From Cordylochernes scorpioides (lineage: Eukaryota > Arthropoda > Arachnida > Pseudoscorpiones > Chernetidae), in NCBI GenBank assembly GCA_030710605.1, contig CP092865.1, positions 142,194,682 through 142,258,681 of the forward strand: a DNA stretch of 64,000 nt, in the 5' to 3' direction. The notes beneath the pieces were generated by a model, which worked only from the letters and a program-made list of their open reading frames with translations, had not been told where the DNA came from and ran no database searches. This document shows, in pieces, positions 1 to 64,000 of this stretch (within the stretch, counting starts at the first letter, position 1; each line of letters begins with the position of its first letter). A program made the translations under genes and the position numbers.

Positions 1-2
1 GC

Positions 3-419
3 ATTAATCCATTTTATACCAGTGACCTAACAATAGCCTATCCCCCCATAGAAGAAGCTAGGAAAACCGCCAATGATAATACAAAAAAACTACATCTTAA
101 ATTAGTCAAAAGATATAATGAATCCCATAAAACGCCCAATTTAAAAATAGGAGATAAGGTACTGTATAAGATCCCTTACCAATCAGGCCAAGGTAAACTT
201 ATGCCAGCTTTTTACCCAGAACCTTATACGATAATTGCCATACCTTCCCCCCTAACAATAGAAATAGATAAGCCATGTCAACCCGAAAATAAACGTACAA
301 CAATAGTTAATATTTCTAAAATAAGACTCTGGGAACCAGTATTTGAAGATACCGAGGAAAACCTACACACAATTTTTCCATTTCAAGAAGAGGACCTGGA
401 ACAATGCTTGGGCACTTAG
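3..419 (+). CDS. Integrase C-terminus of an LTR retroelement (Gypsy-A), partial
   Basis: The frame is open from the left edge and ends at a stop at 417-419, so only about 138 C-terminal codons are present. The first methionine, at 201, is internal and not a real start. The residues fit the tail of a gypsy-type integrase: a basic helical stretch (ARKTANDNTKKLHLKLVKRY), then KIGDKVLYK, the usual start of the small beta-barrel after the catalytic core, then a GKL..FY.EPYTI segment. A polypurine tract and LTR-like start follow about 420 bases downstream, as expected for the end of pol. The catalytic core lies outside the window. Family placement (gypsy rather than BEL) is inferred from the barrel motif. 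Confidence 0.7.
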   Translation: MNPFYTSDLTIAYPPIEEARKTANDNTKKLHLKLVKRYNESHKTPNLKIGDKVLYKIPYQSGQGKLMPAFYPEPYTIIAIPSPLTIEIDKPCQPENKRTTIVNISKIRLWEPVFEDTEENLHTIFPFQEEDLEQCLGT

Positions 420-1065
420 CTTAACAGGCAAGTTTTTCCACTACAAACCCTAAATTTTGCATACTTCCATTCAGCAATAAAAGTTGCTATTGAATGGGAT
501 TATACCTATGTGTATAAGGGTATGTAAACATGTAGTGCTTGATATTTAGAAATTTTTCCCCAGTTGTCTGCATTATGTTAGTTAGGTTTTGTAAGGCCAC
601 CTTTTCCTGTGAATTCCCCACCTAACAGGCCTTGGTCGCCTTTTGCCTTTAACAATATAGTTTTCTTGTGTAAATACAATTACTTGTGTAATATAATTTT
701 TGCATTTTTTTTTCTTTTTTCTTTTTCTTCTCTCTTTTTCCCCTTCGAAATGTATCTCATCCTTTACCTTCCATCCCCTCCCAACCTCCGTTGAGGAAGA
801 AAATTTAATACAAATTTTTCTTTTTTTTTGTGGGGGGTAGTGATACATTTTGAATGATAGAATGTAAATTTTATTTTATTTTATATATATTTTTTTTTAC
901 TAAAGATTTAATTAAATGGTGTATGTAAATTTTTGTTTTGTTTAAAAAAGATTTGAAAAAAAAAATAAAGACGATGATTATTGAGGTGGAGACAGCCACA
1001 AACGACTGCTTAATTGTCATTCCCACACATTGAACTTTGGAAAAATTACAATACGACATATATAT
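420..1065 (+). repeat. Gypsy-A 3' untranslated region, polypurine tract and start of 3' LTR
   Basis: After the integrase stop there is about 400 bp of non-coding DNA with a pyrimidine-rich run near 690-740. TGTGGGGGGTAG then lies at 829-840, and TGATACATTT follows directly at 841. A G-rich tract abutting a TG start is the normal layout of a polypurine tract and 3' LTR. The LTR end is not visible because the matching 5' LTR is left of the window. Confidence 0.55.
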
Positions 1066-1582
1066 ATATATATTTAAAAAAAGATGCATATATTGGATTT
1101 CTAATTATTTTATTGTTCCAATATTTCGAGGGGAAACTCGCCTCTCTTTATCGAGGATGTTTGTGTTTTTCACTAGAACATGCGTGCACGCGTACACCAC
1201 TCTCGCTCTACAAGGCCAATGAAAGAATTGTATCTTTGATTTAACTATTGTATTCAGTATATATACAGCAAATAATTATATTTAATATTATAGATTATTA
1301 TTTTATCTATGAAAGTATATAAATATCTCTATCTTTCATAGTTAAAATAATAATCTATAATATTAAATATATTTATTTGCTGTATATATATACTGAATAC
1401 AATAGTTAAATCAAAGATACAATTCTTTCATTGGCCTTGTAGAACGAGAGTGGTGTACGCGTGCGCGCATGTTCTAGTGAAAAACACAAACATCCTCGAT
1501 AAAGAGAGGCGAGTTGCCCCTCGAAATATTGGAACAATAAAATAATTAGAAATCCAATATATGCATCTTTTTAAAATATAAT
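1066..1582. repeat. Near-perfect inverted repeat, about 250-bp arms, 17-bp loop
   Basis: The left arm (about 1066-1315) reads as the reverse complement of the right arm (about 1333-1582), with only scattered single-base differences. The loop is 1316-1332. Each arm holds AT-rich DNA plus a GC-richer patch (CGAGGGG, ATGCG.GC.CGCGTACACC). Together they could form a long hairpin. No transposase ORF lies inside. It is downstream of a likely LTR start, so it may be part of that LTR or a separate foldback/MITE-type insertion. Confidence 0.85.
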
Positions 1583-2109
1583 TTTAATTATGGATTGCCA
1601 AATCTTCAAAATATATATATACTGAAATAAAATCTAAACATTATTTTCCCATAACAAATTAATTAAATAATTCATGAGAATTATTTAAATCAATATATTC
1701 TAATTTGGAAAAGAATTAATTTAACAATTTTCAGGAATTATAAAACCAATTTGTAAATTGACTTGAAATTAGTTAATAAATAATTCAGAAGAATTATTTA
1801 AAGTTACTCTTACTATTAAAAAAATTTCTTTGTTAATCCTAGGCCAACATAAAATTTTACAGAAAAAAAATGGCATGCATAAGAAAGATTGAATGGTGCA
1901 ATTGAATGTTCCTCCGGCCATTAAAGGTTCTTCCCAGGATGTAGGATGAATTATTTTCCCTTTACACTCCTTCAAGCCTCAGGATAAATCAGCATAATGT
2001 GCCAGTGGTCTGCAGGATCCAGTCAAAGGGTATTCTGCACATCCAACATTTTGTCGAGAACCTTGTTTCCTCAGATTCACCCTTATAATGTTGATTGTTG
2101 GGTCAGAGT
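1583..2109. other. AT-rich stretch without a recognisable gene
   Basis: This stretch contains repeated short AATTATTTAAA-type motifs and several chance frames under 70 codons with no recognisable protein similarity. I see no RNA gene or mobile-element terminus in it. Confidence 0.5.
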
Positions 2110-2650
2110 CCAAAATTGACCCAATAATTACATATTAAACTGGGTTTAATGAAGAACTTTGTCAAGGCAATGGATCGAAATGCCAGTGGATTTGCCTACC
2201 TAAAAAAAAATGTTCTAGCATAAGTGATGTGAAAATTAAAGAAGGCATTTTCGTTGGACCTCAGATTCGAGAATTGCTGGAGGATGGAACATTTTCAAAA
2301 TAGTTTTAATGAAGTTGAAGCAGCAGCATGAAATTCCTTTAGAAACGTTTGCAAGAACTTCTTGGAAGTGTCAAGGTTGAAAATTACCGAGACATAGTTA
2401 ATGATCTGTTGCTTTCCTTCAAGGCACTGGGATGTAACATGTCTTTCAAGAGCCATTTCCTGCATTCACATCTGGATTCCTTTCCAGACAATCTTGGTGC
2501 AATAAGCGATTAGCATGGTGAGAGGTTTCATGAAGATATATCAAGCATGGAGAAGCGGTACAAGGTAAATGGAGTCCCGGTATGCTTGCTAACTACTGCT
2601 GGACACTCAAGAGGGATGTACCACAAGCAAGTATAGAAGAAAATCCACTG
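2110..2650 (+). pseudogene. Decayed copy of a widespread arthropod orphan ORF
   Basis: The translation gives an ordered series of segments that I recognise as a protein common in arthropod genomes and usually annotated 'uncharacterized': LHIKLGLMKNFVKAMDRN, then VKIKEGIFVGPQIRELLEDG, then NYRDIVNDLLLSFKALGCNM, then KSHFLHSHLDSFPDNLGAIS, then HGERFHEDISSMEKRY, then MLANYCWTLKRDVPQA. The segments are in the expected order but broken by stop codons (for example TAG after FSK and after AISD) and by frame changes. No intact frame remains, so it is a relic. The family function is not known to me. Its many copies suggest a transposon origin, which is inference. Confidence 0.6.
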
Positions 2651-3167
2651 TCACTACTTTTCAATAAAATATATTTCGTTCATATATGCCTATATATTAA
2701 CAATATTTCCAAATTTCAAGTAGGTGTATCTCAAAAATCTTGCATGATAGAAAAAACTAATTGTATATTTGGAATCAGCACAAAGAGTTAAATTTAGATA
2801 AAATGCTGTTTCTTTTGGGACAAAAAAAAATATTTTTTGATAAACCAGTGTAATGTAATAAGGTTTATGCAAAAATGCTTTCATAATATTTTTTGCTGTA
2901 TTTATCCCAATACCAAAAAAAAAAAGGCTGTCACGCAAAAACCATGGGTAATGGAAAATTTATGATTAGATTTTTGAGTTCAGCATGAAAAGTCATACTA
3001 GAAACACCATTAGGTTCTCTTGGGCAAAAATGTTGTTGACCAGTGTTATTATCAACATTCTTCCCCCCTACAGCAGACATCCTTTCATTCCATTTAAATT
3101 TATTTAGGCCACCAGCTATTTACAACTAATTATATTAGATTTGTCTTCCGCATACTCCAACATGTAG
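2651..3167. other. AT-rich stretch, no gene seen
   Basis: This stretch lies between the orphan-ORF relic and Gypsy-B. It has poly-A runs near 2820 and 2920 and frames of at most about 80 codons that match nothing I recognise. No terminal repeats were found. Confidence 0.45.
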
Positions 3168-3293
3168 AGGATTGCCAAGAATCATCTACTTCTCCTAGTG
3201 TGTGAACCCGCAGTGGTAGAACAGTAAGAAAACCTTTCCGTAATAGAGACTAGGAGAACTGCAATCCTTTTTTATTTTTGTTTAAAGGAAACA

Positions 3294-3449
3294 TGTTATG
3301 ATTGAACTGACAAGTTGATCTGGCAACACGGCAGACTCGATTGGTAAACAGTCATATATATAGAACATGGATATAAAAACAATAAATAAGAACTTAGTTC
3401 AATTGCATTCTATGTGATCAAAGAGGCACAAAGAACAACATAAACAACA
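3294..3449 (+). repeat. Gypsy-B left LTR
   Basis: About 156 bp running from TGTTATGATT to ATAAACAACA. It is followed directly by TGGTGGCAGCGG, a plausible primer binding site, and it matches 5061-5226 with several substitutions and small indels. Confidence 0.75.
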
Positions 3450-3529
3450 TGGTGGCAGCGGAAAAGTAAGTACTTTTTCAAATAAATATATTATTGACAA
3501 ATATTAGTAAAAAAAAAAAAGAAAACATG

Positions 3530-3720
3530 GACTTTGTTAGGCCTAGCGAACTCGCCATGCACAGTAATGTAGCAGAAAATTAGCGAAGGTTCAAACAGCG
3601 ATTAATGCTTTATCTTGAAGCAACAGAAAAAGCCACAAAGCCTGATAAACTGAATCAGTGCACATGTTGCTGGTTACCACAGATGAAAAAATAGAGACTA
3701 CAAAAGGAAACTCATGGGGA
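3530..3720 (+). pseudogene. Gypsy-B gag N-terminal remnant
   Basis: A short translatable segment contains the hallmark start of many arthropod gypsy Gag proteins: residues resembling ELAMHSNVAENWRRFKQRL followed by a helical YLEATEKA segment and a Cys-rich patch. In-frame stops and frame changes break it, and it passes into integrase-like sequence without capsid, zinc knuckle, protease or RT. It is non-functional and is best explained by an internal deletion of the element. Confidence 0.55.
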
Positions 3721-3722
3721 CC

Positions 3723-4998
3723 ACACCTTGATACAACTAATAGAGTATGCGAAGAATGGATGGCCGAAATATAAAACTAAGGTCTGTAATGAAGCAAAAC
3801 CCTACTGGCAATTTCAAGATGAAATTCATGTGAGTGATGAATTGTTTACAAAGGAAATTGCATCATCGTGCCATCGACTCTTCGAAAAGAAATCCTGCAG
3901 GTTGTTCATTCATCACACCAGGGCACAGCAGCTACCGAAGAAAAAGTAAGATCAGCATTTTACTGGCGCGGCATGATAACACAAGTAGAAAGTGAAGTGG
4001 AAAAGTGCAGAACATGTCAGGAATATTCAAGAAAGATTCCTGAGTAGTCAAGAATAGCTCATGAAATCCCTGAATTTCCATGGGAAAAAATTGCAGTAGA
4101 TTTCATGGAGGTGAGTGGAACCAGTTCCATCTTGGTGGTCGATTACCACTCAAAGTTTGTTGAAATCCAGAAATTATCAAGCAAAAGAGAAACCGAAACC
4201 ATCATGCAGTTGAAAACCATTTCCAGGACTCATGGAATTCCAAGAAATCTAGTTTCGGATAATGGACCCCCCTTTTAACTCTACTGGATTCAAAAATTTT
4301 GCTCAGAAATATGAATTCAAACACCAAACCTCCAGTCCAAATATCCAAGATCTAATGGACAAATTGAGAGGACAATTCAAACCATCAAAGGACTGATAAT
4401 TAAAGCTGTGAAGTCAGGAAGAGATCCCAATCTGGCTTTGATGGAGTTCAACAACACACCTAAGTATGACTTGCCATCTCCGACCCAAATGCTTATGGGA
4501 AGATCTGTGAGAACTCTTTCGACATACACCCGACAACAGTTGAAACCACTGTTTGACACAACAAAGAATTACCAAAAATTGAGAGACCATCAACAAAAGT
4601 ATGCAGGAAGTCCAAAGAGAATTTTGAGACCTTTGGAAGTAGGAGACAACATCATGTTGCAGGAAAGGCATAGAAAATGGGTTCCGGCAACAGTGACCGC
4701 AAAGCATTAAACTCCACGTCATATATGGTGAAAACACCAAGTGGGTCTGAATACCGCAGGAACAGGTCTCACCTTAGACTGAGAAAGTTCAGTGCAGAAG
4801 ATTCTGCCCCAACAATTCAAAGTCCAAGCATTCCTGGATTTCAAGCAGGGACAGCCATGGATGACAACATACAAGATCATGGAAGACTCACTTCCGAAAA
4901 CAGAAGAGCATGTAATCCAAGGGAGGACGTTGCAAGAAAGGTGAAGAATCATCTACTACTCCTAGTGTGCGAACCCACAATGGTAGAACAGTAAGAAA
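3723..4998 (+). pseudogene. Gypsy-B integrase, frameshifted remnant
   Basis: Reading across frames recovers the integrase in order. There is a zinc-binding region near 3890-4020 (H...H, then KCRTCQEYS). The DDE core follows (PWEKIAVDFMEV about 4079; VSDNGPPF about 4253; PKYPRSNGQIERT about 4340). A C-terminal region follows (LEVGDNIMLQERHRKW, then YMVKTPSGSEYRRNRSHLR). Stops (for example at 4046 and after GPPF) and frame changes at about 3950, 4270 and 4710 break it. This enzyme inserts retroelement cDNA into chromosomes. Here it is dead, but it identifies the element as Ty3/gypsy. An intact part runs 4408-4710. Confidence 0.75.
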
Positions 4999-5060
4999 AC
5001 CTTTACGTTATAGAGACTAGGAGAACTGCAATCTTTTTTTATTTTTGTTTAAAGGAAACA

Positions 5061-5226
5061 TGTTATGATTGAACTGACAAGTTGATCTGTCAACACGGCA
5101 TGTTCGATTGGTAAACATTCTTATATATATAGAACAAGGATATAAAAACATAAGTTAATAAATAAAGAACTAAGTTCAGTTGCATTCTGCGTGATCAAAG
5201 AGGCACAAAGAACAACATAAACAACA
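5061..5226 (+). repeat. Gypsy-B right LTR
   Basis: About 166 bp, TGTTATGATT to AACAACA. It is preceded by the purine tract AAAGGAAACA, which sits where the plus-strand primer of a retroelement belongs. It carries about 10 bp more than the left LTR. Confidence 0.75.
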
Positions 5227-5899
5227 GATATATTAACTGTAGGTTTGCCAGCGTAGGGTCACTTCCCTTTACACCTTGAAGCTAAAATTAAAAACAACCA
5301 AAGACTGTTTTTTATCCGCTCGTTTATTTTTAAAGAATGTTTTAGAACAAAAGCAAAAAGTTGAATAAAATCAATATTAATTGGTTCCCTCGGTAATTGG
5401 AAGTTAAAGGAATAGTATCTTCGCCTTGGAATTGTATCATTATTCTTGTCTCAAATAAATTGCCGTGTCATCCTGAGATAATCTTACTTTTGATAAATAA
5501 TATTTAAGATTTTATTATATATATATTATATTATATTATATTTATATTACACGTTATTTGTTTTCTTGGCCGACTGTTTTACATATGGTGTTATCTTAAA
5601 ATTGCTTGTTTTGAATATTTTTTTAGATTGAGATTATTAGCTAGTATGTAAAAAAAATTAACTCTGTTGAAATTTAATTTTGTATTTATATATAAATAAA
5701 ATTAACTCTGTTGATTTTTTTGTATTTAATCGATAACAGCGAAGTTACGCATGTTAATGTTAGGGAAAAATATTTTGATGTTAAGCAAAACCTGCTCCAT
5801 CTCGTTTTACATAAATGTTGAAAATTTGGTTGAAATTGATGCATTGTAACGAAAGTTTTTAGTGATGTACACTTATGAAATTTGCATTTTATTAATATA
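5227..5899. repeat. AT-rich spacer with a Helitron-related fragment (about 5340-5510)
   Basis: 5340-5510 matches the interior of Helitron-1 (17810-18035) and, reversed, Helitron-2 (46000-46190). Shared words include TTCTTGTCTCAAATAAATT and GTGTCATCCTGA. Neither Helitron terminus is visible here, so it is a fragment. The rest is AT-rich and holds no gene that I can see. Confidence 0.55.
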
Positions 5900-6546
5900 G
5901 ATAATATTATAATAAATTTCCTTTTTTCTAATAAATAAGCTGCTATTTTGTTTTAATATTTTCAAATAATATTCGTCAATTAAAATAATATTTTTTGAAT
6001 AATAACTTTTAATTATAATTTTTAATTTTTATTTTTTTTTTAATTTCAATTTGGAGTATTATAGAATTTTAAAATTTTTTTTTACTCTGTTAAAATAATT
6101 TTTGGCGCATTTTTCGAGGAAGGCGATAAAAAAAAAATCAGTCTTGGAGAGAAATAGGAGAGTCAAGCTCGTGAGAAAAAAAATGTAGTTCTACAAGATT
6201 TTAGTGGAAGGAATTTTCCAGCCATCCAACTGAAGCACTAAGTTGAGTAACTTTCAATAATATATTTTTTTAAATGTTATATTCATGTATATTCTCCCAA
6301 TCTATCCTCATTGCCCGTTTTATTTATTTTTATTTCTTATCTTTGTGTGACCGTTTCAAGAGATAAATAGAATATTGTAGTCTTAATCAAAACTTATAGT
6401 TGTCAATTATTTTTTTAACGCCAGTGCGTGCAGGATATATGCAAATTATATTATTTCATATAGCAGGATGTATATTTTGTGAAGTCCCTGAGAACGAAAG
6501 AGCATTCATGGATTTCGGGACGAAAGCGTCAGAAGTCACCTCATCA
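5900..6546 (+). repeat. Left direct terminal repeat of unit 1
   Basis: This block recurs at 19188-20060 in the same orientation and at about 46552-47258 reversed. Shared landmarks are AATAAATTTCCTTTTTT, the AGATTTTAGTGGAAGG region, CCCAGTGCGTGCAGG-like text, and an end at TCACCTCATCA. It does not start with TG or end with CA, so it is not a typical LTR. The frame at 6400-6660 has no recognisable similarity and I do not call it a gene. Confidence 0.75.
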
Positions 6547-6899
6547 ATGACGCCTTCAACGTGGGCCGACAAATTCCAAATCAGGCCACAAAAAGTTCAC
6601 GGTAAAATAACACCCTGCTGTTTAAAACATGTAACTTGTAAAATCCTGTCTAAAGCATAAACTAATAGATAATGTGTGCTAGTTGGAGGCTACGGAAAAT
6701 CCAAGAATGGAAAAGACCACGAGGCGGCCAACCATGTGGAGAAAGGATCCCGCCATTCTTGAGGTAAGATTTGGTAGATTTATGGGAATACTTTCTTTTT
6801 GTTTATTGATTCACGAAATATGATTAATATTAGATAAACAAGCTATTTTTAATTAAGCCAAACAATATGCTAGAAGGCCGCAATTGTCTACTTACATTT

Positions 6900-7076
6900 T
6901 GTAGTATTTTAAATAATTACAACTCTCTTTAAAGCAACAAAAGAATTATTTATTGCATTTAGCAAGACAAGAAAAGAAAAAAAAACAAACACTGGAAAGC
7001 CAAACCAAAAACTTACCGGTTAGTTCCTATTCCCAATCTAGCTTTCACACAGAGTATTGAAAAATAAAATACGACA
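6900..7076 (-). repeat. Copia-A 3' LTR
   Basis: 177 bp with TG...CA ends. In the minus orientation it is preceded by the purine tract ACAGGGGAGGGAT. It differs from the other LTR by an A-run length and a few substitutions. Confidence 0.9.
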
Positions 7077-7416
7077 ATCCCTCCCCTGTGTGGAAGCTTC
7101 TATCAAAGAAGTCCGAGAGAGTTTATACAGTTTTTAAGTTTCTCCTTGGGAAGACTCTTTGTTAATAGGTCCGCTTCCATTTCGTCACTCCTAACAAATT
7201 CAAGGTCGATTGTTCCTTCTTCCACAGCATCTTTTATAAAATACAATTTTCGGTTTATATGTTTCGTCCGGGAAGTTATTTTTCAGATTTAATCCACTTG
7301 ATAGCAGATTGACTATCTGTTTTAAGCGTTGTAGGAAAGTTCACATCCTTACATAGTTCTTCTAAAAGTCCTTTAATCCATTTTACTTCGCAGATCCCTT
7401 CGCATATCGAAATCAG

Positions 7417-7785
7417 TTAGGCTTTGCATGTAGACAGAGCCACCAAACTTTGTTTCTTGCTTCTCCAACTGATCAGGTTGTTTCCCAGTTTAACTGTGTA
7501 ACCGGAATAGGACTTTGCGTCACTTGTTGAAAACCAGCTTGCATCTGTGCTGACAAGAATGCTATTTTTTGATGGCTTGTATCTTAACATTTTATCTCTG
7601 GTGCCCTCCAGGTATCCATATATCCTCTTAACTTCTGTTAAATGTACTTCTCTTGCATCATTGCAAAATCGGGATAAATTGCTCACATTAATAGAAATAT
7701 CTGGACGAGTTCCGGTTGCCAAATACATCAGGATCCGATCATCTCTTGATACAATGTCCTGTCTACTGGTTTGGAGTCTTGACAT
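7417..7785 (-). pseudogene. Copia-A RNase H / end of pol
   Basis: It encodes the tail of the copia polyprotein, the RNase H that degrades RNA in RNA:DNA hybrids during reverse transcription. Visible motifs are LMYLATGTRPDI (the RT-RNase H connection typical of copia), VSTDASWFSTSDAKSYSGY (the first catalytic Asp region), and ISWRSKKQSLVALST, normally followed by EAEY, here ending CKA and then a stop. It overlaps the RT frame by about 57 bp in another frame, so one frameshift near 7740 separates them. The C-terminal third continues only as broken sequence to about 7090. It is a dead remnant. Confidence 0.8.
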
Positions 7786-8831
7786 TCATCAAAACTTTGG
7801 TCTCGATTTCCCAGAGTTTGTACAATGTTACATTCTTCGAGTGCAAATTTCTTCAAGATTTTATCGATATAATGGGCTTGTGATAGATCAAAACCGTATT
7901 CTGTTTTCTTTATCTCTATACCAATGAAAGGTTCATTCTCCCCCTTTTCTTTTAAAGCAACAAATCTTACTATCTCTGATGCTAGTTTATCATTAAAGGT
8001 TTTATCCGTTCCGGCTATTATTAGATCATCCACGTATAAACCCAATATTCCATATTCCTTTCCTTTTCTAAAAGTGTACACACATGGATCATATTGCGAT
8101 CTTTCCATTCCCAGTTGTATCAGTATCTCGTTGATCTTTTTATTCCAACAATGTCCCGATTGTGGAAGTCCATATATACTTTTTAACAATTTGCAAACTT
8201 TGTCTTCTTCACCTTTTTCAACAAATCCTTCTGGCTGTTTCATAAAAATAGTTTCCTTCAATTCTCTGTAAAGGTAGGCGGTCTTCACATCATATGATGT
8301 TATAACTAAATTCAACTGAGCTGTTAGGGCTACAATTGCACGAAGACTTTCTTTTCTGATCACTGGTGAAAAATATTCCTCATATTCTACGCCATATTTT
8401 TGATTACAACCAATAGCAACTAATCTAGCTTTTCTTCTATAAACACCCTCACCAGGCGTACTCTTTATGCTAAAGATCCATTTGCAGTTTATGATCTTCA
8501 TATTCTTTTCTCTTTGAACGAGAGTCCATACCTTATGCTTGTTAATAGAGTAAAGTTCTTCTTTCATTGCTTCGAGCCATTCATATTTATTCTCGCAGTT
8601 AATCGCCTCCTTATAATTTTCGGGAATACGTTCTTCTGGTTCTAATATAAAATTCATGTTATTTCTTTCTTTTATTCTTTGCGAACGTCGAACGCCTTGT
8701 TCAAGCAATTTCATTTCTTCTTCTTTCAGTTTTGCTCTGTGTTTTTTCTCTAAAACTTCTTGTGTATCTTCCTTTTTGCGACCTGACCTTACAATTCTTT
8801 CCTCGTTAGGTTCGTCTAGCGTGGGAATCAT
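7728..8831 (-). pseudogene. Copia-A reverse transcriptase
   Basis: A 367-codon frame with the copia RT (RVT_2-type) domain: EAINCENKYEWLEAMKEEL and INCKWIFSIK lead in. ARLVAIGCNQKYGVEYEEYF, SYDVKTAYLYREL, MKQPEGF, SIYGLPQSGHCWN and the catalytic LYVDDLIIAG follow. The frame stays open upstream to about 8949, so the methionine at 8831 is internal. A change of LKQ to LPQ and Ala-rich substitutions are visible. The catalytic YVDD is intact, but frameshifts on both sides isolate this domain. It would act in cytoplasmic virus-like particles. Confidence 0.85.
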
Positions 8832-9142
8832 TTCTTCATTTAGTTCTGAGGTTTCTGGACGCGTCCAAAGGTCGATTTCATTATCATTTTCCTCTTCCTT
8901 TTTATATGCAAAATGGTTGTAATTTGTGTCTTCTTGAAGATTTTTTGCTTAATCAATTCCTTTCTCATTTTCGACAAATTTTACTGATCTTACTTCTTCT
9001 ATTTTCTTAGTGATTATGTCATACACTCGATAAGCCTTTCTTTTCAGAGAATAGCCTACAAAAATACCTTTTTGACTTTTAGGCATAAATTTACTTCTAT
9101 GTTGTTGTTTAATGGGCCAAAACGCCAAACAACCGAATATTC

Positions 9143-9922
9143 TTAAATGTCAAATGGAGGGTTTTCTTCCTTTCCATTTCTCCATTGGTGTATCAAGCTT
9201 GATTGACCTATGTGGAGTACAGTTTTTGATATATGATGCAGTAGCGACTGCCTCCGCCCAGAAAGCATGGGTAATCCTGAATCAAACAATAATGTCCTTG
9301 CTGTTTCAATTAGGGTTCGGTTTACTCTCTCCGCAACTCCGTTACTTTGTGGCGAGTAGGTGGTGGAGAGTTGGTGGTGTATTCCATTTTTAATTAAGAA
9401 ATTCTTGAATCTGTGATTAGTGAACTCTGTGCCATTATCAGTTCGCACATCCTTCATTTTCAGGTTTAGCTCATTTTCCACTCTTGCCTTAAATTCTTCA
9501 AACTTCCCCAAAGTTTCATCTTTGTTTTTCAGAAAGTAGATAAAGGTTCTTCGGCTGAAGTCATCAACCAGAACAAAAAAGTATTTTGATCCACCTAGAG
9601 ATTGGTATGGCATTGGACCACACAAATTCATATGCACCAATTCAAGGGGTTTGGTTTTACAGTTGGTGGTAACGGGATGGTAAGGTTGTCGAGTCAATTT
9701 CCCCATTATACAAGCTTCACATTCCGGCAAGTTCTTAAATTTAACATTAAACCCCAATACCACATTCTGTTGAATTATCTCTTTCATGTACGCTTCGTTC
9801 AAATGATTCAGTCTTCTATGCCACAAGCTGATATTGTCATTTGAGAAATCATCTTTTGTGGTCATGACATTCTCCGTCTTTTCCGAGTATTCATCTCTGG
9901 ACCTTGTTTCCATTACATACAT
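9143..9922 (-). pseudogene. Copia-A integrase
   Basis: A 259-codon frame with the zinc-binding HHCC segment (LWHRRLNHL...CEACIMGKLTRQPY), then the integrase core with the three acidic positions in VHMNLCGPM (first position altered, Asp to Asn), VRTDNGTEF and NGVAERVNRT. The first catalytic Asp therefore looks lost. After LLFDSGLPM the frame runs into missense sequence, so the C-terminal part is frameshifted. Copia integrase cuts target DNA and joins retroelement ends. This copy is probably inactive. Confidence 0.82.
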
Positions 9923-10180
9923 CCTATCCTAGATTTGAGCCTCTGCAATTAAATCATCCTGTTCATTGTAAATCTTTGCTCCATCTATATTGAAAATTAC
10001 AGTATTTCCTTTGTTAGTTAATTTGTATATTGATAGAAGATTAGACCTTAAGTTAGGTAATGCAGAACTCCTTTAATTTGAACATTCTCAATTCCGTTTT
10101 CGGTACAAGTAGAAACCTTGATATCACCTTTAGCTGTAGCATGTGTAACTTTACCTTCTTCTGCCAAATTTATCTCACTT

Positions 10181-10585
10181 TCATAAGGCCATTACATTTT
10201 CTATCCAGTCCAAGTGTGGAGATAAGTGCGTAGTACACCCTGAGTCAAGACACCAGGTTTGTATCTGACTATAATTATTTGAGGAGTTTTCAAAAACTCG
10301 ATCTGTGCTGGTATTGAAAGTTTGTTCCGCAGGCTTGCTTGAGACGGTATTCGCATTATTTCTGAAATTTTGTTTGTTATAGTTCGTATTTGAATTTGCA
10401 TTTCTTCTCCCATGTTGTTCTTGAGTTCGCTTATTTTTGAACCAGCAATCTTTAGCTAAATGTCCTTTTTTATGGCAAACAAAACACTCCTTTTGTCGAT
10501 TCTGTTGATAGTAATTTCTTCTGTCTTTACTTCTGAAAGCCTGTTCATTTTCATCAGAATGACTCCCATTCAACTTAGAATTCAT
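10181..10585 (-). pseudogene. Copia-A Gag zinc knuckle and protease start
   Basis: It continues the Gag frame after a single in-frame TGA at 10586-10588. It contains one CCHC zinc knuckle, CFVCHKKGHLAKDC (C-x2-C-x4-H-x4-C), that binds element RNA, a basic Asn-rich linker, and the aspartic-protease active site TWCLDSGCTTHLSP (Asp-Ser-Gly). The frame then stops at 10181 where protease should continue, and remnants carry on in other frames towards 9922. The single stop and the shift mark decay after insertion. Confidence 0.8.
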
Positions 10586-11167
10586 TCAATTCTCTTCCTC
10601 TCTAAGTGACTGCCGAATTTCATTAAGAGTTAATTCTCTTCTAGTTCTCAGTACAACAGTGATCTTTTCCAATCTTGGACGGATACCTCGCACAATATGA
10701 AACGCTAGTTCTCTTTGGGATATTTGGTGTCTGAGTGAAGAACTTTGAGAGGCAATATTTTTGGCTCTAGCCATATATTCGTTTATGGATTCATTATTTT
10801 TCATCTTGACATTCTTAAGTTCAAGTCCAATATCAATGATCTTATCTTCTAGGTTGCCCGTGTAGATTTTCTTTAATTCATCCCATACTTTCTTTGCTTT
10901 AGTTTCATCTAGAAACATTCCTGCTTGTTCATCTGATAGAGTTGTAATTATAATTCCAAAGGCTTCGTCATTCTTTTCACTCCATATTTGCCAAGCGACT
11001 TCATCTTTTATATCAGGCTCAGGATCCGAAATTACGCATTTAAATAAATTCTCTCCACGTAAAAGTGCTCCGACTTTTAAAGCCCAAATCGGATAATTTG
11101 TTCCTGTTAAAGGTTCAATTTTTGTCGTTGGCAAAAAATTGCAATCCATTTTAGCCTTGTTTTTCAA
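10586..11167 (-). pseudogene. Copia-A Gag (capsid part)
   Basis: A 193-codon frame starting 230 bp inside the 5' LTR, with the standard copia Gag layout: IEPLTGTNYPIWALKVGALL (N-terminal 'LxGxNYxxW' motif), AWQIWSEKNDEAFGII, then the UBN2-type helical capsid region with KAKKVWDELKKIY, LKNVKMKNNESINEYMAR and ELAFHIVRGI. The start is chosen because no earlier in-frame Met occurs after the PBS. The product would form virus-like particles. It is separated from the zinc knuckle by one TGA. Confidence 0.82.
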
Positions 11168-11397
11168 CTTTTTAAAAATTAAACAATATAGTTTAAAGGT
11201 AGTTTATAATTCAAAAATGTTTTTTTTTTTCAATCCTTCTATTTAAAACTTTCTTTTATCAATATAATTCAAATTATATTGAAATATATTTCAAAATTTA
11301 CATATGTTGATGCAGAAGAGATCTTTGTTTACCGAATTAGAATAAACGTATCAAACTTAATATAAAATATTTTCGCTTTTTCTCAAGTTTTAAATTG

Positions 11398-11415
11398 AAC
11401 CACGCTCTGCTACCA
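11398..11415 (-). other. Copia-A primer binding site (initiator tRNA-Met 3' end)
   Basis: The minus strand reads TGGTAGCAGAGCGTGGTT. This is complementary to the conserved 3' end of eukaryotic initiator tRNA-Met including CCA, 5 bases inside the 5' LTR. It sets the direction of reverse transcription. Confidence 0.85.
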
Positions 11416-11420
11416 TAAAT

Positions 11421-11593
11421 TATAGTATTTTAAATAATTACAACTCTCTTTAAAGCAACAAAAGAATTATTTATTGCATTTAGCAAGACAAGAAAAAAAA
11501 AACAAACACCGGAAAGCCAAACCAAAAACTTACCGGTTAGTTCCTATTCCCAATCTAGCTTTCACACAGAGTATTGAAAAATAAAATACGACA
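11421..11593 (-). repeat. Copia-A 5' LTR
   Basis: 173 bp, matching 6900-7076. Its inner end reads TATAG instead of TGTAG on the plus strand. It is followed by the CATTT target duplication at 11594. Confidence 0.9.
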
Positions 11594-14500
11594 CATTTTT
11601 AGTTTTATTAGGTATTATTTTGTTTATTATTTATTTCTTAAATGAAATTAGGCATATATTGACATACATATATTCATAATCGAGTAGAATAATATTTGTC
11701 TATGTAAAAAAAAAACATTGTTTAAATAAAAAGGCATATTTTAGATCAAAATATCATTTATTTTCCAATATTTCAGTTAACTGAACGCCAACCTTTATCA
11801 AGGTATTATGAATATTCTGAAAATTAACAGTAATGCCAATTTTATATTTAGAATTATTTGTACTATGTGTAAAAGATTTGTATAAAAATAAATAAAAATA
11901 ACAAAATATATAAAAAGGAAATGTTAAACTACAAATTTTTTACTGAAAACACAGAGCGCAAATAAGTATAAATATAAAATTGTGAAATTTGAAATAAAAC
12001 ATAAGTGAAAATTAAACAAATCCATATGAACGTTGTGTTAACCTATTGTGTAACATTATAACCACCATTCTAAATCTAGTATTACCCATACTCTTAAAAA
12101 GGACCATATTTGAAAACACTGCATCATTTTTGTAATATATTTTTAAAATCATATATTGTCAACACCTGTATTTCCTTTTTTTTAACAAGGTACACCAGTT
12201 TAGAGTATTTGAGATCTCAATTTTTTTATTTTATTAGTTAACAATCTTAAAAAATTTATATTCGCTGGTAGATAGAAAAATTCAAGCAAAAAAAAAAACG
12301 CTAGGAATCTCTTGGATAAACAACCATGGGAAAGACCGTTGGGGAACAAACAAAGATATCCATCAATGTCAAATTTTAGGTTCCCCCGTAAGTTTGATTG
12401 CCAAGTTGGCGAGACACTAAGGGTTTCAAGAGAACCGCCAGTACCGCCTACAAGGAAACCTTCTTTAACAATGGACAGTCTAGACCGAGCGCTTGGTGTG
12501 AAAGGTACGTTTTGCAAAGGCTTTGGCCTTTAGGCCATGGCCGGGCTCTATGCCTGCCACATATTTCTTCAATTTCTTTTATCTATCTACTTATTTTAAT
12601 TTAGTATAATATTCTAATAGCGTAAGATGTCAAATATATTTTAAAACATTTTTTGTACAAGTCATTATGACAAGATATTTTTATGGATGCCAGTATGGCT
12701 AATTTTATGGTAAAAGTCTATCGCAACGCAATTCTCTTGTTTAAAATGTTTTATTACCATTTAGATTACAGTTATGTATAATAATTTATTTTTCTTCATC
12801 ATTTATTTTAATTTACTTTTTTTTTAAGTTACTTTAGTTTATGCAAGCAAGACGTTTGTTCAATTACAGTTTTAGATAAAACGTGTTCCAATAAACGACT
12901 AGAGTTTACAATTTTTTATTTTTAATAGTGTAGATTATCTCTTAAACTGGTATTGTAATTTTTCTTTTATTGACAAGCATAGTAGCGAGTGCGCAAAATA
13001 GTATTTTATGATCCTGCAGAACTGTATATTCTTATTTGTAAGTCCTCGTGGAGGGAAAAAGGCTAAGATATAGCAACTATTGATAGAAAGGTACGTTTTG
13101 CGCAAAGCTACGGCCTTTAGCCCATAGCCTGGCTCTATGCCTGCCACATATTTCACCCATTTCCTTTATTTAACTATTTATTTTTTTGATTTAGTATAAT
13201 ATTCCAATAGTATAATATGCCAAAATATATTTTAAAACATTAGTTAATGTCATTATCACAATATATTTTGATGGATTCCAGTATGGCTAGTTTATCGCAG
13301 CGCAAATCCTTGTTTAAAATAAATGTCTTATTGCCATTCAGATTAAAGTTATGAAGAGTGATTAATTTTTTTTACGCATCGTTTAAATATTTCAAGTTAC
13401 TTTATGCAAGAAATATGTTTGTTCAATTATAGTTTTACATAAGACGTGTTTTTACAATAATTTTTTTATTTAAATAGCGTAGATGACCTTAAACTGGTCT
13501 TGTAATTTTATTTTTTTGCATGGACATACTATCTTGTGCAAAATAGTATTTAGTGATTCTGTAGAACTGTATATTCTTATTTGTAACTCTTCGTGGAGGG
13601 AAATACGAGATGATAGTATAGCGACTATTGATAGAAAAACCTTTTTTGTATAGATTATTAGCCTTTTTTTTTCTACTTGAGTCACCTTTGATTATATTTT
13701 TTTGCATGTCACTCACATTACAAATAGTTACTGCATATAATTTTATTTCTCCCATTTATAGGTGTATTTATATTTCATTATTTAGTTATTATCGTAAAGA
13801 CTGACCTATATATTTAATCTAATAGCGATTTTATAGTATAATAATCCATGTACAGAATTTGGTGGGGAAGGTTTTCCTTTTTTTTTTTTTAAATGAAATT
13901 ATAGTGAAATTTGTTTCTTTTCTTTAACTCCAGCCAAAGAACGAAGTCATTTTTTAATCCTGCATCCTTTGGAAGTTAATAGCACTATTTCAGAATTAAA
14001 CGCAATATGCAAACTTAGCAATTTATCAGATATTTGTTCCAGGTAACCTTAGATAAACAGCGATAAAGAACTTTGCACCTTGTGTGTGTTTGCACTTGAG
14101 TGGTTTTTGATAAGCCTTTCCAGAAAATCTTATCTATACATCCACCTTTCAGATTATTTGGCAGCAGAAGCCTGTAACAAAAAAAAACTATAGATCATAG
14201 CAGACTTAAAACTCGTTTCAACATAGGCTTTTGTAGTTTATGAAGCGTGGTATTTAGAGCAAGGTGACCTGCAACAAAGACTACATTTCTGGGAGGTCGA
14301 GAGTAGATCTTGAAGATTAAGAAGAATATCTTGTGTAGTTTTGAACAATGGATGTCGGAGCATGCAATTTTATCTGTAAAATTGGACAATACTCAGTAAG
14401 CTTTGAAGATACTCATGAAGGTGGACGTGAGGTAAAGAATGACTTACAACATAATATACCGATGGATGCCATCGAGCGTAAGACCACGTGACGTGAACCA

Positions 14501-17418
14501 ATTGAAGAGTGGGTCACTGTGGTGGGAAGTGAAGAAAATATTTTGAAAAGATGCATCAGTTATAAAATACAGAGATGTATTCTATCTAATATCCATCTGC
14601 AGGGCCTGATGGACCTAATTCGCTCAGATTTTACCAAGATGAATAACTGGCATACCAAGTTAATCTACGCGAGATATAGTTGTGCCAACCTGCACCTACT
14701 CAGATGTGTCTAGGCTCGGTTCACCTCTGTCATACCACGAGAAACCACTGAGATAGCCATATCTTAACAAAATAAATGTTTTGCATCATAACAAAGTATA
14801 TATTTGAGCATTCAATTCCGTATTTTAGTGAGACATCAATAGGAAAGCGTGCTGTGTCAAACCCGGTCAAGTCAATATACATAATATCATCAAAGGTGTA
14901 AGAGTACTGCAGTCGACAGTATTTTTTTTTACGAACCACGGGGTAGTGAACAAAAGTAATCCTTAGCAGAACAAATAGAACTGTCTAATGCAATAATTTT
15001 AAATATGTTAAAGAGTTCAGGCTGGACTAAAGAAAAGAACAATATGATAGACCCTGATATATGTAAAATAAAGTGAGTGGAAAGCTAATATTTCCTATAG
15101 AAGCACTCTAGATATAATTAGAACAGGGAAATTCTCAGGAATAGGATAGACAAAGACTTTTGAAGCACAAATCCAGGATTTGCATATCTTTTATCCTTTA
15201 AGTAAATTAGCTGTACCACCTAGCAGTAGCCAAAGAGCATTAGTTTAGAGATTAGATAACGGTCGAAATTCGTCAGCTTTACGACGCCCTACAGTGAGAA
15301 GCAGACAAGGTGTAGACTTTGTGATGTGGGCGATGGCCATAGTCACTAATTGAACATTAAGAAAGTGTATATATATAGAAAGCTGTATAAGAAACAGCCG
15401 GTTCGTAAAATTTTAATATGTATCAAGTGCGACAGATCAAATTAAGCAGGATTTTTCTTTTTATATAGAATTTTTTTTTTAATGAAACTTTGAAATTTGA
15501 AATTTTATGTTGAATTTTTCAAATTTTCTCAAGTCAATGCATTTGTATGTGTAGACAATCGGTCTTGTTTAATTTTAGCAATTAGGTGTAACCCATTTGG
15601 CACAAATATTCAAGTTTAGGGTGAATATTTTGTTTTATTAAGATTAGATATAATTAGAAAAGGATATTATTTGATCAAGAAGCGACTGGAGAACCAGACG
15701 CTCTTGAGTGGTCATTAAGTGGTAACTTTCCAGTTATGAACAGCGACTTAGTACTTCAGTATGGTGCATACTTTACAGTAGGCTTGGTGGCGCAAGCAGC
15801 TAAATAGATGTATAGGTATAGCTGGGCGACATCAAGTTTACTCCAGAGCCACACAACAACTCCAGAGAAAGATGTACTGCTGGGGTCGGAGTAGTGTTTG
15901 GCGGCGGGCTGTTTGTGTTCTTAGTGACGTCCAAGGTTGGGTATATGGCGCTCAATAATTCCTTGAATTGAAGCTAAGTAGACATAGACAATCAGAAGCC
16001 ATGTAGTTGAGAGCAGTGGTGTAGCAGAGTGTAGGTTTCCACATTAGTGCAGATATCGGTTGGGTATATAGACGCCCTATAATTCCATATTCTAGAACTA
16101 TTGCGTGTTACCTACAGTCAACAAGTTGTTGTTGAACAATGAAGTTGTTGTACTGGTGGTGTAGAGTGGTTGCTGTGACTGGAGCGTGTTTGAGGAGAGA
16201 TGGTCAGTCAATAGGATCTTTTTTGTCTGTGGCCTTCATGAGTTGAATGTCATATTCTTTGTTGCTCTAATTAGTAGATTGTCCTATTAAACTATCTTTG
16301 CAGTGGTACTAGGTGTTGAGGCAAAGACAATTTAGGGACTTTGATATTTACAATTCTTTTAAGGTTAGGTTAGCTTACAGTTGAGACTGATATCAGTCAT
16401 TGAATATAAATAGTTAGGAGATTGTACGAGGCATAGGTTAATTATATCAAGGGCATTAGTTCCCAAGTTTTGTTTTAGAGTTTGATTTATTGATTGTCCT
16501 GCAAGTTTTATGTTATAGATAGGATTCTATGATGATGATTAGAGTGCTTTGGCGTCTATAGCAATTTTTAACTTTAGTCTGTATGCACACCGCGAATGAT
16601 AGGGGGGAGGGTGTATGAAAGGATTGGTGTGATGAATGTGTAAAAAGTTGAAATCTATTATATTATTAGACCAAACTACCTACTATTTAGAATAGTTTTA
16701 GGGAATTTTAATAGGATTAATTTTTTTTTATTATTTCAAATTTGTTAGGGTTAAAAGCCTCTCAGGACAATGCAATTCTCAAATTAGAAAATAGTCGCTC
16801 TTTTAGTAGGCTTCCTTCGGGAATATGAGTTTTTTTTTTTTTAGCCTTTGATATGTGTGAGACTTTGGTGGACATAGCAGGGTTTTCACCGGCGCACCAG
16901 ATGGCTACATACAATTCAATTAAATCAATGTAGGGTTTGATAACTGGGTGGTATCTGGTTTCAAACCCCAGTAGGGGAAGTATGCGCTATGGGTATGCTT
17001 CCTTCCATATGGATAACGTTAGTGGTAAAAGGCTGAGTTAGGGTGGGTTTTGCAAGTCAGGGACTTGATTGGTTCTACGCACTGACCCATTTGTTGGGTC
17101 TGATACCATTAAGAGGGACGCGCGAGGTTTCGTAATGTCGTCAGACGACTTACACGAGGACTCTTCGGCGAAGCTATCAATAAGTGCAGAATAGGCCAGT
17201 TAATCACGTCATGGGCTTTGTGCTGGACGTGAGGTCTTTGGCATTTCGGGCTTTGTGCTGAATGTCGTATTTACTCATACACTGGCTATGAACCATGATG
17301 AGTTGGATGATGTGTTCATCCTGGAGAACCAACCCAGCCCAGTCAGCCTTTATAAAGACTCCCTACCAGACGTACTATGGTAGTACATTAATAAAATACT
17401 ATTTTATTTTATTAGGTA
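11594..17418. other. Unit 1 interior: no genes recognised
   Basis: AT-rich non-coding sequence shared, reversed, with unit 2 (48700-54560). Short frames (for example 12200-12517, 14519-14713, 17295-17486) have no family motif and are not conserved as frames in unit 2. A related pair of blocks (about 12380-12560 and 13080-13160) shares the AAAGGTACGTTTTGC text. I see no tRNA or other RNA gene. Confidence 0.5.
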
Positions 17419-18264
17419 CTAGCGGATGTACCCGGCTTCGCCCGGGTTTTACCCTAGTGAAAGTTTACCTTACGGACATTAGTTAAAACAATTCTAGAAA
17501 CACCTAATCCATACTGAATCTATACTTGGCAAGATAACTTTATGTTTGATTATCTGCTCCACCTAGCTTTACCGTTCAAACGTTGCTGTCTTTGAACAAA
17601 AAGGCAGTTTTAATACCTAAATAATAATTTATTAATGATCAAATGTATACAATATATCAAAATGAAAATTAACAATAAAATTATTCCTACATAAATGTCA
17701 TTTGAATATAACATAAGTAAAAATAATAGATAAATTTTGATAATTTGAAACTGGCAAATTTGAATCTCTCGATAAAGTGAACATTTTTTCCTGGTTCCTT
17801 GAAAAATACTTGATAAGTTGAATAAAATCAATATTAATTATCATTATTCTTGTCTCAAATAAATTCCCGTGTCATCCTGAATTTTGTCTTCCCTAATTTT
17901 CTACATTACAAAATCATCATTTTATCTATTCTCCCAATATATATGTTGTATATAAATGATAAAACTAACTTTGACTTGTGCGCAATTAATAGGTAGATTA
18001 TCTTACTTTTGATAAATAATCTTTAAGATAATAAACTTGGTGATATTAAAACTTATAGATAAAAAACTTGTTATCATCATCGCTGCTTGCGAGTTAAATC
18101 TACAAATCTGCAAATAACTAAGGATATTCAGGATATTCAAGAAATTATTTTTCAAAAACCTTCCCGGGGATATACCTAATAATATCCCAAAATTTCACGG
18201 CGATTGGATAAATGGTTTTTGAATCTATAGAGTACAGACAGACATTAAATTATATATATATAGA
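17419..18264 (-). mobile_element. Helitron-1, non-autonomous
   Basis: Read on the minus strand it begins TCTATATATATA and ends with a 6-bp-stem hairpin (plus 17430-17447, ACCCGG/CCGGGT) followed by CTAG, between host A and T. These are the hallmarks of Helitron rolling-circle transposons: 5' TC, 3' hairpin plus CTRR, A^T target, no target duplication. Unit 2 near 48695 has the unoccupied ATTAGGTATTAAAC site. No Rep/helicase gene is present, so it depends on an autonomous partner. Confidence 0.88.
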
Positions 18265-19187
18265 TTAGCAAGTTTAGAGCTTGATCATGTTAGGTTAAAT
18301 TCGTTAGTAGCAAACCCATATAGAATTGGACATGTTTCAACGAAAAAGGCATGGAACTGATAGAGATAAATTTTGACTGACAGGCACCGGGTCAAGTCAC
18401 TAGTTTTGAATTCATTATTGGCTCTTTTACTTCCTTTTTTTTCCAGCTTGAATTCATTATAGTTCATGTTTGAATTCATTATTGGCTTTTTATTTATTTA
18501 ATTTTTAGATTGAATTCATTATTGGCTCTTTTACTTTATTTTTTTTCTCCATTTTGAATTCATTATAGCCCAGTTTATTATTCATTATTGGCTCTTTTAT
18601 TTTTTTTTGTCACTAAGCATTATTTTTTAACTAGTAGGTATGCACCTTCCCACAAATGTGCCAAATCTTACATATAAATAGATTACATATAAACCCTTGT
18701 GTTCCAGGCATCCTATGACACCGAATATATTTATCACAATTGGGTGTATTAATCAATAACCATGAGAAACCTCTTTTTAATTTGTTTATTTCTATTGTTA
18801 CTATCCGTGTCACAGTGTGAAATTAAAAAGCCAGTCTTGCATTCAACTGGCGAATAAATAGAATGCATGGCGCCCTTTGTTTTGATATTTAGTTTTTTAT
18901 TTTAGACAGTGCTATTGTTTCCTCTAATCCAGAGCAGTCCCCGACCTCCCCTTTTGACCCCTGAGATTTGTCCTGCTCCCTCGCAAGCCCAAATCCCGTG
19001 GTCTTGGCGGGGAAGGACTGTAGAGGCCACTCCTGCAGCCTCCACAAAGTTCACCTACAGTACCTAATAGAAAGCTGGTGGACAATGATGAAGCTGCCTC
19101 GACAAGAAAGAAGAGGACTTCGAGCATCCTTCATTGTCAAACCAGCCCATCTCTTCACCTACTTTTTTTTCTAAATTTGTATATAAC
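18265..19187. repeat. Unit 1 right part with GAATTCATTATTGGCTC repeats
   Basis: About 18400-18610 holds irregular repeats of a GAATTCATTATTGGCT word separated by T-rich runs. The same array, longer and reversed, is at 48060-48520. 18840-19170 contains a GC-richer block (CTCCCTCGCAAGCCC) present once here but tandemly amplified in unit 2. The frames here have no recognisable product. Confidence 0.6.
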
Positions 19188-20060
19188 ATAATATTATAAT
19201 AAATTTCCTTTTTTTTAATAAATAAGCAGCTATTTTTTTAAAAATATTTTCAAATAATATTCGTCAATTAAAATATATTTTTTGAATAATAGTTAGTCCA
19301 TTTTTTAACTTGATTAACCCATTTATAAATGTTTTTTTGAGACAAACAAGACTCACCATAGATATTTTTAATTCTTTGGCATATTTGAGATGTTTGAATA
19401 CCTTCTGCATTCAAGAAACGAATAAATAACTGCACGTTGTTCAAGCCTGTTGCAATCCTTCAAAGGACCTTCCATTTTAGTTTATTTATAAGTCTTTGTG
19501 TTAATAATAACTTTTAATTATAATTTTTAATTTTTTAATTTTTTTTTAAATTTTAATTTGGAATATTATAGAATTTTTAATTTTTTTTTTACTCTGTTAT
19601 AATAATTTTGGCGCAATTTTCGAGGAAGGCGATAAGAAAAGAGGAGATAGAGGCAGAAATAGGAGAGTCGAGGAAGGCTCGTGAGAAATTAGCCAAAAAT
19701 GTAGTACTACAAGATTTTAGTGGAAGGTATTTTCCAGCCATCCGAATGAAGCACTAAGTTAAGTAACTTTCAATATATATATTTTTAAAGGTATATTCAT
19801 GTATATTCTCCCAATCTATCCTCATTGCCCGTTTTATTTATTTTTATTTATTATCTTTGTGTGACCGTTTCAAGAGATAAATAAAATATTGTAGTCTTAA
19901 TCAAAACTTATAGTTGTCATTTATTTTTTTAACCCCAGTGCGTGCAGGATATATGCAAATTATATTATTTTATATAGCAGGATGTATATTTCGTGAACTC
20001 CCTGAGAACGAAAGAGCCTTCATGGATTTCGGGACGAAACCGTCAGAAATCACCTCATCA
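19188..20060 (+). repeat. Right direct terminal repeat of unit 1, interrupted by a mariner fragment
   Basis: It matches 5900-6546 with an extra piece of about 215 bp (about 19291-19505). That piece is the reverse complement of the start of the mariner gene at 20110-20320. Outside it the two terminal repeats are close to identical in order and end at the same TCACCTCATCA. Confidence 0.75.
19291..19505 (-). pseudogene. Mariner transposase N-terminal fragment (inverted copy)
   Basis: The minus-strand reading matches the 5' flank and first 50-60 codons of the mariner relic at 20138: landmarks are the ACTAAAATGGAAG start, the GAAGGATTGCAACAGG variant, and the helix-turn-helix region with LSQKNIYKWVN-like residues. 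It is only a fragment sitting inside the terminal repeat, in opposite orientation to the longer relic about 0.65 kb away. Confidence 0.65.
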
Positions 20061-20137
20061 TATAACATCGAGAGACTATTTAAGGTGTTCTGTTCTTTTT
20101 TTCCCACGCGCGGCGCGAGACTTATAAATAAACTAAA

Positions 20138-20628
20138 ATGGAAGCTCCCTTGAAGGATTGCACCACGCTTGAACAACGTGCAGTTATTTATTCGTTTCTT
20201 GAATGCAGAAGGTATTCAAACATCTCAAATATGCCAAAGAATGAAAAATATCTATGTTGAGTCTTGTTTGTCTCAAAAAAACATTTATAAATGGGTTAAT
20301 CGAGTTAAAAAATGGACGAATTACATGTACCGATATTGAGCGATCTGGACGACCAAGTGTTACAGCGACGCCAAGCACGATAAATGCGGTTGAAAACTTA
20401 ATTTTGGAGGATAGAAAATATCCATTTTTACCATAGGCAACGTATGATCAGCGACCTTTATTGTGACATTCTTGTAAATAAGCTAAAGCCCGCTATAAGA
20501 AACAAAAGAAGAGGGAAGCTTAGTAAAGGTGTTCTCTTCCTTCATGATAATGCAAGGCCACATACATCATGTAAAACTGTATCTACATTCATTAAATTAG
20601 GCTTTGAAGTTTTAGAACATCCTGCATA
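20138..20628 (+). pseudogene. Mariner (Tc1/mariner, irritans-like) transposase relic
   Basis: The start ATG at 20138 opens a helix-turn-helix N-terminus (APLKDCTTLEQRAVIYSFLN..., GIQTSQICQRMKN, KNIYKWVNRVK), then ERSGRPSVTATPSTINAVEN. The central catalytic part is deleted after LILEDRK. Text resumes at ISDLYCDILVNKLKPAIRNK and SKGVLFLHDNARPHTS, which contains the second Asp of the D,D34D triad. It ends at VLEHPAY, where repeat R1 begins at 20629. Full-length mariner transposases are about 345 residues; about 150 survive here over several frames. It is inactive. Confidence 0.82.
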
Positions 20629-22330
20629 TGTTGGGCCATTTTTCACAAAACGAACCGAACAATGATGTAAACATATTACATCATATATGTACAGTGTCTT
20701 GTCGAAGTGTTTGCTGTCCAGATGGAGGACCTGGACAAGCTCTGGGCTTCATGTATTCCGAGGCCCGCTGCAGTAAGGTCCAGATGGAGGACCTGGACAA
20801 GCTCTGGGCTTCTTGTACTCCAAGGCTAGCTGCAGTAAGATGGAGGATGTACATATGTAATTATATGTATTATAACCAATCCCTTCCTTTATATACAAGA
20901 TGAAAGGTCTAAATTTCTTTTTTTTATTACCACATTGAAATTTAAATACATAGAGTAAATAAATTAAATATATACTCTAGATAGATTAGGTATTTTAAAG
21001 ATAACAATAAAATTTCAAAAAAAAAATACTAGATTAAATAAATAAATTAAATATATACTCTAGATAGATTAGGTATTTTAAAGATATCAATTAAAATTTT
21101 AAGAAGAAACACTAAATTAAAATTTCAGGGAATCGACCTGATATAGTTTATTATTTTTTATTATTAATTTAAAATTAATTTTATTTCAAAGAATAATTTT
21201 TTTTATCTTAATTTCCAAATTTATTCAACGAAATAAATACCTTTTCTTTTTACTCTGTAAATAAAAAAAATTTTGAGGCACGCGAGATTTGAAATTTTGT
21301 CAGTTGGAGTCGAGTAGCCAAAGAGCGAGGGTTGAAAGGATCGGGGGGGGGGGGGGGGGGGGGGGGGGGCCGAGCGATGGAAGGCAAGAATAGACAAAAT
21401 GGTGAGTCAATTACCCTATAATTTTCTTTTGTGGGCCAAAAAGGCCCGTTTATAGAATAGAAATCTCATATCAAATTTAATAAGTTATTTTTGTAAAGTT
21501 GCAATCTCTACTATATAGTATATTCCAAATAAAAAATTTGGTTGTTTTATATATTTCGATGAGATTAGAAGTAAAGAACTGCTTACAAAGGATTAGACCT
21601 TTTATCTTTTATATAATCTTCCCCTTGTCTCAAAATATAGATAAATTTTAGCTATAATAAAATTTCATATATATTTTCTTTTTATTAATTTGTATTTTTT
21701 TGTGTTTTATACCAGACTAGACATACAATGGTATTTTCCATGGTCAATTCTACCAATAAACAATTACATATGCTCATATATATATCATATAACTCATGTT
21801 AACATTCAAGTCAATCTCATTCCCCTAATTTTATTGTGTATGCATATATATACTGTTTAAATTTAAACATGTGGTGGTTTATACTCATCCCATTGAGAAT
21901 CAAACCTGTGTTTGTGTGTATCATGCTTTGGTGTGTTTTCCATTTTGGTCAGGTTTCCAATAGTCTAACATATTTGTAAATTCCCTTAAAGTGTATCGGA
22001 ATGAGGTGTATGTTATTCAAATCGTAGAGGTGATGATTGTACATTTCATCATGATAGAAATTGACCCAACAATATTGTTGTATTGAGATTTTCTTTTCGC
22101 TAACTCACTTTGAGGTTTACCCTCGGTACCATGTTGTGATATGGGGTGTTGGACTTCACATAGATAGATTTGATGTACTAAAAATTTTCTAAACTTGAAA
22201 GTATGTTAACATAGGATTTGAATGAAATTCTCCATTCTTTATATTTAAGTGTTTATATTAATCGTATATTGTATTTTTTTGTTTGTGTGTTTGCCGTGGC
22301 GTGTTTTTGGTGAGTTTAATATTAAACTAG
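20629..22330 (+). repeat. Repeat R1 (LTR-like, about 1.7 kb), inserted in the mariner relic
   Basis: It begins TGTTGGGCCATTTTTCAC and matches 35449-36912 plus 46331-46495 (R2) closely. Inside are an imperfect duplication of a CCAGATGGAGGACCTGG block, absent from R2, and two copies of an AAATATATACTCTAG block about 85 bp apart. It has no coding frame. The right end is the last point shared with R2 (TTTAATATTAA) and may not be the true end. Confidence 0.7.
21343..21369. repeat. Poly-G run of 27 bases inside R1
   Basis: 27 consecutive G. The corresponding place in R2 (about 36100) has no such run, so it is a private expansion or an assembly artefact. A second run of 16 G lies at 23299-23314. 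Confidence 0.9.
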
Positions 22331-24040
22331 TATAATCGTAAAACCTTGAAATACGTTAGAATGGGATATTTTCTTCTATGAAATATATAATCGGGAGAAA
22401 GTTGATTTGGTCGCATAAGGGATGGCCTCCTAGATGTGACAAAGATCACCATGGTACTTATTGAATACCGGACAGGATTCGCGTGTAACAATTCATGTCG
22501 TCAACGGAGAGTAGGAAGAGACCAAGAAACACCCCAAAGTATGTGGGTGATGATAAGAATGACGACATAGTATAAGTTCAACAATATACACTGGTCAAAT
22601 ATACGATTCCTTCCACATCAATGTTTTGACAACCACTTCATTCTGAAAGGAGCAACGAGTTTTAACCCCAATGTTATGGTCCTTTGGAGCGACATCTTCT
22701 GTGGATAATGTAAAGACGCATGACAATAAATTTATCTAGATCAACTGTTCCCAGATGAACATTTATGACCTGCAAGAAAGACTTCATTCACCCGCATGAA
22801 TATGTCTTAGACAAGCGACCTAGTTCTATGAGCTACTATCCTGTGAGTTAAGAGTTATCAACAATGTTAAGAATTTTTTTTTAAGGAACGAGAGGAATTG
22901 CATAGTCTGATTCAACCTGCGTACAATATTTATAAAATTATACCAAGTTATAGTTAGCATCTAGAATCTACAATATCTGTAAAGGGCTTTCATAATTTCT
23001 TGAAGGGAATATTCAGCTAAATTTTAAGGCTTAACCGACTTTTGTACATATATATCTCTGTTTTACCATGATAGGGTTGCCCTATCTCGTTTAGTGGGAG
23101 ACAGTACTAAAGAAGATTGACTTGTCAAATTCCTAATGACAACAGTAAAGCGTTTACTGACCAGCCTAGACAGGATTTCTAAGGCCTTCGAGACAAGCTT
23201 ATCTCCTGAAAGGGGGAAGGTCAAGGGGAGACAGAATAAGAGGAATTTTCCTCCTTTCAAATAGGGGGGCAGGTCGTTAGCTTTGATAAGAAGTAGCAGG
23301 GGGGGGGGGGGGGGTAGATTCCCAGAAAGGGCTCCTGAAATATCAAAGTGACTAGCACAATATCGGGATTCATTCCCGATGACGGGTTTCGAGGAGACTC
23401 CAGAGAGATGAAAAAGGATGAAAAGGTGGAGATCGACAGAAAGAAATGATGAAAGGTGTTGAAAGATGTTGAAAGGTGTTGAAAGAAAGATGCTGAAAGG
23501 TGTTGAAAGCGATGAATAGAGATGAATAGAAAGGAAGAAAAAGGTGTTGAAAGGTGTTGAAAGAGATGGAAGAGAGATGCATGAAAAGGTTTTGAAAGGT
23601 GTTGAGTGGTGTTGAAAGGTATTGAAAGCGATGAAAAGAGATGAAGAATGATGAAAAATAGATGAAAAGGGAGGTGGAAATTGATGGAAAGTTGATAAAG
23701 AGGTTATAAATAGTTGGTAAAAGTTGATAGACAGTAGGAAGATGATAGGAGAAGGTGTGATTAATGTTTAAAGAGTAATTGTTGACTCTACCATTGCCTT
23801 AATAGAACAATTTTGACTCTTCATCATGTAGTGTTAATAGATAATTTGTTTTTAGCCTAGAGGCCAATATTTGTAAATAGCACAAAATATGCACTGAGAG
23901 TTTGTATAGGCTGATTCGTCTAAAGTTCAGTAACTGTATGCACTAATTTATATGTATATGTCCAAATTAATTATTATGTTAAGTTATATTAAATAACAAA
24001 TATGTAATTTCCTTTTGAGAATCCAGAATTTTTTTCCTTT
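22331..24040. other. AT-rich spacer; GTTGAAAGGT minisatellite at about 23400-23740
   Basis: There is no gene in this stretch. The only notable structure is a degenerate purine-rich minisatellite (GATGAAAAG / GTTGAAAGGT words). It produces an artificial open frame on the minus strand (23370-23582) of repeated FNTFQHL, which I do not call a gene. Confidence 0.55.
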
Positions 24041-24335
24041 AAAGAGTTTTCAGTTTTTTTTCAAGCTACAATTTTGTTTTAGTGTTATAATGTGATTTTA
24101 AAGAGTTTTCAGTTTTTTTTTAAGCTACAATTTTGTTTTAGAGTTAGAATGTGATATTAAAGAGTTTTCAGTTTTTTTTAAGCTACAATTTTGTTTTAGT
24201 GTTAGAATGGGATTTTAAAGAGTTTTCAGTCTTTTTTTTTTAAGCTACATTTTTGTTTTAGAGTTAGAATGTGATTTTAAAGAGTTTTCAGTTTTTTTTT
24301 TCTTTTTTAAGCTACTTTTTTTTTTATGTCAAGAG
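24041..24335. repeat. Tandem repeat, five units of about 59 bp
   Basis: Units start with AAAGAGTTTTCAG at 24041, 24100, 24159, 24217 and 24279. Each contains a T-run and AAGCTACAATTTTGTTTTAG. The spacing is 58-62 bp and variation is mostly in T-run length. Confidence 0.9.
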
Positions 24336-26985
24336 GTGATTTAAGATTCAAGTGAGTCCAACAGTCTCTTTTATTTTTATTTTGTTTAGTAAATAATATC
24401 TGAACTCTTGTTCAACTTTAAATATAGGTAAAGGAAACTTAGATGCATTAGATAACTGCTGTGCTTTTAACCAATTACCTATGGGCAGGCTTGGAACATG
24501 CGTTGGGTAAATTGACACCCTATAATCCCTTGTGTCCAGAGTACAGTCCAAGGAGAATTTCTAATGAGAGTGTGAAGGGCAGTTGTGATCTAAGAGTTGA
24601 TAAGTAGGGTAACAAGTGATCTCTGTTGTTAAACTCCAAAACGGGTTGGGTATTAAAAGCCCTTTAATCCCAGTATCAGGGGGTTTAGCTGAAGAGCAGA
24701 GAGAGGAAGAAGCCAAAGACCTTGGACAGGAAGTAAGGTCGGCAAACTCTTGGGGATTTATCCTATATGGCAATGAGGTAAATGCTTGAAGTTTAATTCG
24801 CTCCAATTTAAGTGCTAGTTTGACGATTCATTTTGTTTAGTCACCGAGTGTCAAGACAAGAAGGAGATTTTGAACTATTAGATGCAAAATTTTAATGATA
24901 GGTTAGATTTCAGATTTGATTGTTGACAATATATATTTTTATTTATTTATTTAAGTATATAGGTAATATATATAGTTTGTATGAGGCATTTTCTTTTAAG
25001 TAAACTAGGGCATTAGTCCCCAATTTGTTTTAATTTGGTAATTTTATTTGATTTCACATTTAGTCCTGGAGATTAGTAATTGTTAGGGTAAATGTTAACA
25101 TTGACGATTGAAGTGCTTTGGCTTTTATAGTAGTTTCTAGCTTTAGTTTATGTGCAAGAGTCGAATGAAATTGAATGAAAGGGAAATCTTAGTGAATGTG
25201 TCAAGGATAGGAACAATTATACTGTTAGACCAAAGGTACATTAGAATAGTGTTAGGGAATTTAATAGGCTCGATTTTTAATTTTGATTTCTTCATTTGCT
25301 AGGATCGGTAGCCTCACAGGACTTACAACTCTATTGATAGGAAGATATCCGCTCCTTTTGTTAGGCCTCCTTTTAAAGGAGTATAAGTATAATTTTTATT
25401 TGTGTAAGTATATATATATAATTACTTTATTTCATTATAATCAACTTGAATTCTAAGGGTCGTAGATAATGACCATATCTCGAACCTCAGACTAGGAGAT
25501 TGTGGGAGGTCACGGTCAGACCAGAAAGCCTACAAATCTTCTCCTCACGAGAGGGAATGAAGAGGTATCAGGTGAACTTTGTGCTAGGTGGGGGATTTAG
25601 TTGCCAATGTCGTAAAGCCAGGGGCATAGCGACAAACCTCGGGTAACCGATCTGACATCATAGTTTTTGACGCTTTAAGCATGGCTGGGATGAGGGTGAT
25701 TCAGACGGGAGGTTGGGAGAAATTGGCACGTTAGATGCTCTTCTATATTGCGCAGCTTGGAACCAATCCTCTATGGACAAACTTGGAACATGCGGTGGGT
25801 AAATTTGGATTCTCTATAATTCCTTGTTTCTAAGTCAAAGTCCAAAGGGGGTTTCTAATGAAAGTTGACAATGAGAGCGAACATGAGGCAAGTTACGATT
25901 AGACGAGACGATTCCGTCTACGGATTTTAGGTACCAGATAACAAAGTGACAGATGGACTGTCCAGATTCTTTGTGTTTTTATCGCCCCAGGCTAGCAAAG
26001 GTAATCACCTAGTAAATACTATTGTCTGCCGTATGTGTAGTTAGAACGAGTGCTAGTCTAAATACCAATTAGTAAGTAGAAAAAAAATTTTTTTTTAATG
26101 AGAGTAACTCATTCCTTGATAAGATAAAATTTAAATTAGTAGGACACCAAAAACGAACTTCAAAGCAGATTGCCAGAACAGGCCAGTATACCAGACTCGA
26201 AGAAGGAGGAAATTAAAAGGGAGATTGAGTATCAATTTTTTTTTTTTGGGCTGAGAAGTAGCCCAGAACAGTAAGTTTTTAGAACAAGAAGTCAAATACT
26301 GAAGAGATATTAAGAAGTCAAGTGTGAGAAGATATATCATAAGGTAGAAGTAAGACATAGGTTGCTAGTCACCAGCATTTATCCTCTTTGAGGATAACAA
26401 TATATTTTATTAAAGTGATTTTATTAGTTTAAATATATAAGTACACATTCTATAGATAAGTTGAACAATGGGATAATAGCGGTTGGCAACAGTGATCAAC
26501 TAAAAACATAGAGAAGTAAGGTTGTCACCCTAGATAGGGTAAATTTGGGAAAATCTGGTTCAGAGAACCATTGACTACTAGGATTTCTTTTTCTATTGAC
26601 TACCATCATGGTTGAGAGAGGCGGAGAACACGCCAGACACACACTCCCAGTGACAAATTAGTGAGAACAAACTCTTAAATTAGTGCATGTATATTTTAAA
26701 ATACTCGTGAATACCCATGACCCTCAGTGCATATTTATTCTTTTGATATAGTATTTATTCATTAGTACACCATCACCATGTATATATTTTTCTTATTATC
26801 TTTATGTATATATATATAGATAAGGCACAATTTGGATTATAGTTTATAAACACAAGGTAATGGGACCAAATCCAAATAAATAAATAGTGTGCGACATTTC
26901 GGTAACAGCGTTGTTACCATATTCAGACAAAAGTACTGAATGAGAAATTTAACCACAGCATTTTTTTTTTGTTTGTAATTGGATA
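24336..26985. repeat. Spacer with a diverged fragment of the unit 1/2 family
   Basis: About 24900-25400 resembles 16400-16840 of unit 1. Shared words include GGGCATTAGT, GAGTGCTTTGGC, GTTAGGGAATTT and CTCTCAGGAC. A second internal similarity links 24480-24570 to 25770-25860 (GGAACATGCG.TGGGTAAATT). No gene is seen. Near 26900 a short hairpin GGTAACA-GCG-TTGTTACC is present. Confidence 0.5.
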
Positions 26986-27177
26986 TGTTAAAATAAATGT
27001 GTTTCAGCAACCCTGGCAGTACAGAACAAAGGAATGCATATAGCCCTAATGTTTACCTTTTAGTGTGTTGTAAATAATTCTCTAATTAATATGTTTGTAA
27101 TCTTGGTAAATATAATAAAATAAGATATTATCTTAATTTGTAGTATATTTATGTGTTAAATAAACTACAAAATAACA
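26986..27177 (+). repeat. Copia-B 5' LTR
   Basis: 192 bp, TGTTAAAATA...AATAACA, preceded by GGATA. The terminal CA is also the first two bases of the tRNA-Met complementarity. Confidence 0.9.
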
Positions 27178-27191
27178 GATTATGAGACTGA
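27176..27191 (+). other. Copia-B primer binding site (elongator tRNA-Met anticodon arm)
   Basis: CAGATTATGAGACTGA is complementary to the conserved anticodon arm of eukaryotic elongator tRNA-Met, not to a tRNA 3' end. Drosophila copia is known to prime internally from a tRNA half. This site suggests the same mode with a different tRNA. Confidence 0.7.
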
Positions 27192-27259
27192 AGTTTAAAT
27201 AATAATAAAGAAATATCAAGATTGTGTTTTAGTAAGTACAACTTTGAATATATTTTAAA

Positions 27260-27578
27260 ATGAGCGTAATTAATTCGAATTTGCCAATTTTGACGGGTAC
27301 AAATTTCAACAGCTGGAAATTTAGAGTTAAACTATTGTTAGAAGAAAAACAAATACATCTAACATTAGAAAAGGAAATTAATGATTTTGTCGATAAAAAG
27401 AACGCGAGTTATTTGCAATTAAAGATGCAAAGGCAAAATCTACGCTTGTTCAATGTTTAACTGATAAACATCTAGACATAATTAAAGATGCAAAAACAGC
27501 TAAAGAAATGATTAAAGCGCTCAAAAATATATTTGAAATAAAAAGCGTGTTCACAAAACTAACACTAAAAAGAAAGTT
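27260..27578 (+). pseudogene. Copia-B Gag N-terminus, frameshifted
   Basis: The ATG at 27260 opens PILTGTNFNSWKFRVKLLL, the usual copia Gag N-terminal motif. The frame breaks near 27420. Gag continues in another frame (STLVQCLTDKHLDIIKDA, KTAKEMIKALKNIFE) until about 27575, where it re-enters the long downstream frame. Two single-base changes therefore separate the Gag start from the rest. The start fits: it lies about 70 bp after the PBS. Confidence 0.75.
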
Positions 27579-29669
27579 TTGACTTTAAAATGCAAACATA
27601 ATGAAAAATTAGAAGACCATTTTCTTAAATTCTTTTCTATAATTCGTGAATTGGATAATATAGGTTCCAAAATGGATAAATCTGACAAAATATGTCATCT
27701 GTTATTGGCATTGAATGAAGAGTATGAAAATGTAATCACAGCAATAGAAACAATAAATACTGAAATCAAAATGGAATTTGTTAAGGCAAGATTGCTGGAT
27801 GAAGAACTCAAAAGGAAAAATAAACAAGGGGAACCTAGGAATGAAGAAATGACATTTGGATCATTCACATTTACATGTTATAATTATGGCAAGAAAGGTC
27901 ACAAGGCTACAGAATGTAGAAGTAAAAATAAATTTTTCAAAAGAGAAAAGAATCAAACACAAAAAGAGAGAAATGAAAGACAAAGAGAGAGTCAACCTAG
28001 ACAACAAGCCTACCAGATGGATGGCAGACTATCATTTGTAGCAATGAATGCTATAGATTGCTATGAAAATAATCATTTTATTTTAGACTCAGGAGCAACA
28101 CAGAACCTGATCAAAACTGAATTAGAAAAATATATGACAGATGTGAAGATTTTAGAACATAAGGCTGAAATTCATATGGCAAATGGTGAAAAGATGTCAG
28201 CTAATAAAAGTGGAACTTCAAATGTAAAAATCAATAATATCCAAATAGTAATCCATGGACTAATAGTTGATGGCATTAAACAGAACTTATTGTCAGTAGA
28301 AAAAATTACACAACAGGGCCACCAGGTGATATTTAGACAAGATGAAGTAATTATAATTACAAGAAACCATAATTTTAAGTGTAATAATTATAGAAACTTG
28401 TACTCACTTAAAATAGAAATAGACAGTAACCCTGAAAGTGTTACAGCGCATGCAGTCAAAACCGATGACACATTGTGGCACAGAAGATTGGGACATCTGA
28501 ATAGATACAGTTTAAAGAAATTAGGGCTACCAAGTTCACAAGAGAAATGTGAAACCTGTATCAAAGGAAAAAGCACAAGAAGATCATTTGAGAAAACCTG
28601 GAAAACAACTAAGGAAATTGGAGAGCTGATACATTCAGACTTATCAGGACCAATTGATCCACCAACATATGATGAAGAAATATATTTTCAGGTACTAATA
28701 GATGACTACTCACACTTTGTAGTAGTGAGACTTCTCAAATCAAAAAGTGAAGCCGAACAAAACATAATTGATTTTTTCAAGTTGATAAAAACTCAACATA
28801 ACAAGAAAACAAGAAAAATTAGAGTAGATAATGGTAAGGAATTTTCATCTGGAAACTTCAAGCAGTTTTGCAGAACAAAAGGAATTCAAATAAAATATAC
28901 CTCACCTTACACACCACAGCAAAATGGCACATCTGAAAGAATGAACCGAACATTGATTGATAAAGTGAGAACAAAGTTGGCAGAAACAAATCTACCAAAA
29001 TATCTCTGGGGAGAAGCCATTTACTGCTCAGCATACGATTTAAACAGAAGTCCAACAAGTGTGAACAAAGGAATACCTCCGGCTAGCATATGGTATAAAC
29101 AAAAAGACCTATCCAAACTTAAGTTTTTTGGCTCAAGAGCTTGGAGACTAATTATACCCAAACCAAGAAAACTAGATGCTAGAGCAAAATCAACAATCAT
29201 GGTTGGATACAGTGGAAGCGGATATCGCATCTGGGATCCGGAAACTGATAAAGTAATGATTTCAACAGATGTAACATTTGATGAAACATTAACTAAATTT
29301 GATAAGGAAATCATCTCAGACCAAACAGAACCTAAAAGAATAATAACTGAATGTCAAGATGAGGAAGAAAACCCACAAACATCAGAACAATCAGACAAAG
29401 AAGAAAGTGTAACTACAAGATCGGGTCGAATAATCAAACCACCAAAGTATCAAGAAGATTATGAACTATATTCAGTATATTGCTTGTTTACAAATGGTGA
29501 AGATCCAGTTTCTTACAATCAAGCAATTAGGCAAAAAGAATGGAAAGAAGCTATTGATAAAGAAATTCGATCTCATGAAGAATTGAAAAAATGGTCTTCA
29601 ATAAAATTAGGAGAAAAATCAAATATCAAACCAATTGATACAAAAATGATTTATTGGCCAAAGACATAA
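27579..29669 (+). CDS. Copia-B Gag-protease-integrase polyprotein with truncated RT
   Basis: A 696-codon frame that continues Gag from upstream. Order: UBN2-type capsid helices (1-95); a zinc knuckle CYNYGKKGHKATEC in which the second Cys is Tyr (about 100-113); protease FILDSGATQNL (about 168); HHCC zinc region WHRRLGHL...CETCIKGK (about 300-335); integrase core with HSDLSGPI, RVDNGKEF and NGTSERMNRT (about 350-455); then the RT lead-in EWKEAIDKEIRSHEELKKW. There the frame leaps to an end without YVDD or RNase H. The last pol residues (CRNIADMLTKPL) follow at about 29690-29775 in another frame. It could supply Gag and integrase but not cDNA synthesis. Confidence 0.88.
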   Translation: MTLKCKHNEKLEDHFLKFFSIIRELDNIGSKMDKSDKICHLLLALNEEYENVITAIETINTEIKMEFVKARLLDEELKRKNKQGEPRNEEMTFGSFTFTCYNYGKKGHKATECRSKNKFFKREKNQTQKERNERQRESQPRQQAYQMDGRLSFVAMNAIDCYENNHFILDSGATQNLIKTELEKYMTDVKILEHKAEIHMANGEKMSANKSGTSNVKINNIQIVIHGLIVDGIKQNLLSVEKITQQGHQVIFRQDEVIIITRNHNFKCNNYRNLYSLKIEIDSNPESVTAHAVKTDDTLWHRRLGHLNRYSLKKLGLPSSQEKCETCIKGKSTRRSFEKTWKTTKEIGELIHSDLSGPIDPPTYDEEIYFQVLIDDYSHFVVVRLLKSKSEAEQNIIDFFKLIKTQHNKKTRKIRVDNGKEFSSGNFKQFCRTKGIQIKYTSPYTPQQNGTSERMNRTLIDKVRTKLAETNLPKYLWGEAIYCSAYDLNRSPTSVNKGIPPASIWYKQKDLSKLKFFGSRAWRLIIPKPRKLDARAKSTIMVGYSGSGYRIWDPETDKVMISTDVTFDETLTKFDKEIISDQTEPKRIITECQDEEENPQTSEQSDKEESVTTRSGRIIKPPKYQEDYELYSVYCLFTNGEDPVSYNQAIRQKEWKEAIDKEIRSHEELKKWSSIKLGEKSNIKPIDTKMIYWPKT

Positions 29670-29819
29670 TCAAAATAGACTACATTGAGGGATGCAGAAA
29701 CATAGCAGACATGTTAACTAAACCCTTATGTAAGGACATGTTGAACAAATTCATGAAACTTTCCAACATGGGGTGAAAATTGTGCAATTGACATTTGTGA
29801 AAATGCCAATTGAGGGGGG

Positions 29820-30013
29820 TGTTAAAATAAATGTGTTTCAGAAACCCCCTGGCAGTACAGAACAAAGGAATGCATATAGCCCTAATGTTTACCTTTTAGT
29901 GTGTTGTAAATAATTCTCTAATTAATATGTTTGTAATCTTGGTAAAGATAATAAAATAAGATATTATCTTAATTTGTAGTATATTTATGTGTTAAATAAA
30001 CTACAAAATAACT
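29820..30013 (+). repeat. Copia-B 3' LTR
   Basis: 194 bp, preceded by TGAGGGGGG. It ends AATAACT instead of AACA and is followed by the GGATA duplication. Confidence 0.9.
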
Positions 30014-30121
30014 GGATATCTTCTATATCAACGTCATTTCTTTTCTATATATATCATATTCATTCATTTTTCTTTTGGCATATATCATTCTCCTCGTTAT
30101 GTATCATATTGTTATTATTAT

Positions 30122-30320
30122 TGTGGTATTCCACTTAGGAAGAACTAGTTTAAGAAATTATGAGACGTTTCTAATCAGTAGAAACTCTATTATTCTCTTC
30201 ACCTATATATATACATCGCGCTACTCGCGAACATGCAAATATATTCACCTATCATAAGAAACAACATGTAAAATATATAAAACAAAACAATACTATGCAA
30301 ATATGTTGAGGTATGCGACA
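30122..30320 (-). repeat. Kinase element 3' LTR
   Basis: 199 bp, TGTGGTATTC...TATGCGACA on the plus strand. It lacks the 6-bp AACTTT-like segment found in the other LTR. Confidence 0.92.
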
Positions 30321-30334
30321 GACTCCCCCTCCAT
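30321..30334 (-). other. Kinase element polypurine tract
   Basis: The minus strand reads TGGAGGGGGAGTC, then TGTCGCATACC of the LTR. Position and base composition match a plus-strand primer and fix the element's orientation as minus, the same as the kinase gene. Confidence 0.75.
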
Positions 30335-30360
30335 GACCTCTCATCACTCCTGAGATGAGA

Positions 30361-30670
30361 CTATTTTGAAGGTCTCTTATTTCGTTGAAGATCTGAAGGC
30401 CCAGAGGTATCGTCTGCCGATTTAGAACAGTCATAGGGTTGGATGTACTTGCTGGCCTGAGGAGCTTTCTTCAAGACAACTAGCCAGAGATATGGGACTC
30501 CCAACTCATCCAAGTCTTCAGTTTCCGAATGAGATCTTTGACTTTCTTCGGCGGTAATCTGCGTTGATGTCTCCTCAATGGATTCAGTATGCACTTCACA
30601 AGCAGAGTTAAATTCTCGTATTTCATTATGGGTCCAAATATTAGCTGAGAAACATTCTCGTAAAAAACAT
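30361..30670 (-). pseudogene. Possible original C-terminus of the kinase protein, in another frame
   Basis: One frame away from the kinase frame, an open stretch runs from about 30670 to a stop at 30361. Its composition suits a real tail: acidic and Ser/Thr-rich (EETSTQITAEESQRSHSETE), then KKAPQASKYIQPYDCSK. It ends only about 30 bp before the polypurine tract, so it would fill the element. The switch would need one extra base in the A/T run at 30662-30667. Whether the break is real, an assembly error, or chance openness cannot be settled here. Confidence 0.4.
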
Positions 30671-31621
30671 TCGGATTAGGATCATCATTCTCTACAAGTC
30701 GAGATATCTCAAAATCAGTCAACTTGGCAATGCAGTTGTTGGTTGGGATATCATAATTCTCTCCTCCATATTCAGGATGAAAAAAGACAAAATGAGATAA
30801 ATTCATATCATGCCAATCCAAACGTTTAAGCGCTTCTCTAGTCTGGTCACACCACATCATACTACGATCGTGCTTGAAAACATGCTGGTAGAAAACAGAA
30901 GGTTCGTCTTCATTGCCAACGAATAACCTGGGATTAGTCCACTTAGGAATCATGTCATATAAATGTCCTATAGATGTTGGTTTACCTACAGCTTTAAGAT
31001 ATGCCAAATCTTTTAAGATTTGAATTAAACCCTCATACAGTTGTAGACATGTAGTTACTCTTGGCAGTTCAGGTAGTGTTGCACGAAGTTCCAAACTCAT
31101 ATTTATCATTTCAAAGTAGAGTCCACTCAGCATAAATAGATTCTTTCTTGAATACTCAATTGGACCTGGTCTCTTTCCATATTTACCAATCATCCTTTGT
31201 CCATAATCTATATCCTTAATATACCTGGCATTCCCAAAATCGGTTACTCTAGCAATATATCCAAGAGTTGGGATTTTAATCTTTTTTGAAGCTACTTCAT
31301 ATTTGATTAGTTTCTCTTCTGTTTCTGCAACTAGAACATTGTTAATATGAAAATCATCATGTAAAAGTTCAATTTCCTCTTCACCAATTGCAAAAACTAT
31401 ACAAATCTGGCGAAATAATACTAATAAATCCTCACATGAAAATCTCGATTTGATAGCCGTTTCGAGAGTTATTCCTCCATATTCCATTAGGAAAACAAAA
31501 TAATTTTTTCGTTCTCCTTCACAATAGTAAGGCCATGGTTTTCCTTTTTCAAAGATATTTTTGAGAAGCCTAAACGTCTTCTCAGTATCTTTAACAAGCA
31601 TAAAGGAACATAAATTGATCT
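30480..31621 (-). pseudogene. Haspin-like protein kinase, C-terminal part (split by insertion)
   Basis: Haspin kinases phosphorylate histone H3 Thr3 in mitosis; this product's activity is unknown. From INLCSFMLVK the frame shows haspin-type features: FVFLMEYGGITLE (hinge), LLHDDFHINNVLV (catalytic loop, D-x-H-x-x-N kept), then IPTLGYIARVTDFGNARY (metal-binding Asp; haspins usually have DYT). About 170 residues later a second, weaker copy of the same signatures occurs (LDWHDMNLSHF...IAKLTDFEISRL), suggesting a second degenerate lobe. The open frame formally runs to 31991, but its first 124 codons are translated tRNA-array sequence and not kinase. The true upstream exon-like part lies at 32737-34662. 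Confidence 0.7.
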
Positions 31622-31772
31622 GTAAAACGAAAATTAAAATTATACCGCGAATGTTTCTCTTTAAAAATCGAAATTTATTTTCAAAGAGAAATAGCGACAT
31701 TTCTAACTTTGAGGATGAGGTATGGAAAGGTGAAACATGAAGAGTTAATGGAGAACGGAAAAATAAAAAGTG

Positions 31773-31844
31773 TCCAGGGGCGGGAATCGAACCCACACCC
31801 TTCTGCTTACCGGGCAGGTGCCTTGTCCACTCGGCTACCCTGGA
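31773..31844 (-). tRNA. tRNA-like gene, copy 1 (anticodon loop CCGGTAA, GGT)
   Basis: 72 nt folding as a cloverleaf: acceptor TCCAGGG/CCCTGGA (7 of 7 pairs), D arm GCC...GGC, anticodon stem CTGC/GCAG, and T arm GTGGG-TTCGATT-CCCGC. Pol III A box (TAGCCGAGTGG) and B box (GGTTCGATTCC) are intact, and a T5 terminator lies four bases after the 3' end. The predicted anticodon GGT (Thr) with C at position 33 instead of U is atypical, so it may be a tRNA-derived repeat. Confidence 0.6.
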
Positions 31845-32062
31845 CGTATTTTTCCGTTCATAACTTATATTTAAAGTAACATTTAAAATACAATATAACG
31901 CGGCTGACGATTGTAAAACGAAAATTAAAATTATACCGCGAATGTTTCTCTTTAAAAATCGAAATTTATTTTCAAAGAGAAATAGCGACATTTCTAACTT
32001 TGAGGATGAGGTATGGAAAGGTGAAACATGAAGAGTAATGGAGAACGGAAAAATAAAAAGTG

Positions 32063-32134
32063 TCCAGGGGCGGGAATCGAACCCACACCCTTCTGCTTAC
32101 CGGGCAGGTGCCTTGTCCACTCGGCTACCCTGGA
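32063..32134 (-). tRNA. tRNA-like gene, copy 2
   Basis: Identical to copy 1 and exactly 290 bp away, with the same promoter boxes and T-run terminator. Confidence 0.6.
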
Positions 32135-32352
32135 CGTATTTTTCCGTTCATAACTTATATTTAAAGTAACATTTAAAATACAATATAACGCGGCTGACGA
32201 TTGTAAAACGAAAATTAAAATTATACCGCGAATGTTTCTCTTTAAAAATCGAAATTTATTTTCAAAGAGAAATAGCGACATTTCTAACTTTGAGGATGAG
32301 GTATGGAAAGGTGAAACATGAAGAGTAATAGAGAACGGAAAAATAAAAAGTG

Positions 32353-32406
32353 TCCAGGGGCGGGAATCGAACCCACACCCTTCTGCTTACCGGGCAGGTG
32401 CCTTGT
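32353..32406 (-). pseudogene. tRNA-like gene, copy 3, truncated
   Basis: Same 3' portion as the other copies (acceptor 3' strand, T arm, anticodon arm). It is cut inside the D arm where the array switches orientation, so the A box is lost and it cannot form a cloverleaf. Confidence 0.75.
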
Positions 32407-32476
32407 ACAATCGTCAGCCGCGTTATATTGTATTTTAAATGTTACTTTAAATATAAGTTATGAACGGAAAAATACG

Positions 32477-32548
32477 TCCAGGGTAGCCGAGTGGACAAGG
32501 CACCTGCCCGGTAAGCAGAAGGGTGTGGGTTCGATTCCCGCCCCTGGA
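32477..32548 (+). tRNA. tRNA-like gene, copy 4, inverted
   Basis: The same 72-nt sequence on the plus strand, with TTTTT at 32552 onward as pol III terminator. It belongs to the inverted unit of the array. Confidence 0.6.
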
Positions 32549-32736
32549 CACTTTTTATTTTTCCGTTCTCCATTACTCTTCATGTTTCACCTTTCCATAC
32601 CTCATCCTCAAAGTTAGAAATGTCGCTATTTCTCTTTGAAAATAAATTTCGATTTTTAAAGAGAAACATTCGCGGTATAATTTTAATTTTCGTTTTACAA
32701 TCGCCAGCCGCGTTATATTGTATTATAAATTGATCT

Positions 32737-32945
32737 GACCATTTTTTAGGGTTCTTAAAGAATTGTAGATGGCCAATTTATTTCGTAAATCATCAATGTC
32801 ATATTCCTCAAATTCTTCAGCAGTAGATTGTCCCCATGAACGTCTTTTTAAATTCAATCGTCCAATTCTATAAATAGTTGAAAACTTGTTGCTTGATAAG
32901 ACTTCACCATAGCAAATACATTGGACACCTTTTCCTACATATTTC
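32737..32945 (-). pseudogene. Haspin-like kinase N-lobe segment between frameshift and insertion
   Basis: In the frame that joins the C-terminal part, this stretch reads KYVGKGVQCICYGEV (glycine-rich loop position), STIYRIGRLNL, then EEYDIDDLRNKLAIYNSLR, ending NGQINL at the insertion point. It corresponds to the haspin N-lobe. The expected beta-3 lysine (VAIK) appears as TIYR, and the alpha-C glutamate is not obvious, so catalysis is doubtful. The upstream frame (32935-34662) stops here because of a one-base change in the A-rich GGAAAAAGAAG run near 32945-32953. Confidence 0.65.
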
Positions 32946-34662
32946 TTCTTTTTCCTTCGAAAATATCAGCGAAGGTTACAAAAGCATTATGTACGGATGC
33001 TGTTAGCAATTCCGCAGGTCCTTCAGCTTCCCTTCTGAATCCACTTTCTATCTCTGAAATTTGCATCTGGCTGAATTCTTTAGCATAAATCCAAACTTTT
33101 TGGCAGCGTGTTAATTTCTTTAATATTAACAAACGAGGTCTTGCGAGACTGCATTTATCGAAATCACCTATTCCATGGCAGATAATAGCATCACATATTC
33201 CTAATTTCATATTTCTTTTTTCACCGCTTGTTTTAAACGAATAAATTCCTTTTATGAGAGTTTCCAATAGAGTATCGTAACACGGTAGCTCTCTCAAGGC
33301 TCTTTTCAATAACTTCATGTCTTCGGTGATGGTGTTTCTGTTATTCCAGGTGGTGGGGAGGCTCAACTCCTTTGGAGGTGCTTCTTCGCCGGTACCAGGC
33401 TTTGGTTCTTTTTTGCCAGTACCAGACTCCTTAGAAGGTTCTTTTTCTCCAGCATGGGTGTCAGGGACATCAATAATGCAATCAGAAAGTTTTTCTGTAT
33501 TCTCTGAATCTTTGTCAATTTCCCCAGCTTGAGTGTTAGGAACATCAATAACGCAATCAGAACTTTCTTCTGTATTCCCTGTATTATTGTCAATTTCCCC
33601 AGCTTGAGTGTTAGGAACATCAATAACGCAATCAGAACTTTCTTCTGTATTCCCTGTATTATTGTCAATTTCCCCAGCTTGAGTGAAAGTGGCATCATCA
33701 AGATCACAAAGTCCTGCATTATCTGAATCAATACCAACACTAACATCTACCTCTTTCGTAATAGGCTCTGCACTATCAGTTCCTATAACTGACTTTTTTT
33801 CAACTTCAGCCTTTTCACTTTCATCTGCTTCAACGGACTTTTTCTCAACTTCGGCTTTTTCACTTTCTTCCGTTTCTACAACGGATTTTTTCTCAACTTC
33901 GGCTTTTTGACTTTCTTCCGTTTCTACAACTGAATTTTTCTCAACTTCGGCTTTTTCATTTTCTTCAACAACAGACTTTTTCTCAATTTCGGTGTTAGGA
34001 ACATCAATAATGCAATTAGAAAGTTCTTCTGTATTCTCTGTATCTCTATCAATTTCCCCAGCTTGGGTGTTAGGAACATCAAGGCCATTAACCAAAAGTT
34101 CTTCTGTATTTTTCACCGATTCACAACCTTTAATTGCAGTCTCAGAATCCTTCACACCGTCGCCCTTAGGCTCATCTTCAGAATCATCTTCTTCTTCATC
34201 TACCATTTCATTCTGTTCATCGAAGTCTTCTTCATCTACCATTTCATTCTGTTCATCGAAATCTTCAGAATCCTTTACACCGTCGCCCTTAGGCTCATCG
34301 TCAGAATCATCTTCTTCTATTCCAAGAATATCCATCATAACGCTTTGTTGCTTCACCATCGCCCTTAAGAGGCTTTCTCCATTTTCTTCAGAATCCTTTA
34401 CACCGTCGCCCTTAGGCTCATCTTCAGAATCATCTTCTTCTATTCCAAGAATATCCATCATAACGCTTTGTTGCTTCACCATCGCCCTTAAGAGGCTTTC
34501 TCCATTTTCTTCAGAATCCTTTACACCGTCGCCCTTAGGCTCATCTTCAGAATCATCTTCTTCTATTCCAAGAATATCCATCATAACACTTTTTTGCTTC
34601 ACCATCGCCCTTAAGAGGCTTTCCAGGGAAGGTCTTGCGGATCCTGTCCGGGGCTGTGCCAT
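32935..34662 (-). CDS. N-terminal part of the element-borne kinase: acidic repeats plus haspin-like lead-in
   Basis: 575 codons. The ATG at 34660-34662 is made by the two bases after the LTR and the first bases of the PBS. Residues about 10-140 are three copies of a 42-residue unit (SLLRAMVKQ.SVMMDILGIE, then acidic SEDEPKGDGVKDSEENGE). Residues about 200-420 are low-complexity acidic text with 17-residue KAEVEKKSVVETEES and 25-residue DNNTGNTEESSDCVIDVPNT repeats. Residues about 445-575 are globular and resemble the region before the haspin N-lobe. The first repeat looks like a Gag-type coiled coil, so a Gag N-terminus fused to kinase is possible but unproven. No signal peptide or membrane segment is seen. 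The stop at 32935 is a frameshift effect. Confidence 0.75.
   Translation of the reverse strand: MAQPRTGSARPSLESLLRAMVKQKSVMMDILGIEEDDSEDEPKGDGVKDSEENGESLLRAMVKQQSVMMDILGIEEDDSEDEPKGDGVKDSEENGESLLRAMVKQQSVMMDILGIEEDDSDDEPKGDGVKDSEDFDEQNEMVDEEDFDEQNEMVDEEEDDSEDEPKGDGVKDSETAIKGCESVKNTEELLVNGLDVPNTQAGEIDRDTENTEELSNCIIDVPNTEIEKKSVVEENEKAEVEKNSVVETEESQKAEVEKKSVVETEESEKAEVEKKSVEADESEKAEVEKKSVIGTDSAEPITKEVDVSVGIDSDNAGLCDLDDATFTQAGEIDNNTGNTEESSDCVIDVPNTQAGEIDNNTGNTEESSDCVIDVPNTQAGEIDKDSENTEKLSDCIIDVPDTHAGEKEPSKESGTGKKEPKPGTGEEAPPKELSLPTTWNNRNTITEDMKLLKRALRELPCYDTLLETLIKGIYSFKTSGEKRNMKLGICDAIICHGIGDFDKCSLARPRLLILKKLTRCQKVWIYAKEFSQMQISEIESGFRREAEGPAELLTASVHNAFVTFADIFEGKRRNM
34640..34661 (-). other. Primer binding site of the kinase element, overlapping the start codon
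   Basis: The minus strand has TGGCACAGCCCCGGACAGGA beginning two bases after the 5' LTR. The TGG start and position are those of an LTR-element PBS; the text resembles the TGGCGCAG...AGGAT primer sites common in gypsy elements. The tRNA cannot be named with certainty. Confidence 0.6.
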
Positions 34663-34663
34663 T

Positions 34664-34868
34664 TGTGGTATTCCACTTAGGAAGAACTAGTTTAAGAAAT
34701 TATGAGACGTTTCTAATCAGTAGAAACTCTAACTTTATTATTCTCTTCACCTATATATATACATCGCGCTACTCGCGGACATGCAAATATATTCACCTAT
34801 CATAAGAAACAACATGTAAAATATATAAAACAAAACAATACTATGCAAATATGTCGAGGTATGCGACA
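34664..34868 (-). repeat. Kinase element 5' LTR
   Basis: 205 bp, matching 30122-30320 over its whole length, followed on the plus strand by the ATTAT duplication. It would contain the promoter for the kinase gene, but I cannot pick a TATA box with confidence. Confidence 0.92.
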
Positions 34869-34873
34869 ATTAT

Positions 34874-35448
34874 TAATCTTATATACCATTTTAAATTTTT
34901 TAGCCTAATGTAACCTTATATAATCATGTCCTTGTCATTCGTAGTCTAACATTACCTCATGTACCTTATTGCTTATAGTTAATAAAGAACTTACAAGATA
35001 TGTTTTAGGAATTGTGCATATCTACGTTAACACTCACAATTCCTTGGCGCCCATATAACTATGTTTTATCTGGAATGGTCTAAATGTCTGTTCATACAGA
35101 ACTTGGACATAGACCACTTCCCCTTTTCCCCCCTATAAGGACTGCAGCAGGGAATGTATGGAGTCACTTCACAGCTAGACCCAAATCCCCGGCATACAGG
35201 CAATGAAAATGGGCTTAGTATATTGCCCACTAAATGGTAGGGTGAAATTTTTTTTTAATGCTACCATGAGATAACCTGTTCCAGATACCATGGCCTGTGC
35301 TTGTTTCCCCTCTGCCTGAGTGTCAGTGACGATTCATACTGATATATCGTAAAAAAATGTATTTTATTCCATAATCATATTTATCATATGTAATGAACAG
35401 ATCTGAATTGGAATAAAACACATTATTTCACTCTGGCAGGGGAGGAAT
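34874..35448. other. Spacer; purine tract at its right end
   Basis: No gene is seen. GGCAGGGGAGGAAT at 35435-35448 directly precedes the TGTTGGG start of R2. That is what a polypurine tract before a 3' LTR would look like, so this stretch may be the tail of a retroelement interior. Confidence 0.45.
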
Positions 35449-36912
35449 TGTTGGGCCATTTTTCACAAAACGAACCCAACAATGATATAAACATATTACA
35501 TCATATATGTACAGTGTCTTGTCGAAGTGTTTGCTGTCCAGATGGAGGACCTGGACAAGCTCTGGGCTTCTTGTATTCCAAGGCCCGCTGCAGTAAGATG
35601 GAGGATGTACATATGTAATTTATGTATTATAACCAATCCCTTCCTTAATATACAAGATGAAAGGTCTAAATTTCTTTTTTTTTATTACCACATTGAAATT
35701 TAAATACATAGAGTAAATAAATTAAATATATACTCTAGATAGATTAGGTATTTTAAAGATAACAATAAAATTTCAAGAAGAAATACTAGATTAAATAAAT
35801 AAATTAAATATATACTCTAGATATATTAGGTATTTTAAAGATAACAATAAAAATTTTAAGAAGAAACACTAAATTAAAATTTCAGGTAATCGACCTGATA
35901 TAGTTTATTATTTTTTATTATTAATTTAAAATTAATTTTATTCCAAAGAATAAATTTTTATCTTAATTTGCGAATTTATTCAACAAAATAAATATATATA
36001 TATATATTTTACTCTGTAAAAGAGATTAAAAAAATTTTTAGTCACGCGAGATTTGAAATTTGTCATTTGGAATCGAGTAGCCAAAAAGGTTAAAAGTATC
36101 AGCAGAGCGGGAAAAACAAGATATTCGAGGATGGAAGGGAAGTATAGACAAAAATGGTAAGTCAACTACCCTATACTTTTTTTTGTGGGCCAAAAGGCCC
36201 GTTTATAGAATAGAAATTTCATATCACATTTAATAAGTTATTTTTGTAAAGTTGCAATCTCTATACTATATAGTATATTCCAAATAAAAAATTTGGTTGT
36301 TTTATATATTTCGATGAGATTAGAAGAACTGCTTACAAAGGATTAGACCTTTTATCTTTTATATAATCTTCCCCTTGTCTCAAAATATAGATAAATTTTA
36401 GCTATAATAAAATTTCATATATATTTTATTTTTATCAATTTGTATTTTTTTGTGTTTTATACCAGACTAGACATACAATGGTATTTTCCATGGTCAATTC
36501 TACCAATAAACAATAACATATGCTCATATATATATCATATAACTCATGTTAAAATTCAAGTCAATCTCATTCCCCTAATTTTATTGTGTATGCTAAAATA
36601 TACTGTTTAAATTTAAACATGTGGTGGTTTATACTCATCCCATTGAGAATCGAACCTGTGTTTGTGTGTATCATGCTTTGGTGTGTTTTCCATTTTGGTC
36701 AGGTTTCCAATAGTCTAACATATTTGTAAATTCCCTTAAAGTGTATCGGAATGAGGTGTACGTTATTCAAATTGTAGAGGTGATGATTGTACATTTCATC
36801 ATGATAGAAATTGACCCAAAAATATTGTTGTATTGATATTTTATTTTCGCTAACTCACTTTGAGGTTTACCCTCAGTACCATGTTGTGATATAGGGGGTT
36901 GGACTTCACTTA
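35449..36912 (+). repeat. Repeat R2, left part (copy of R1)
   Basis: It aligns with 20629-22160 at high identity, lacking the duplicated CCAGATGGAGG block and the poly-G run. It is interrupted at 36912 by Copia-C and continues at 46331-46495. R1 has the unbroken GGACTTCACATAGATAG site. Confidence 0.85.
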
Positions 36913-37158
36913 TGTTAGAATGGTTTTAGGTTTTATTTTATTTTAGAAATTAATACATATGATTTTAGTAATTGAAAATAGTTTATTAAAAATTAACAGA
37001 ACAAAACAAAAGGTTTAACTTAAACCTTAGAGTTATTTACATTCTTAATTTTACAGCAGTGTTACAAGATATATATTTTAAAACATTTTAAAAGAATTAA
37101 TTATTAATTAATATTTTATAAAATATTAAAGTCTAAAATTGAATTCATATATTCAACA
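36913..37158 (-). repeat. Copia-C 3' LTR
   Basis: TGTTAGAATGG...ATATTCAACA, 246 bp. It contains ATTAATTAATATTTTAT, the unoccupied site of the Helitron-2 insertion seen in the sister LTR. Confidence 0.92.
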
Positions 37159-37299
37159 CTCCTTCTTGAATTCATGTTTTATCATCTGCAGCAGTGAAGA
37201 TCTGTGTTTTTCAAAAGTTTCATTTGGCAGAGGCTTGGTTAGGATATCAGCAACTTGGTCTTGGGTTGGGCAAAATTGAACATCAACATTTTCTCTTAT

Positions 37300-37926
37300 C
37301 TAATCTTTCAAAAAATGATATCGAACATCTATATGTTTTGTCTTTCTGTTCTTTTGTCCTGTCTTCATTAAAGTCATTGCACTTTGGTTGTCAATATTTA
37401 GTTTAGCAAGTATGGTTTCATTTGTAAGTTCTTCAATTAGTGCTTTTATATAAATGAGTTCTTTCACACATTCAGCTGCAGCAATATATTCTGCCTCAGT
37501 AGTGGATAAGGCTACATTTGGTTGTTTTCTTGAACTCCAGCTTATTGGTCCTTTACCAAACAAAAATGTATATCCGGATGTACTTTTTCTTGTTTTCATG
37601 TCTCCAGCAAAGTCTGAGTCACAATATGCATTAAGTTCCATATCTTCATCTTGTTTACTATAGTGAAGTCCAAAAGTTTTGGTTTGTTTCAAATATCTCA
37701 TAGTTCTTTTAACATTTTGTATATCCTGGTTTGTCGGTTCATGCATCAAACGACTTTCATAACCAACTGCATAAGCAACATCTGGTCTGGTTTTGTTTGC
37801 TAAATATAGGAGACTTCCAACAGCTTCTCTATATGGAAAATTACCTTCAGATTTGTTTTCCAATATAGGATCAATTTTCACAGCTCCTTCTACAATTGGA
37901 GTTGTCACTGGCTTTGCATCCAACAT
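37300..37926 (-). pseudogene. Copia-C RT C-terminus and RNase H
   Basis: 208 codons: KPVTTPIVEG, GSLLYLANKTRPDVAYAV (connection region), AYCDSDFAGDMKTRKSTSGY (RNase H first Asp), ISWSSRKQPNVALSTTEAEY (catalytic Glu region), DNQSAMTLMKTG and RTKHIDVRYHFLKD. These are the standard copia RNase H signatures, all present. It stops just after HFLKD, about 30-40 residues short of the usual end. A stop/frameshift near 37930-37970 separates it from RT. Confidence 0.85.
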
Positions 37927-37973
37927 GTTGTATTTTTTTAGAACACATTCTATATAGTCATGTTGAGAAAGTA

Positions 37974-38201
37974 TCAGTCCCTATCTTTATTTATGATATT
38001 CATGCCAACAAACATTTGAGGATTATTACTTATTCTTATTTCAAATTCTTGTGCCAGTTCTTCCAACAAATTGTCCATTTCTTCTTCATCACTTCCAAAC
38101 AACATTCCATCATCAACATATAAAGCCAAAATTAAACTTCCATTTTGGTTTTTGAAAATGCAATTTTCTAATTTTGATTGCACCAGTCCTTTTGTTTTCA
38201 A
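37974..38201 (-). pseudogene. Copia-C RT palm fragment
   Basis: 75 codons holding the RT active site: ENCIFKNQNGSLILALYVDDGMLFGS (YVDD at about residues 29-32), then ELAQEFEIRISNNPQMFVGM. The preceding KALYGLRQAPSKWN segment is readable in another frame at about 38205-38265, so a single frameshift splits fingers from palm. Taken with its neighbours it is a nearly complete but broken copia RT. Confidence 0.8.
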
Positions 38202-38263
38202 AAAGGCTTCAAATCTTTTATTCCACTTTGAAGGTGCTTGTCGTAGTCCATAAAGTGCCTTCT

Positions 38264-38761
38264 TTAGTCGACATATTTGTTATCTTCATATCCTTCGGGT
38301 AAATACATGAAGATTTCTTCATCCAAATATCCATAGAGAAATGCAGTTTTGACATCAAAAGTTTTGAACTTTAGATTTTTCTTAACACTTAAGGATAACA
38401 ACATTCTTAAAGAAATTGTACTCACTACTGGACTAAAGGTTTCATCAAAATCTAGTCCTTTTTGTTCATTTCCTCTAGCAACAAGTCTTGCTTTATAATG
38501 TCCACCATCCTTTATCTTGAATATCCATCTAGAACTGAGTATCTTCTTTCCTTTAACTTCTTCAGCATTTACAAAATCCCAAGTTTCATTTTTCTTCAAT
38601 GAATCTTTTTCTTCCTGTATTGCTTTTACCCAGTTTTCTTTGTCTACTCCGGTTACAGCTTCATTGTATGTTAACAATCCTATTTCTTCAGAAACAGAAT
38701 TCAACACTTCATAATCTTTTAGTCTTTCAGGTCTATTGATATTTCCTCTATTCCTTAACAT
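38264..38761 (-). pseudogene. Copia-C RT N-terminal half
   Basis: 165 codons: TYNEAVTGVDKENWVKAI, KILSSRWIFKIKDGGHYKAR, LVARGNEQKGLDFDETFSPV, FKTFDVKTAFLYGYLDEE and MYLPEGYED. These match the fingers of copia RT in order. The frame ends at KYVD where the next segment shifts frame. The frame starts at an internal methionine; pol text continues upstream into the integrase C-terminal region after a stop near 38775. Confidence 0.83.
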
Positions 38762-38776
38762 ATATTTTGAATTGGC

Positions 38777-39422
38777 CTAGTTCTGTGGTTTATCATGGGT
38801 ATCTAATTCCATTTTAGTGTCTTGACTTTCCTCTATTTCAGAATCCCAAACTTCTCTGTATCTTGACTGAATGACACTGGTCATTTCATTTGTTAGTTTT
38901 CCTGTAAACACCACATCTCTTGCAATTAAAATCCTTCTTTTATGCATGTCCCACAATCTGTATCCATTTCCACTGTATTCGATAAGTGAATATTTTTCAC
39001 TTTTACTATCCAATTTTTTTAGATTTCCCAATTTTTTTGACATACACTTCACTCCCGAATAATTTTACATTAGAAAGATTAGGCTTTCTTCCAAACCACA
39101 TCTGTGCTGGTGTTGTTTGTACTGTATTTGAAGGGCTTCTGTTGATTAAATAGGCAGCGACTCTTGTGGCCTCTCCCCACATTTCCTTATTTAATTTGGA
39201 ATCCAGCAAAAGTGCTCTGGTTTTTTAAATCAGAGTTCGATTCAACCTTTCTGCTTCTACATTCAATTGTGGAGTATATAGAATTGTAAAATCAAGTATT
39301 ATTCCTTTCATTTTGCACCATTCTTTAACTTGCACATTGGCATATTCACCGCCATTATCACACCTTAATTTTGACACTTTCGCATTTAAAAATCTTTCCA
39401 CTTCATTTACATATTCTTTAAT
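38777..39422 (-). pseudogene. Copia-C integrase C-terminal region
   Basis: Two overlapping frames (38777-39052 and 39006-39209) plus unopened text to 39422 give the C-terminal integrase: MWGEATRVAAYLINRSPS, PAQMWFGRKPNLSNVKLFGS, SLIEYSGNGYRLWDMHKRRI and ARDVVF. The core text with the second Asp (VRCDNGGEYANV-like) and the LNVEAERLN-like Glu segment is readable but interrupted between 39220 and 39420. Frame changes in the Lys/Leu-rich part near 39020 and stops near 39225 and 39422 are visible. Confidence 0.72.
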
Positions 39423-40574
39423 TTATTCTTTTGCTTCATATTTATTGCTGAGCAAATACACATAACAGAAATGTGTATGATCATCCAAAAATGTAATTAT
39501 ATATTTCTTATTATCATGTGTTAAGGGTTCTATTGGGCCGCACAAATCAGTTTGAACAATTTCCAAAGGTCGGGTAGCTCTAGATCTTTCATTTCCAAAT
39601 GACTTCCTAGTTTGCTTTGCCATGATGCAAATTTCGCACACATCATTTTCCTGTTTTTCTAATTTGTTAAGCTCCATACCATCAACCAAACTTTCAAGTT
39701 TTCTTAGATTCTGCATTCCAATGTGTCCCAATTTTCTGTGCCATTCTTGGGTTTTGTTTTCATTTGGTAAGGTAAGGTTCGAGTCATTTTGCTTTGAAAA
39801 ATGTTGTTCAATATTTACAGCATAAAGTTCATTTTCAAGTTGATCTCCTTCTAGAACCTTTTTCCCATCTTTCAAAATTTTCACTTTATCACCTTTAAAA
39901 TTTACTTCTCCTCCGTTGTTAACAATTGAGATCACTGACAAAAGGTTTTTTGATAATTCAGGCACAAATATTACTTCATTTAGGTTACATTGTCTCCCCT
40001 TAAATTGTCCTGAAGTTTTTGCTCTCATACCTTCTTCTTTTTTTGCGAAATTGATGTTCACATCACACTTTTTTTGATGATCAAGCAACTTTTCTTCATT
40101 AATCATGTGACAGGTGGATCCGCTATCAACAATGAAAGTGACTGATGATCTTTCATCATATTCTACTCTTTGTTCAGCAATGAAAGCAATGGGAGGTTGC
40201 TTTTCTTTGTTCCTGAAATAGCAGTCTTTTTCTTTATGATTAAACTTTTTACATATTCTGCATTGTTCTTTGTTTACTTTAGCAGCAGGTTTACTGTTGT
40301 TCTTAAAGAAACAGTCCTTTTCTTCATGGTTAGTTTTTTTACAAAATTTGCAGAATTTTCTTTGGGTGCAATTTTTAGATATATGTCCTGGTTTATTACA
40401 AGTAAAACATACCTTTTGATTTGTTGCATTCATAGCCACTCGGTCTTCTGGTTGGCTCTGTCTATTTCTTCTTATTTCTTCAGTGGTCAATCTTGATATT
40501 AGATTTTCAATAGTTTTTTCATCTTTTCTAGTTGACTCCCAAGCAGTACAAAAATAATTATGTTCTTCTGGCAA
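39423..40574 (-). pseudogene. Copia-C Gag C-terminus with three zinc knuckles, protease and integrase N-terminus
   Basis: 383 codons. After the Gag end (ENLISRLTTEE) come three CCHC knuckles: CFTCNKPGHISKNC, CKFCKKTNHEEKDC and CRICKKFNHKEKDC. Most copia Gags have one. Then the protease active site FIVDSGSTCHM, the HHCC zinc region (EWHRKLGHIGMQN...CEICIMAKQTR), and the start of the integrase core (VQTDLCGPIEPL, ITFLDDHTHF). Knuckles bind RNA during packaging; the protease matures the polyprotein. The frame is open throughout but cut off from Gag upstream and from the rest of integrase at 39422. Confidence 0.85.
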
Positions 40575-40815
40575 AATTGTTAAAATCTTTGAAATAACAA
40601 TATTGTCATCAAAGTTCGTTTTAGATTATTGAGTTTAAAAGCCAAATTTCTTAAATTACTTATGTTGGATACAAGGTCTACATTTTTATCAAATTTATAA
40701 GTGAAATTCTTGTAGCAGCTTACATTTTAATTGTTCATCATCTCTTTCAAATATTCTGCATATGGTGTCATACATTGATTTGGCATTTTCACAATGTATT
40801 ATGTGTGTTAATATC
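40575..40815 (-). pseudogene. Copia-C Gag middle part, left of the Copia-D insertion
   Basis: Minus-strand reading gives HIIHCENAKSMYDTICRIFE and RDDEQLKCKLLQEF, then, after a shift, VDLVSNISNLRNLAFKLNN. These are typical UBN2-type Gag helices. At 40815 it meets Copia-D, and the same Gag resumes at 45301. Confidence 0.72.
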
Positions 40816-41023
40816 TGTTGGATAACTGAATGCTACGACAGCTAGCGCCACACTGGACCTATCATCATCACAACTGTTTGTTTACCTTCTTCTCTATATT
40901 ACAATAACTGTTCGCTACCATAACTTTGTCTTTCTTGCTAAATGGATAATAAAGATTATTATCATATAATCCTCAACGTCCTCATGCCTTCCTACAAGCT
41001 GTAAGTACCTAAATCTTACAACA
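40816..41023 (+). repeat. Copia-D 5' LTR
   Basis: 208 bp, TGTTGGATAAC...CTTACAACA. It contains an AATAAAG signal (ATGGATAATAAAGATT) near its middle, a plausible polyadenylation signal of the R region. Confidence 0.93.
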
Positions 41024-41026
41024 ATT

Positions 41027-41042
41027 AGATTATGAGACTGAA
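41027..41042 (+). other. Copia-D primer binding site (elongator tRNA-Met anticodon arm)
   Basis: AGATTATGAGACTGAA lies four bases after the LTR. Fifteen bases are complementary to the elongator tRNA-Met anticodon arm, the same site as in Copia-B. Confidence 0.7.
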
Positions 41043-41097
41043 TATTGCATGAAATTCAACTAACGAGTTAAGACAAAGAAAAAAAGGCTTAGCAAAA

Positions 41098-44000
41098 ATG
41101 GCGTCACTCCCGAGCCACGATGTAATCCTAGATAAGCTCGACGGCTATAACTACTCACTATGGTCTTTCAAAATTGAAATGCTCTTGCAAAAGGAAGATC
41201 TTTGGGAAGTTGTCACCGAAAATATTCCAGATGAACCTAAAATCGAATAGAAAAAGAAAGACTCAAAAGCTAGAGCTATCATTAATCTAAGCATCGCCGA
41301 CTCACAAATAGTGCATGTCAAAAACCTACTAACAGCCAAAGCTACCTGGGACACTCTTAAAAATATCTATGAAAGAAAAACACTCTCAGGAAAAATTTAT
41401 TTGCTAAGGAAACTATACAGCTTAAAACTCGAAGAAGATAAAGACATGCAGCAGCATATCACTACCATGATGGAACTTGTTGACAAACTGCGAACCATTG
41501 GCGAAACACTAAAGGACTCTCACATCACGGCTATACTGCTTTGCTCGCTTCCAAAGAGCTACTCCAATCTCATCACGATGTTGGAATCAAGGCTTGATGA
41601 CGAGCTAACGCTTGAATTTACCAAGAACAAACTCCTTGATGAACACACACGCAGAGTAGAAAGCTCGAAAGACGAAAGCACCGCATCAAAAGCCTTAAAA
41701 AGCCTCCACGGAGCTTCAAGCCAAAGAAGAGAAAAAGAGAAGAAATTCTGTTCTTTCTGTCACAAACCAAACCACTCCAAAGAAGAATGTTGGCATTATC
41801 AAAAGCGAAACAACAGCAACAAAGAGTACAAATATGAAAACTTCAGAAGAGGAAACGTACCAAAGTACACAAATCAGTCGAGTGTCACCCAAGAACAATC
41901 AACAAATCAGAGAACAACAAAAGGACCTAATCCAAAAGCTCTCAATTGCACTCAACGAGAAGCAAGTGTACACAACTGGTTCGTCGACTCTGGAGCCACA
42001 TCTCATATGGCGTACGACGAAAGCTTCTTCACTGCACTTAACAGAGAACAAACACAAAATGTTGTGGTTGCTAATGGCAATAAGCTGCAGGTCAAAGGGA
42101 TAGGACAAGGAGAAATCAAAGTCATCACACCCCAAGGAAAGACTGACACCTTACTTCTCACAAAAGTTCTCTACATCCCGGAACTAACAGACAACCTTCT
42201 GTCAGTGAGTGCGGCCACCTCCAACGGATGTAAAGTAACGTTCAAAAGAGATTGGTGTACCATCGAAAGAGACAACACAGCCCTCGCGAACGGTATACTT
42301 GACAATGGAATGTACCGACTCCACCTGGATGACAACCTCCAAACTCGCACATTCAAAGCAAATGTAGCAAAACAAAACCACTGCAAGAACAAAAATTGCC
42401 TCATGCTCTGGCACGACAGACTAGGACACAGAAATATAGAATCAATTAAGAAGATTCAAAATGAGAACCTAGCAAGAGGACTAAGTCTAAATAACTGTTC
42501 GCACAGCACAGACTGCGTTCAGTGCATTCAAGGAAAACTCACCGAAACCCCATTTCCAAAGAAGACAGGGTACAGAGCAACTGAAACGCTTCAACTTGTC
42601 CACAGTGATATCTGCGGTCCATTACCAACTAACTCTCTCAGCGGTAAGAGATACTTCATCACCTTCACTGATGACTACAGCAGATACACGAAGACCTACC
42701 TCCTGAAAGGAAAAGACGAAGCCTATGAAAAAATAAAAGACTACGTCATCTCAGCACACACGGAATTTGGAAAAAATATCCAAACCATACGGACAGACAA
42801 CGGTCGTGAGTACGTAAACTGACAAGTCGAAGATTTCCTGAACCAAAGCGGAATCAAACATCAGCTAACAGTCCCCTACTCACCAGCCCAGAACGGAGTA
42901 GCAGAAAGGAAAAATCGATCACTAATGGAGATGACAAGATGCATGCTGTTTGACTCAGGACTCCCACAGTCTCTATGGGCGGAAGCGGTTACCACAGCTA
43001 ATTACCTACACAACCGAATACCCTCGAAAGCTACAGACAAGACTCCTTTTGAACTATGGACCAACAGGAAGCCCAGTCTGAAGCATCTAAAAAGATTCGG
43101 ATGTAAAGCCTTCGCCTATATTCCCAAGATAAAAAGGAACAAGTTGGATAGCAAAGTTATCGAAGGGATCTTTCTTGGATACGATGATCGAAGCAAAGGA
43201 TACAGAATCCTGCACGACACCGACAACATCACAATCAGCAGATCCGTAAAATTTATAGAAAAAGAAAATGGGTTTCACCTCGCTTCCACAAAAACAACTT
43301 CACCACAAGTACTAAGTACAGATCTAACTTCCTCCAATCATATTGGTAATGCAGAGGAAAGTCAGGAACCAGGAACACAACCCGAAAACCTTGAGGACTC
43401 AGAAACCGAGGATTACCTTCAACCTGGTACAAGCACAGGAACACAAGTGGTCACACAAAGAAGATCCACGAGACCAACAAAGGGAATACCTCCCATAAGA
43501 AATGACTACATGCTGTACAAAACTGAAGCTCAAGACATTCAGACACCCACCAGCTACTCGGAAGTCCTACAATTACCAAAAATAGAAAGAGAAAAATGGC
43601 TACAAGCAATGAACGAAGAACTAAATTCTCTTGAGAAGAACAATGTATGGGAACTAACGCCTCTACCTAAGGACAAAAAGATCATAGGATGTAAATGGAC
43701 CTATAAACAAAAACTCAATTCCAAAGGAAAAATAGAGCGGTACAAAGCCAGACTCGTAGCAAAAGGGTTCAATCAGAAATTTGGCCGAGACTACGAAGAA
43801 ACCTTTGCACCAATTGTAAAGCATTCTACAATTAGAGCCTTCCTAGTTGCATCAGTCTACAAAGGGATGCAAGTGAACCACCTCGATGTCAAGACAGCGT
43901 TCCTACACAGCGACCTAGATAAAGAACTCTACATGGAACTCCCAGAAGGACTCCATACAAAAACAAACAAAGTCTGCAAACTAAAGAAGGCAATTTACGG

Positions 44001-45102
44001 TCTAAAACAAGCTGGAAGATCTTGGAACACAAAAATTGCAAGCACTCTAATTAAAAATAACTTCAAACAGAGCATTGTAGACCCATGCCTATTCACCAAG
44101 AATGAAGAAAACCATTCCATCTACTTGATTCTATATGTGGATGACATGCTCCTCGCAAGCGATTCCGAAATAATCATCCAAAACACTGTAAAAACTCTCG
44201 AAAAAGAATTCGAAATAAAGAACCTTGGAGACCCCACTCAATTCCTTGGTATAGAAATATCAAGGAACAGAAAAGGTGAATTCCTTCTGAGCCAAAAGAA
44301 TAAAATCCAAGAATTAGTTGAAAGGTACAATCTCCAAGAAGCGAAACCTACTTTCACTCCCATGGAAAGCGGATACCCCGGTATATCTGATGAAAAACTT
44401 CTACCAAACAACGTCCAATACCAACAACTGATAGGCTCACTATTGTACCTAAGCGTAGTATCCAGACCAGATATCGCAGCTCCAGTCTGCATACTCAGCA
44501 GCAGAAACCAGAATCCTAGAAATTGTGACTGGAATGCAGCAAAAAGAATCGTAAGATATCTAAAAACTACTAAAGAACTCGAGCTACGCATATCTAACCA
44601 AAAACCTCCCACGCTGGAAGCATACAGCGATGCCACATGGGCAAGCGACAACACCGACAGAAAATCACTAAGCGGAAACTTGTTCCTACTGGGTTCAAAC
44701 CCCATCTCATGGATGACTGGGAAACAAGGTTGCGTATCTCTCTCATCCACCGAAGCGGAACTAATCTCCGCAGCTGAAGCCTCACAAGAACTGTTATGGC
44801 TTCTCGACTTGCTAAAGGATCTCGAACTGGAACAGAAAGCTCCAATCTACTTCCACCAAGACAATCAATCATGTCTCAAGATATGTTCATCCGAAAAAGT
44901 GTCTTCTAGAACCAAGCACATCGCAACCAAGATTCATCACCTGAAGGATCTTCAGAAGAAGACAGTGATAAAAATGATCTACTGCCCGACAGGCGACATG
45001 AAGGCGGATATCCTGACCAAGCCGCTACCAAGGCCGACATTTGAGAAGTTACGCTACAACCTCGTGATGTCTCCACATTCATGCCGGGGATTTGTTGGAT
45101 AA
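41098..45102 (+). pseudogene. Copia-D Gag-Pol polyprotein with two nonsense codons
   Basis: It starts at the ATG at 41098 and stays in one frame to TAA at 45100-45102, inside the 3' LTR. Stops occur at 41248-41250 (TAG) and 42820-42822 (TGA). Domain order: Gag 'LDGYNYSLWSFKIEML' motif (about 15-30) and capsid helices; zinc knuckle CSFCHKPNHSKEEC (about 217-230); protease WFVDSGATSHM (about 295); HHCC zinc region (about 435-480); integrase core with HSDICGPL, RTDNGREY and NGVAERKNRS (about 500-610); RT with CKWTYKQK, HLDVKTAFLH and ILYVDDMLLAS (about 850-1020); RNase H with YSDATWASDN, SLSSTEAEL and TKHIATKIHHLKD (about 1175-1290). No indel breaks it. Everything needed for transposition is present apart from the two stops. 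Confidence 0.92.
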
Positions 45103-45300
45103 CTGAATGCTACGACAGCTACCGCCACACTGGACCTATCATCATCACAACTGTTTGTTTACCTTCTTCTCTATATTACAATAACTGTTCGCTACCATAA
45201 CTTTGTCTTTCTTGCTAAATGGATAATAAAGATTATTATCATATAATCCTCAACGTCCTCATGCCTTCCTACAAGCTGTAAGTACCTAAATCTTACAACA
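45093..45300 (+). repeat. Copia-D 3' LTR
   Basis: 208 bp, one substitution from the 5' LTR. The preceding GCCGGGGATT is the likely plus-strand primer. The last four pol codons and stop lie inside this LTR. Confidence 0.93.
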
Positions 45301-45532
45301 ATATCGTCTTATCGATGCTCGAAATAATATATTTTTGGGCTTTAGCATCTTTTATTATCCATACGTTTTTTTCTTTTTCATCCTTTTGATCTTTAAAACA
45401 CAATTTACCATTTATTATATCAATTAAATTATTAGCTTTAAAAATAATGTTAATTTGAAAGTTCCAAATATCAAAATTTTCAGAGTCTTTTAATTTATCT
45501 ATAATCGAAATATCTTCCATAACAGCAGCCAT
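45301..45532 (-). pseudogene. Copia-C Gag N-terminus, right of the Copia-D insertion
   Basis: It starts at an ATG (45532) about 54 bp from the 5' LTR: ISIIDKLKDSENFDIWNFQI (copia Gag N-terminal motif), then IIFKANNLIDIINGKLCF, KNVWIIKDAKAQKYIISSID. It is truncated at 45301 by the nested element. The remainder resumes at 40815, with the ATATC duplication at both junctions. Confidence 0.85.
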
Positions 45533-45585
45533 TTTTATTTTTACGATTCTAGATTTTAAGTTATAACCACGCTTTATGCTGCCAC

Positions 45586-46325
45586 TGTTAGAATGGTTTT
45601 AGGTTTTATTTTATTTTAGAAATTAATACATACGATTTTAGTAATTGAAAATAGTTTATTAAAAATTAACAGAACAAAACAAAAGCTTTAACTTATACCT
45701 TAGAGTTATTTACATTCTTAATTTTACAGCAGTGTTACAAGATATATATTTTAAAACATTTTAAAAGAAATAATTATTAATTAATCTATATATATAAAAA
45801 TGAATGTATGTGTGTGTGTGTGTGTCTGTTTGTCCTTTATGCCTGACCAAACCACTCATTGGAACGCCATAAAACTTTGGGAAGTTATTTAGTATAGTAC
45901 TGGGAAGGTTTCTAGCAAATACAATTTTTGAAATAACTTTTCGCTTTAAAATAATCAAGATAAATATTCTAATTTATCTGTTATAATTCAACAATCTGCT
46001 CTAAATATTATCATGATGATACGATGATTTTGTAATATAGAAAATTAGGAAAGACAAAATTCAGGATGACACGGCAATTTATTTGAGACAAGAATAATGA
46101 TACAAATCCAAGGCAAGATACTATTCCTTTAACTTCCAATTACTGAGGGAACAAATTAATATTGATTTTATTCAACTTATCGAGTATTTTTCAAGGGACC
46201 GGGGGAAAAAATGTTCACTTTATCGAGAGATTCGTTAGACAAACCTTTACTCGGGTAAAACCAGGGTACGTCCGCTAGTATTTTATAAAATATTGAAGTC
46301 TAAAATTGAATTCATATATTCAACA
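45586..46325 (-). repeat. Copia-C 5' LTR, interrupted by Helitron-2
   Basis: It begins TGTTAGAATGG at 45586 and ends TATTCAACA at 46325. Subtracting 494 bp of Helitron gives 246 bp, exactly the length of the sister LTR. Confidence 0.92.
45785..46278 (+). mobile_element. Helitron-2, non-autonomous, inside the Copia-C LTR
   Basis: It starts TCTATATATATA and ends TCCGCTAG, between A (45784) and T (46279). The sister LTR has the uninterrupted AATTAATATTTTAT. The interior includes a (GT)n run and segments homologous, reversed, to Helitron-1. The 3' hairpin is decayed compared with Helitron-1. No Rep or helicase gene. Confidence 0.88.
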
Positions 46326-46330
46326 ACATA

Positions 46331-46551
46331 GATAGATTTGATGTACTAAATAAATTTCTAAACTTGAAAGAATGTTAACATAGGATTTGAATGAAATTCT
46401 CCATTCTTTATATTTAGGTGTTTTTTTTATTAATCGTAAATTGTTTTTTTTTTGTGTGTGTTTGCCGTGGCGTGTTTTTGGTGAGTTTAATATTAATTAT
46501 TTATTATTATTATTAATTATTTCGACACGTCCTAAATCGACTTAACACATA
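46331..46551 (+). repeat. Repeat R2, right part, and junction with unit 2
   Basis: 46331-46495 continues R2 as in R1 (GATAGATTTGATGTACTA to GAGTTTAATATTAA). A short TTATTATTA run follows before unit 2 begins at about 46552. Confidence 0.75.
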
Positions 46552-47258
46552 TGATGAGGTGAATATCTGACGCTATTGTCTGATATCCATGAGCCTCTTT
46601 CTTTCTCAGGGAGTTCACAAAAATAACACATCCTGCTATAAAAAGATATATAGTTGCGTGTATCCTGCACGCACTGGGGTTAAAAAAAAGGAAGGACATA
46701 AACTCTGGTTAAATTTACAATATATATTTATTTATTTCTTTTGACCAAAAGAAAAACACAAAGATAAGAAATAAAATAAATAAATATGCAATGACGATTG
46801 AGTGGGAAAGTTTACATATATATATATGTTTCAAAAAAATCATTATAAAAAGAAAATACTTAACTTTAGTGCTTTTTTGTTGGAAGGCTGGAAACCCCTC
46901 CCCAAAAATTCTTTTAGAACTACATTTTTACGAGCTTCCCTACTCTCTTATCTTTTTCTAACCAGCACCGCCCCCCCACTAAAACTTCCTCGTGACTATC
47001 TTATCTACCACTGACTAGCTCCCCCCAAAAACTTGCTTGCCACTAACTTTTTTCCTCCCAGGGTGACCAAACAAAAATTAAAAAATTAAAAATAAATCTT
47101 TATCTGTGATAAGAAAGACATTTTAAAAAAATAAAATTATAATAAAAAAATTATCTTTCGAAATATTAATTTAAAAAATATTAATTAAAAATAGAAAGCC
47201 CAAAAATAACTGCTTATTTAAAATAAAAGGAAAATTTATTATAGTACTATATGTTATT
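46552..47258 (-). repeat. Terminal repeat of unit 2 (inverted relative of the unit 1 terminal repeats)
   Basis: On the minus strand it follows the same order as 5900-6546, ending TCACCTCATCATAT. Divergence is higher than between the two unit 1 copies, and it carries extra C-rich text near 46900-47050. Confidence 0.65.
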
Positions 47259-47432
47259 TAAAAAAAACTAGAAATAAAAAAGGAGGTGAAGAGATGGGCT
47301 GGTTTTTTACAGAGAAGAATTCTCGAAGTCCGCTTCATTGTCCACCGGCTTTTCTTTGATTCTGTGGGTGACTTTGTGGAGGCCCCAGAAGTGGCCTCTA
47401 CAATCCTTCCCCGCCAAGACCACGGGATTTGG

Positions 47433-47790
47433 GCTTGCGAGGGAGCAGGACTATCTCCGGGGTCAAACGTGGAGGTCATGGATGCTCTGGCTTGCGAGGG
47501 AGCAAGGCAAATCTCCGGGGTCAAACGTGGAGGTCATGGATGCTCTGGCTTGCGAGGGAGCAAGGCAAATCTCCGGGGTCAAAGGTGGAGGTCATGGATG
47601 CTCTGGCTTGCGAGGGAGCAAGGCAAATCTCCGGGGTCAAAAATGGAGGTCAGGGATGCTCTGGCTTGTGAGGGAGCAAGGCAAATCTCCGGGGTCAAAA
47701 GTGGAGGTCATGGATGCTCTGGCTTGTGAGGGAGCAAGGCAAATCTCCGGGGTCACAAGTGGAGGTCAGGGAATGCTCTGGATTAGCGGA
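47433..47790. repeat. Tandem repeat, 58-bp unit, about six copies
   Basis: GAGGTCATGGATGCTCTGG recurs at 47472, 47530, 47588, 47646, 47704 and 47762, a strict 58-bp period. Because 58 is not a multiple of 3, all three frames read similar repeated text and create long artificial frames. Unit 1 has only one copy. Confidence 0.92.
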
Positions 47791-48059
47791 AACAATAGCA
47801 CTGTCTAAAAAATAAAAAAAAATGTCAAAACAAAGGGCGCCATGCATTCTATTTATTCGCCAGTTGAATGCAAGACTGGCTTTTTTAATTCCACTCTGTG
47901 ACACGGATAGTATTGTGATAGGTATATCCGGGGTCTTAGGGTGCCTAGAACACAAGGGTTATAAACACATATATACATCTATTTATATGTAAGATTTGAC
48001 ACATTTGTGGGAAGGTGCATGCCTACTAGTTTAAAAATAATAATGCTTAGTGACCAAAA

Positions 48060-48525
48060 TAATAATGATAAAAGAGCCAATAATGAATTCAAAAAAATTA
48101 AATAAATGAGTAAACCAATAATGAATTCAAACAAAATTGAATAAATAAAAGGCCAATAATGAATTCAAACAAAATTAAGTAAATAAGAAAGCCAATAATG
48201 AATTCAAACCTAAACTATAATGAATTCAAACAAAAAATAAATAATAATAAAAGAGCCAATAATGAATTCAAACAAAATTAAATAAATGAGAAAACCAATA
48301 ATGAATTCAAACCTGAACTATAATGAATTCAATCTGGAAAAATAAATAAGTAAAAGAGCCAATAATAAAAAAATTAAATAAATGAGAAAACCAATAATGA
48401 ATTCAAACCAAAAAAAAATAAAGTAAAAGAGCCAATAATGAATTCTAACCTGAACAATAATGAATTCAAACTGGAAAAATAAGAATAATAATAAAAGAAC
48501 CAATAATGAGAAAAAAAAACTGGTG
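48060..48525. repeat. AT-rich array of CCAATAATGAATTCAAAC words
   Basis: About a dozen irregular copies of GCCAATAATGAATTCAAAC separated by A/T runs. The reverse of the shorter array in unit 1 at 18400-18610. Confidence 0.85.
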
Positions 48526-50464
48526 ACTTCACATCGACTTGACACGGTGCCTGTCAGTCAAAATTTATCTCTATCAGTTCCATGCCTTTTTCGTTGAAAC
48601 ATGTCCAATTCTATATGGGTTTGCTACTAACTAATTTAAACTAACATGATCAAGCTCTAAACTTGTTTAATACCTAATGAAAAATAAAATAAATTGTGTT
48701 TTATCAATGTAATACCATAGTACGTCTGGTAGGGAGTCCTTTATAAAGACTGACTGGGCTGGGTTGGTTCTTCAGGATGAACACATCATCCAACTCATCA
48801 TGAGTAAATACGACATTCAGCACAAAGCCCGAAATGCCAAAGACCTCACGTCCAGCACAAAGCCCGTGGCGTGATTAACTGGCCTATTCTGCACTTATTG
48901 ATACCCTCGCCGAAGAGTCCTCGTGTCAGTCATCTGAAGACACTACGAAACCTCGCGCGTCCCTATTAATAGTATCAGACCCAACAAATGAGTCAGCGCA
49001 TAGAACCGATCAAGTCCCCGACTTGCAAGACCCACCCTAACTCAGTCTTTTACCACTAACGTTATCCGTATGGAAGGAAGCATACTTATAGCGCACACTT
49101 CCCCTACTGGGGTTTGCAACCAGATACCACCCAGTTATCAAACCCTACATTGATTTAATTGAATTTTATGTAGTCATCTGGTGCGCCGGTGAAAACCCGC
49201 TATGTCCACCAAAGTCTCACACATATCAAAAGTTAACAAAAAAAAAAACTCATATTCCCGAAGGAAACTCAACTAAAGGAGCGACTATTTTCTAATTTGA
49301 GAATTGCATTGTCCCGAGAGGCTTATATCCCTAACAAATTTGAAATCAAAATAAAATAGATCCTATTAAAATTCCCTAACACTATTCTAAATGTAGTTTG
49401 GTCTAACAATATAATTGACTGCTGCTTTCTCACATTCATTCCGCATTCCCATTCACACAATTCATTCATAGCGGGCAATCATACTAAAGCTAGATTCTAT
49501 TATACAAGCCAAAATACTATATGATCATCAATATACCTTAATAAAAGTAATACTAAAATTGTCAGGACTTAATGTGAAATCAAATAACTAAATAAAGATG
49601 AAATTTGGGAACTAAAAGCCCTTCAATATAAATTAACCTATGCCTCATACAATCTCTTACTAACTATTCATATTCAATGACTGATATCAGTCTCAACTGT
49701 AAGCTAACCTAACCTTAAAATAATTATAAATATCAAAAGTCCCTAAATTGTCTTTGCCTCAACACCTAGTACCACTGCAAAGATAATTTAATAGGACAAT
49801 TTACTAATTAGAGCGACAAAGAATAGGACATTCAACTCATGAAGGCGACAAACAATTGGAGACGCTTCCTCCACTGATAAGATCCTACTGACTGACCTTC
49901 TCTCCTCAAACACGCTCCAGTCACAGTAACCACTCTACACCACTAGTGCAACAACTTTATTCTGCCTGTTGACTGTAGGCAACACGCAATAGTTCTAGGA
50001 TATGGAATTAAAGGGCGTCTGTATATACCCAACCGATATCTGTACTAATGTGGAAACCTACACTCTACTGCACCACTGCTCTAAACTACCTGGCTTCTGA
50101 TTGTCTATGTCTACTTAATCTCAATTCAAGGGATTATTGAGCGTCATACGATGGCTCCCGTATACTCAACCTTGGACGTCACTAAGAACACAAACAGCTC
50201 GCTGCCAAACATTACTCCGACCTCGGCAGTACGTCTTTTCCTGGAGTTGTTGTGTGGCTCTGGAGTAAACTTGATGTCGCCCAGCTATACCTATACATCT
50301 ATTTAGCTGCTTGCGCCACCGATCCTACTGTAAACTATGCACCATACTGAAGTACTAACTCGTTGTTAATAACTGGAAAGTTATCACCTAATAGCCACTC
50401 AAGAGCGTTCTGGTTTTCCAGTCGCTTCTTGGTCAAATAATATCTTATTCTATTTAAATCTAAT

Positions 50465-51560
50465 CTTAAAAAAAAATTACCCTAGACTTGAATATTTGTG
50501 CCAAATTGGTTACACCTAATTGCCAAATATTAACAAGACTGATTGTCTATACTATATGCTTTGACATGAGAAAGTTTGAAAATTTTAACATAAAATTTCA
50601 AATTTTAAGGTTTCATGAAAAAAAAAATTCTACAAAAAGAAAAAAAAAATTCTGCTTAATTTGGTCTCTCAAATCTAATCTTAATAAAAAAATTACCCTA
50701 AACTTGAATATTTGTGCTAAATTGGTTACACCTAATTGCCAAATATTAACAAGACTGATTGTCTATACTTACAATATGCATTGAGAGAGGAATTTAAAAA
50801 TTTTAACATGGAATTTCAAAACTTAAGGTTTCATGGAAAAAAAATAATTCTATAAGAAAAAAAATTCTGCTTACTTTGGTCTCTCCTGATACATATTAAA
50901 GTTTTACGAACTTACGCTTTCTATACATGCACTCTCTTCACACTACATCATGTCAGTGACTGGCCACCGCTCACATCACAAAGTCTACACCTAATTGCTA
51001 ATATTAAACAAGACTGATTGTCTACTCTTACAATATGCACACTACACTTAAAAAATTCAAAATTTAAAGTTACATGAAAAAAAAAATTCTATAAAAAAAA
51101 TTCTGCTTAATTTGGTCTCTCAAATCTAATCTTAATAAAAAAAAATTACCCTAAACTTGAATATTTGTGCTAAATTGGTTACACCTAATTGCCAAATATT
51201 AACAAGACTGATTGTCTATACTTACAATATGCATTGAGAGAGAAATTTAAAAAATTTTAACATGGAATTTCAAAACTTAAGGTTTCATGAAAAAAAAAAA
51301 TTCTATAAGAAAAAAAAATTCTGCTTAATTCTGTCCCACCTGATACATATTAAAGTTTTACGAAGTTACGCTTTCTATACATGCACTCTCTTCACATTAC
51401 ATCACGTCAGTGACTATGGCCACCGCTCACATCACAAAGTCTACACTTACAATATGTACACTACACTTAAAATTTTCGAAATTTAAGGTTTCATGAAAAA
51501 AAAAATTCTATAAAAGAAAATTCTGCTCAATTTTATTCTCTCCCATTCACATAATAAAAT
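50465..51560. repeat. Higher-order tandem duplication in unit 2 (about 450-bp period)
   Basis: The block TACCCTAAACTTGAATATTT...AAGACTGATTGTCTATACTT occurs at about 50480, 50690 and 51145. A second block (ACGCTTTCTATACATGCACT) occurs at about 50915 and 51370. Unit 1 has one copy (about 15290-15640), so the expansion is private to unit 2. Confidence 0.8.
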
Positions 51561-54500
51561 TTTATGAAATGACTGTTTCTTATACAGCTTTCTTAATTTA
51601 CCTAGAGTGCCTATCTATGGGAAGGGTTTGTTTTACACGCATTTTATTTTACTTATATCAGGGTCTACTATATTGTTCTTTTCTTTAGTCCAGCCTGGAC
51701 CTTCTTTTAACTAAAAATAAAATAGATTAGACATCATTATATTAGATTGTCCTATTTGCTCTGCTAGGGATTATGTTTGCTCACTACGCGGTAGTTCAAA
51801 ATTTTTTACTATCAACTGCAGGCTAATCTCCCTTACGCCTTCGATGATATTATGTGTATTGACTTGACCTGGTTTGATACAGCACACTTTCCTATTGAAG
51901 TCTCACTAAATTGCAGAATTGCATGCTAAAATATATATATCTCGTTATGGTGCTAAACATTTATCTCGTTAAGACATGGCTATCGCAGTGTTTTCTCGTG
52001 GTATGACAGAGGTGAACCGAGCCTAGACACATCTGAACAGGTGCGGGCTTGGCATAACTACATCTTGCTTACGTTAACTTGGCATGCCGGTTAATCAATC
52101 TTGGAAATTCTGAGCGAATTGGTGCATCAGCCTGCAGGTGGATGTATATAGATTAAATCTATATTTTATAAATGATGCATATATTTCAGATGATTCTCTC
52201 CACATCCTACCACAGTGACCCACTCTTCAACTGGTTCATGCCACGTGGTTTTGCGCGCGGTGGCATCCATCGGGATATTGTTTCATGTCGTTATTCACTC
52301 ACGTCCACCTTCGTAAGTATCTTTAAATCCTATTTAATAGTATACAAATTTGTAGGCAGAATTACATTCTCCAACATCCATAGTTTAAGACTACGCAAGA
52401 TACCCTCCTAAATCTTCAAGGCCTATTCCCGACCTCCCAGAAATGTGGTCTTTGCTACTGGTTACCAATGCCTAACGTCATATTTCATAAAACTACGAAA
52501 GCCGATGTTGAAACGAGTTTTTTTTTTTAAGTCTGCTATGATACTATTAAGCTTTTCTTTTTGTTACAGGCCTCTGCTGCCATACAATCTGAAGATAAGG
52601 TTTTCTGGAAAGGCTTATCAAAACCAGTCAAGTGCAAACACACACGAGGTGCAATACTCTCTATCTCTGTTTATCTAAGGTTATCAAAACCAAATATCTG
52701 GTAAACTGCTAAGTTCGTATTCCGAAATAGAGTCACTAATTTCCAAAGGACACAGGTTATATATAAAACTAATTTGATCTTTGGCTGGAGCTAAAGAAAA
52801 GAAACAACAATTTCACTACTTTCATTAAAAAAAAGGAAAAACCTTCCCCGCCAAATTCTGTAATATGGGCTATCATATTATAACAAAAAAATCGCTATTG
52901 GATTGAATACGATAATAACTAAATAATAAAATATAAATGCACCTATAAATGGGAGAGATAAAACTATGTGCAGTACTATTTTTAATGTGCGTGACACATG
53001 CAAAAAATATAATCAAAGGTGACTGGAAAAAAAAAAGGCTAGTAATCTATACACAGAAGGTTTTTCTGTCAATAAACGCTATACTGTTGTCACGCATTTC
53101 CCTCCACGAAGAGTTACAAATAAGAATATAACATTCTACTGGATCATAAAACACTATTTTGCGTACTCGCTACTATGCTTGACAATGAAGGAAAATTACA
53201 ATACCAGTTTAAAATTCCCATGCATAAAAAGATAAAAAAATACAAGACCAGTTTAAGAGATCATCTACACTGTTAAAATAAAAAATTGGAACACGTTTAT
53301 ATCTAAAACTATAATTGAGCAAACGTCTTGTTTGCATGACCTAAAGTAACTTAAAAATATATAAAAAGGAAGTAAATTGAAATAAATGATGAAGAAAATA
53401 AATTATTTTACATAACTGTAATCTAAATGGTAATAAAACATTTTACTGGCATCCATAAATATATTATCTTGTCTCAATGAATTTTTCAAAAATTGTTTTT
53501 AAATATATTTGGCATATTATTAGAATATTATACTAAATTAAAATGAATAGATAAATAAAAGAAATGGAAGAAATATGTGGCAGGCATAGTGCCAAGCCTA
53601 AAGGCTAAGCCTTTCAAAAAAAACGTACCTTTCCCACCAAACGCTTGGTCTAGACTGTCTTTGTTAAAAATTTCCTTGTAGACGGAAAAGCGGTTCTCTT
53701 GAAACCCTCAGTGTCTCGCCGACTTGTCAATCAAACTTGCGGGGGAGGAAGTCTAGAATTTGACATTGATTGATATCTTTATTTGCTTTCCCATGGTTTC
53801 TCAGATTCTTTGCATTTTTTCCCGCTAAAAAAATTTCCTTGTAATTTTCTATCTACCAGCTAGTATAACGGAATTTTTAAGATTGTTAACTAATAAACAC
53901 AAAAAAATTATACTCTAAACTAGTGTATCTTGCTAAAAAAATTACGGTGTTGACAATATATGATTTAAAAGATAGATTACAAAATGATGTAGTGTTTTAA
54001 GTTATAACCCAACTTCTATAACGTTCAAAATTTTTATACTGGACACATGGTGACCTCGACACATATTTGTTTAGAATTGGAAAAATTGGTTCACTTGCAT
54101 GTACTTGTGGAAACTAACAACAAACCCCTGTACACCTTCTGATAAAATGTCCATTAACTTCTGATCCAAGGGAAGAAAACCAACTTTACCTGACCGATAC
54201 AAATAAGCTGCTTGCAATAAAGACCAATACATCAAGTTTAATAGATTCTGCAGGATGTACATTTAGAGGCGAAAGTGCTGACTGTACATATTTTTAAGCC
54301 ACTACTTATAATTGCTATATGTAAAATTTGACGTCGAACGCCTAATCCCAATGATTTCCAATGTTCAATTGTATTAATTTAAAAAAATATAATATGATGT
54401 TACACAATAGGCTAAAAACGACGTTCTATTTTTATGCGAAAATCTTTTACACATAGTACAAATAGTTAGTACAAATAGTTTTAAATATAAATTTGGCATT

Positions 54501-54835
54501 ACTTTAAATTTTAAAACTAAAATGTAAGTGGACAACTGCGGCCTTCTAGCATATTATTTGGCTTAATTAAAAAAATATGGCTCGTTTATCTAATATTAAA
54601 AAAAAGGCACTACCACAAATGTATCAAATCTTACCTTAAAAAAGAAAATGGCGGGATCCGTTCTCCACGTGGTTGGGCGCCTCGTGGACTTTCCCATTCT
54701 TTACTGGATTTTCCGTAGCCTCCAACTTGCACACATTTATCTATTAGTTTTATGCTTTAGACAGGATTTTACATGTTACATGTTTTAAGCAGCAGGGCGC
54801 TATTTTACCGTGAACTTTTCGTGGCCGTAATGGAA

Positions 54836-55200
54836 TGTTGGGTCAGTTTTTCCACTAAACAAAACCCAACAAAGATGTAAACATTCATTTACATCATATA
54901 ATATATATATATACGCAGTGTCTCGCCGAAGGGTTTGTTGCCTAGGTGGAGAACTCCCAACGATGGCCGACGATACTCTAAAGGTCCCCTCCCTGACGCA
55001 GGGCCTCTCTTGGAAGGATGTACAAAGAGCATATGTACAAATAAAACTAGACACCTGAGGACTCCAGACTTCCATGCCAAAAGCTGATGTCTGGTGGGGA
55101 GGAAAGACACGGGTGACATCCAGAGACATCCGTGCTGGGAGCTACTGTACCATATGTACATATATTCCCCTCATTTTTTTAGTAGTAGGTGACCTAAGGA
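54836..55200 (+). repeat. Repeat R3: diverged relative of the R1/R2 start
   Basis: TGTTGGGTCAGTTTTTCCAC and the following about 150 bp (GATGTAAACAT...CATCATATA...CAGTGTCT.G.CGAAG) parallel the start of R1 and R2, then diverge. It may be the 5' end of an LTR whose 3' end is at 58104, but that would be an LTR of 3.27 kb and is unproven. Frames in it have no recognisable product. Confidence 0.5.
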
Positions 55201-55645
55201 AAACAATTCGTCATATAAACATGTAACTCAATAATTTTATATACTCGGGATATATATATATACATATATTAATTAATTTCCTAAAGGAATTAATTTTAGG
55301 GATTAATTTGTTTTATCCAATATACAATTTATTTTCTCGCGCGGTAACACAAACAATTCGTCATATAAACATGTAACTCAATAGTTTTATATACTCGGGA
55401 TATATATATACATATATTAATTAATTTCCTAAAGGAATTAATTTTAGGGATTAATTTGTTTTATCCAATATACAATTTATTTTCTCGCGCGGTAACACAA
55501 ACAATTCGTCATATAAACATGTAAATCAATAATTTTTATATACTCGGGATATATATATATATTAATTAATTCCTAAAGGAATTAATTTTTAGGGATTAAT
55601 TTTGTTTTATCCAATATACAATTTTCTTTCTCGCGCGGCAACACG
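55201..55645. repeat. Three tandem units of about 149 bp
   Basis: Units start AAACAATTCGTCATATAAAC at 55201, 55351 and 55499. Each has a palindrome AATTAATTTCCTAAAGGAATTAATT-like core and ends TCTCGCGCGG. Arrays like this are common in retroelement U3 regions and promoters. Confidence 0.9.
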
Positions 55646-55789
55646 GGAAATTGGGGGGCGTGGTCATGATGACGTGCGTGTTTTTTCTTCTGACGAATGA
55701 AGATGCCCATTGATCACGTGGGTGTTTGCTTTCGACGAATCAAAATGCCAGCCAATAGAAATTTTGGCATGATCAACGAATGGAAATAA

Positions 55790-55940
55790 AGAAAGGCTAG
55801 GATAAAAAGGGCCCGTTTGGACTAAACGAAAAGAGAGAGAAAAAGTCGCTCAGTGAGAGGAGATAGATCCAAGCAGTCCGCTCTGAGACGTGGAGGAGAC
55901 CAAATCTTACCGCCCTTTCCGAAAGAAGGTAAGCCCCGCC
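55790..55940 (+). promoter_or_regulatory. Promoter-like block with TATA-like box and possible 5' splice site
   Basis: GGATAAAAAGGGCCCG (about 55798) resembles a TATA box. About 25-60 bp downstream is a purine-rich leader, and GAAAGAAGGTAAGCC at 55922-55936 fits a 5' splice site. It sits upstream of Gypsy-C and could be part of its LTR or leader. No transcript evidence is available. Confidence 0.35.
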
Positions 55941-58019
55941 ATCATGGCCCAGCTCCCCCTTTTAATTCTCAAGTAGAAATAGATCCATTTAGATTTTGAA
56001 TGGGCCCTAAAAGGGCTTTAGATGATAACTTAAAGAAATGTTAGGGTTCATATACCTTGTCCCGTAGAAGGGATGGAGATCTATGTTCTCCAATCTATAG
56101 AGAGGAAATTGTAATCTTAAGTCACCCCTACCTAGATTATTATGTAAATAGTATGTCCCGCCAGTATAAAATGTGCCCAAAAATCTGCATAGTTCAAATA
56201 AATATCTGGTACATAACGTATAAGAGAAAATTTCTTGTTCCCTCTCATACATACTCCATTCTTTTGCTTTATGATGTTACTCCCACTGTATAAATGAAAT
56301 GTTGTATGTTTCTTACCTATTTGAAGGGAATGTTGCTAATAATCAGGTCTCCATAAATTGTCGGCCATATACATTATCGCGAGTGTCTGTGTTTCAGTAT
56401 GCTCCATCATGTTGATCATTGATTTAAAATTAATAAGACCCATTAGGTTGTTCTCTTTATGATTTTATTGAAGACCTCTGTTTTAGATATATTACGATTA
56501 TTATTGACAATAGTATAAGCCTATAGTATGTTTGTCTCTTATAACCTATCTGTTAGATTCTGGTATAATCTTTACAAAATAGAGTCCTTCACATGTATCC
56601 AGATGGTAACTTACTTATTGCATTTTGTTGAACCTTTATTATAAAATTAGGGATCAAATGATATCCGCACGTTTAATCAGATTTTCTACTAGAAATCTGA
56701 ATCTGGTACTTCATGATATCTACTTTGAAATATTGATTTCAACTTACTGTACTCCAATAGAAATGTTAATTTGGGCCTTATATTTTCTAATAATGACATG
56801 TTCATCTTTATCTTAGATCCCTTAAAGTTGTTGGATGGCGATCCATCCTAGCGTCTGTTTTGATGGCAGAGTCGACTATTATCCCATAGATCATTTTAAA
56901 TTAGTGTAGGAACAGGAATAATTCAATATTTCCCTCCTGTCTTCCTAAGTACACGTGACCTAGCGGACCCAGCCACGCCTTGCTGTGGCTAAATTGTAAT
57001 ATGTTAAATTAATATTATACTAAACTATTCAGTACAGTAAAGTCAATATTCACTTATAAAGATAAAAATGTTTTAGCCGATCTAAAGCCCAACGGGATTG
57101 AGAATGGAACGTTACGTTAATATTTGACAGGGATTTTTATATATATAGACAATATAGCCCTTCATTGTAATCATTGAGTATAATCACTGCATTAATAAAT
57201 GTTAGTCTTCCCAGTATTCTTTTACCTATGTATGGATATTTTGGTTTGAATTAGCGAACTACTGCGAATTTGTAGACGATCTTGTATATCCTTTGTGTAT
57301 GAATCTATTTTACAATTGACCTGTAGAAATTATAGAGATCTATTGCTATAATCTATTGCTATTGCTCTGTCTTGATGGCAGAGCCGACCATTATTTCATA
57401 GATCTTTTAAATTAGTGTAGGAATGGGAATAATTCAATATTTCCCTCCTTTCTTCCTAATTACACGTGAGCCCTAATTTAATGGGGAATGTCTCTATACA
57501 TCTGTCCTAAACTTCCCACACTATATCCTTTGTGTATAAATCTATTTACAATTTATCTGTAGAAATTATAGAGGTCTATTGCTATAATTTCCCCTACGAA
57601 ATAGTTCCCAGCGCCTTCAGTGGGTTGCTTAATCGCCAGAAGGTGTCTTTACGAGATTTCGCGAATAAAGTCGGGGAAGGGTCCGCCATTTTCTCTTTCA
57701 TGGAAGAAGAAGAAGCAAGACGGGGGATGTGGACGATGGACTCCCACATTCCTGAGACGCTGTTAGTTCCCGCGCGATACCCGACGCCCCCATACATTCT
57801 AGGAAGAATCCATCAACGGGGCCTCTCTTGAGGGGTCCCTCTCACGCCGGCATGGAAACTTTTTACTTGGAGCTGCATTTCTCAAAATCCTTCTGTACCT
57901 TGTATATTATCTGATATTCCATTCTTTAATTATAGTTTTATATGCTCAAGTTCTACATTGTTTATCTCTATATCAAAAGCTTTGCCTATTGTGGTGGAGA
58001 CCCTGTTACCAAAATGTTA
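55941..58019. other. AT-rich stretch with a local duplication, no clear gene
   Basis: About 56862-56955 and 57365-57470 share GATGGCAGAG.CGAC.ATTAT...TTCAATATTTCCCTCCT, and 57290-57350 resembles 57520-57580. A GC-richer block at 57590-57860 gives a 99-codon open frame (57532-57831) without any recognisable domain. I judge it chance or leader sequence. Confidence 0.45.
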
Positions 58020-58130
58020 CACTTTCAGTTTTTAATAAGGAAATTCTTACTAAGTCACTCCTTACATGCTCCGTTCTCGTAGGTCTAAAATCGGGAACGC
58101 GACAGTGGCGCCCGCCGCGGGGCACGAATT
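58020..58130 (+). repeat. Gypsy-C 5' LTR end and primer binding site
   Basis: The LTR appears to end GGGAACGCGACA at 58104. TGGCGCCCGCCGCGGGGC starts at 58106 and fits the tRNA-Lys-type primer sites (TGGCGCCC...) used by many gypsy elements and retroviruses. The LTR start cannot be placed because the 3' LTR is beyond the window. Confidence 0.65.
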
Positions 58131-59416
58131 TAGTATATATTTCATCTTAAATACTGTAGAAATATATACCTAATGAAAAGCCATAATATTTAATTATTTA
58201 ATTAATCAAATTGGTGAAGTAATTCACACCCTGAGTTAAGAGCCTATATCTAGAGTGACTTACAAAATTTCCAGCGGTCTTACTTAAGGAATGTCATGTT
58301 GTTGCCTTGTGACTTCCGTTAAGTTTAAGAGCTATTCATGGCGCCCTTTCAGTTTTCTAACCACACCTACTGTTATGATTTCAAATCGCGAGTTTTAACT
58401 TATGCTTTCCGTTTCACTGGTATTTTATCGGGCAATAAAAGTTAAGTTGAGGCGATGTCTACCACAACACTCGCCGCTGTCATTTACGATTCACATTGTT
58501 TGTGACAAGGCCTTAATAATATCACTGATTTCTGATATCAAAGTAAAACGTTTATGGGGATGAGTATATTTTATTCAGGTCTTCTCAAGCTTTCGGGCTT
58601 GTCAGCCCTTATACAGGAGAAACATATACAATATATCAAGAAAATATAATGCCGCCTGCTGCTAAAACTATTATGGTTCTATATACATATATGTATATAT
58701 ATATTAAGATGTTTTGCATATTATTTGTTTACTTAAGATATATATTTTTAATTGGTTAAGGTATTTACATATTCTACTATTGTTTGCTATATTCTATGAA
58801 TTATCTTATAAGTTAGGAATTCTATTATTTAAGTTAGTTTTATAACGGTTATTGGCTATTACATACAAGTTCCTTATATTATTATTGATATTGCTAGCCG
58901 GTACTAGGATATATTGTGTTATATGCTTCGGGCAAATCTATTTTCTATTAACGTTATTGTGTTTTCTGAATAACAAAAGGATCAATTACAAGCCTTTGAT
59001 ATTTGCTGTTTATGTTATTGTAGTGTATTCTATGGTTCTCCTAAAGTGAAAGTGTGGCCTGTTTCTTTGCAGTGTTGGAAAATTAGAGATCTATTTTCTT
59101 GATTTATAATGTTGCGTCTATGTTCATATATTCTACTGCTGACTCTCCTCCCTGTCTTCCCCGCGTATATTGTTACATAATGAATAATGGCGTATTTATT
59201 ATATTATTTTTAATATATTTGAAATTTAAATTATATATTTATTTATTTTTATATTCTATGATATTTATTTAAAACAGATTATTTTTAGATTATCATCATT
59301 TGTATTTAGGTACACTGTGACTTCACTGCTCTCTTTGATGTGAGAAAATAAATAAATCTTTCTGGTGGCTACATAAAGTAGACTTATCTCATTATTCCCT
59401 TTTATAAATTTGTAGG
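58131..59416. other. Gypsy-C leader, non-coding
   Basis: 1.3 kb of AT-rich DNA between the PBS and the Gag ATG, an unusually long leader. Short frames such as 58852-59049 have no recognisable similarity. A TCAAGCTTTCGGGCTTGTCAG-like hairpin lies near 58585-58605. Confidence 0.45.
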
Positions 59417-60580
59417 ATGGTTGAAACACGCTCTGGTAAGATGCAAGACCCAGCACAGGAGAGAATCAAGGCTGAAGAGTCTGCCAAGCCGCAACCTGGT
59501 GCAACAATTGGTAGAGATGCTAGTTCCGACCCAGTTGTCCTGAATCCCAACATCGACATCCCCAAGTATGATGGAACAGAAGACCCTCGCCCATGGATTG
59601 AATCTCTTGAAGAAATTGGCTTCCTGTACCATTGGGCAGACTACATTATCTCCCGTTATGCTGCCATGAATATGATTGGTAGCGCCAAAACCTGGCTGAA
59701 CCTACACAAAGTAAGTTTCACCAGCTGGGAAAATTTCAAGAGCCGCCTAATTGAGGATTTTGCCTCAGACGCCAACAAAGAAGAAATGAGGATGAGATTA
59801 AACAGGATACAACAGTGGAATGAACCTGCAATCAGGTTCGCAGAGGATATCCTTGTACTGTGCAACAAGGTCGACCCCCAAATGGAAGAAGAGACTAAAA
59901 TAAACTGGGTTATTGGAGGGTTAAAGAAAGAATACTCTTTTGCCCTTCACCTAAACCCTCCTAAAAATACCAATGAACTTCTAGAAATTTGTAAAAAGCT
60001 GGATTTGTTCGAAAAGAATTACCAAGAACGTGCAGAAAAATCAAAAGCTCTTTATAATGGACCACGCTCTCCTCGTCCCCATCATCAAGAGCAATGGAAG
60101 AATGCTACGTCGTTCAGAAGACCATATCAGAACACCTCCAAGCCCCAGGCCCCCGCTCCGAGGTACTACCAGAACACCTCCAAGCCCCAGGCCCCCACTC
60201 CGAGGTATTACCAGAACAAGCCTCTGCCCCAGGTATCTGCCCCTAGACGATCTTACACTCCCAATCCTGAGCCAAAACCGGTCTACCCAAGTAAAATATA
60301 CAATAAGAATCCAAATTCAAATAGGAATAGGACAGAAGACGGGAGACCAATATGTTTCAAGTGTAACAAGCCAGGACACGTAGCGCGGTATTGCAGAGTC
60401 AGGTTTGTAAGAATTGTGGAAGAGGACCCCATAGTTACACAAGACAAGGTCGAAGAAGAAATCCGAATGGATAATGGAACTCAGAAGTCGAGACCTCTGC
60501 TCTACTCTGACGTAAGTAATAGCCCGTACTCGAGTATCCCTACAAGGAATAGATATGCTGCATTAGAAGATTTAAACTAA
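59417..60580 (+). CDS. Gypsy-C Gag
   Basis: 387 codons, intact. The ATG at 59417 is the first methionine of the frame. Order: polar N-terminus; IPKYDGTEDPRPWIESLEE, WADYIISRYAAMNMIGSAKTW and FKSRLIEDFA, typical of the gypsy capsid region (about 50-200); a Pro/Gln-rich linker with repeats of YYQNTSKPQAPAPR (about 225-290); and one zinc knuckle CFKCNKPGHVARYC (about 314-327). It assembles the particle and packages RNA. It ends at TAA (60578-60580), immediately preceded by the slippery heptamer TTTAAAC, so pol is probably made by -1 frameshifting. Confidence 0.9.
   Translation: MVETRSGKMQDPAQERIKAEESAKPQPGATIGRDASSDPVVLNPNIDIPKYDGTEDPRPWIESLEEIGFLYHWADYIISRYAAMNMIGSAKTWLNLHKVSFTSWENFKSRLIEDFASDANKEEMRMRLNRIQQWNEPAIRFAEDILVLCNKVDPQMEEETKINWVIGGLKKEYSFALHLNPPKNTNELLEICKKLDLFEKNYQERAEKSKALYNGPRSPRPHHQEQWKNATSFRRPYQNTSKPQAPAPRYYQNTSKPQAPTPRYYQNKPLPQVSAPRRSYTPNPEPKPVYPSKIYNKNPNSNRNRTEDGRPICFKCNKPGHVARYCRVRFVRIVEEDPIVTQDKVEEEIRMDNGTQKSRPLLYSDVSNSPYSSIPTRNRYAALEDLN
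60571..60577 (+). promoter_or_regulatory. Predicted -1 ribosomal frameshift site T TTA AAC
   Basis: In the Gag frame the heptamer reads T-TTA-AAC and is followed directly by the Gag stop TAA. Slipping back one base gives TTT-AAA-CTA and enters the pol frame, which is open from 60553 to 61859. This is a canonical X-XXY-YYZ site. A downstream pseudoknot was not verified. Confidence 0.75.
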
Positions 60581-60582
60581 AC

Positions 60583-61859
60583 ATCGCGCCTGAGTCCGTC
60601 AATCAAAGCAAGTCGACCATAAATGGAATTAAAAAGTTAGACCCCAAATATAAAATGAACATTAACGTGGATAGAATCGGTATCTGCGAAGCTTTGATTG
60701 ATACAGGCGCCGATCTTTCAGTGGTCGACCTTAGTACAGCTCTTAACACAGGTCTTGAAATAATAAATCCTGATAAAATGTGCTCTGGACCCGATGGCAA
60801 AGAATTAGATATCGTAGGAAATATTATTTTAAATATAAAATTTGATGACAAAACAATTACACATCAATTTGTGATAATGAGAACACATTTGCGAATATTT
60901 ATACTTGGACGTGATTTTCTTAAGAAAATGAACGCAAAAATTGATTGTCAGCGTGAAATAATCAAATATGACTTGACAGAAAATCGTGACGTAATCAAAT
61001 ATCAACAGAAGAAAATAAAAAGTGCAAAGGATGCCATTATACCAGAACTTTCTATTAAATTGATTAATGCATTTGTAGAAGCAGAGGATGGCGAATACAT
61101 CATCGAGGAGAACCATAAAATGTTTCAAACAAATGGACTTCGACTAGCGAGAAGCTTAATAAATGTTGTGAATAAGGAAACATATATCTGGATAACAAAC
61201 CCTTACCCTCGACCATTAAAAATATTAAAAAACCAAACATTGTGCTTTGGAAGCCAGCCAGCCGAAGTGAATCTTATGGAAGAAAGTGAACAAAAAGAGC
61301 ATGAAGAACTCCAATTTCAGATAAACGAAAATTTAGCATATACGGAAAAGGAGCAATTGAAACAAGTTTTGGAAAGGTACGAGGATTTGTTTTCGTCGGG
61401 ATTAGGAAGATCCAACTTAGCGAAACATCGGATCGATACAGAAGGCGCGAAACCGATCAAACACAAGCCGTATAGGGTGAGCGCGAAAGAGCGAGAAATC
61501 ATAAAAGAACAAATTGATGAAATGCTCAGAGACGGCATAATTAGACCATCCTCGAGTCCATGGTCCTTCCCTGTAATCTTGGTCAAGAAGCGAGATGGTA
61601 AGTACAGATTTTGCGTTGACTACAGAAAATTGAATGATGTAACAGTGAAGGATGTTTACCCAATTCCCAGAATTGATGAAGTATTGGATACACTTCAAGG
61701 ATCCAAATACTTTTCAGCAATTGACCTTAAATCAGGATATTGGCAAGTAGAGGTTGAGGAGAAAGATAAAGAAAAGACAGCCTTCACTACAGCACATGGC
61801 CTATATGAGTTCAACATAATGCCCTTTGGTCTATGCAATGCCCCTGCTACATTTGAGAG
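60583..61859 (+). pseudogene. Gypsy-C Pol (protease and RT), truncated by Gypsy-D
   Basis: The frame is -1 relative to Gag. It has protease GICEALIDTGADLSVVDL (active-site DTGA) with ILGRDFL as the flap-end motif, then RT beginning with HKPYRVSAKEREIIKEQIDE. Fingers and palm follow: GIIRPSSSPWSFPVILVKKR, RFCVDYRKLNDVTVKDVYPI, FSAIDLKSGYWQVEV (first catalytic Asp) and FNIMPFGLCNAPATFE. There Gypsy-D begins at 61860; the next residues to the stop at 61890 belong to it. The YxDD motif, RNase H and integrase are displaced beyond the window. A methionine at 60655 exists, but frameshift entry is more likely. Confidence 0.87.
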
Positions 61860-62074
61860 TGATACGTTTCTATTGATTGTTAACTATTAATGGTGAAAAT
61901 TATTTTTATAAGAATTTGCACTTTAAATATATATATGCAGATAAATGAAAAGATACACTATTCTTAAGCAACTCTAATTAATAATTTATTAATCTTTTTA
62001 CAAAACGATTATATGTAAATTGTTGTTTACAAGATGATGATCAATAACACAGAGTAGAGTAATAATATATCACA
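61860..62074 (-). repeat. Gypsy-D 3' LTR
   Basis: 215 bp; on the minus strand TGTGATATATTATTACTC...AGAAACGTATCA. TG...CA ends, directly after a polypurine tract, and with the interrupted RT codons immediately outside. Its plus-strand start TGATACGTTT resembles the Gypsy-A LTR start TGATACATTT. Confidence 0.8.
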
Positions 62075-62076
62075 GA

Positions 62077-62874
62077 TCATTCCTCCTTCCTTATATTGTT
62101 CATAGATGGAGAAAACCGGCAAGGAGGGCGTCGAGGTCGGGTAGATCTCCTAGGTGGAGGTGTCGTGGAAATTTGAGGGTCTTGTTCCAGTCGGTGAGGT
62201 CCTGCTCCAGCGTTGTCCAAGGTCCAATCAGAATCTTCAGCATATTTGGTATCTGAACCTGTCCTCATCTGATTGACATGCACTTTAAATGTGCCTTTTA
62301 GGTTCTTTACTAGATAAACATTGTAACCTAGTCGTCGTATCACCTGGGCCTTGAACCATTTGCGCCTATTTTGTATTACTCTAGTAAACAGCACTTTATC
62401 TCCAACTTGAAAATGTCGCCTTCCACACTCATTTCTCCCAAAAGTCTTCTGGATAAATTCAGAGTTCAAGCAATTTACAAATGTTCTAGGCACATAACTT
62501 AGGAGACGTTCTACAGGAGGCTTATCTAAAGAGGTAGGCGTATTTCTATAATTAAACAGAACATTTTGTAAAATACAGTCCATATTTGAGTTTGGAGATT
62601 CTTCTAACGACTTTTCCAGAGATTTTTTTATTATTCTTACCGAAACTTCAGCAATTCCGTTAGACGAGGGATTATATGCTGGCGAGGTTAAGTGGTATAC
62701 ATTATTTTTCCGTAAGAACTCCTTAAATTCAATCGAATTGAAGGGGGGGCCATTGTCAGATACTAAGCATTGCGGTAATCCATACCTGGCGAAAACACTC
62801 CCGTAGTAGCTTAATATTTTCTTGCGAAGTAGTACCTCTAACTGGGAATACCTCAATCCAATTTGAATTTGCAT
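62077..62874 (-). pseudogene. Gypsy-D integrase core and C-terminus
   Basis: 265 codons. YGLPQCLVSDNGPPFNSIEF gives the second catalytic Asp; SPAYNPSSNGIAEVSVRIIK gives the Glu. LFNYRNTPTSLDKPPVERLL follows, then the C-terminal barrel VGDKVLFTRVIQNRRKW, VYLVKNLKGTFKVHVNQMR and a Pro/Arg tail. The first about 25 residues are out-of-frame noise. The real core enters from the upstream frame by a shift near 62805. The end, 3 bp before the LTR-proximal purine tract, suits the end of pol. Confidence 0.83.
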
Positions 62875-63997
62875 CTACTACTAATAAATAACAATCACCT
62901 CTGAAATAGAAATGGTCAACATGAACTCGCTGCCACGGTTGGTTAGTCCTGGGCCAAGGTGTGTTCTCAGCAGGAGGAGCTGTCTGATGATGCATACAGG
63001 GAGAACATTCCTTCACAAACTCTTCAATTTGACTATCCATTTTTGGCCACCAAACCGATGATCTGGCTAGAGATTTCATGCGATTGATTCCTATATGACT
63101 TTGATGAAGTAACTTCAACATTTGATCTTGACAGGTACTTGGAATCACTGCCCTAGAATCAACAAAAATGCATCCCTGCAGTACAGAAAAATTTTCCAAT
63201 TTTGAAAGGAATGGTTTCATTGTTTCATCCTTTTTTGCTAACTGAGGGTCTTCTAATAGATATTCCTTGAGCTTATTTAAAACCGGATCTTTATTGGTTT
63301 CTTCTTCAATAATGAGGTGGTCCAATGGAGTTACATTTAAAAATGATATATCATGTGTCACCAAATCAATGTTGTCTTCCCATAAATTTATTTCCTCAAG
63401 TGGAAGTCTTGAAAATGCATCCGCACAGAGCATGGTATCTTTATTTGTATATCTAATATCGAAATCGAAATTAGACAACTCTAAAGCCCACCTATGCAAA
63501 CGATTTGCAATTAAAGGCGGAAGAAGTCTTTTGTTTCCAAAAACAGTCGTTAAAGCTTTATGATCACTCTTTAACACAAATTTTCTCCCAAACAAGTATT
63601 GTCTCAGTTTGGAAGTTGCAAACACAATAGCAAGTGCTTCTTTCTCAGTCTGAGAGTATTTGACTTCTGCACTTGACAATGTTCTGGAAACAAAGGTAAT
63701 TGGCTTCTCTTCCCCTTCCACAATATGACACAAGACCCCACTTATGCCATAGGCAGATGCATCGCAGGTTAAAGTTAATGGAAGCTTCATTGAATAGTGA
63801 ATAAGCGCCTGGGAATTTAATAGAGTTAACTTCAAATTCAGAAATGCCTTTTCGCATTGGCTAGACCATTTCCAACGATTGTCCTTCTTTAGGAGTTGAT
63901 AAAGAGGACCAGCCAAGGTTGACATATTAGGTATGTATTTTGAATAGAAGCTCAACATCCCTAGAAAACTCTTCAATGATGTTTTGTCGAAAGCTTT
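62756..63997 (-). pseudogene. Gypsy-D RT end, RNase H and integrase N-terminus (partial)
   Basis: The frame is open from near the window edge; an in-frame TAA occurs at 63998-64000. It reads KSFLGMLSFYSKYIPNMSTL (RT thumb/connection), LTCDASAYGISGVLCH (RNase H first Asp), FVSRTLSSAEVKYSQTEKEA (Glu), VLKSDHKALT and RWALELSNFDFDIRY. The integrase zinc finger (HQSHIGINRMKSLARSSVWW...ECSPCMHHQ) and first core Asp (WQRVHVDHFYF) follow. After VVDANSNWIEVFPV the frame shifts and ends at 62756. The set identifies a Ty3/gypsy pol. The RNase H catalytic residues are intact. Confidence 0.86.
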
Positions 63998-64000
63998 TTA

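Follow-up and report, generated by a model that had tools for sequence, protein, structure and literature searches.

Structure of the element in the window

The DNA analysed here, called the window throughout, is a single stretch of 64,000 nucleotides from the pseudoscorpion Cordylochernes scorpioides, and positions 30122–34868 hold an element with its gene on the minus strand, which is a damaged copy within a large non-autonomous LTR-retrotransposon family (Table 1). Its two LTRs are separated by two substitutions and one 6-bp gap and have TG...CA ends, and ATTAT stands immediately outside each of them (ATAAT/ATAAT on the opposite strand). Since the tract GGAGGGGGAGTC adjoins the LTR at 30122–30320 and a PBS-like site beginning with TGGC lies beside the other LTR, the element and its gene are oriented along the minus strand. 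The LTR pair, its ends, the duplications, the PBS-like site, the tract and the single orientation had all been described in the original prediction and were confirmed by re-reading.

Table 1. Features of the element and its immediate flanks in window coordinates.
Feature	Position	Strand	Basis
Target duplication ATTAT, left copy, 5 bp	30117..30121	.	direct reading; matching pair in family-wide measurement
3' LTR (gene sense), 199 bp	30122..30320	-	LTR alignment; relatives across the genome
Polypurine tract GGAGGGGGAGTC	30321..30332	-	identical or one base off in 27 measured copies
503-aa open frame linking cassette sequence with kinase 1	30480..31991	-	ORF list
Second haspin-like kinase module, fragment (limits approximate)	30639..30869	-	homology of L046 to kinase 2 of P0005
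Kinase 1, haspin-like, with HDDFHINN and DFG motifs	31290..31613	-	PF12330 E 7.5e-4 (below cut-off); human haspin E 1.4e-5
tRNA-cassette target duplication, left copy, 13 bp, ATAAATTGATCTG	31610..31622	.	uninterrupted site in family loci
tRNA-Thr(GGT) cassette, inserted, with tandem units and one inverted unit	31623..32724	.	
tRNA-cassette target duplication, right copy, 13 bp	32725..32737	.	
575-aa frame from the second base past the 5' LTR, broken ahead of kinase 1 in this copy	32935..34662	-	
SRR1-like region, N-terminal half (limits approximate)	33073..33375	-	L046 match to SRR1 region of P0005
Acidic tandem-repeat region (approximate)	33300..34640	-	
PBS-like site beginning TGGC	34642..34661	-	TGGC at equivalent position in 28 of 29 family elements
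5' LTR (gene sense), 205 bp	34664..34868	-	LTR alignment
Target duplication, right copy, 5 bp	34869..34873	.	direct reading; matching pair in family-wide measurement

The assignments that pass through the related copy L046 rest on matches to the protein P0005 of 86% over 71 aa for kinase 2 (L046 aa 915–985) and 77% over 114 aa for the SRR1 region. The tRNA-Thr cassette, of approximately 1.1 kb, was taken up by the window copy with a 13-bp target duplication; the uninterrupted site is present in ten of the 15 loci searched, and the exact search word is absent from the other five. This cassette, like the SRR1, second-kinase and NAP pieces, is an addition to what had been noted earlier.

A family of LTR-bracketed copies

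Searches with the LTR and with the kinase gave LTR-bracketed copies with differing 5-bp duplications, in agreement with the earlier proposal of a mobile family in which the kinase content has multiplied. The family sample comprises 29 LTR-bracketed elements, of which 27 were measured uniformly and two were read separately. Of 1552 candidates in the LTR search, 40 rows were scored, and 32 of these fall in 19 LTR-bracketed elements, that of the window included; the kinase region, whole or in part, is held by 18 of the 19 and none has gag-pol in its frames, so that the pattern which would have refuted a family, an LTR found elsewhere only with gag-pol and a kinase found only here, does not occur within the rows read. 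Three of the 40 scored rows are apparent solo LTRs and the last five were left unread. The same LTR recurs genome-wide in pairs around the same content, and these pairs, together with the target duplications, rule out chance LTRs or a local duplication as the source of the pair in the window.

All 27 measured copies start with TG and carry a polypurine tract ahead of the 3' LTR, and 26 end with CA in the uniform measurement (L059 ends with GACA). The 5-bp target duplication is exact in 25 of the 27, agrees at four of five bases in L040 and was read directly as ATATG on both sides of L059, although many of these duplications are composed of A+T only and may partly match by chance. Right after the 5' LTR, the TGGC PBS-like site, which may match tRNA-Ser, is visible in 28 of the 29 elements, L067 being the exception; tRNA-Ser was not found in the genomic DNA examined for it. 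Ten of the 14 LTR pairs compared show no substitution (two of the ten have gap columns).

The kinase query gave at least 133 matches genome-wide (108 scored of 1517 candidates). Ten further kinase- or NAP-matching loci in the window LTR group were read (L057 and L059–L067), nine of which (L057 and L059–L066; L059 and L066 by eye) have an LTR pair and a 5-bp duplication, and the tenth, L067, has a 125-bp LTR pair with no target duplication seen. By Pfam, gag/pol domains are absent from eight of the 29 elements (window, L044, L046, L057, L059, L060, L066 and L067); in the other 21, gag-pol was unrecognised by frames and BLAST. No autonomous element bearing the approximately 200-bp LTR was found among the 40 scored rows of 1552 candidates, and the polypurine tract, when searched in the window, occurs solely at the element itself. 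The window also holds a gypsy element, a candidate for the autonomous partner. Protein searches, of limited sensitivity and with 8000 candidates scored in one of them, returned relatives in C. scorpioides only. The elements, which are short and have no recognised copying enzymes themselves, have spread their cargo protein to many places in the genome.

Cargo modules

The cargo had originally been described as a haspin-like kinase gene, and the kinase motifs are indeed present, but the cargo is a multi-gene mosaic and its frame is broken in 20 of the 27 measured copies. The modules are acidic repeats, an SRR1 domain, two haspin-like kinase modules and a nucleosome assembly protein (NAP), in a combination that varies from copy to copy. 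The presence of SRR1, kinase 2 and NAP pieces rules out capture of a haspin gene alone. NAP is recognised by Pfam in L057 (6.3e-28), L066 (3.1e-28) and L067 (1.4e-18), the last of which also has SRR1 (5.3e-12); the SRR1 profile PF07985 is above its cut-off in P0005 as well as in L067, and a DDT-like match in a single copy, L060, is weak and below cut-off (0.0097). Because some copies have single open frames, the cargo appears to lack introns, and the LTRs thus enclose intron-free host-type coding sequence from several genes, as in a Bs1-like transducing element. Twelve of 91 NAP matches lie near a kinase match, one of the twelve on the opposite strand (C11), and the whole NAP profile is matched at C10:90675426; this locus and the haspin-like genes of the genome are candidate parents of the modules. 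As the parental host genes were not located, the probable host origin of the modules rests on domain homology.

Kinase 1 and selection

Kinase 1 matches human haspin (PDB) and can be aligned with haspin-like genes present in this genome. It differs from haspin kinases in being set in a mosaic and, in the window, in its score of 19.1 bits against PF12330, under the cut-off of 25 bits; in L046, ATP-site residues have probably been lost. Scores in the window, L046 and L057–L060 span 19.1–23.4 bits, so that none of them reaches the haspin-family threshold. The 108 scored kinase places have no haspin-profile match within 10 kb, and on these positions the 113 matches to that profile look like a host expansion separate from the element cargo.

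It is possible, though unlikely, that the mosaic protein serves the element, with host chromatin or the particle of the element itself as the target of its haspin-like kinase and NAP parts, and with the open frames under selection. Links to chromatin are known for haspin, NAP and DDT proteins, which would suit such a role; in addition, the whole frame is open from just past the 5' LTR into the 3' LTR in seven of the 27 measured copies, frames of more than 1000 aa are numerous among the scored kinase matches, in copies about 87–98% alike, and L046 retains the catalytic Asp, the Asn next to it in the motif and DFG. However, the ATP-site Lys of L046 aligns with Arg and its αC Glu with Lys, in a part where the alignment is weak, and L059 has Glu in place of the catalytic Asp, although the αC Glu is retained in L057, L059 and L060. 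Moreover, C14, L066 and L067 lack the kinase-1 region, and L044 lacks the catalytic part of it. Only one of 102 distinct changes is a stop, where 4.4% would be expected, which speaks for selected frames, whereas in the subfamily of the window 27 synonymous and 75 nonsynonymous changes give a dN/dS of about 0.97, and the ratio spans 0.69–2.41 across 15 pairs of six frames. L057–L060 were chosen for long or identical frames. With dN/dS about 1, the kinase gives no visible sign of purifying selection, and the role in host control that had been suggested for it finds no support here; as the counts are small, ratios near 1 are also compatible with moderate constraint. In an extended form of the same idea, which is speculative and rather improbable, the family would be a domain-shuffling vehicle for chromatin genes: the mosaic protein, with its haspin-like kinase, NAP and DDT-like parts, would modify germ-line chromatin to the advantage of the element, and template switching would carry the cargo from one LTR superfamily to another, unrelated one, much as a retroviral oncogene is carried.

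A BEL/Pao recombinant

Among the loci read, L058 alone is a BEL/Pao recombinant, in which pol has been replaced by the family cargo. It shares its LTR, gag and protease region with the gag-pol-bearing BEL/Pao element L068, to which it is 98.4% identical over 2386 bp at the 5' end and 95% over 441 bp at the 3' end. Its gag is recognised through DUF1759 (1.7e-31), and L068 has Peptidase_A17 (8.9e-44) and integrase H2C2 (4.1e-7) above the Pfam cut-off and reverse transcriptase (1.7e-5) below it. By contrast, the window LTR does not match those of L058, and its family has no visible gag-pol. The two parents of L058 have 13 bp in common at its 5' junction, a pattern that template switching would be expected to leave.

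Origin of the family

The window element is very probably a recent, since-damaged insertion of a non-autonomous LTR family with captured mosaic cargo, supplied in trans. An ancestral element would have lost gag-pol and gained host coding sequence in spliced form, from SRR1, haspin-like kinase and NAP genes, via template switching during reverse transcription. Its RNA retains LTR, PBS-like site and polypurine tract, so that an autonomous relative could provide the enzymes that copy and integrate it. Modules would then have been shuffled among copies by internal deletions and further template switches, and the cargo would have moved at least once into a BEL/Pao element; the encoded protein is probably mainly passive cargo.

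LTR-mediated retroposition is known in animals, as passages of PMC5408686 report, and the copies could in principle be a host gene family retrocopied independently many times, with no true element family; since the junctions are common to the copies (a start codon at the PBS-like site and the tract before the 3' LTR) and the LTRs form one kin group, this is highly improbable. Segmental duplication of a single locus that contains two repeats by chance is scarcely credible and, for the family as a whole, is ruled out by differing target sites: flanks are common to L042/L043 and to L050/L051, so that the 19 LTR-search elements represent about 17 insertion sites, but the other flanks read differ, distinct 5-bp duplications lie on many chromosomes and solo LTRs also have duplications (L024, TATTC; L027, ATATA).

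Comparison with known systems

Maize Bs1 is non-autonomous, and the present family resembles it in this respect and in enclosing several host-type gene segments in a chimeric gene inside its LTRs, whereas it differs in its animal host, other genes, many young copies, varied module sets and the presence of its cargo also in BEL/Pao. Bs1 is described, in the passages cited, as an LTR element that transduced segments of three host genes, from which a chimeric gene was formed (PMC13317346, PMC5408686). For metazoan LTR-mediated retrocopies, template switching at short shared sequence has been proposed (Tan et al., 2016, as related in parts of PMC5408686 and PMC8232201); the origin considered here is similar, whereas the product in C. 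scorpioides is a multiplying family. Reviews, in the portions consulted, discuss the capture of host genes by LTR elements chiefly for plants, with some animal cases, and no haspin-bearing LTR family appears in the titles and abstracts returned from the open-licence PMC literature. Here, one animal genome contains young relatives that differ in their modules, together with a BEL/Pao element that has gag-pol and a recombinant between this element and the cargo, and the capture, shuffling and transfer of cargo appear readable in it step by step. For annotators, caution is advisable, as the family protein P0003, the locus of which was left unread, carries the haspin gene name GSG2 in the public proteome.

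Family size and structure

The 2.62 Gb genome of Cordylochernes scorpioides (24 contigs) was searched separately with the LTR and with the kinase region, and the copy counts are lower bounds. For the LTR query, 40 rows were scored of 1552 candidates; 26 of these form 13 pairs spanning 2.2–3.9 kb, one belongs to the window, five single rows gained a partner LTR on reading further sequence, five were left out of reading and three resemble solo LTRs, with 1.5 kb on each side free of element sequence and a 5-bp duplication in two but none in the third (L023). The kinase region is at least partly present in 18 of the 19 elements read, window included, and is lost in the element on contig C14. The kinase query yielded at least 133 matches (of 1517 candidates, 108 were scored), which fall into identity bands near 98, 94–92 and 89–87%. 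Nine loci were picked from these, L057–L060 for long or identical frames and L061–L065 spread down the list; eight lie inside LTRs of the window's kin group, 84–99% alike over the matched parts, and the ninth is L058. From both queries, the original prediction of a family of LTR-flanked copies sharing kinase content is thus borne out. The proteins close to the window element are from C. scorpioides. Flanks are common to loci L042 and L043 and to L050 and L051, and each pair is probably a duplicated locus.

In a common table of 27 elements, lengths range from 2246 to 4747 bp, and the polypurine tract preceding the 3' LTR is GGAGGGGGAGTC or one base off. Of their 5-bp duplications, 25 are exact, that of L040 has one mismatch, and that of L059 was exact on reading its sequence. 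Ten of the 14 LTR pairs measured are free of substitutions. In seven elements (L042, L044, L046, L057, L060, L061 and L065) the frame is open from the start codon into the 3' LTR, which encodes its hydrophobic C-terminus. The PBS-like site may be that of tRNA-Ser.

A mosaic cargo

The coding content combines acidic repeats, SRR1, two haspin-like kinase modules (kinases 1 and 2) and a nucleosome assembly protein (NAP). Pfam matches exceed the cut-off for NAP in L057, L066 and L067 and for SRR1 in L067 and the predicted protein P0005, haspin falls below it in the window, L046 and L057–L060, and L060 has a weak DDT match. As measured on L046, the window subfamily has kept kinase 1 and pieces of the SRR1 region (114 aa, 77%), of kinase 2 (71 aa, 86%) and of the sequence around the NAP start (52 aa, 85%). 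L066 carries kinase 2 and NAP without kinase 1, and Pfam gave no match for its kinase; L067 carries SRR1 and NAP without a kinase. The NAP search gave 91 matches (all 139 candidates scored), 12 of them no farther than 6 kb from a kinase match and, in one case, on the strand opposite to it.

The ancestral element may have contained SRR1, kinase 2 and NAP without kinase 1, because the SRR1 match is unbroken in P0005 and L067 (profile positions 15/16–128 of 172) and is interrupted by kinase 1 in L059 and L060, with one half on each side; kinase 1 would then be a later arrival.

Capture by a BEL/Pao element

Among the loci read, L058 is the one where capture is caught. It is bounded by 344-bp LTRs unrelated to the window family and a TACGT duplication, and its single 1544-aa frame runs from a BEL/Pao gag and protease-like region through acidic repeats and an SRR1 half to kinase 1. 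Its LTR belongs to a separate family, for which 40 rows of 1015 candidates were scored and L068 was the sole member read. L068 has BEL/Pao gag–pol content on two frames with a stop between them, with matches above the cut-off to Peptidase_A17 and the integrase zinc finger, and one below it to reverse transcriptase. The 5' ends of the two loci match at 98.4% across 2386 bp and the 3' ends at 95% across 441 bp; the cargo occupies the middle of L058. The 5' junction contains 13 bases that both parents share, and an unassigned segment of about 480 bp precedes the 3' junction.

Within residues 258–1196 of P0005, SRR1 and kinase 2 come first, and BEL/Pao DUF1759 and a protease-like match after them; this is perhaps a second cargo/BEL recombinant.

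The kind of element is already known, since reviews describe Bs1 (PMC13317346, PMC5408686) and LTR-mediated retroposition, which involves template switching at microsimilarity (PMC5408686, PMC8232201) and also occurs in animals (PMC5408686). No LTR family bearing haspin was found among the titles and abstracts listed for the open-licence PMC literature searched. What is new here is that, in an animal, the form comprises several genes and several subfamilies, and that the cargo has been transferred into BEL/Pao.

Selection and kinase residues

Across the SRR1–kinase region of the window subfamily, 102 distinct changes comprise 27 synonymous and 75 nonsynonymous (one a stop), with a ratio of 0.97, and the 15 pairwise ratios among six frames (L042, L046, L057–L060) range from 0.69 to 2.41, with dS no higher than about 0.05. 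Neither set gives a visible sign of purifying selection; however, several copies retain very long frames. In kinase 1 of L046, Arg aligns, in a weakly aligned part, to the ATP-site Lys and Lys to the αC Glu; the αC Glu is kept in L057, L059 and L060, and the catalytic Asp is replaced by Glu in L059.

The window element and its surroundings

The LTRs, ATTAT duplications, tract and kinase motifs originally predicted in the window were all confirmed in place. The gene lies on the minus strand, where a 575-aa acidic-repeat frame begins at base 2 past the 5' LTR and the kinase motifs sit on a second, separate frame. The two are separated by a cassette of 1.1 kb that holds three predicted tRNA-Thr genes and has a 13-bp duplication at both sides, so that the window copy is a damaged member. 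The uninterrupted site was found in 10 of the 15 loci searched, the remaining five lacking the exact search word. The cassette looks like a mobile tRNA-derived repeat.

Features of the window
Feature	Position	Strand	Description
tRNA cassette	31623–32724		Units of 290 bp carrying one tRNA-Thr(GGT) gene each; tandem plus one inverted
Large inverted duplication	13538–18989 and 47721–53162		Pieces 72–98% complementary; arms about 29 kb apart
Direct duplication	20629–21862 and 35449–36612		About 14.75 kb apart; pieces 94–97% alike
Short copia-like element	27011–30019		173-bp LTR parts, 98% alike
Copia-like element, apparently nested in another	36913–45785		Repeat pairs 40813/45090 (99%) and 36913/45586 (98%)
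Gypsy-like gag–pol frames	59417–63976	both	Judged by eye

The short copia-like element, which stops some 100 bp short of the haspin element, has a 696-aa frame with gag and integrase domains and no reverse transcriptase match.

Elsewhere in the genome, at least 113 haspin-profile matches were found, many in clusters (contigs C5, C17, C3 and C10), none of the 113 nearer than 10 kb to any of the 108 scored kinase matches of the elements; some (L001, L008) have N-terminal repeats that we take to be IQ-like. Kin of the tRNA-Thr cassette occur in loci L024 and L026, in pieces about 84–86% alike. Two LTR insertion sites (L024, L028, L029, L045) have predicted tRNA-Gly genes no more than about 500 bases away, possibly through targeting or as a tRNA-derived repeat.
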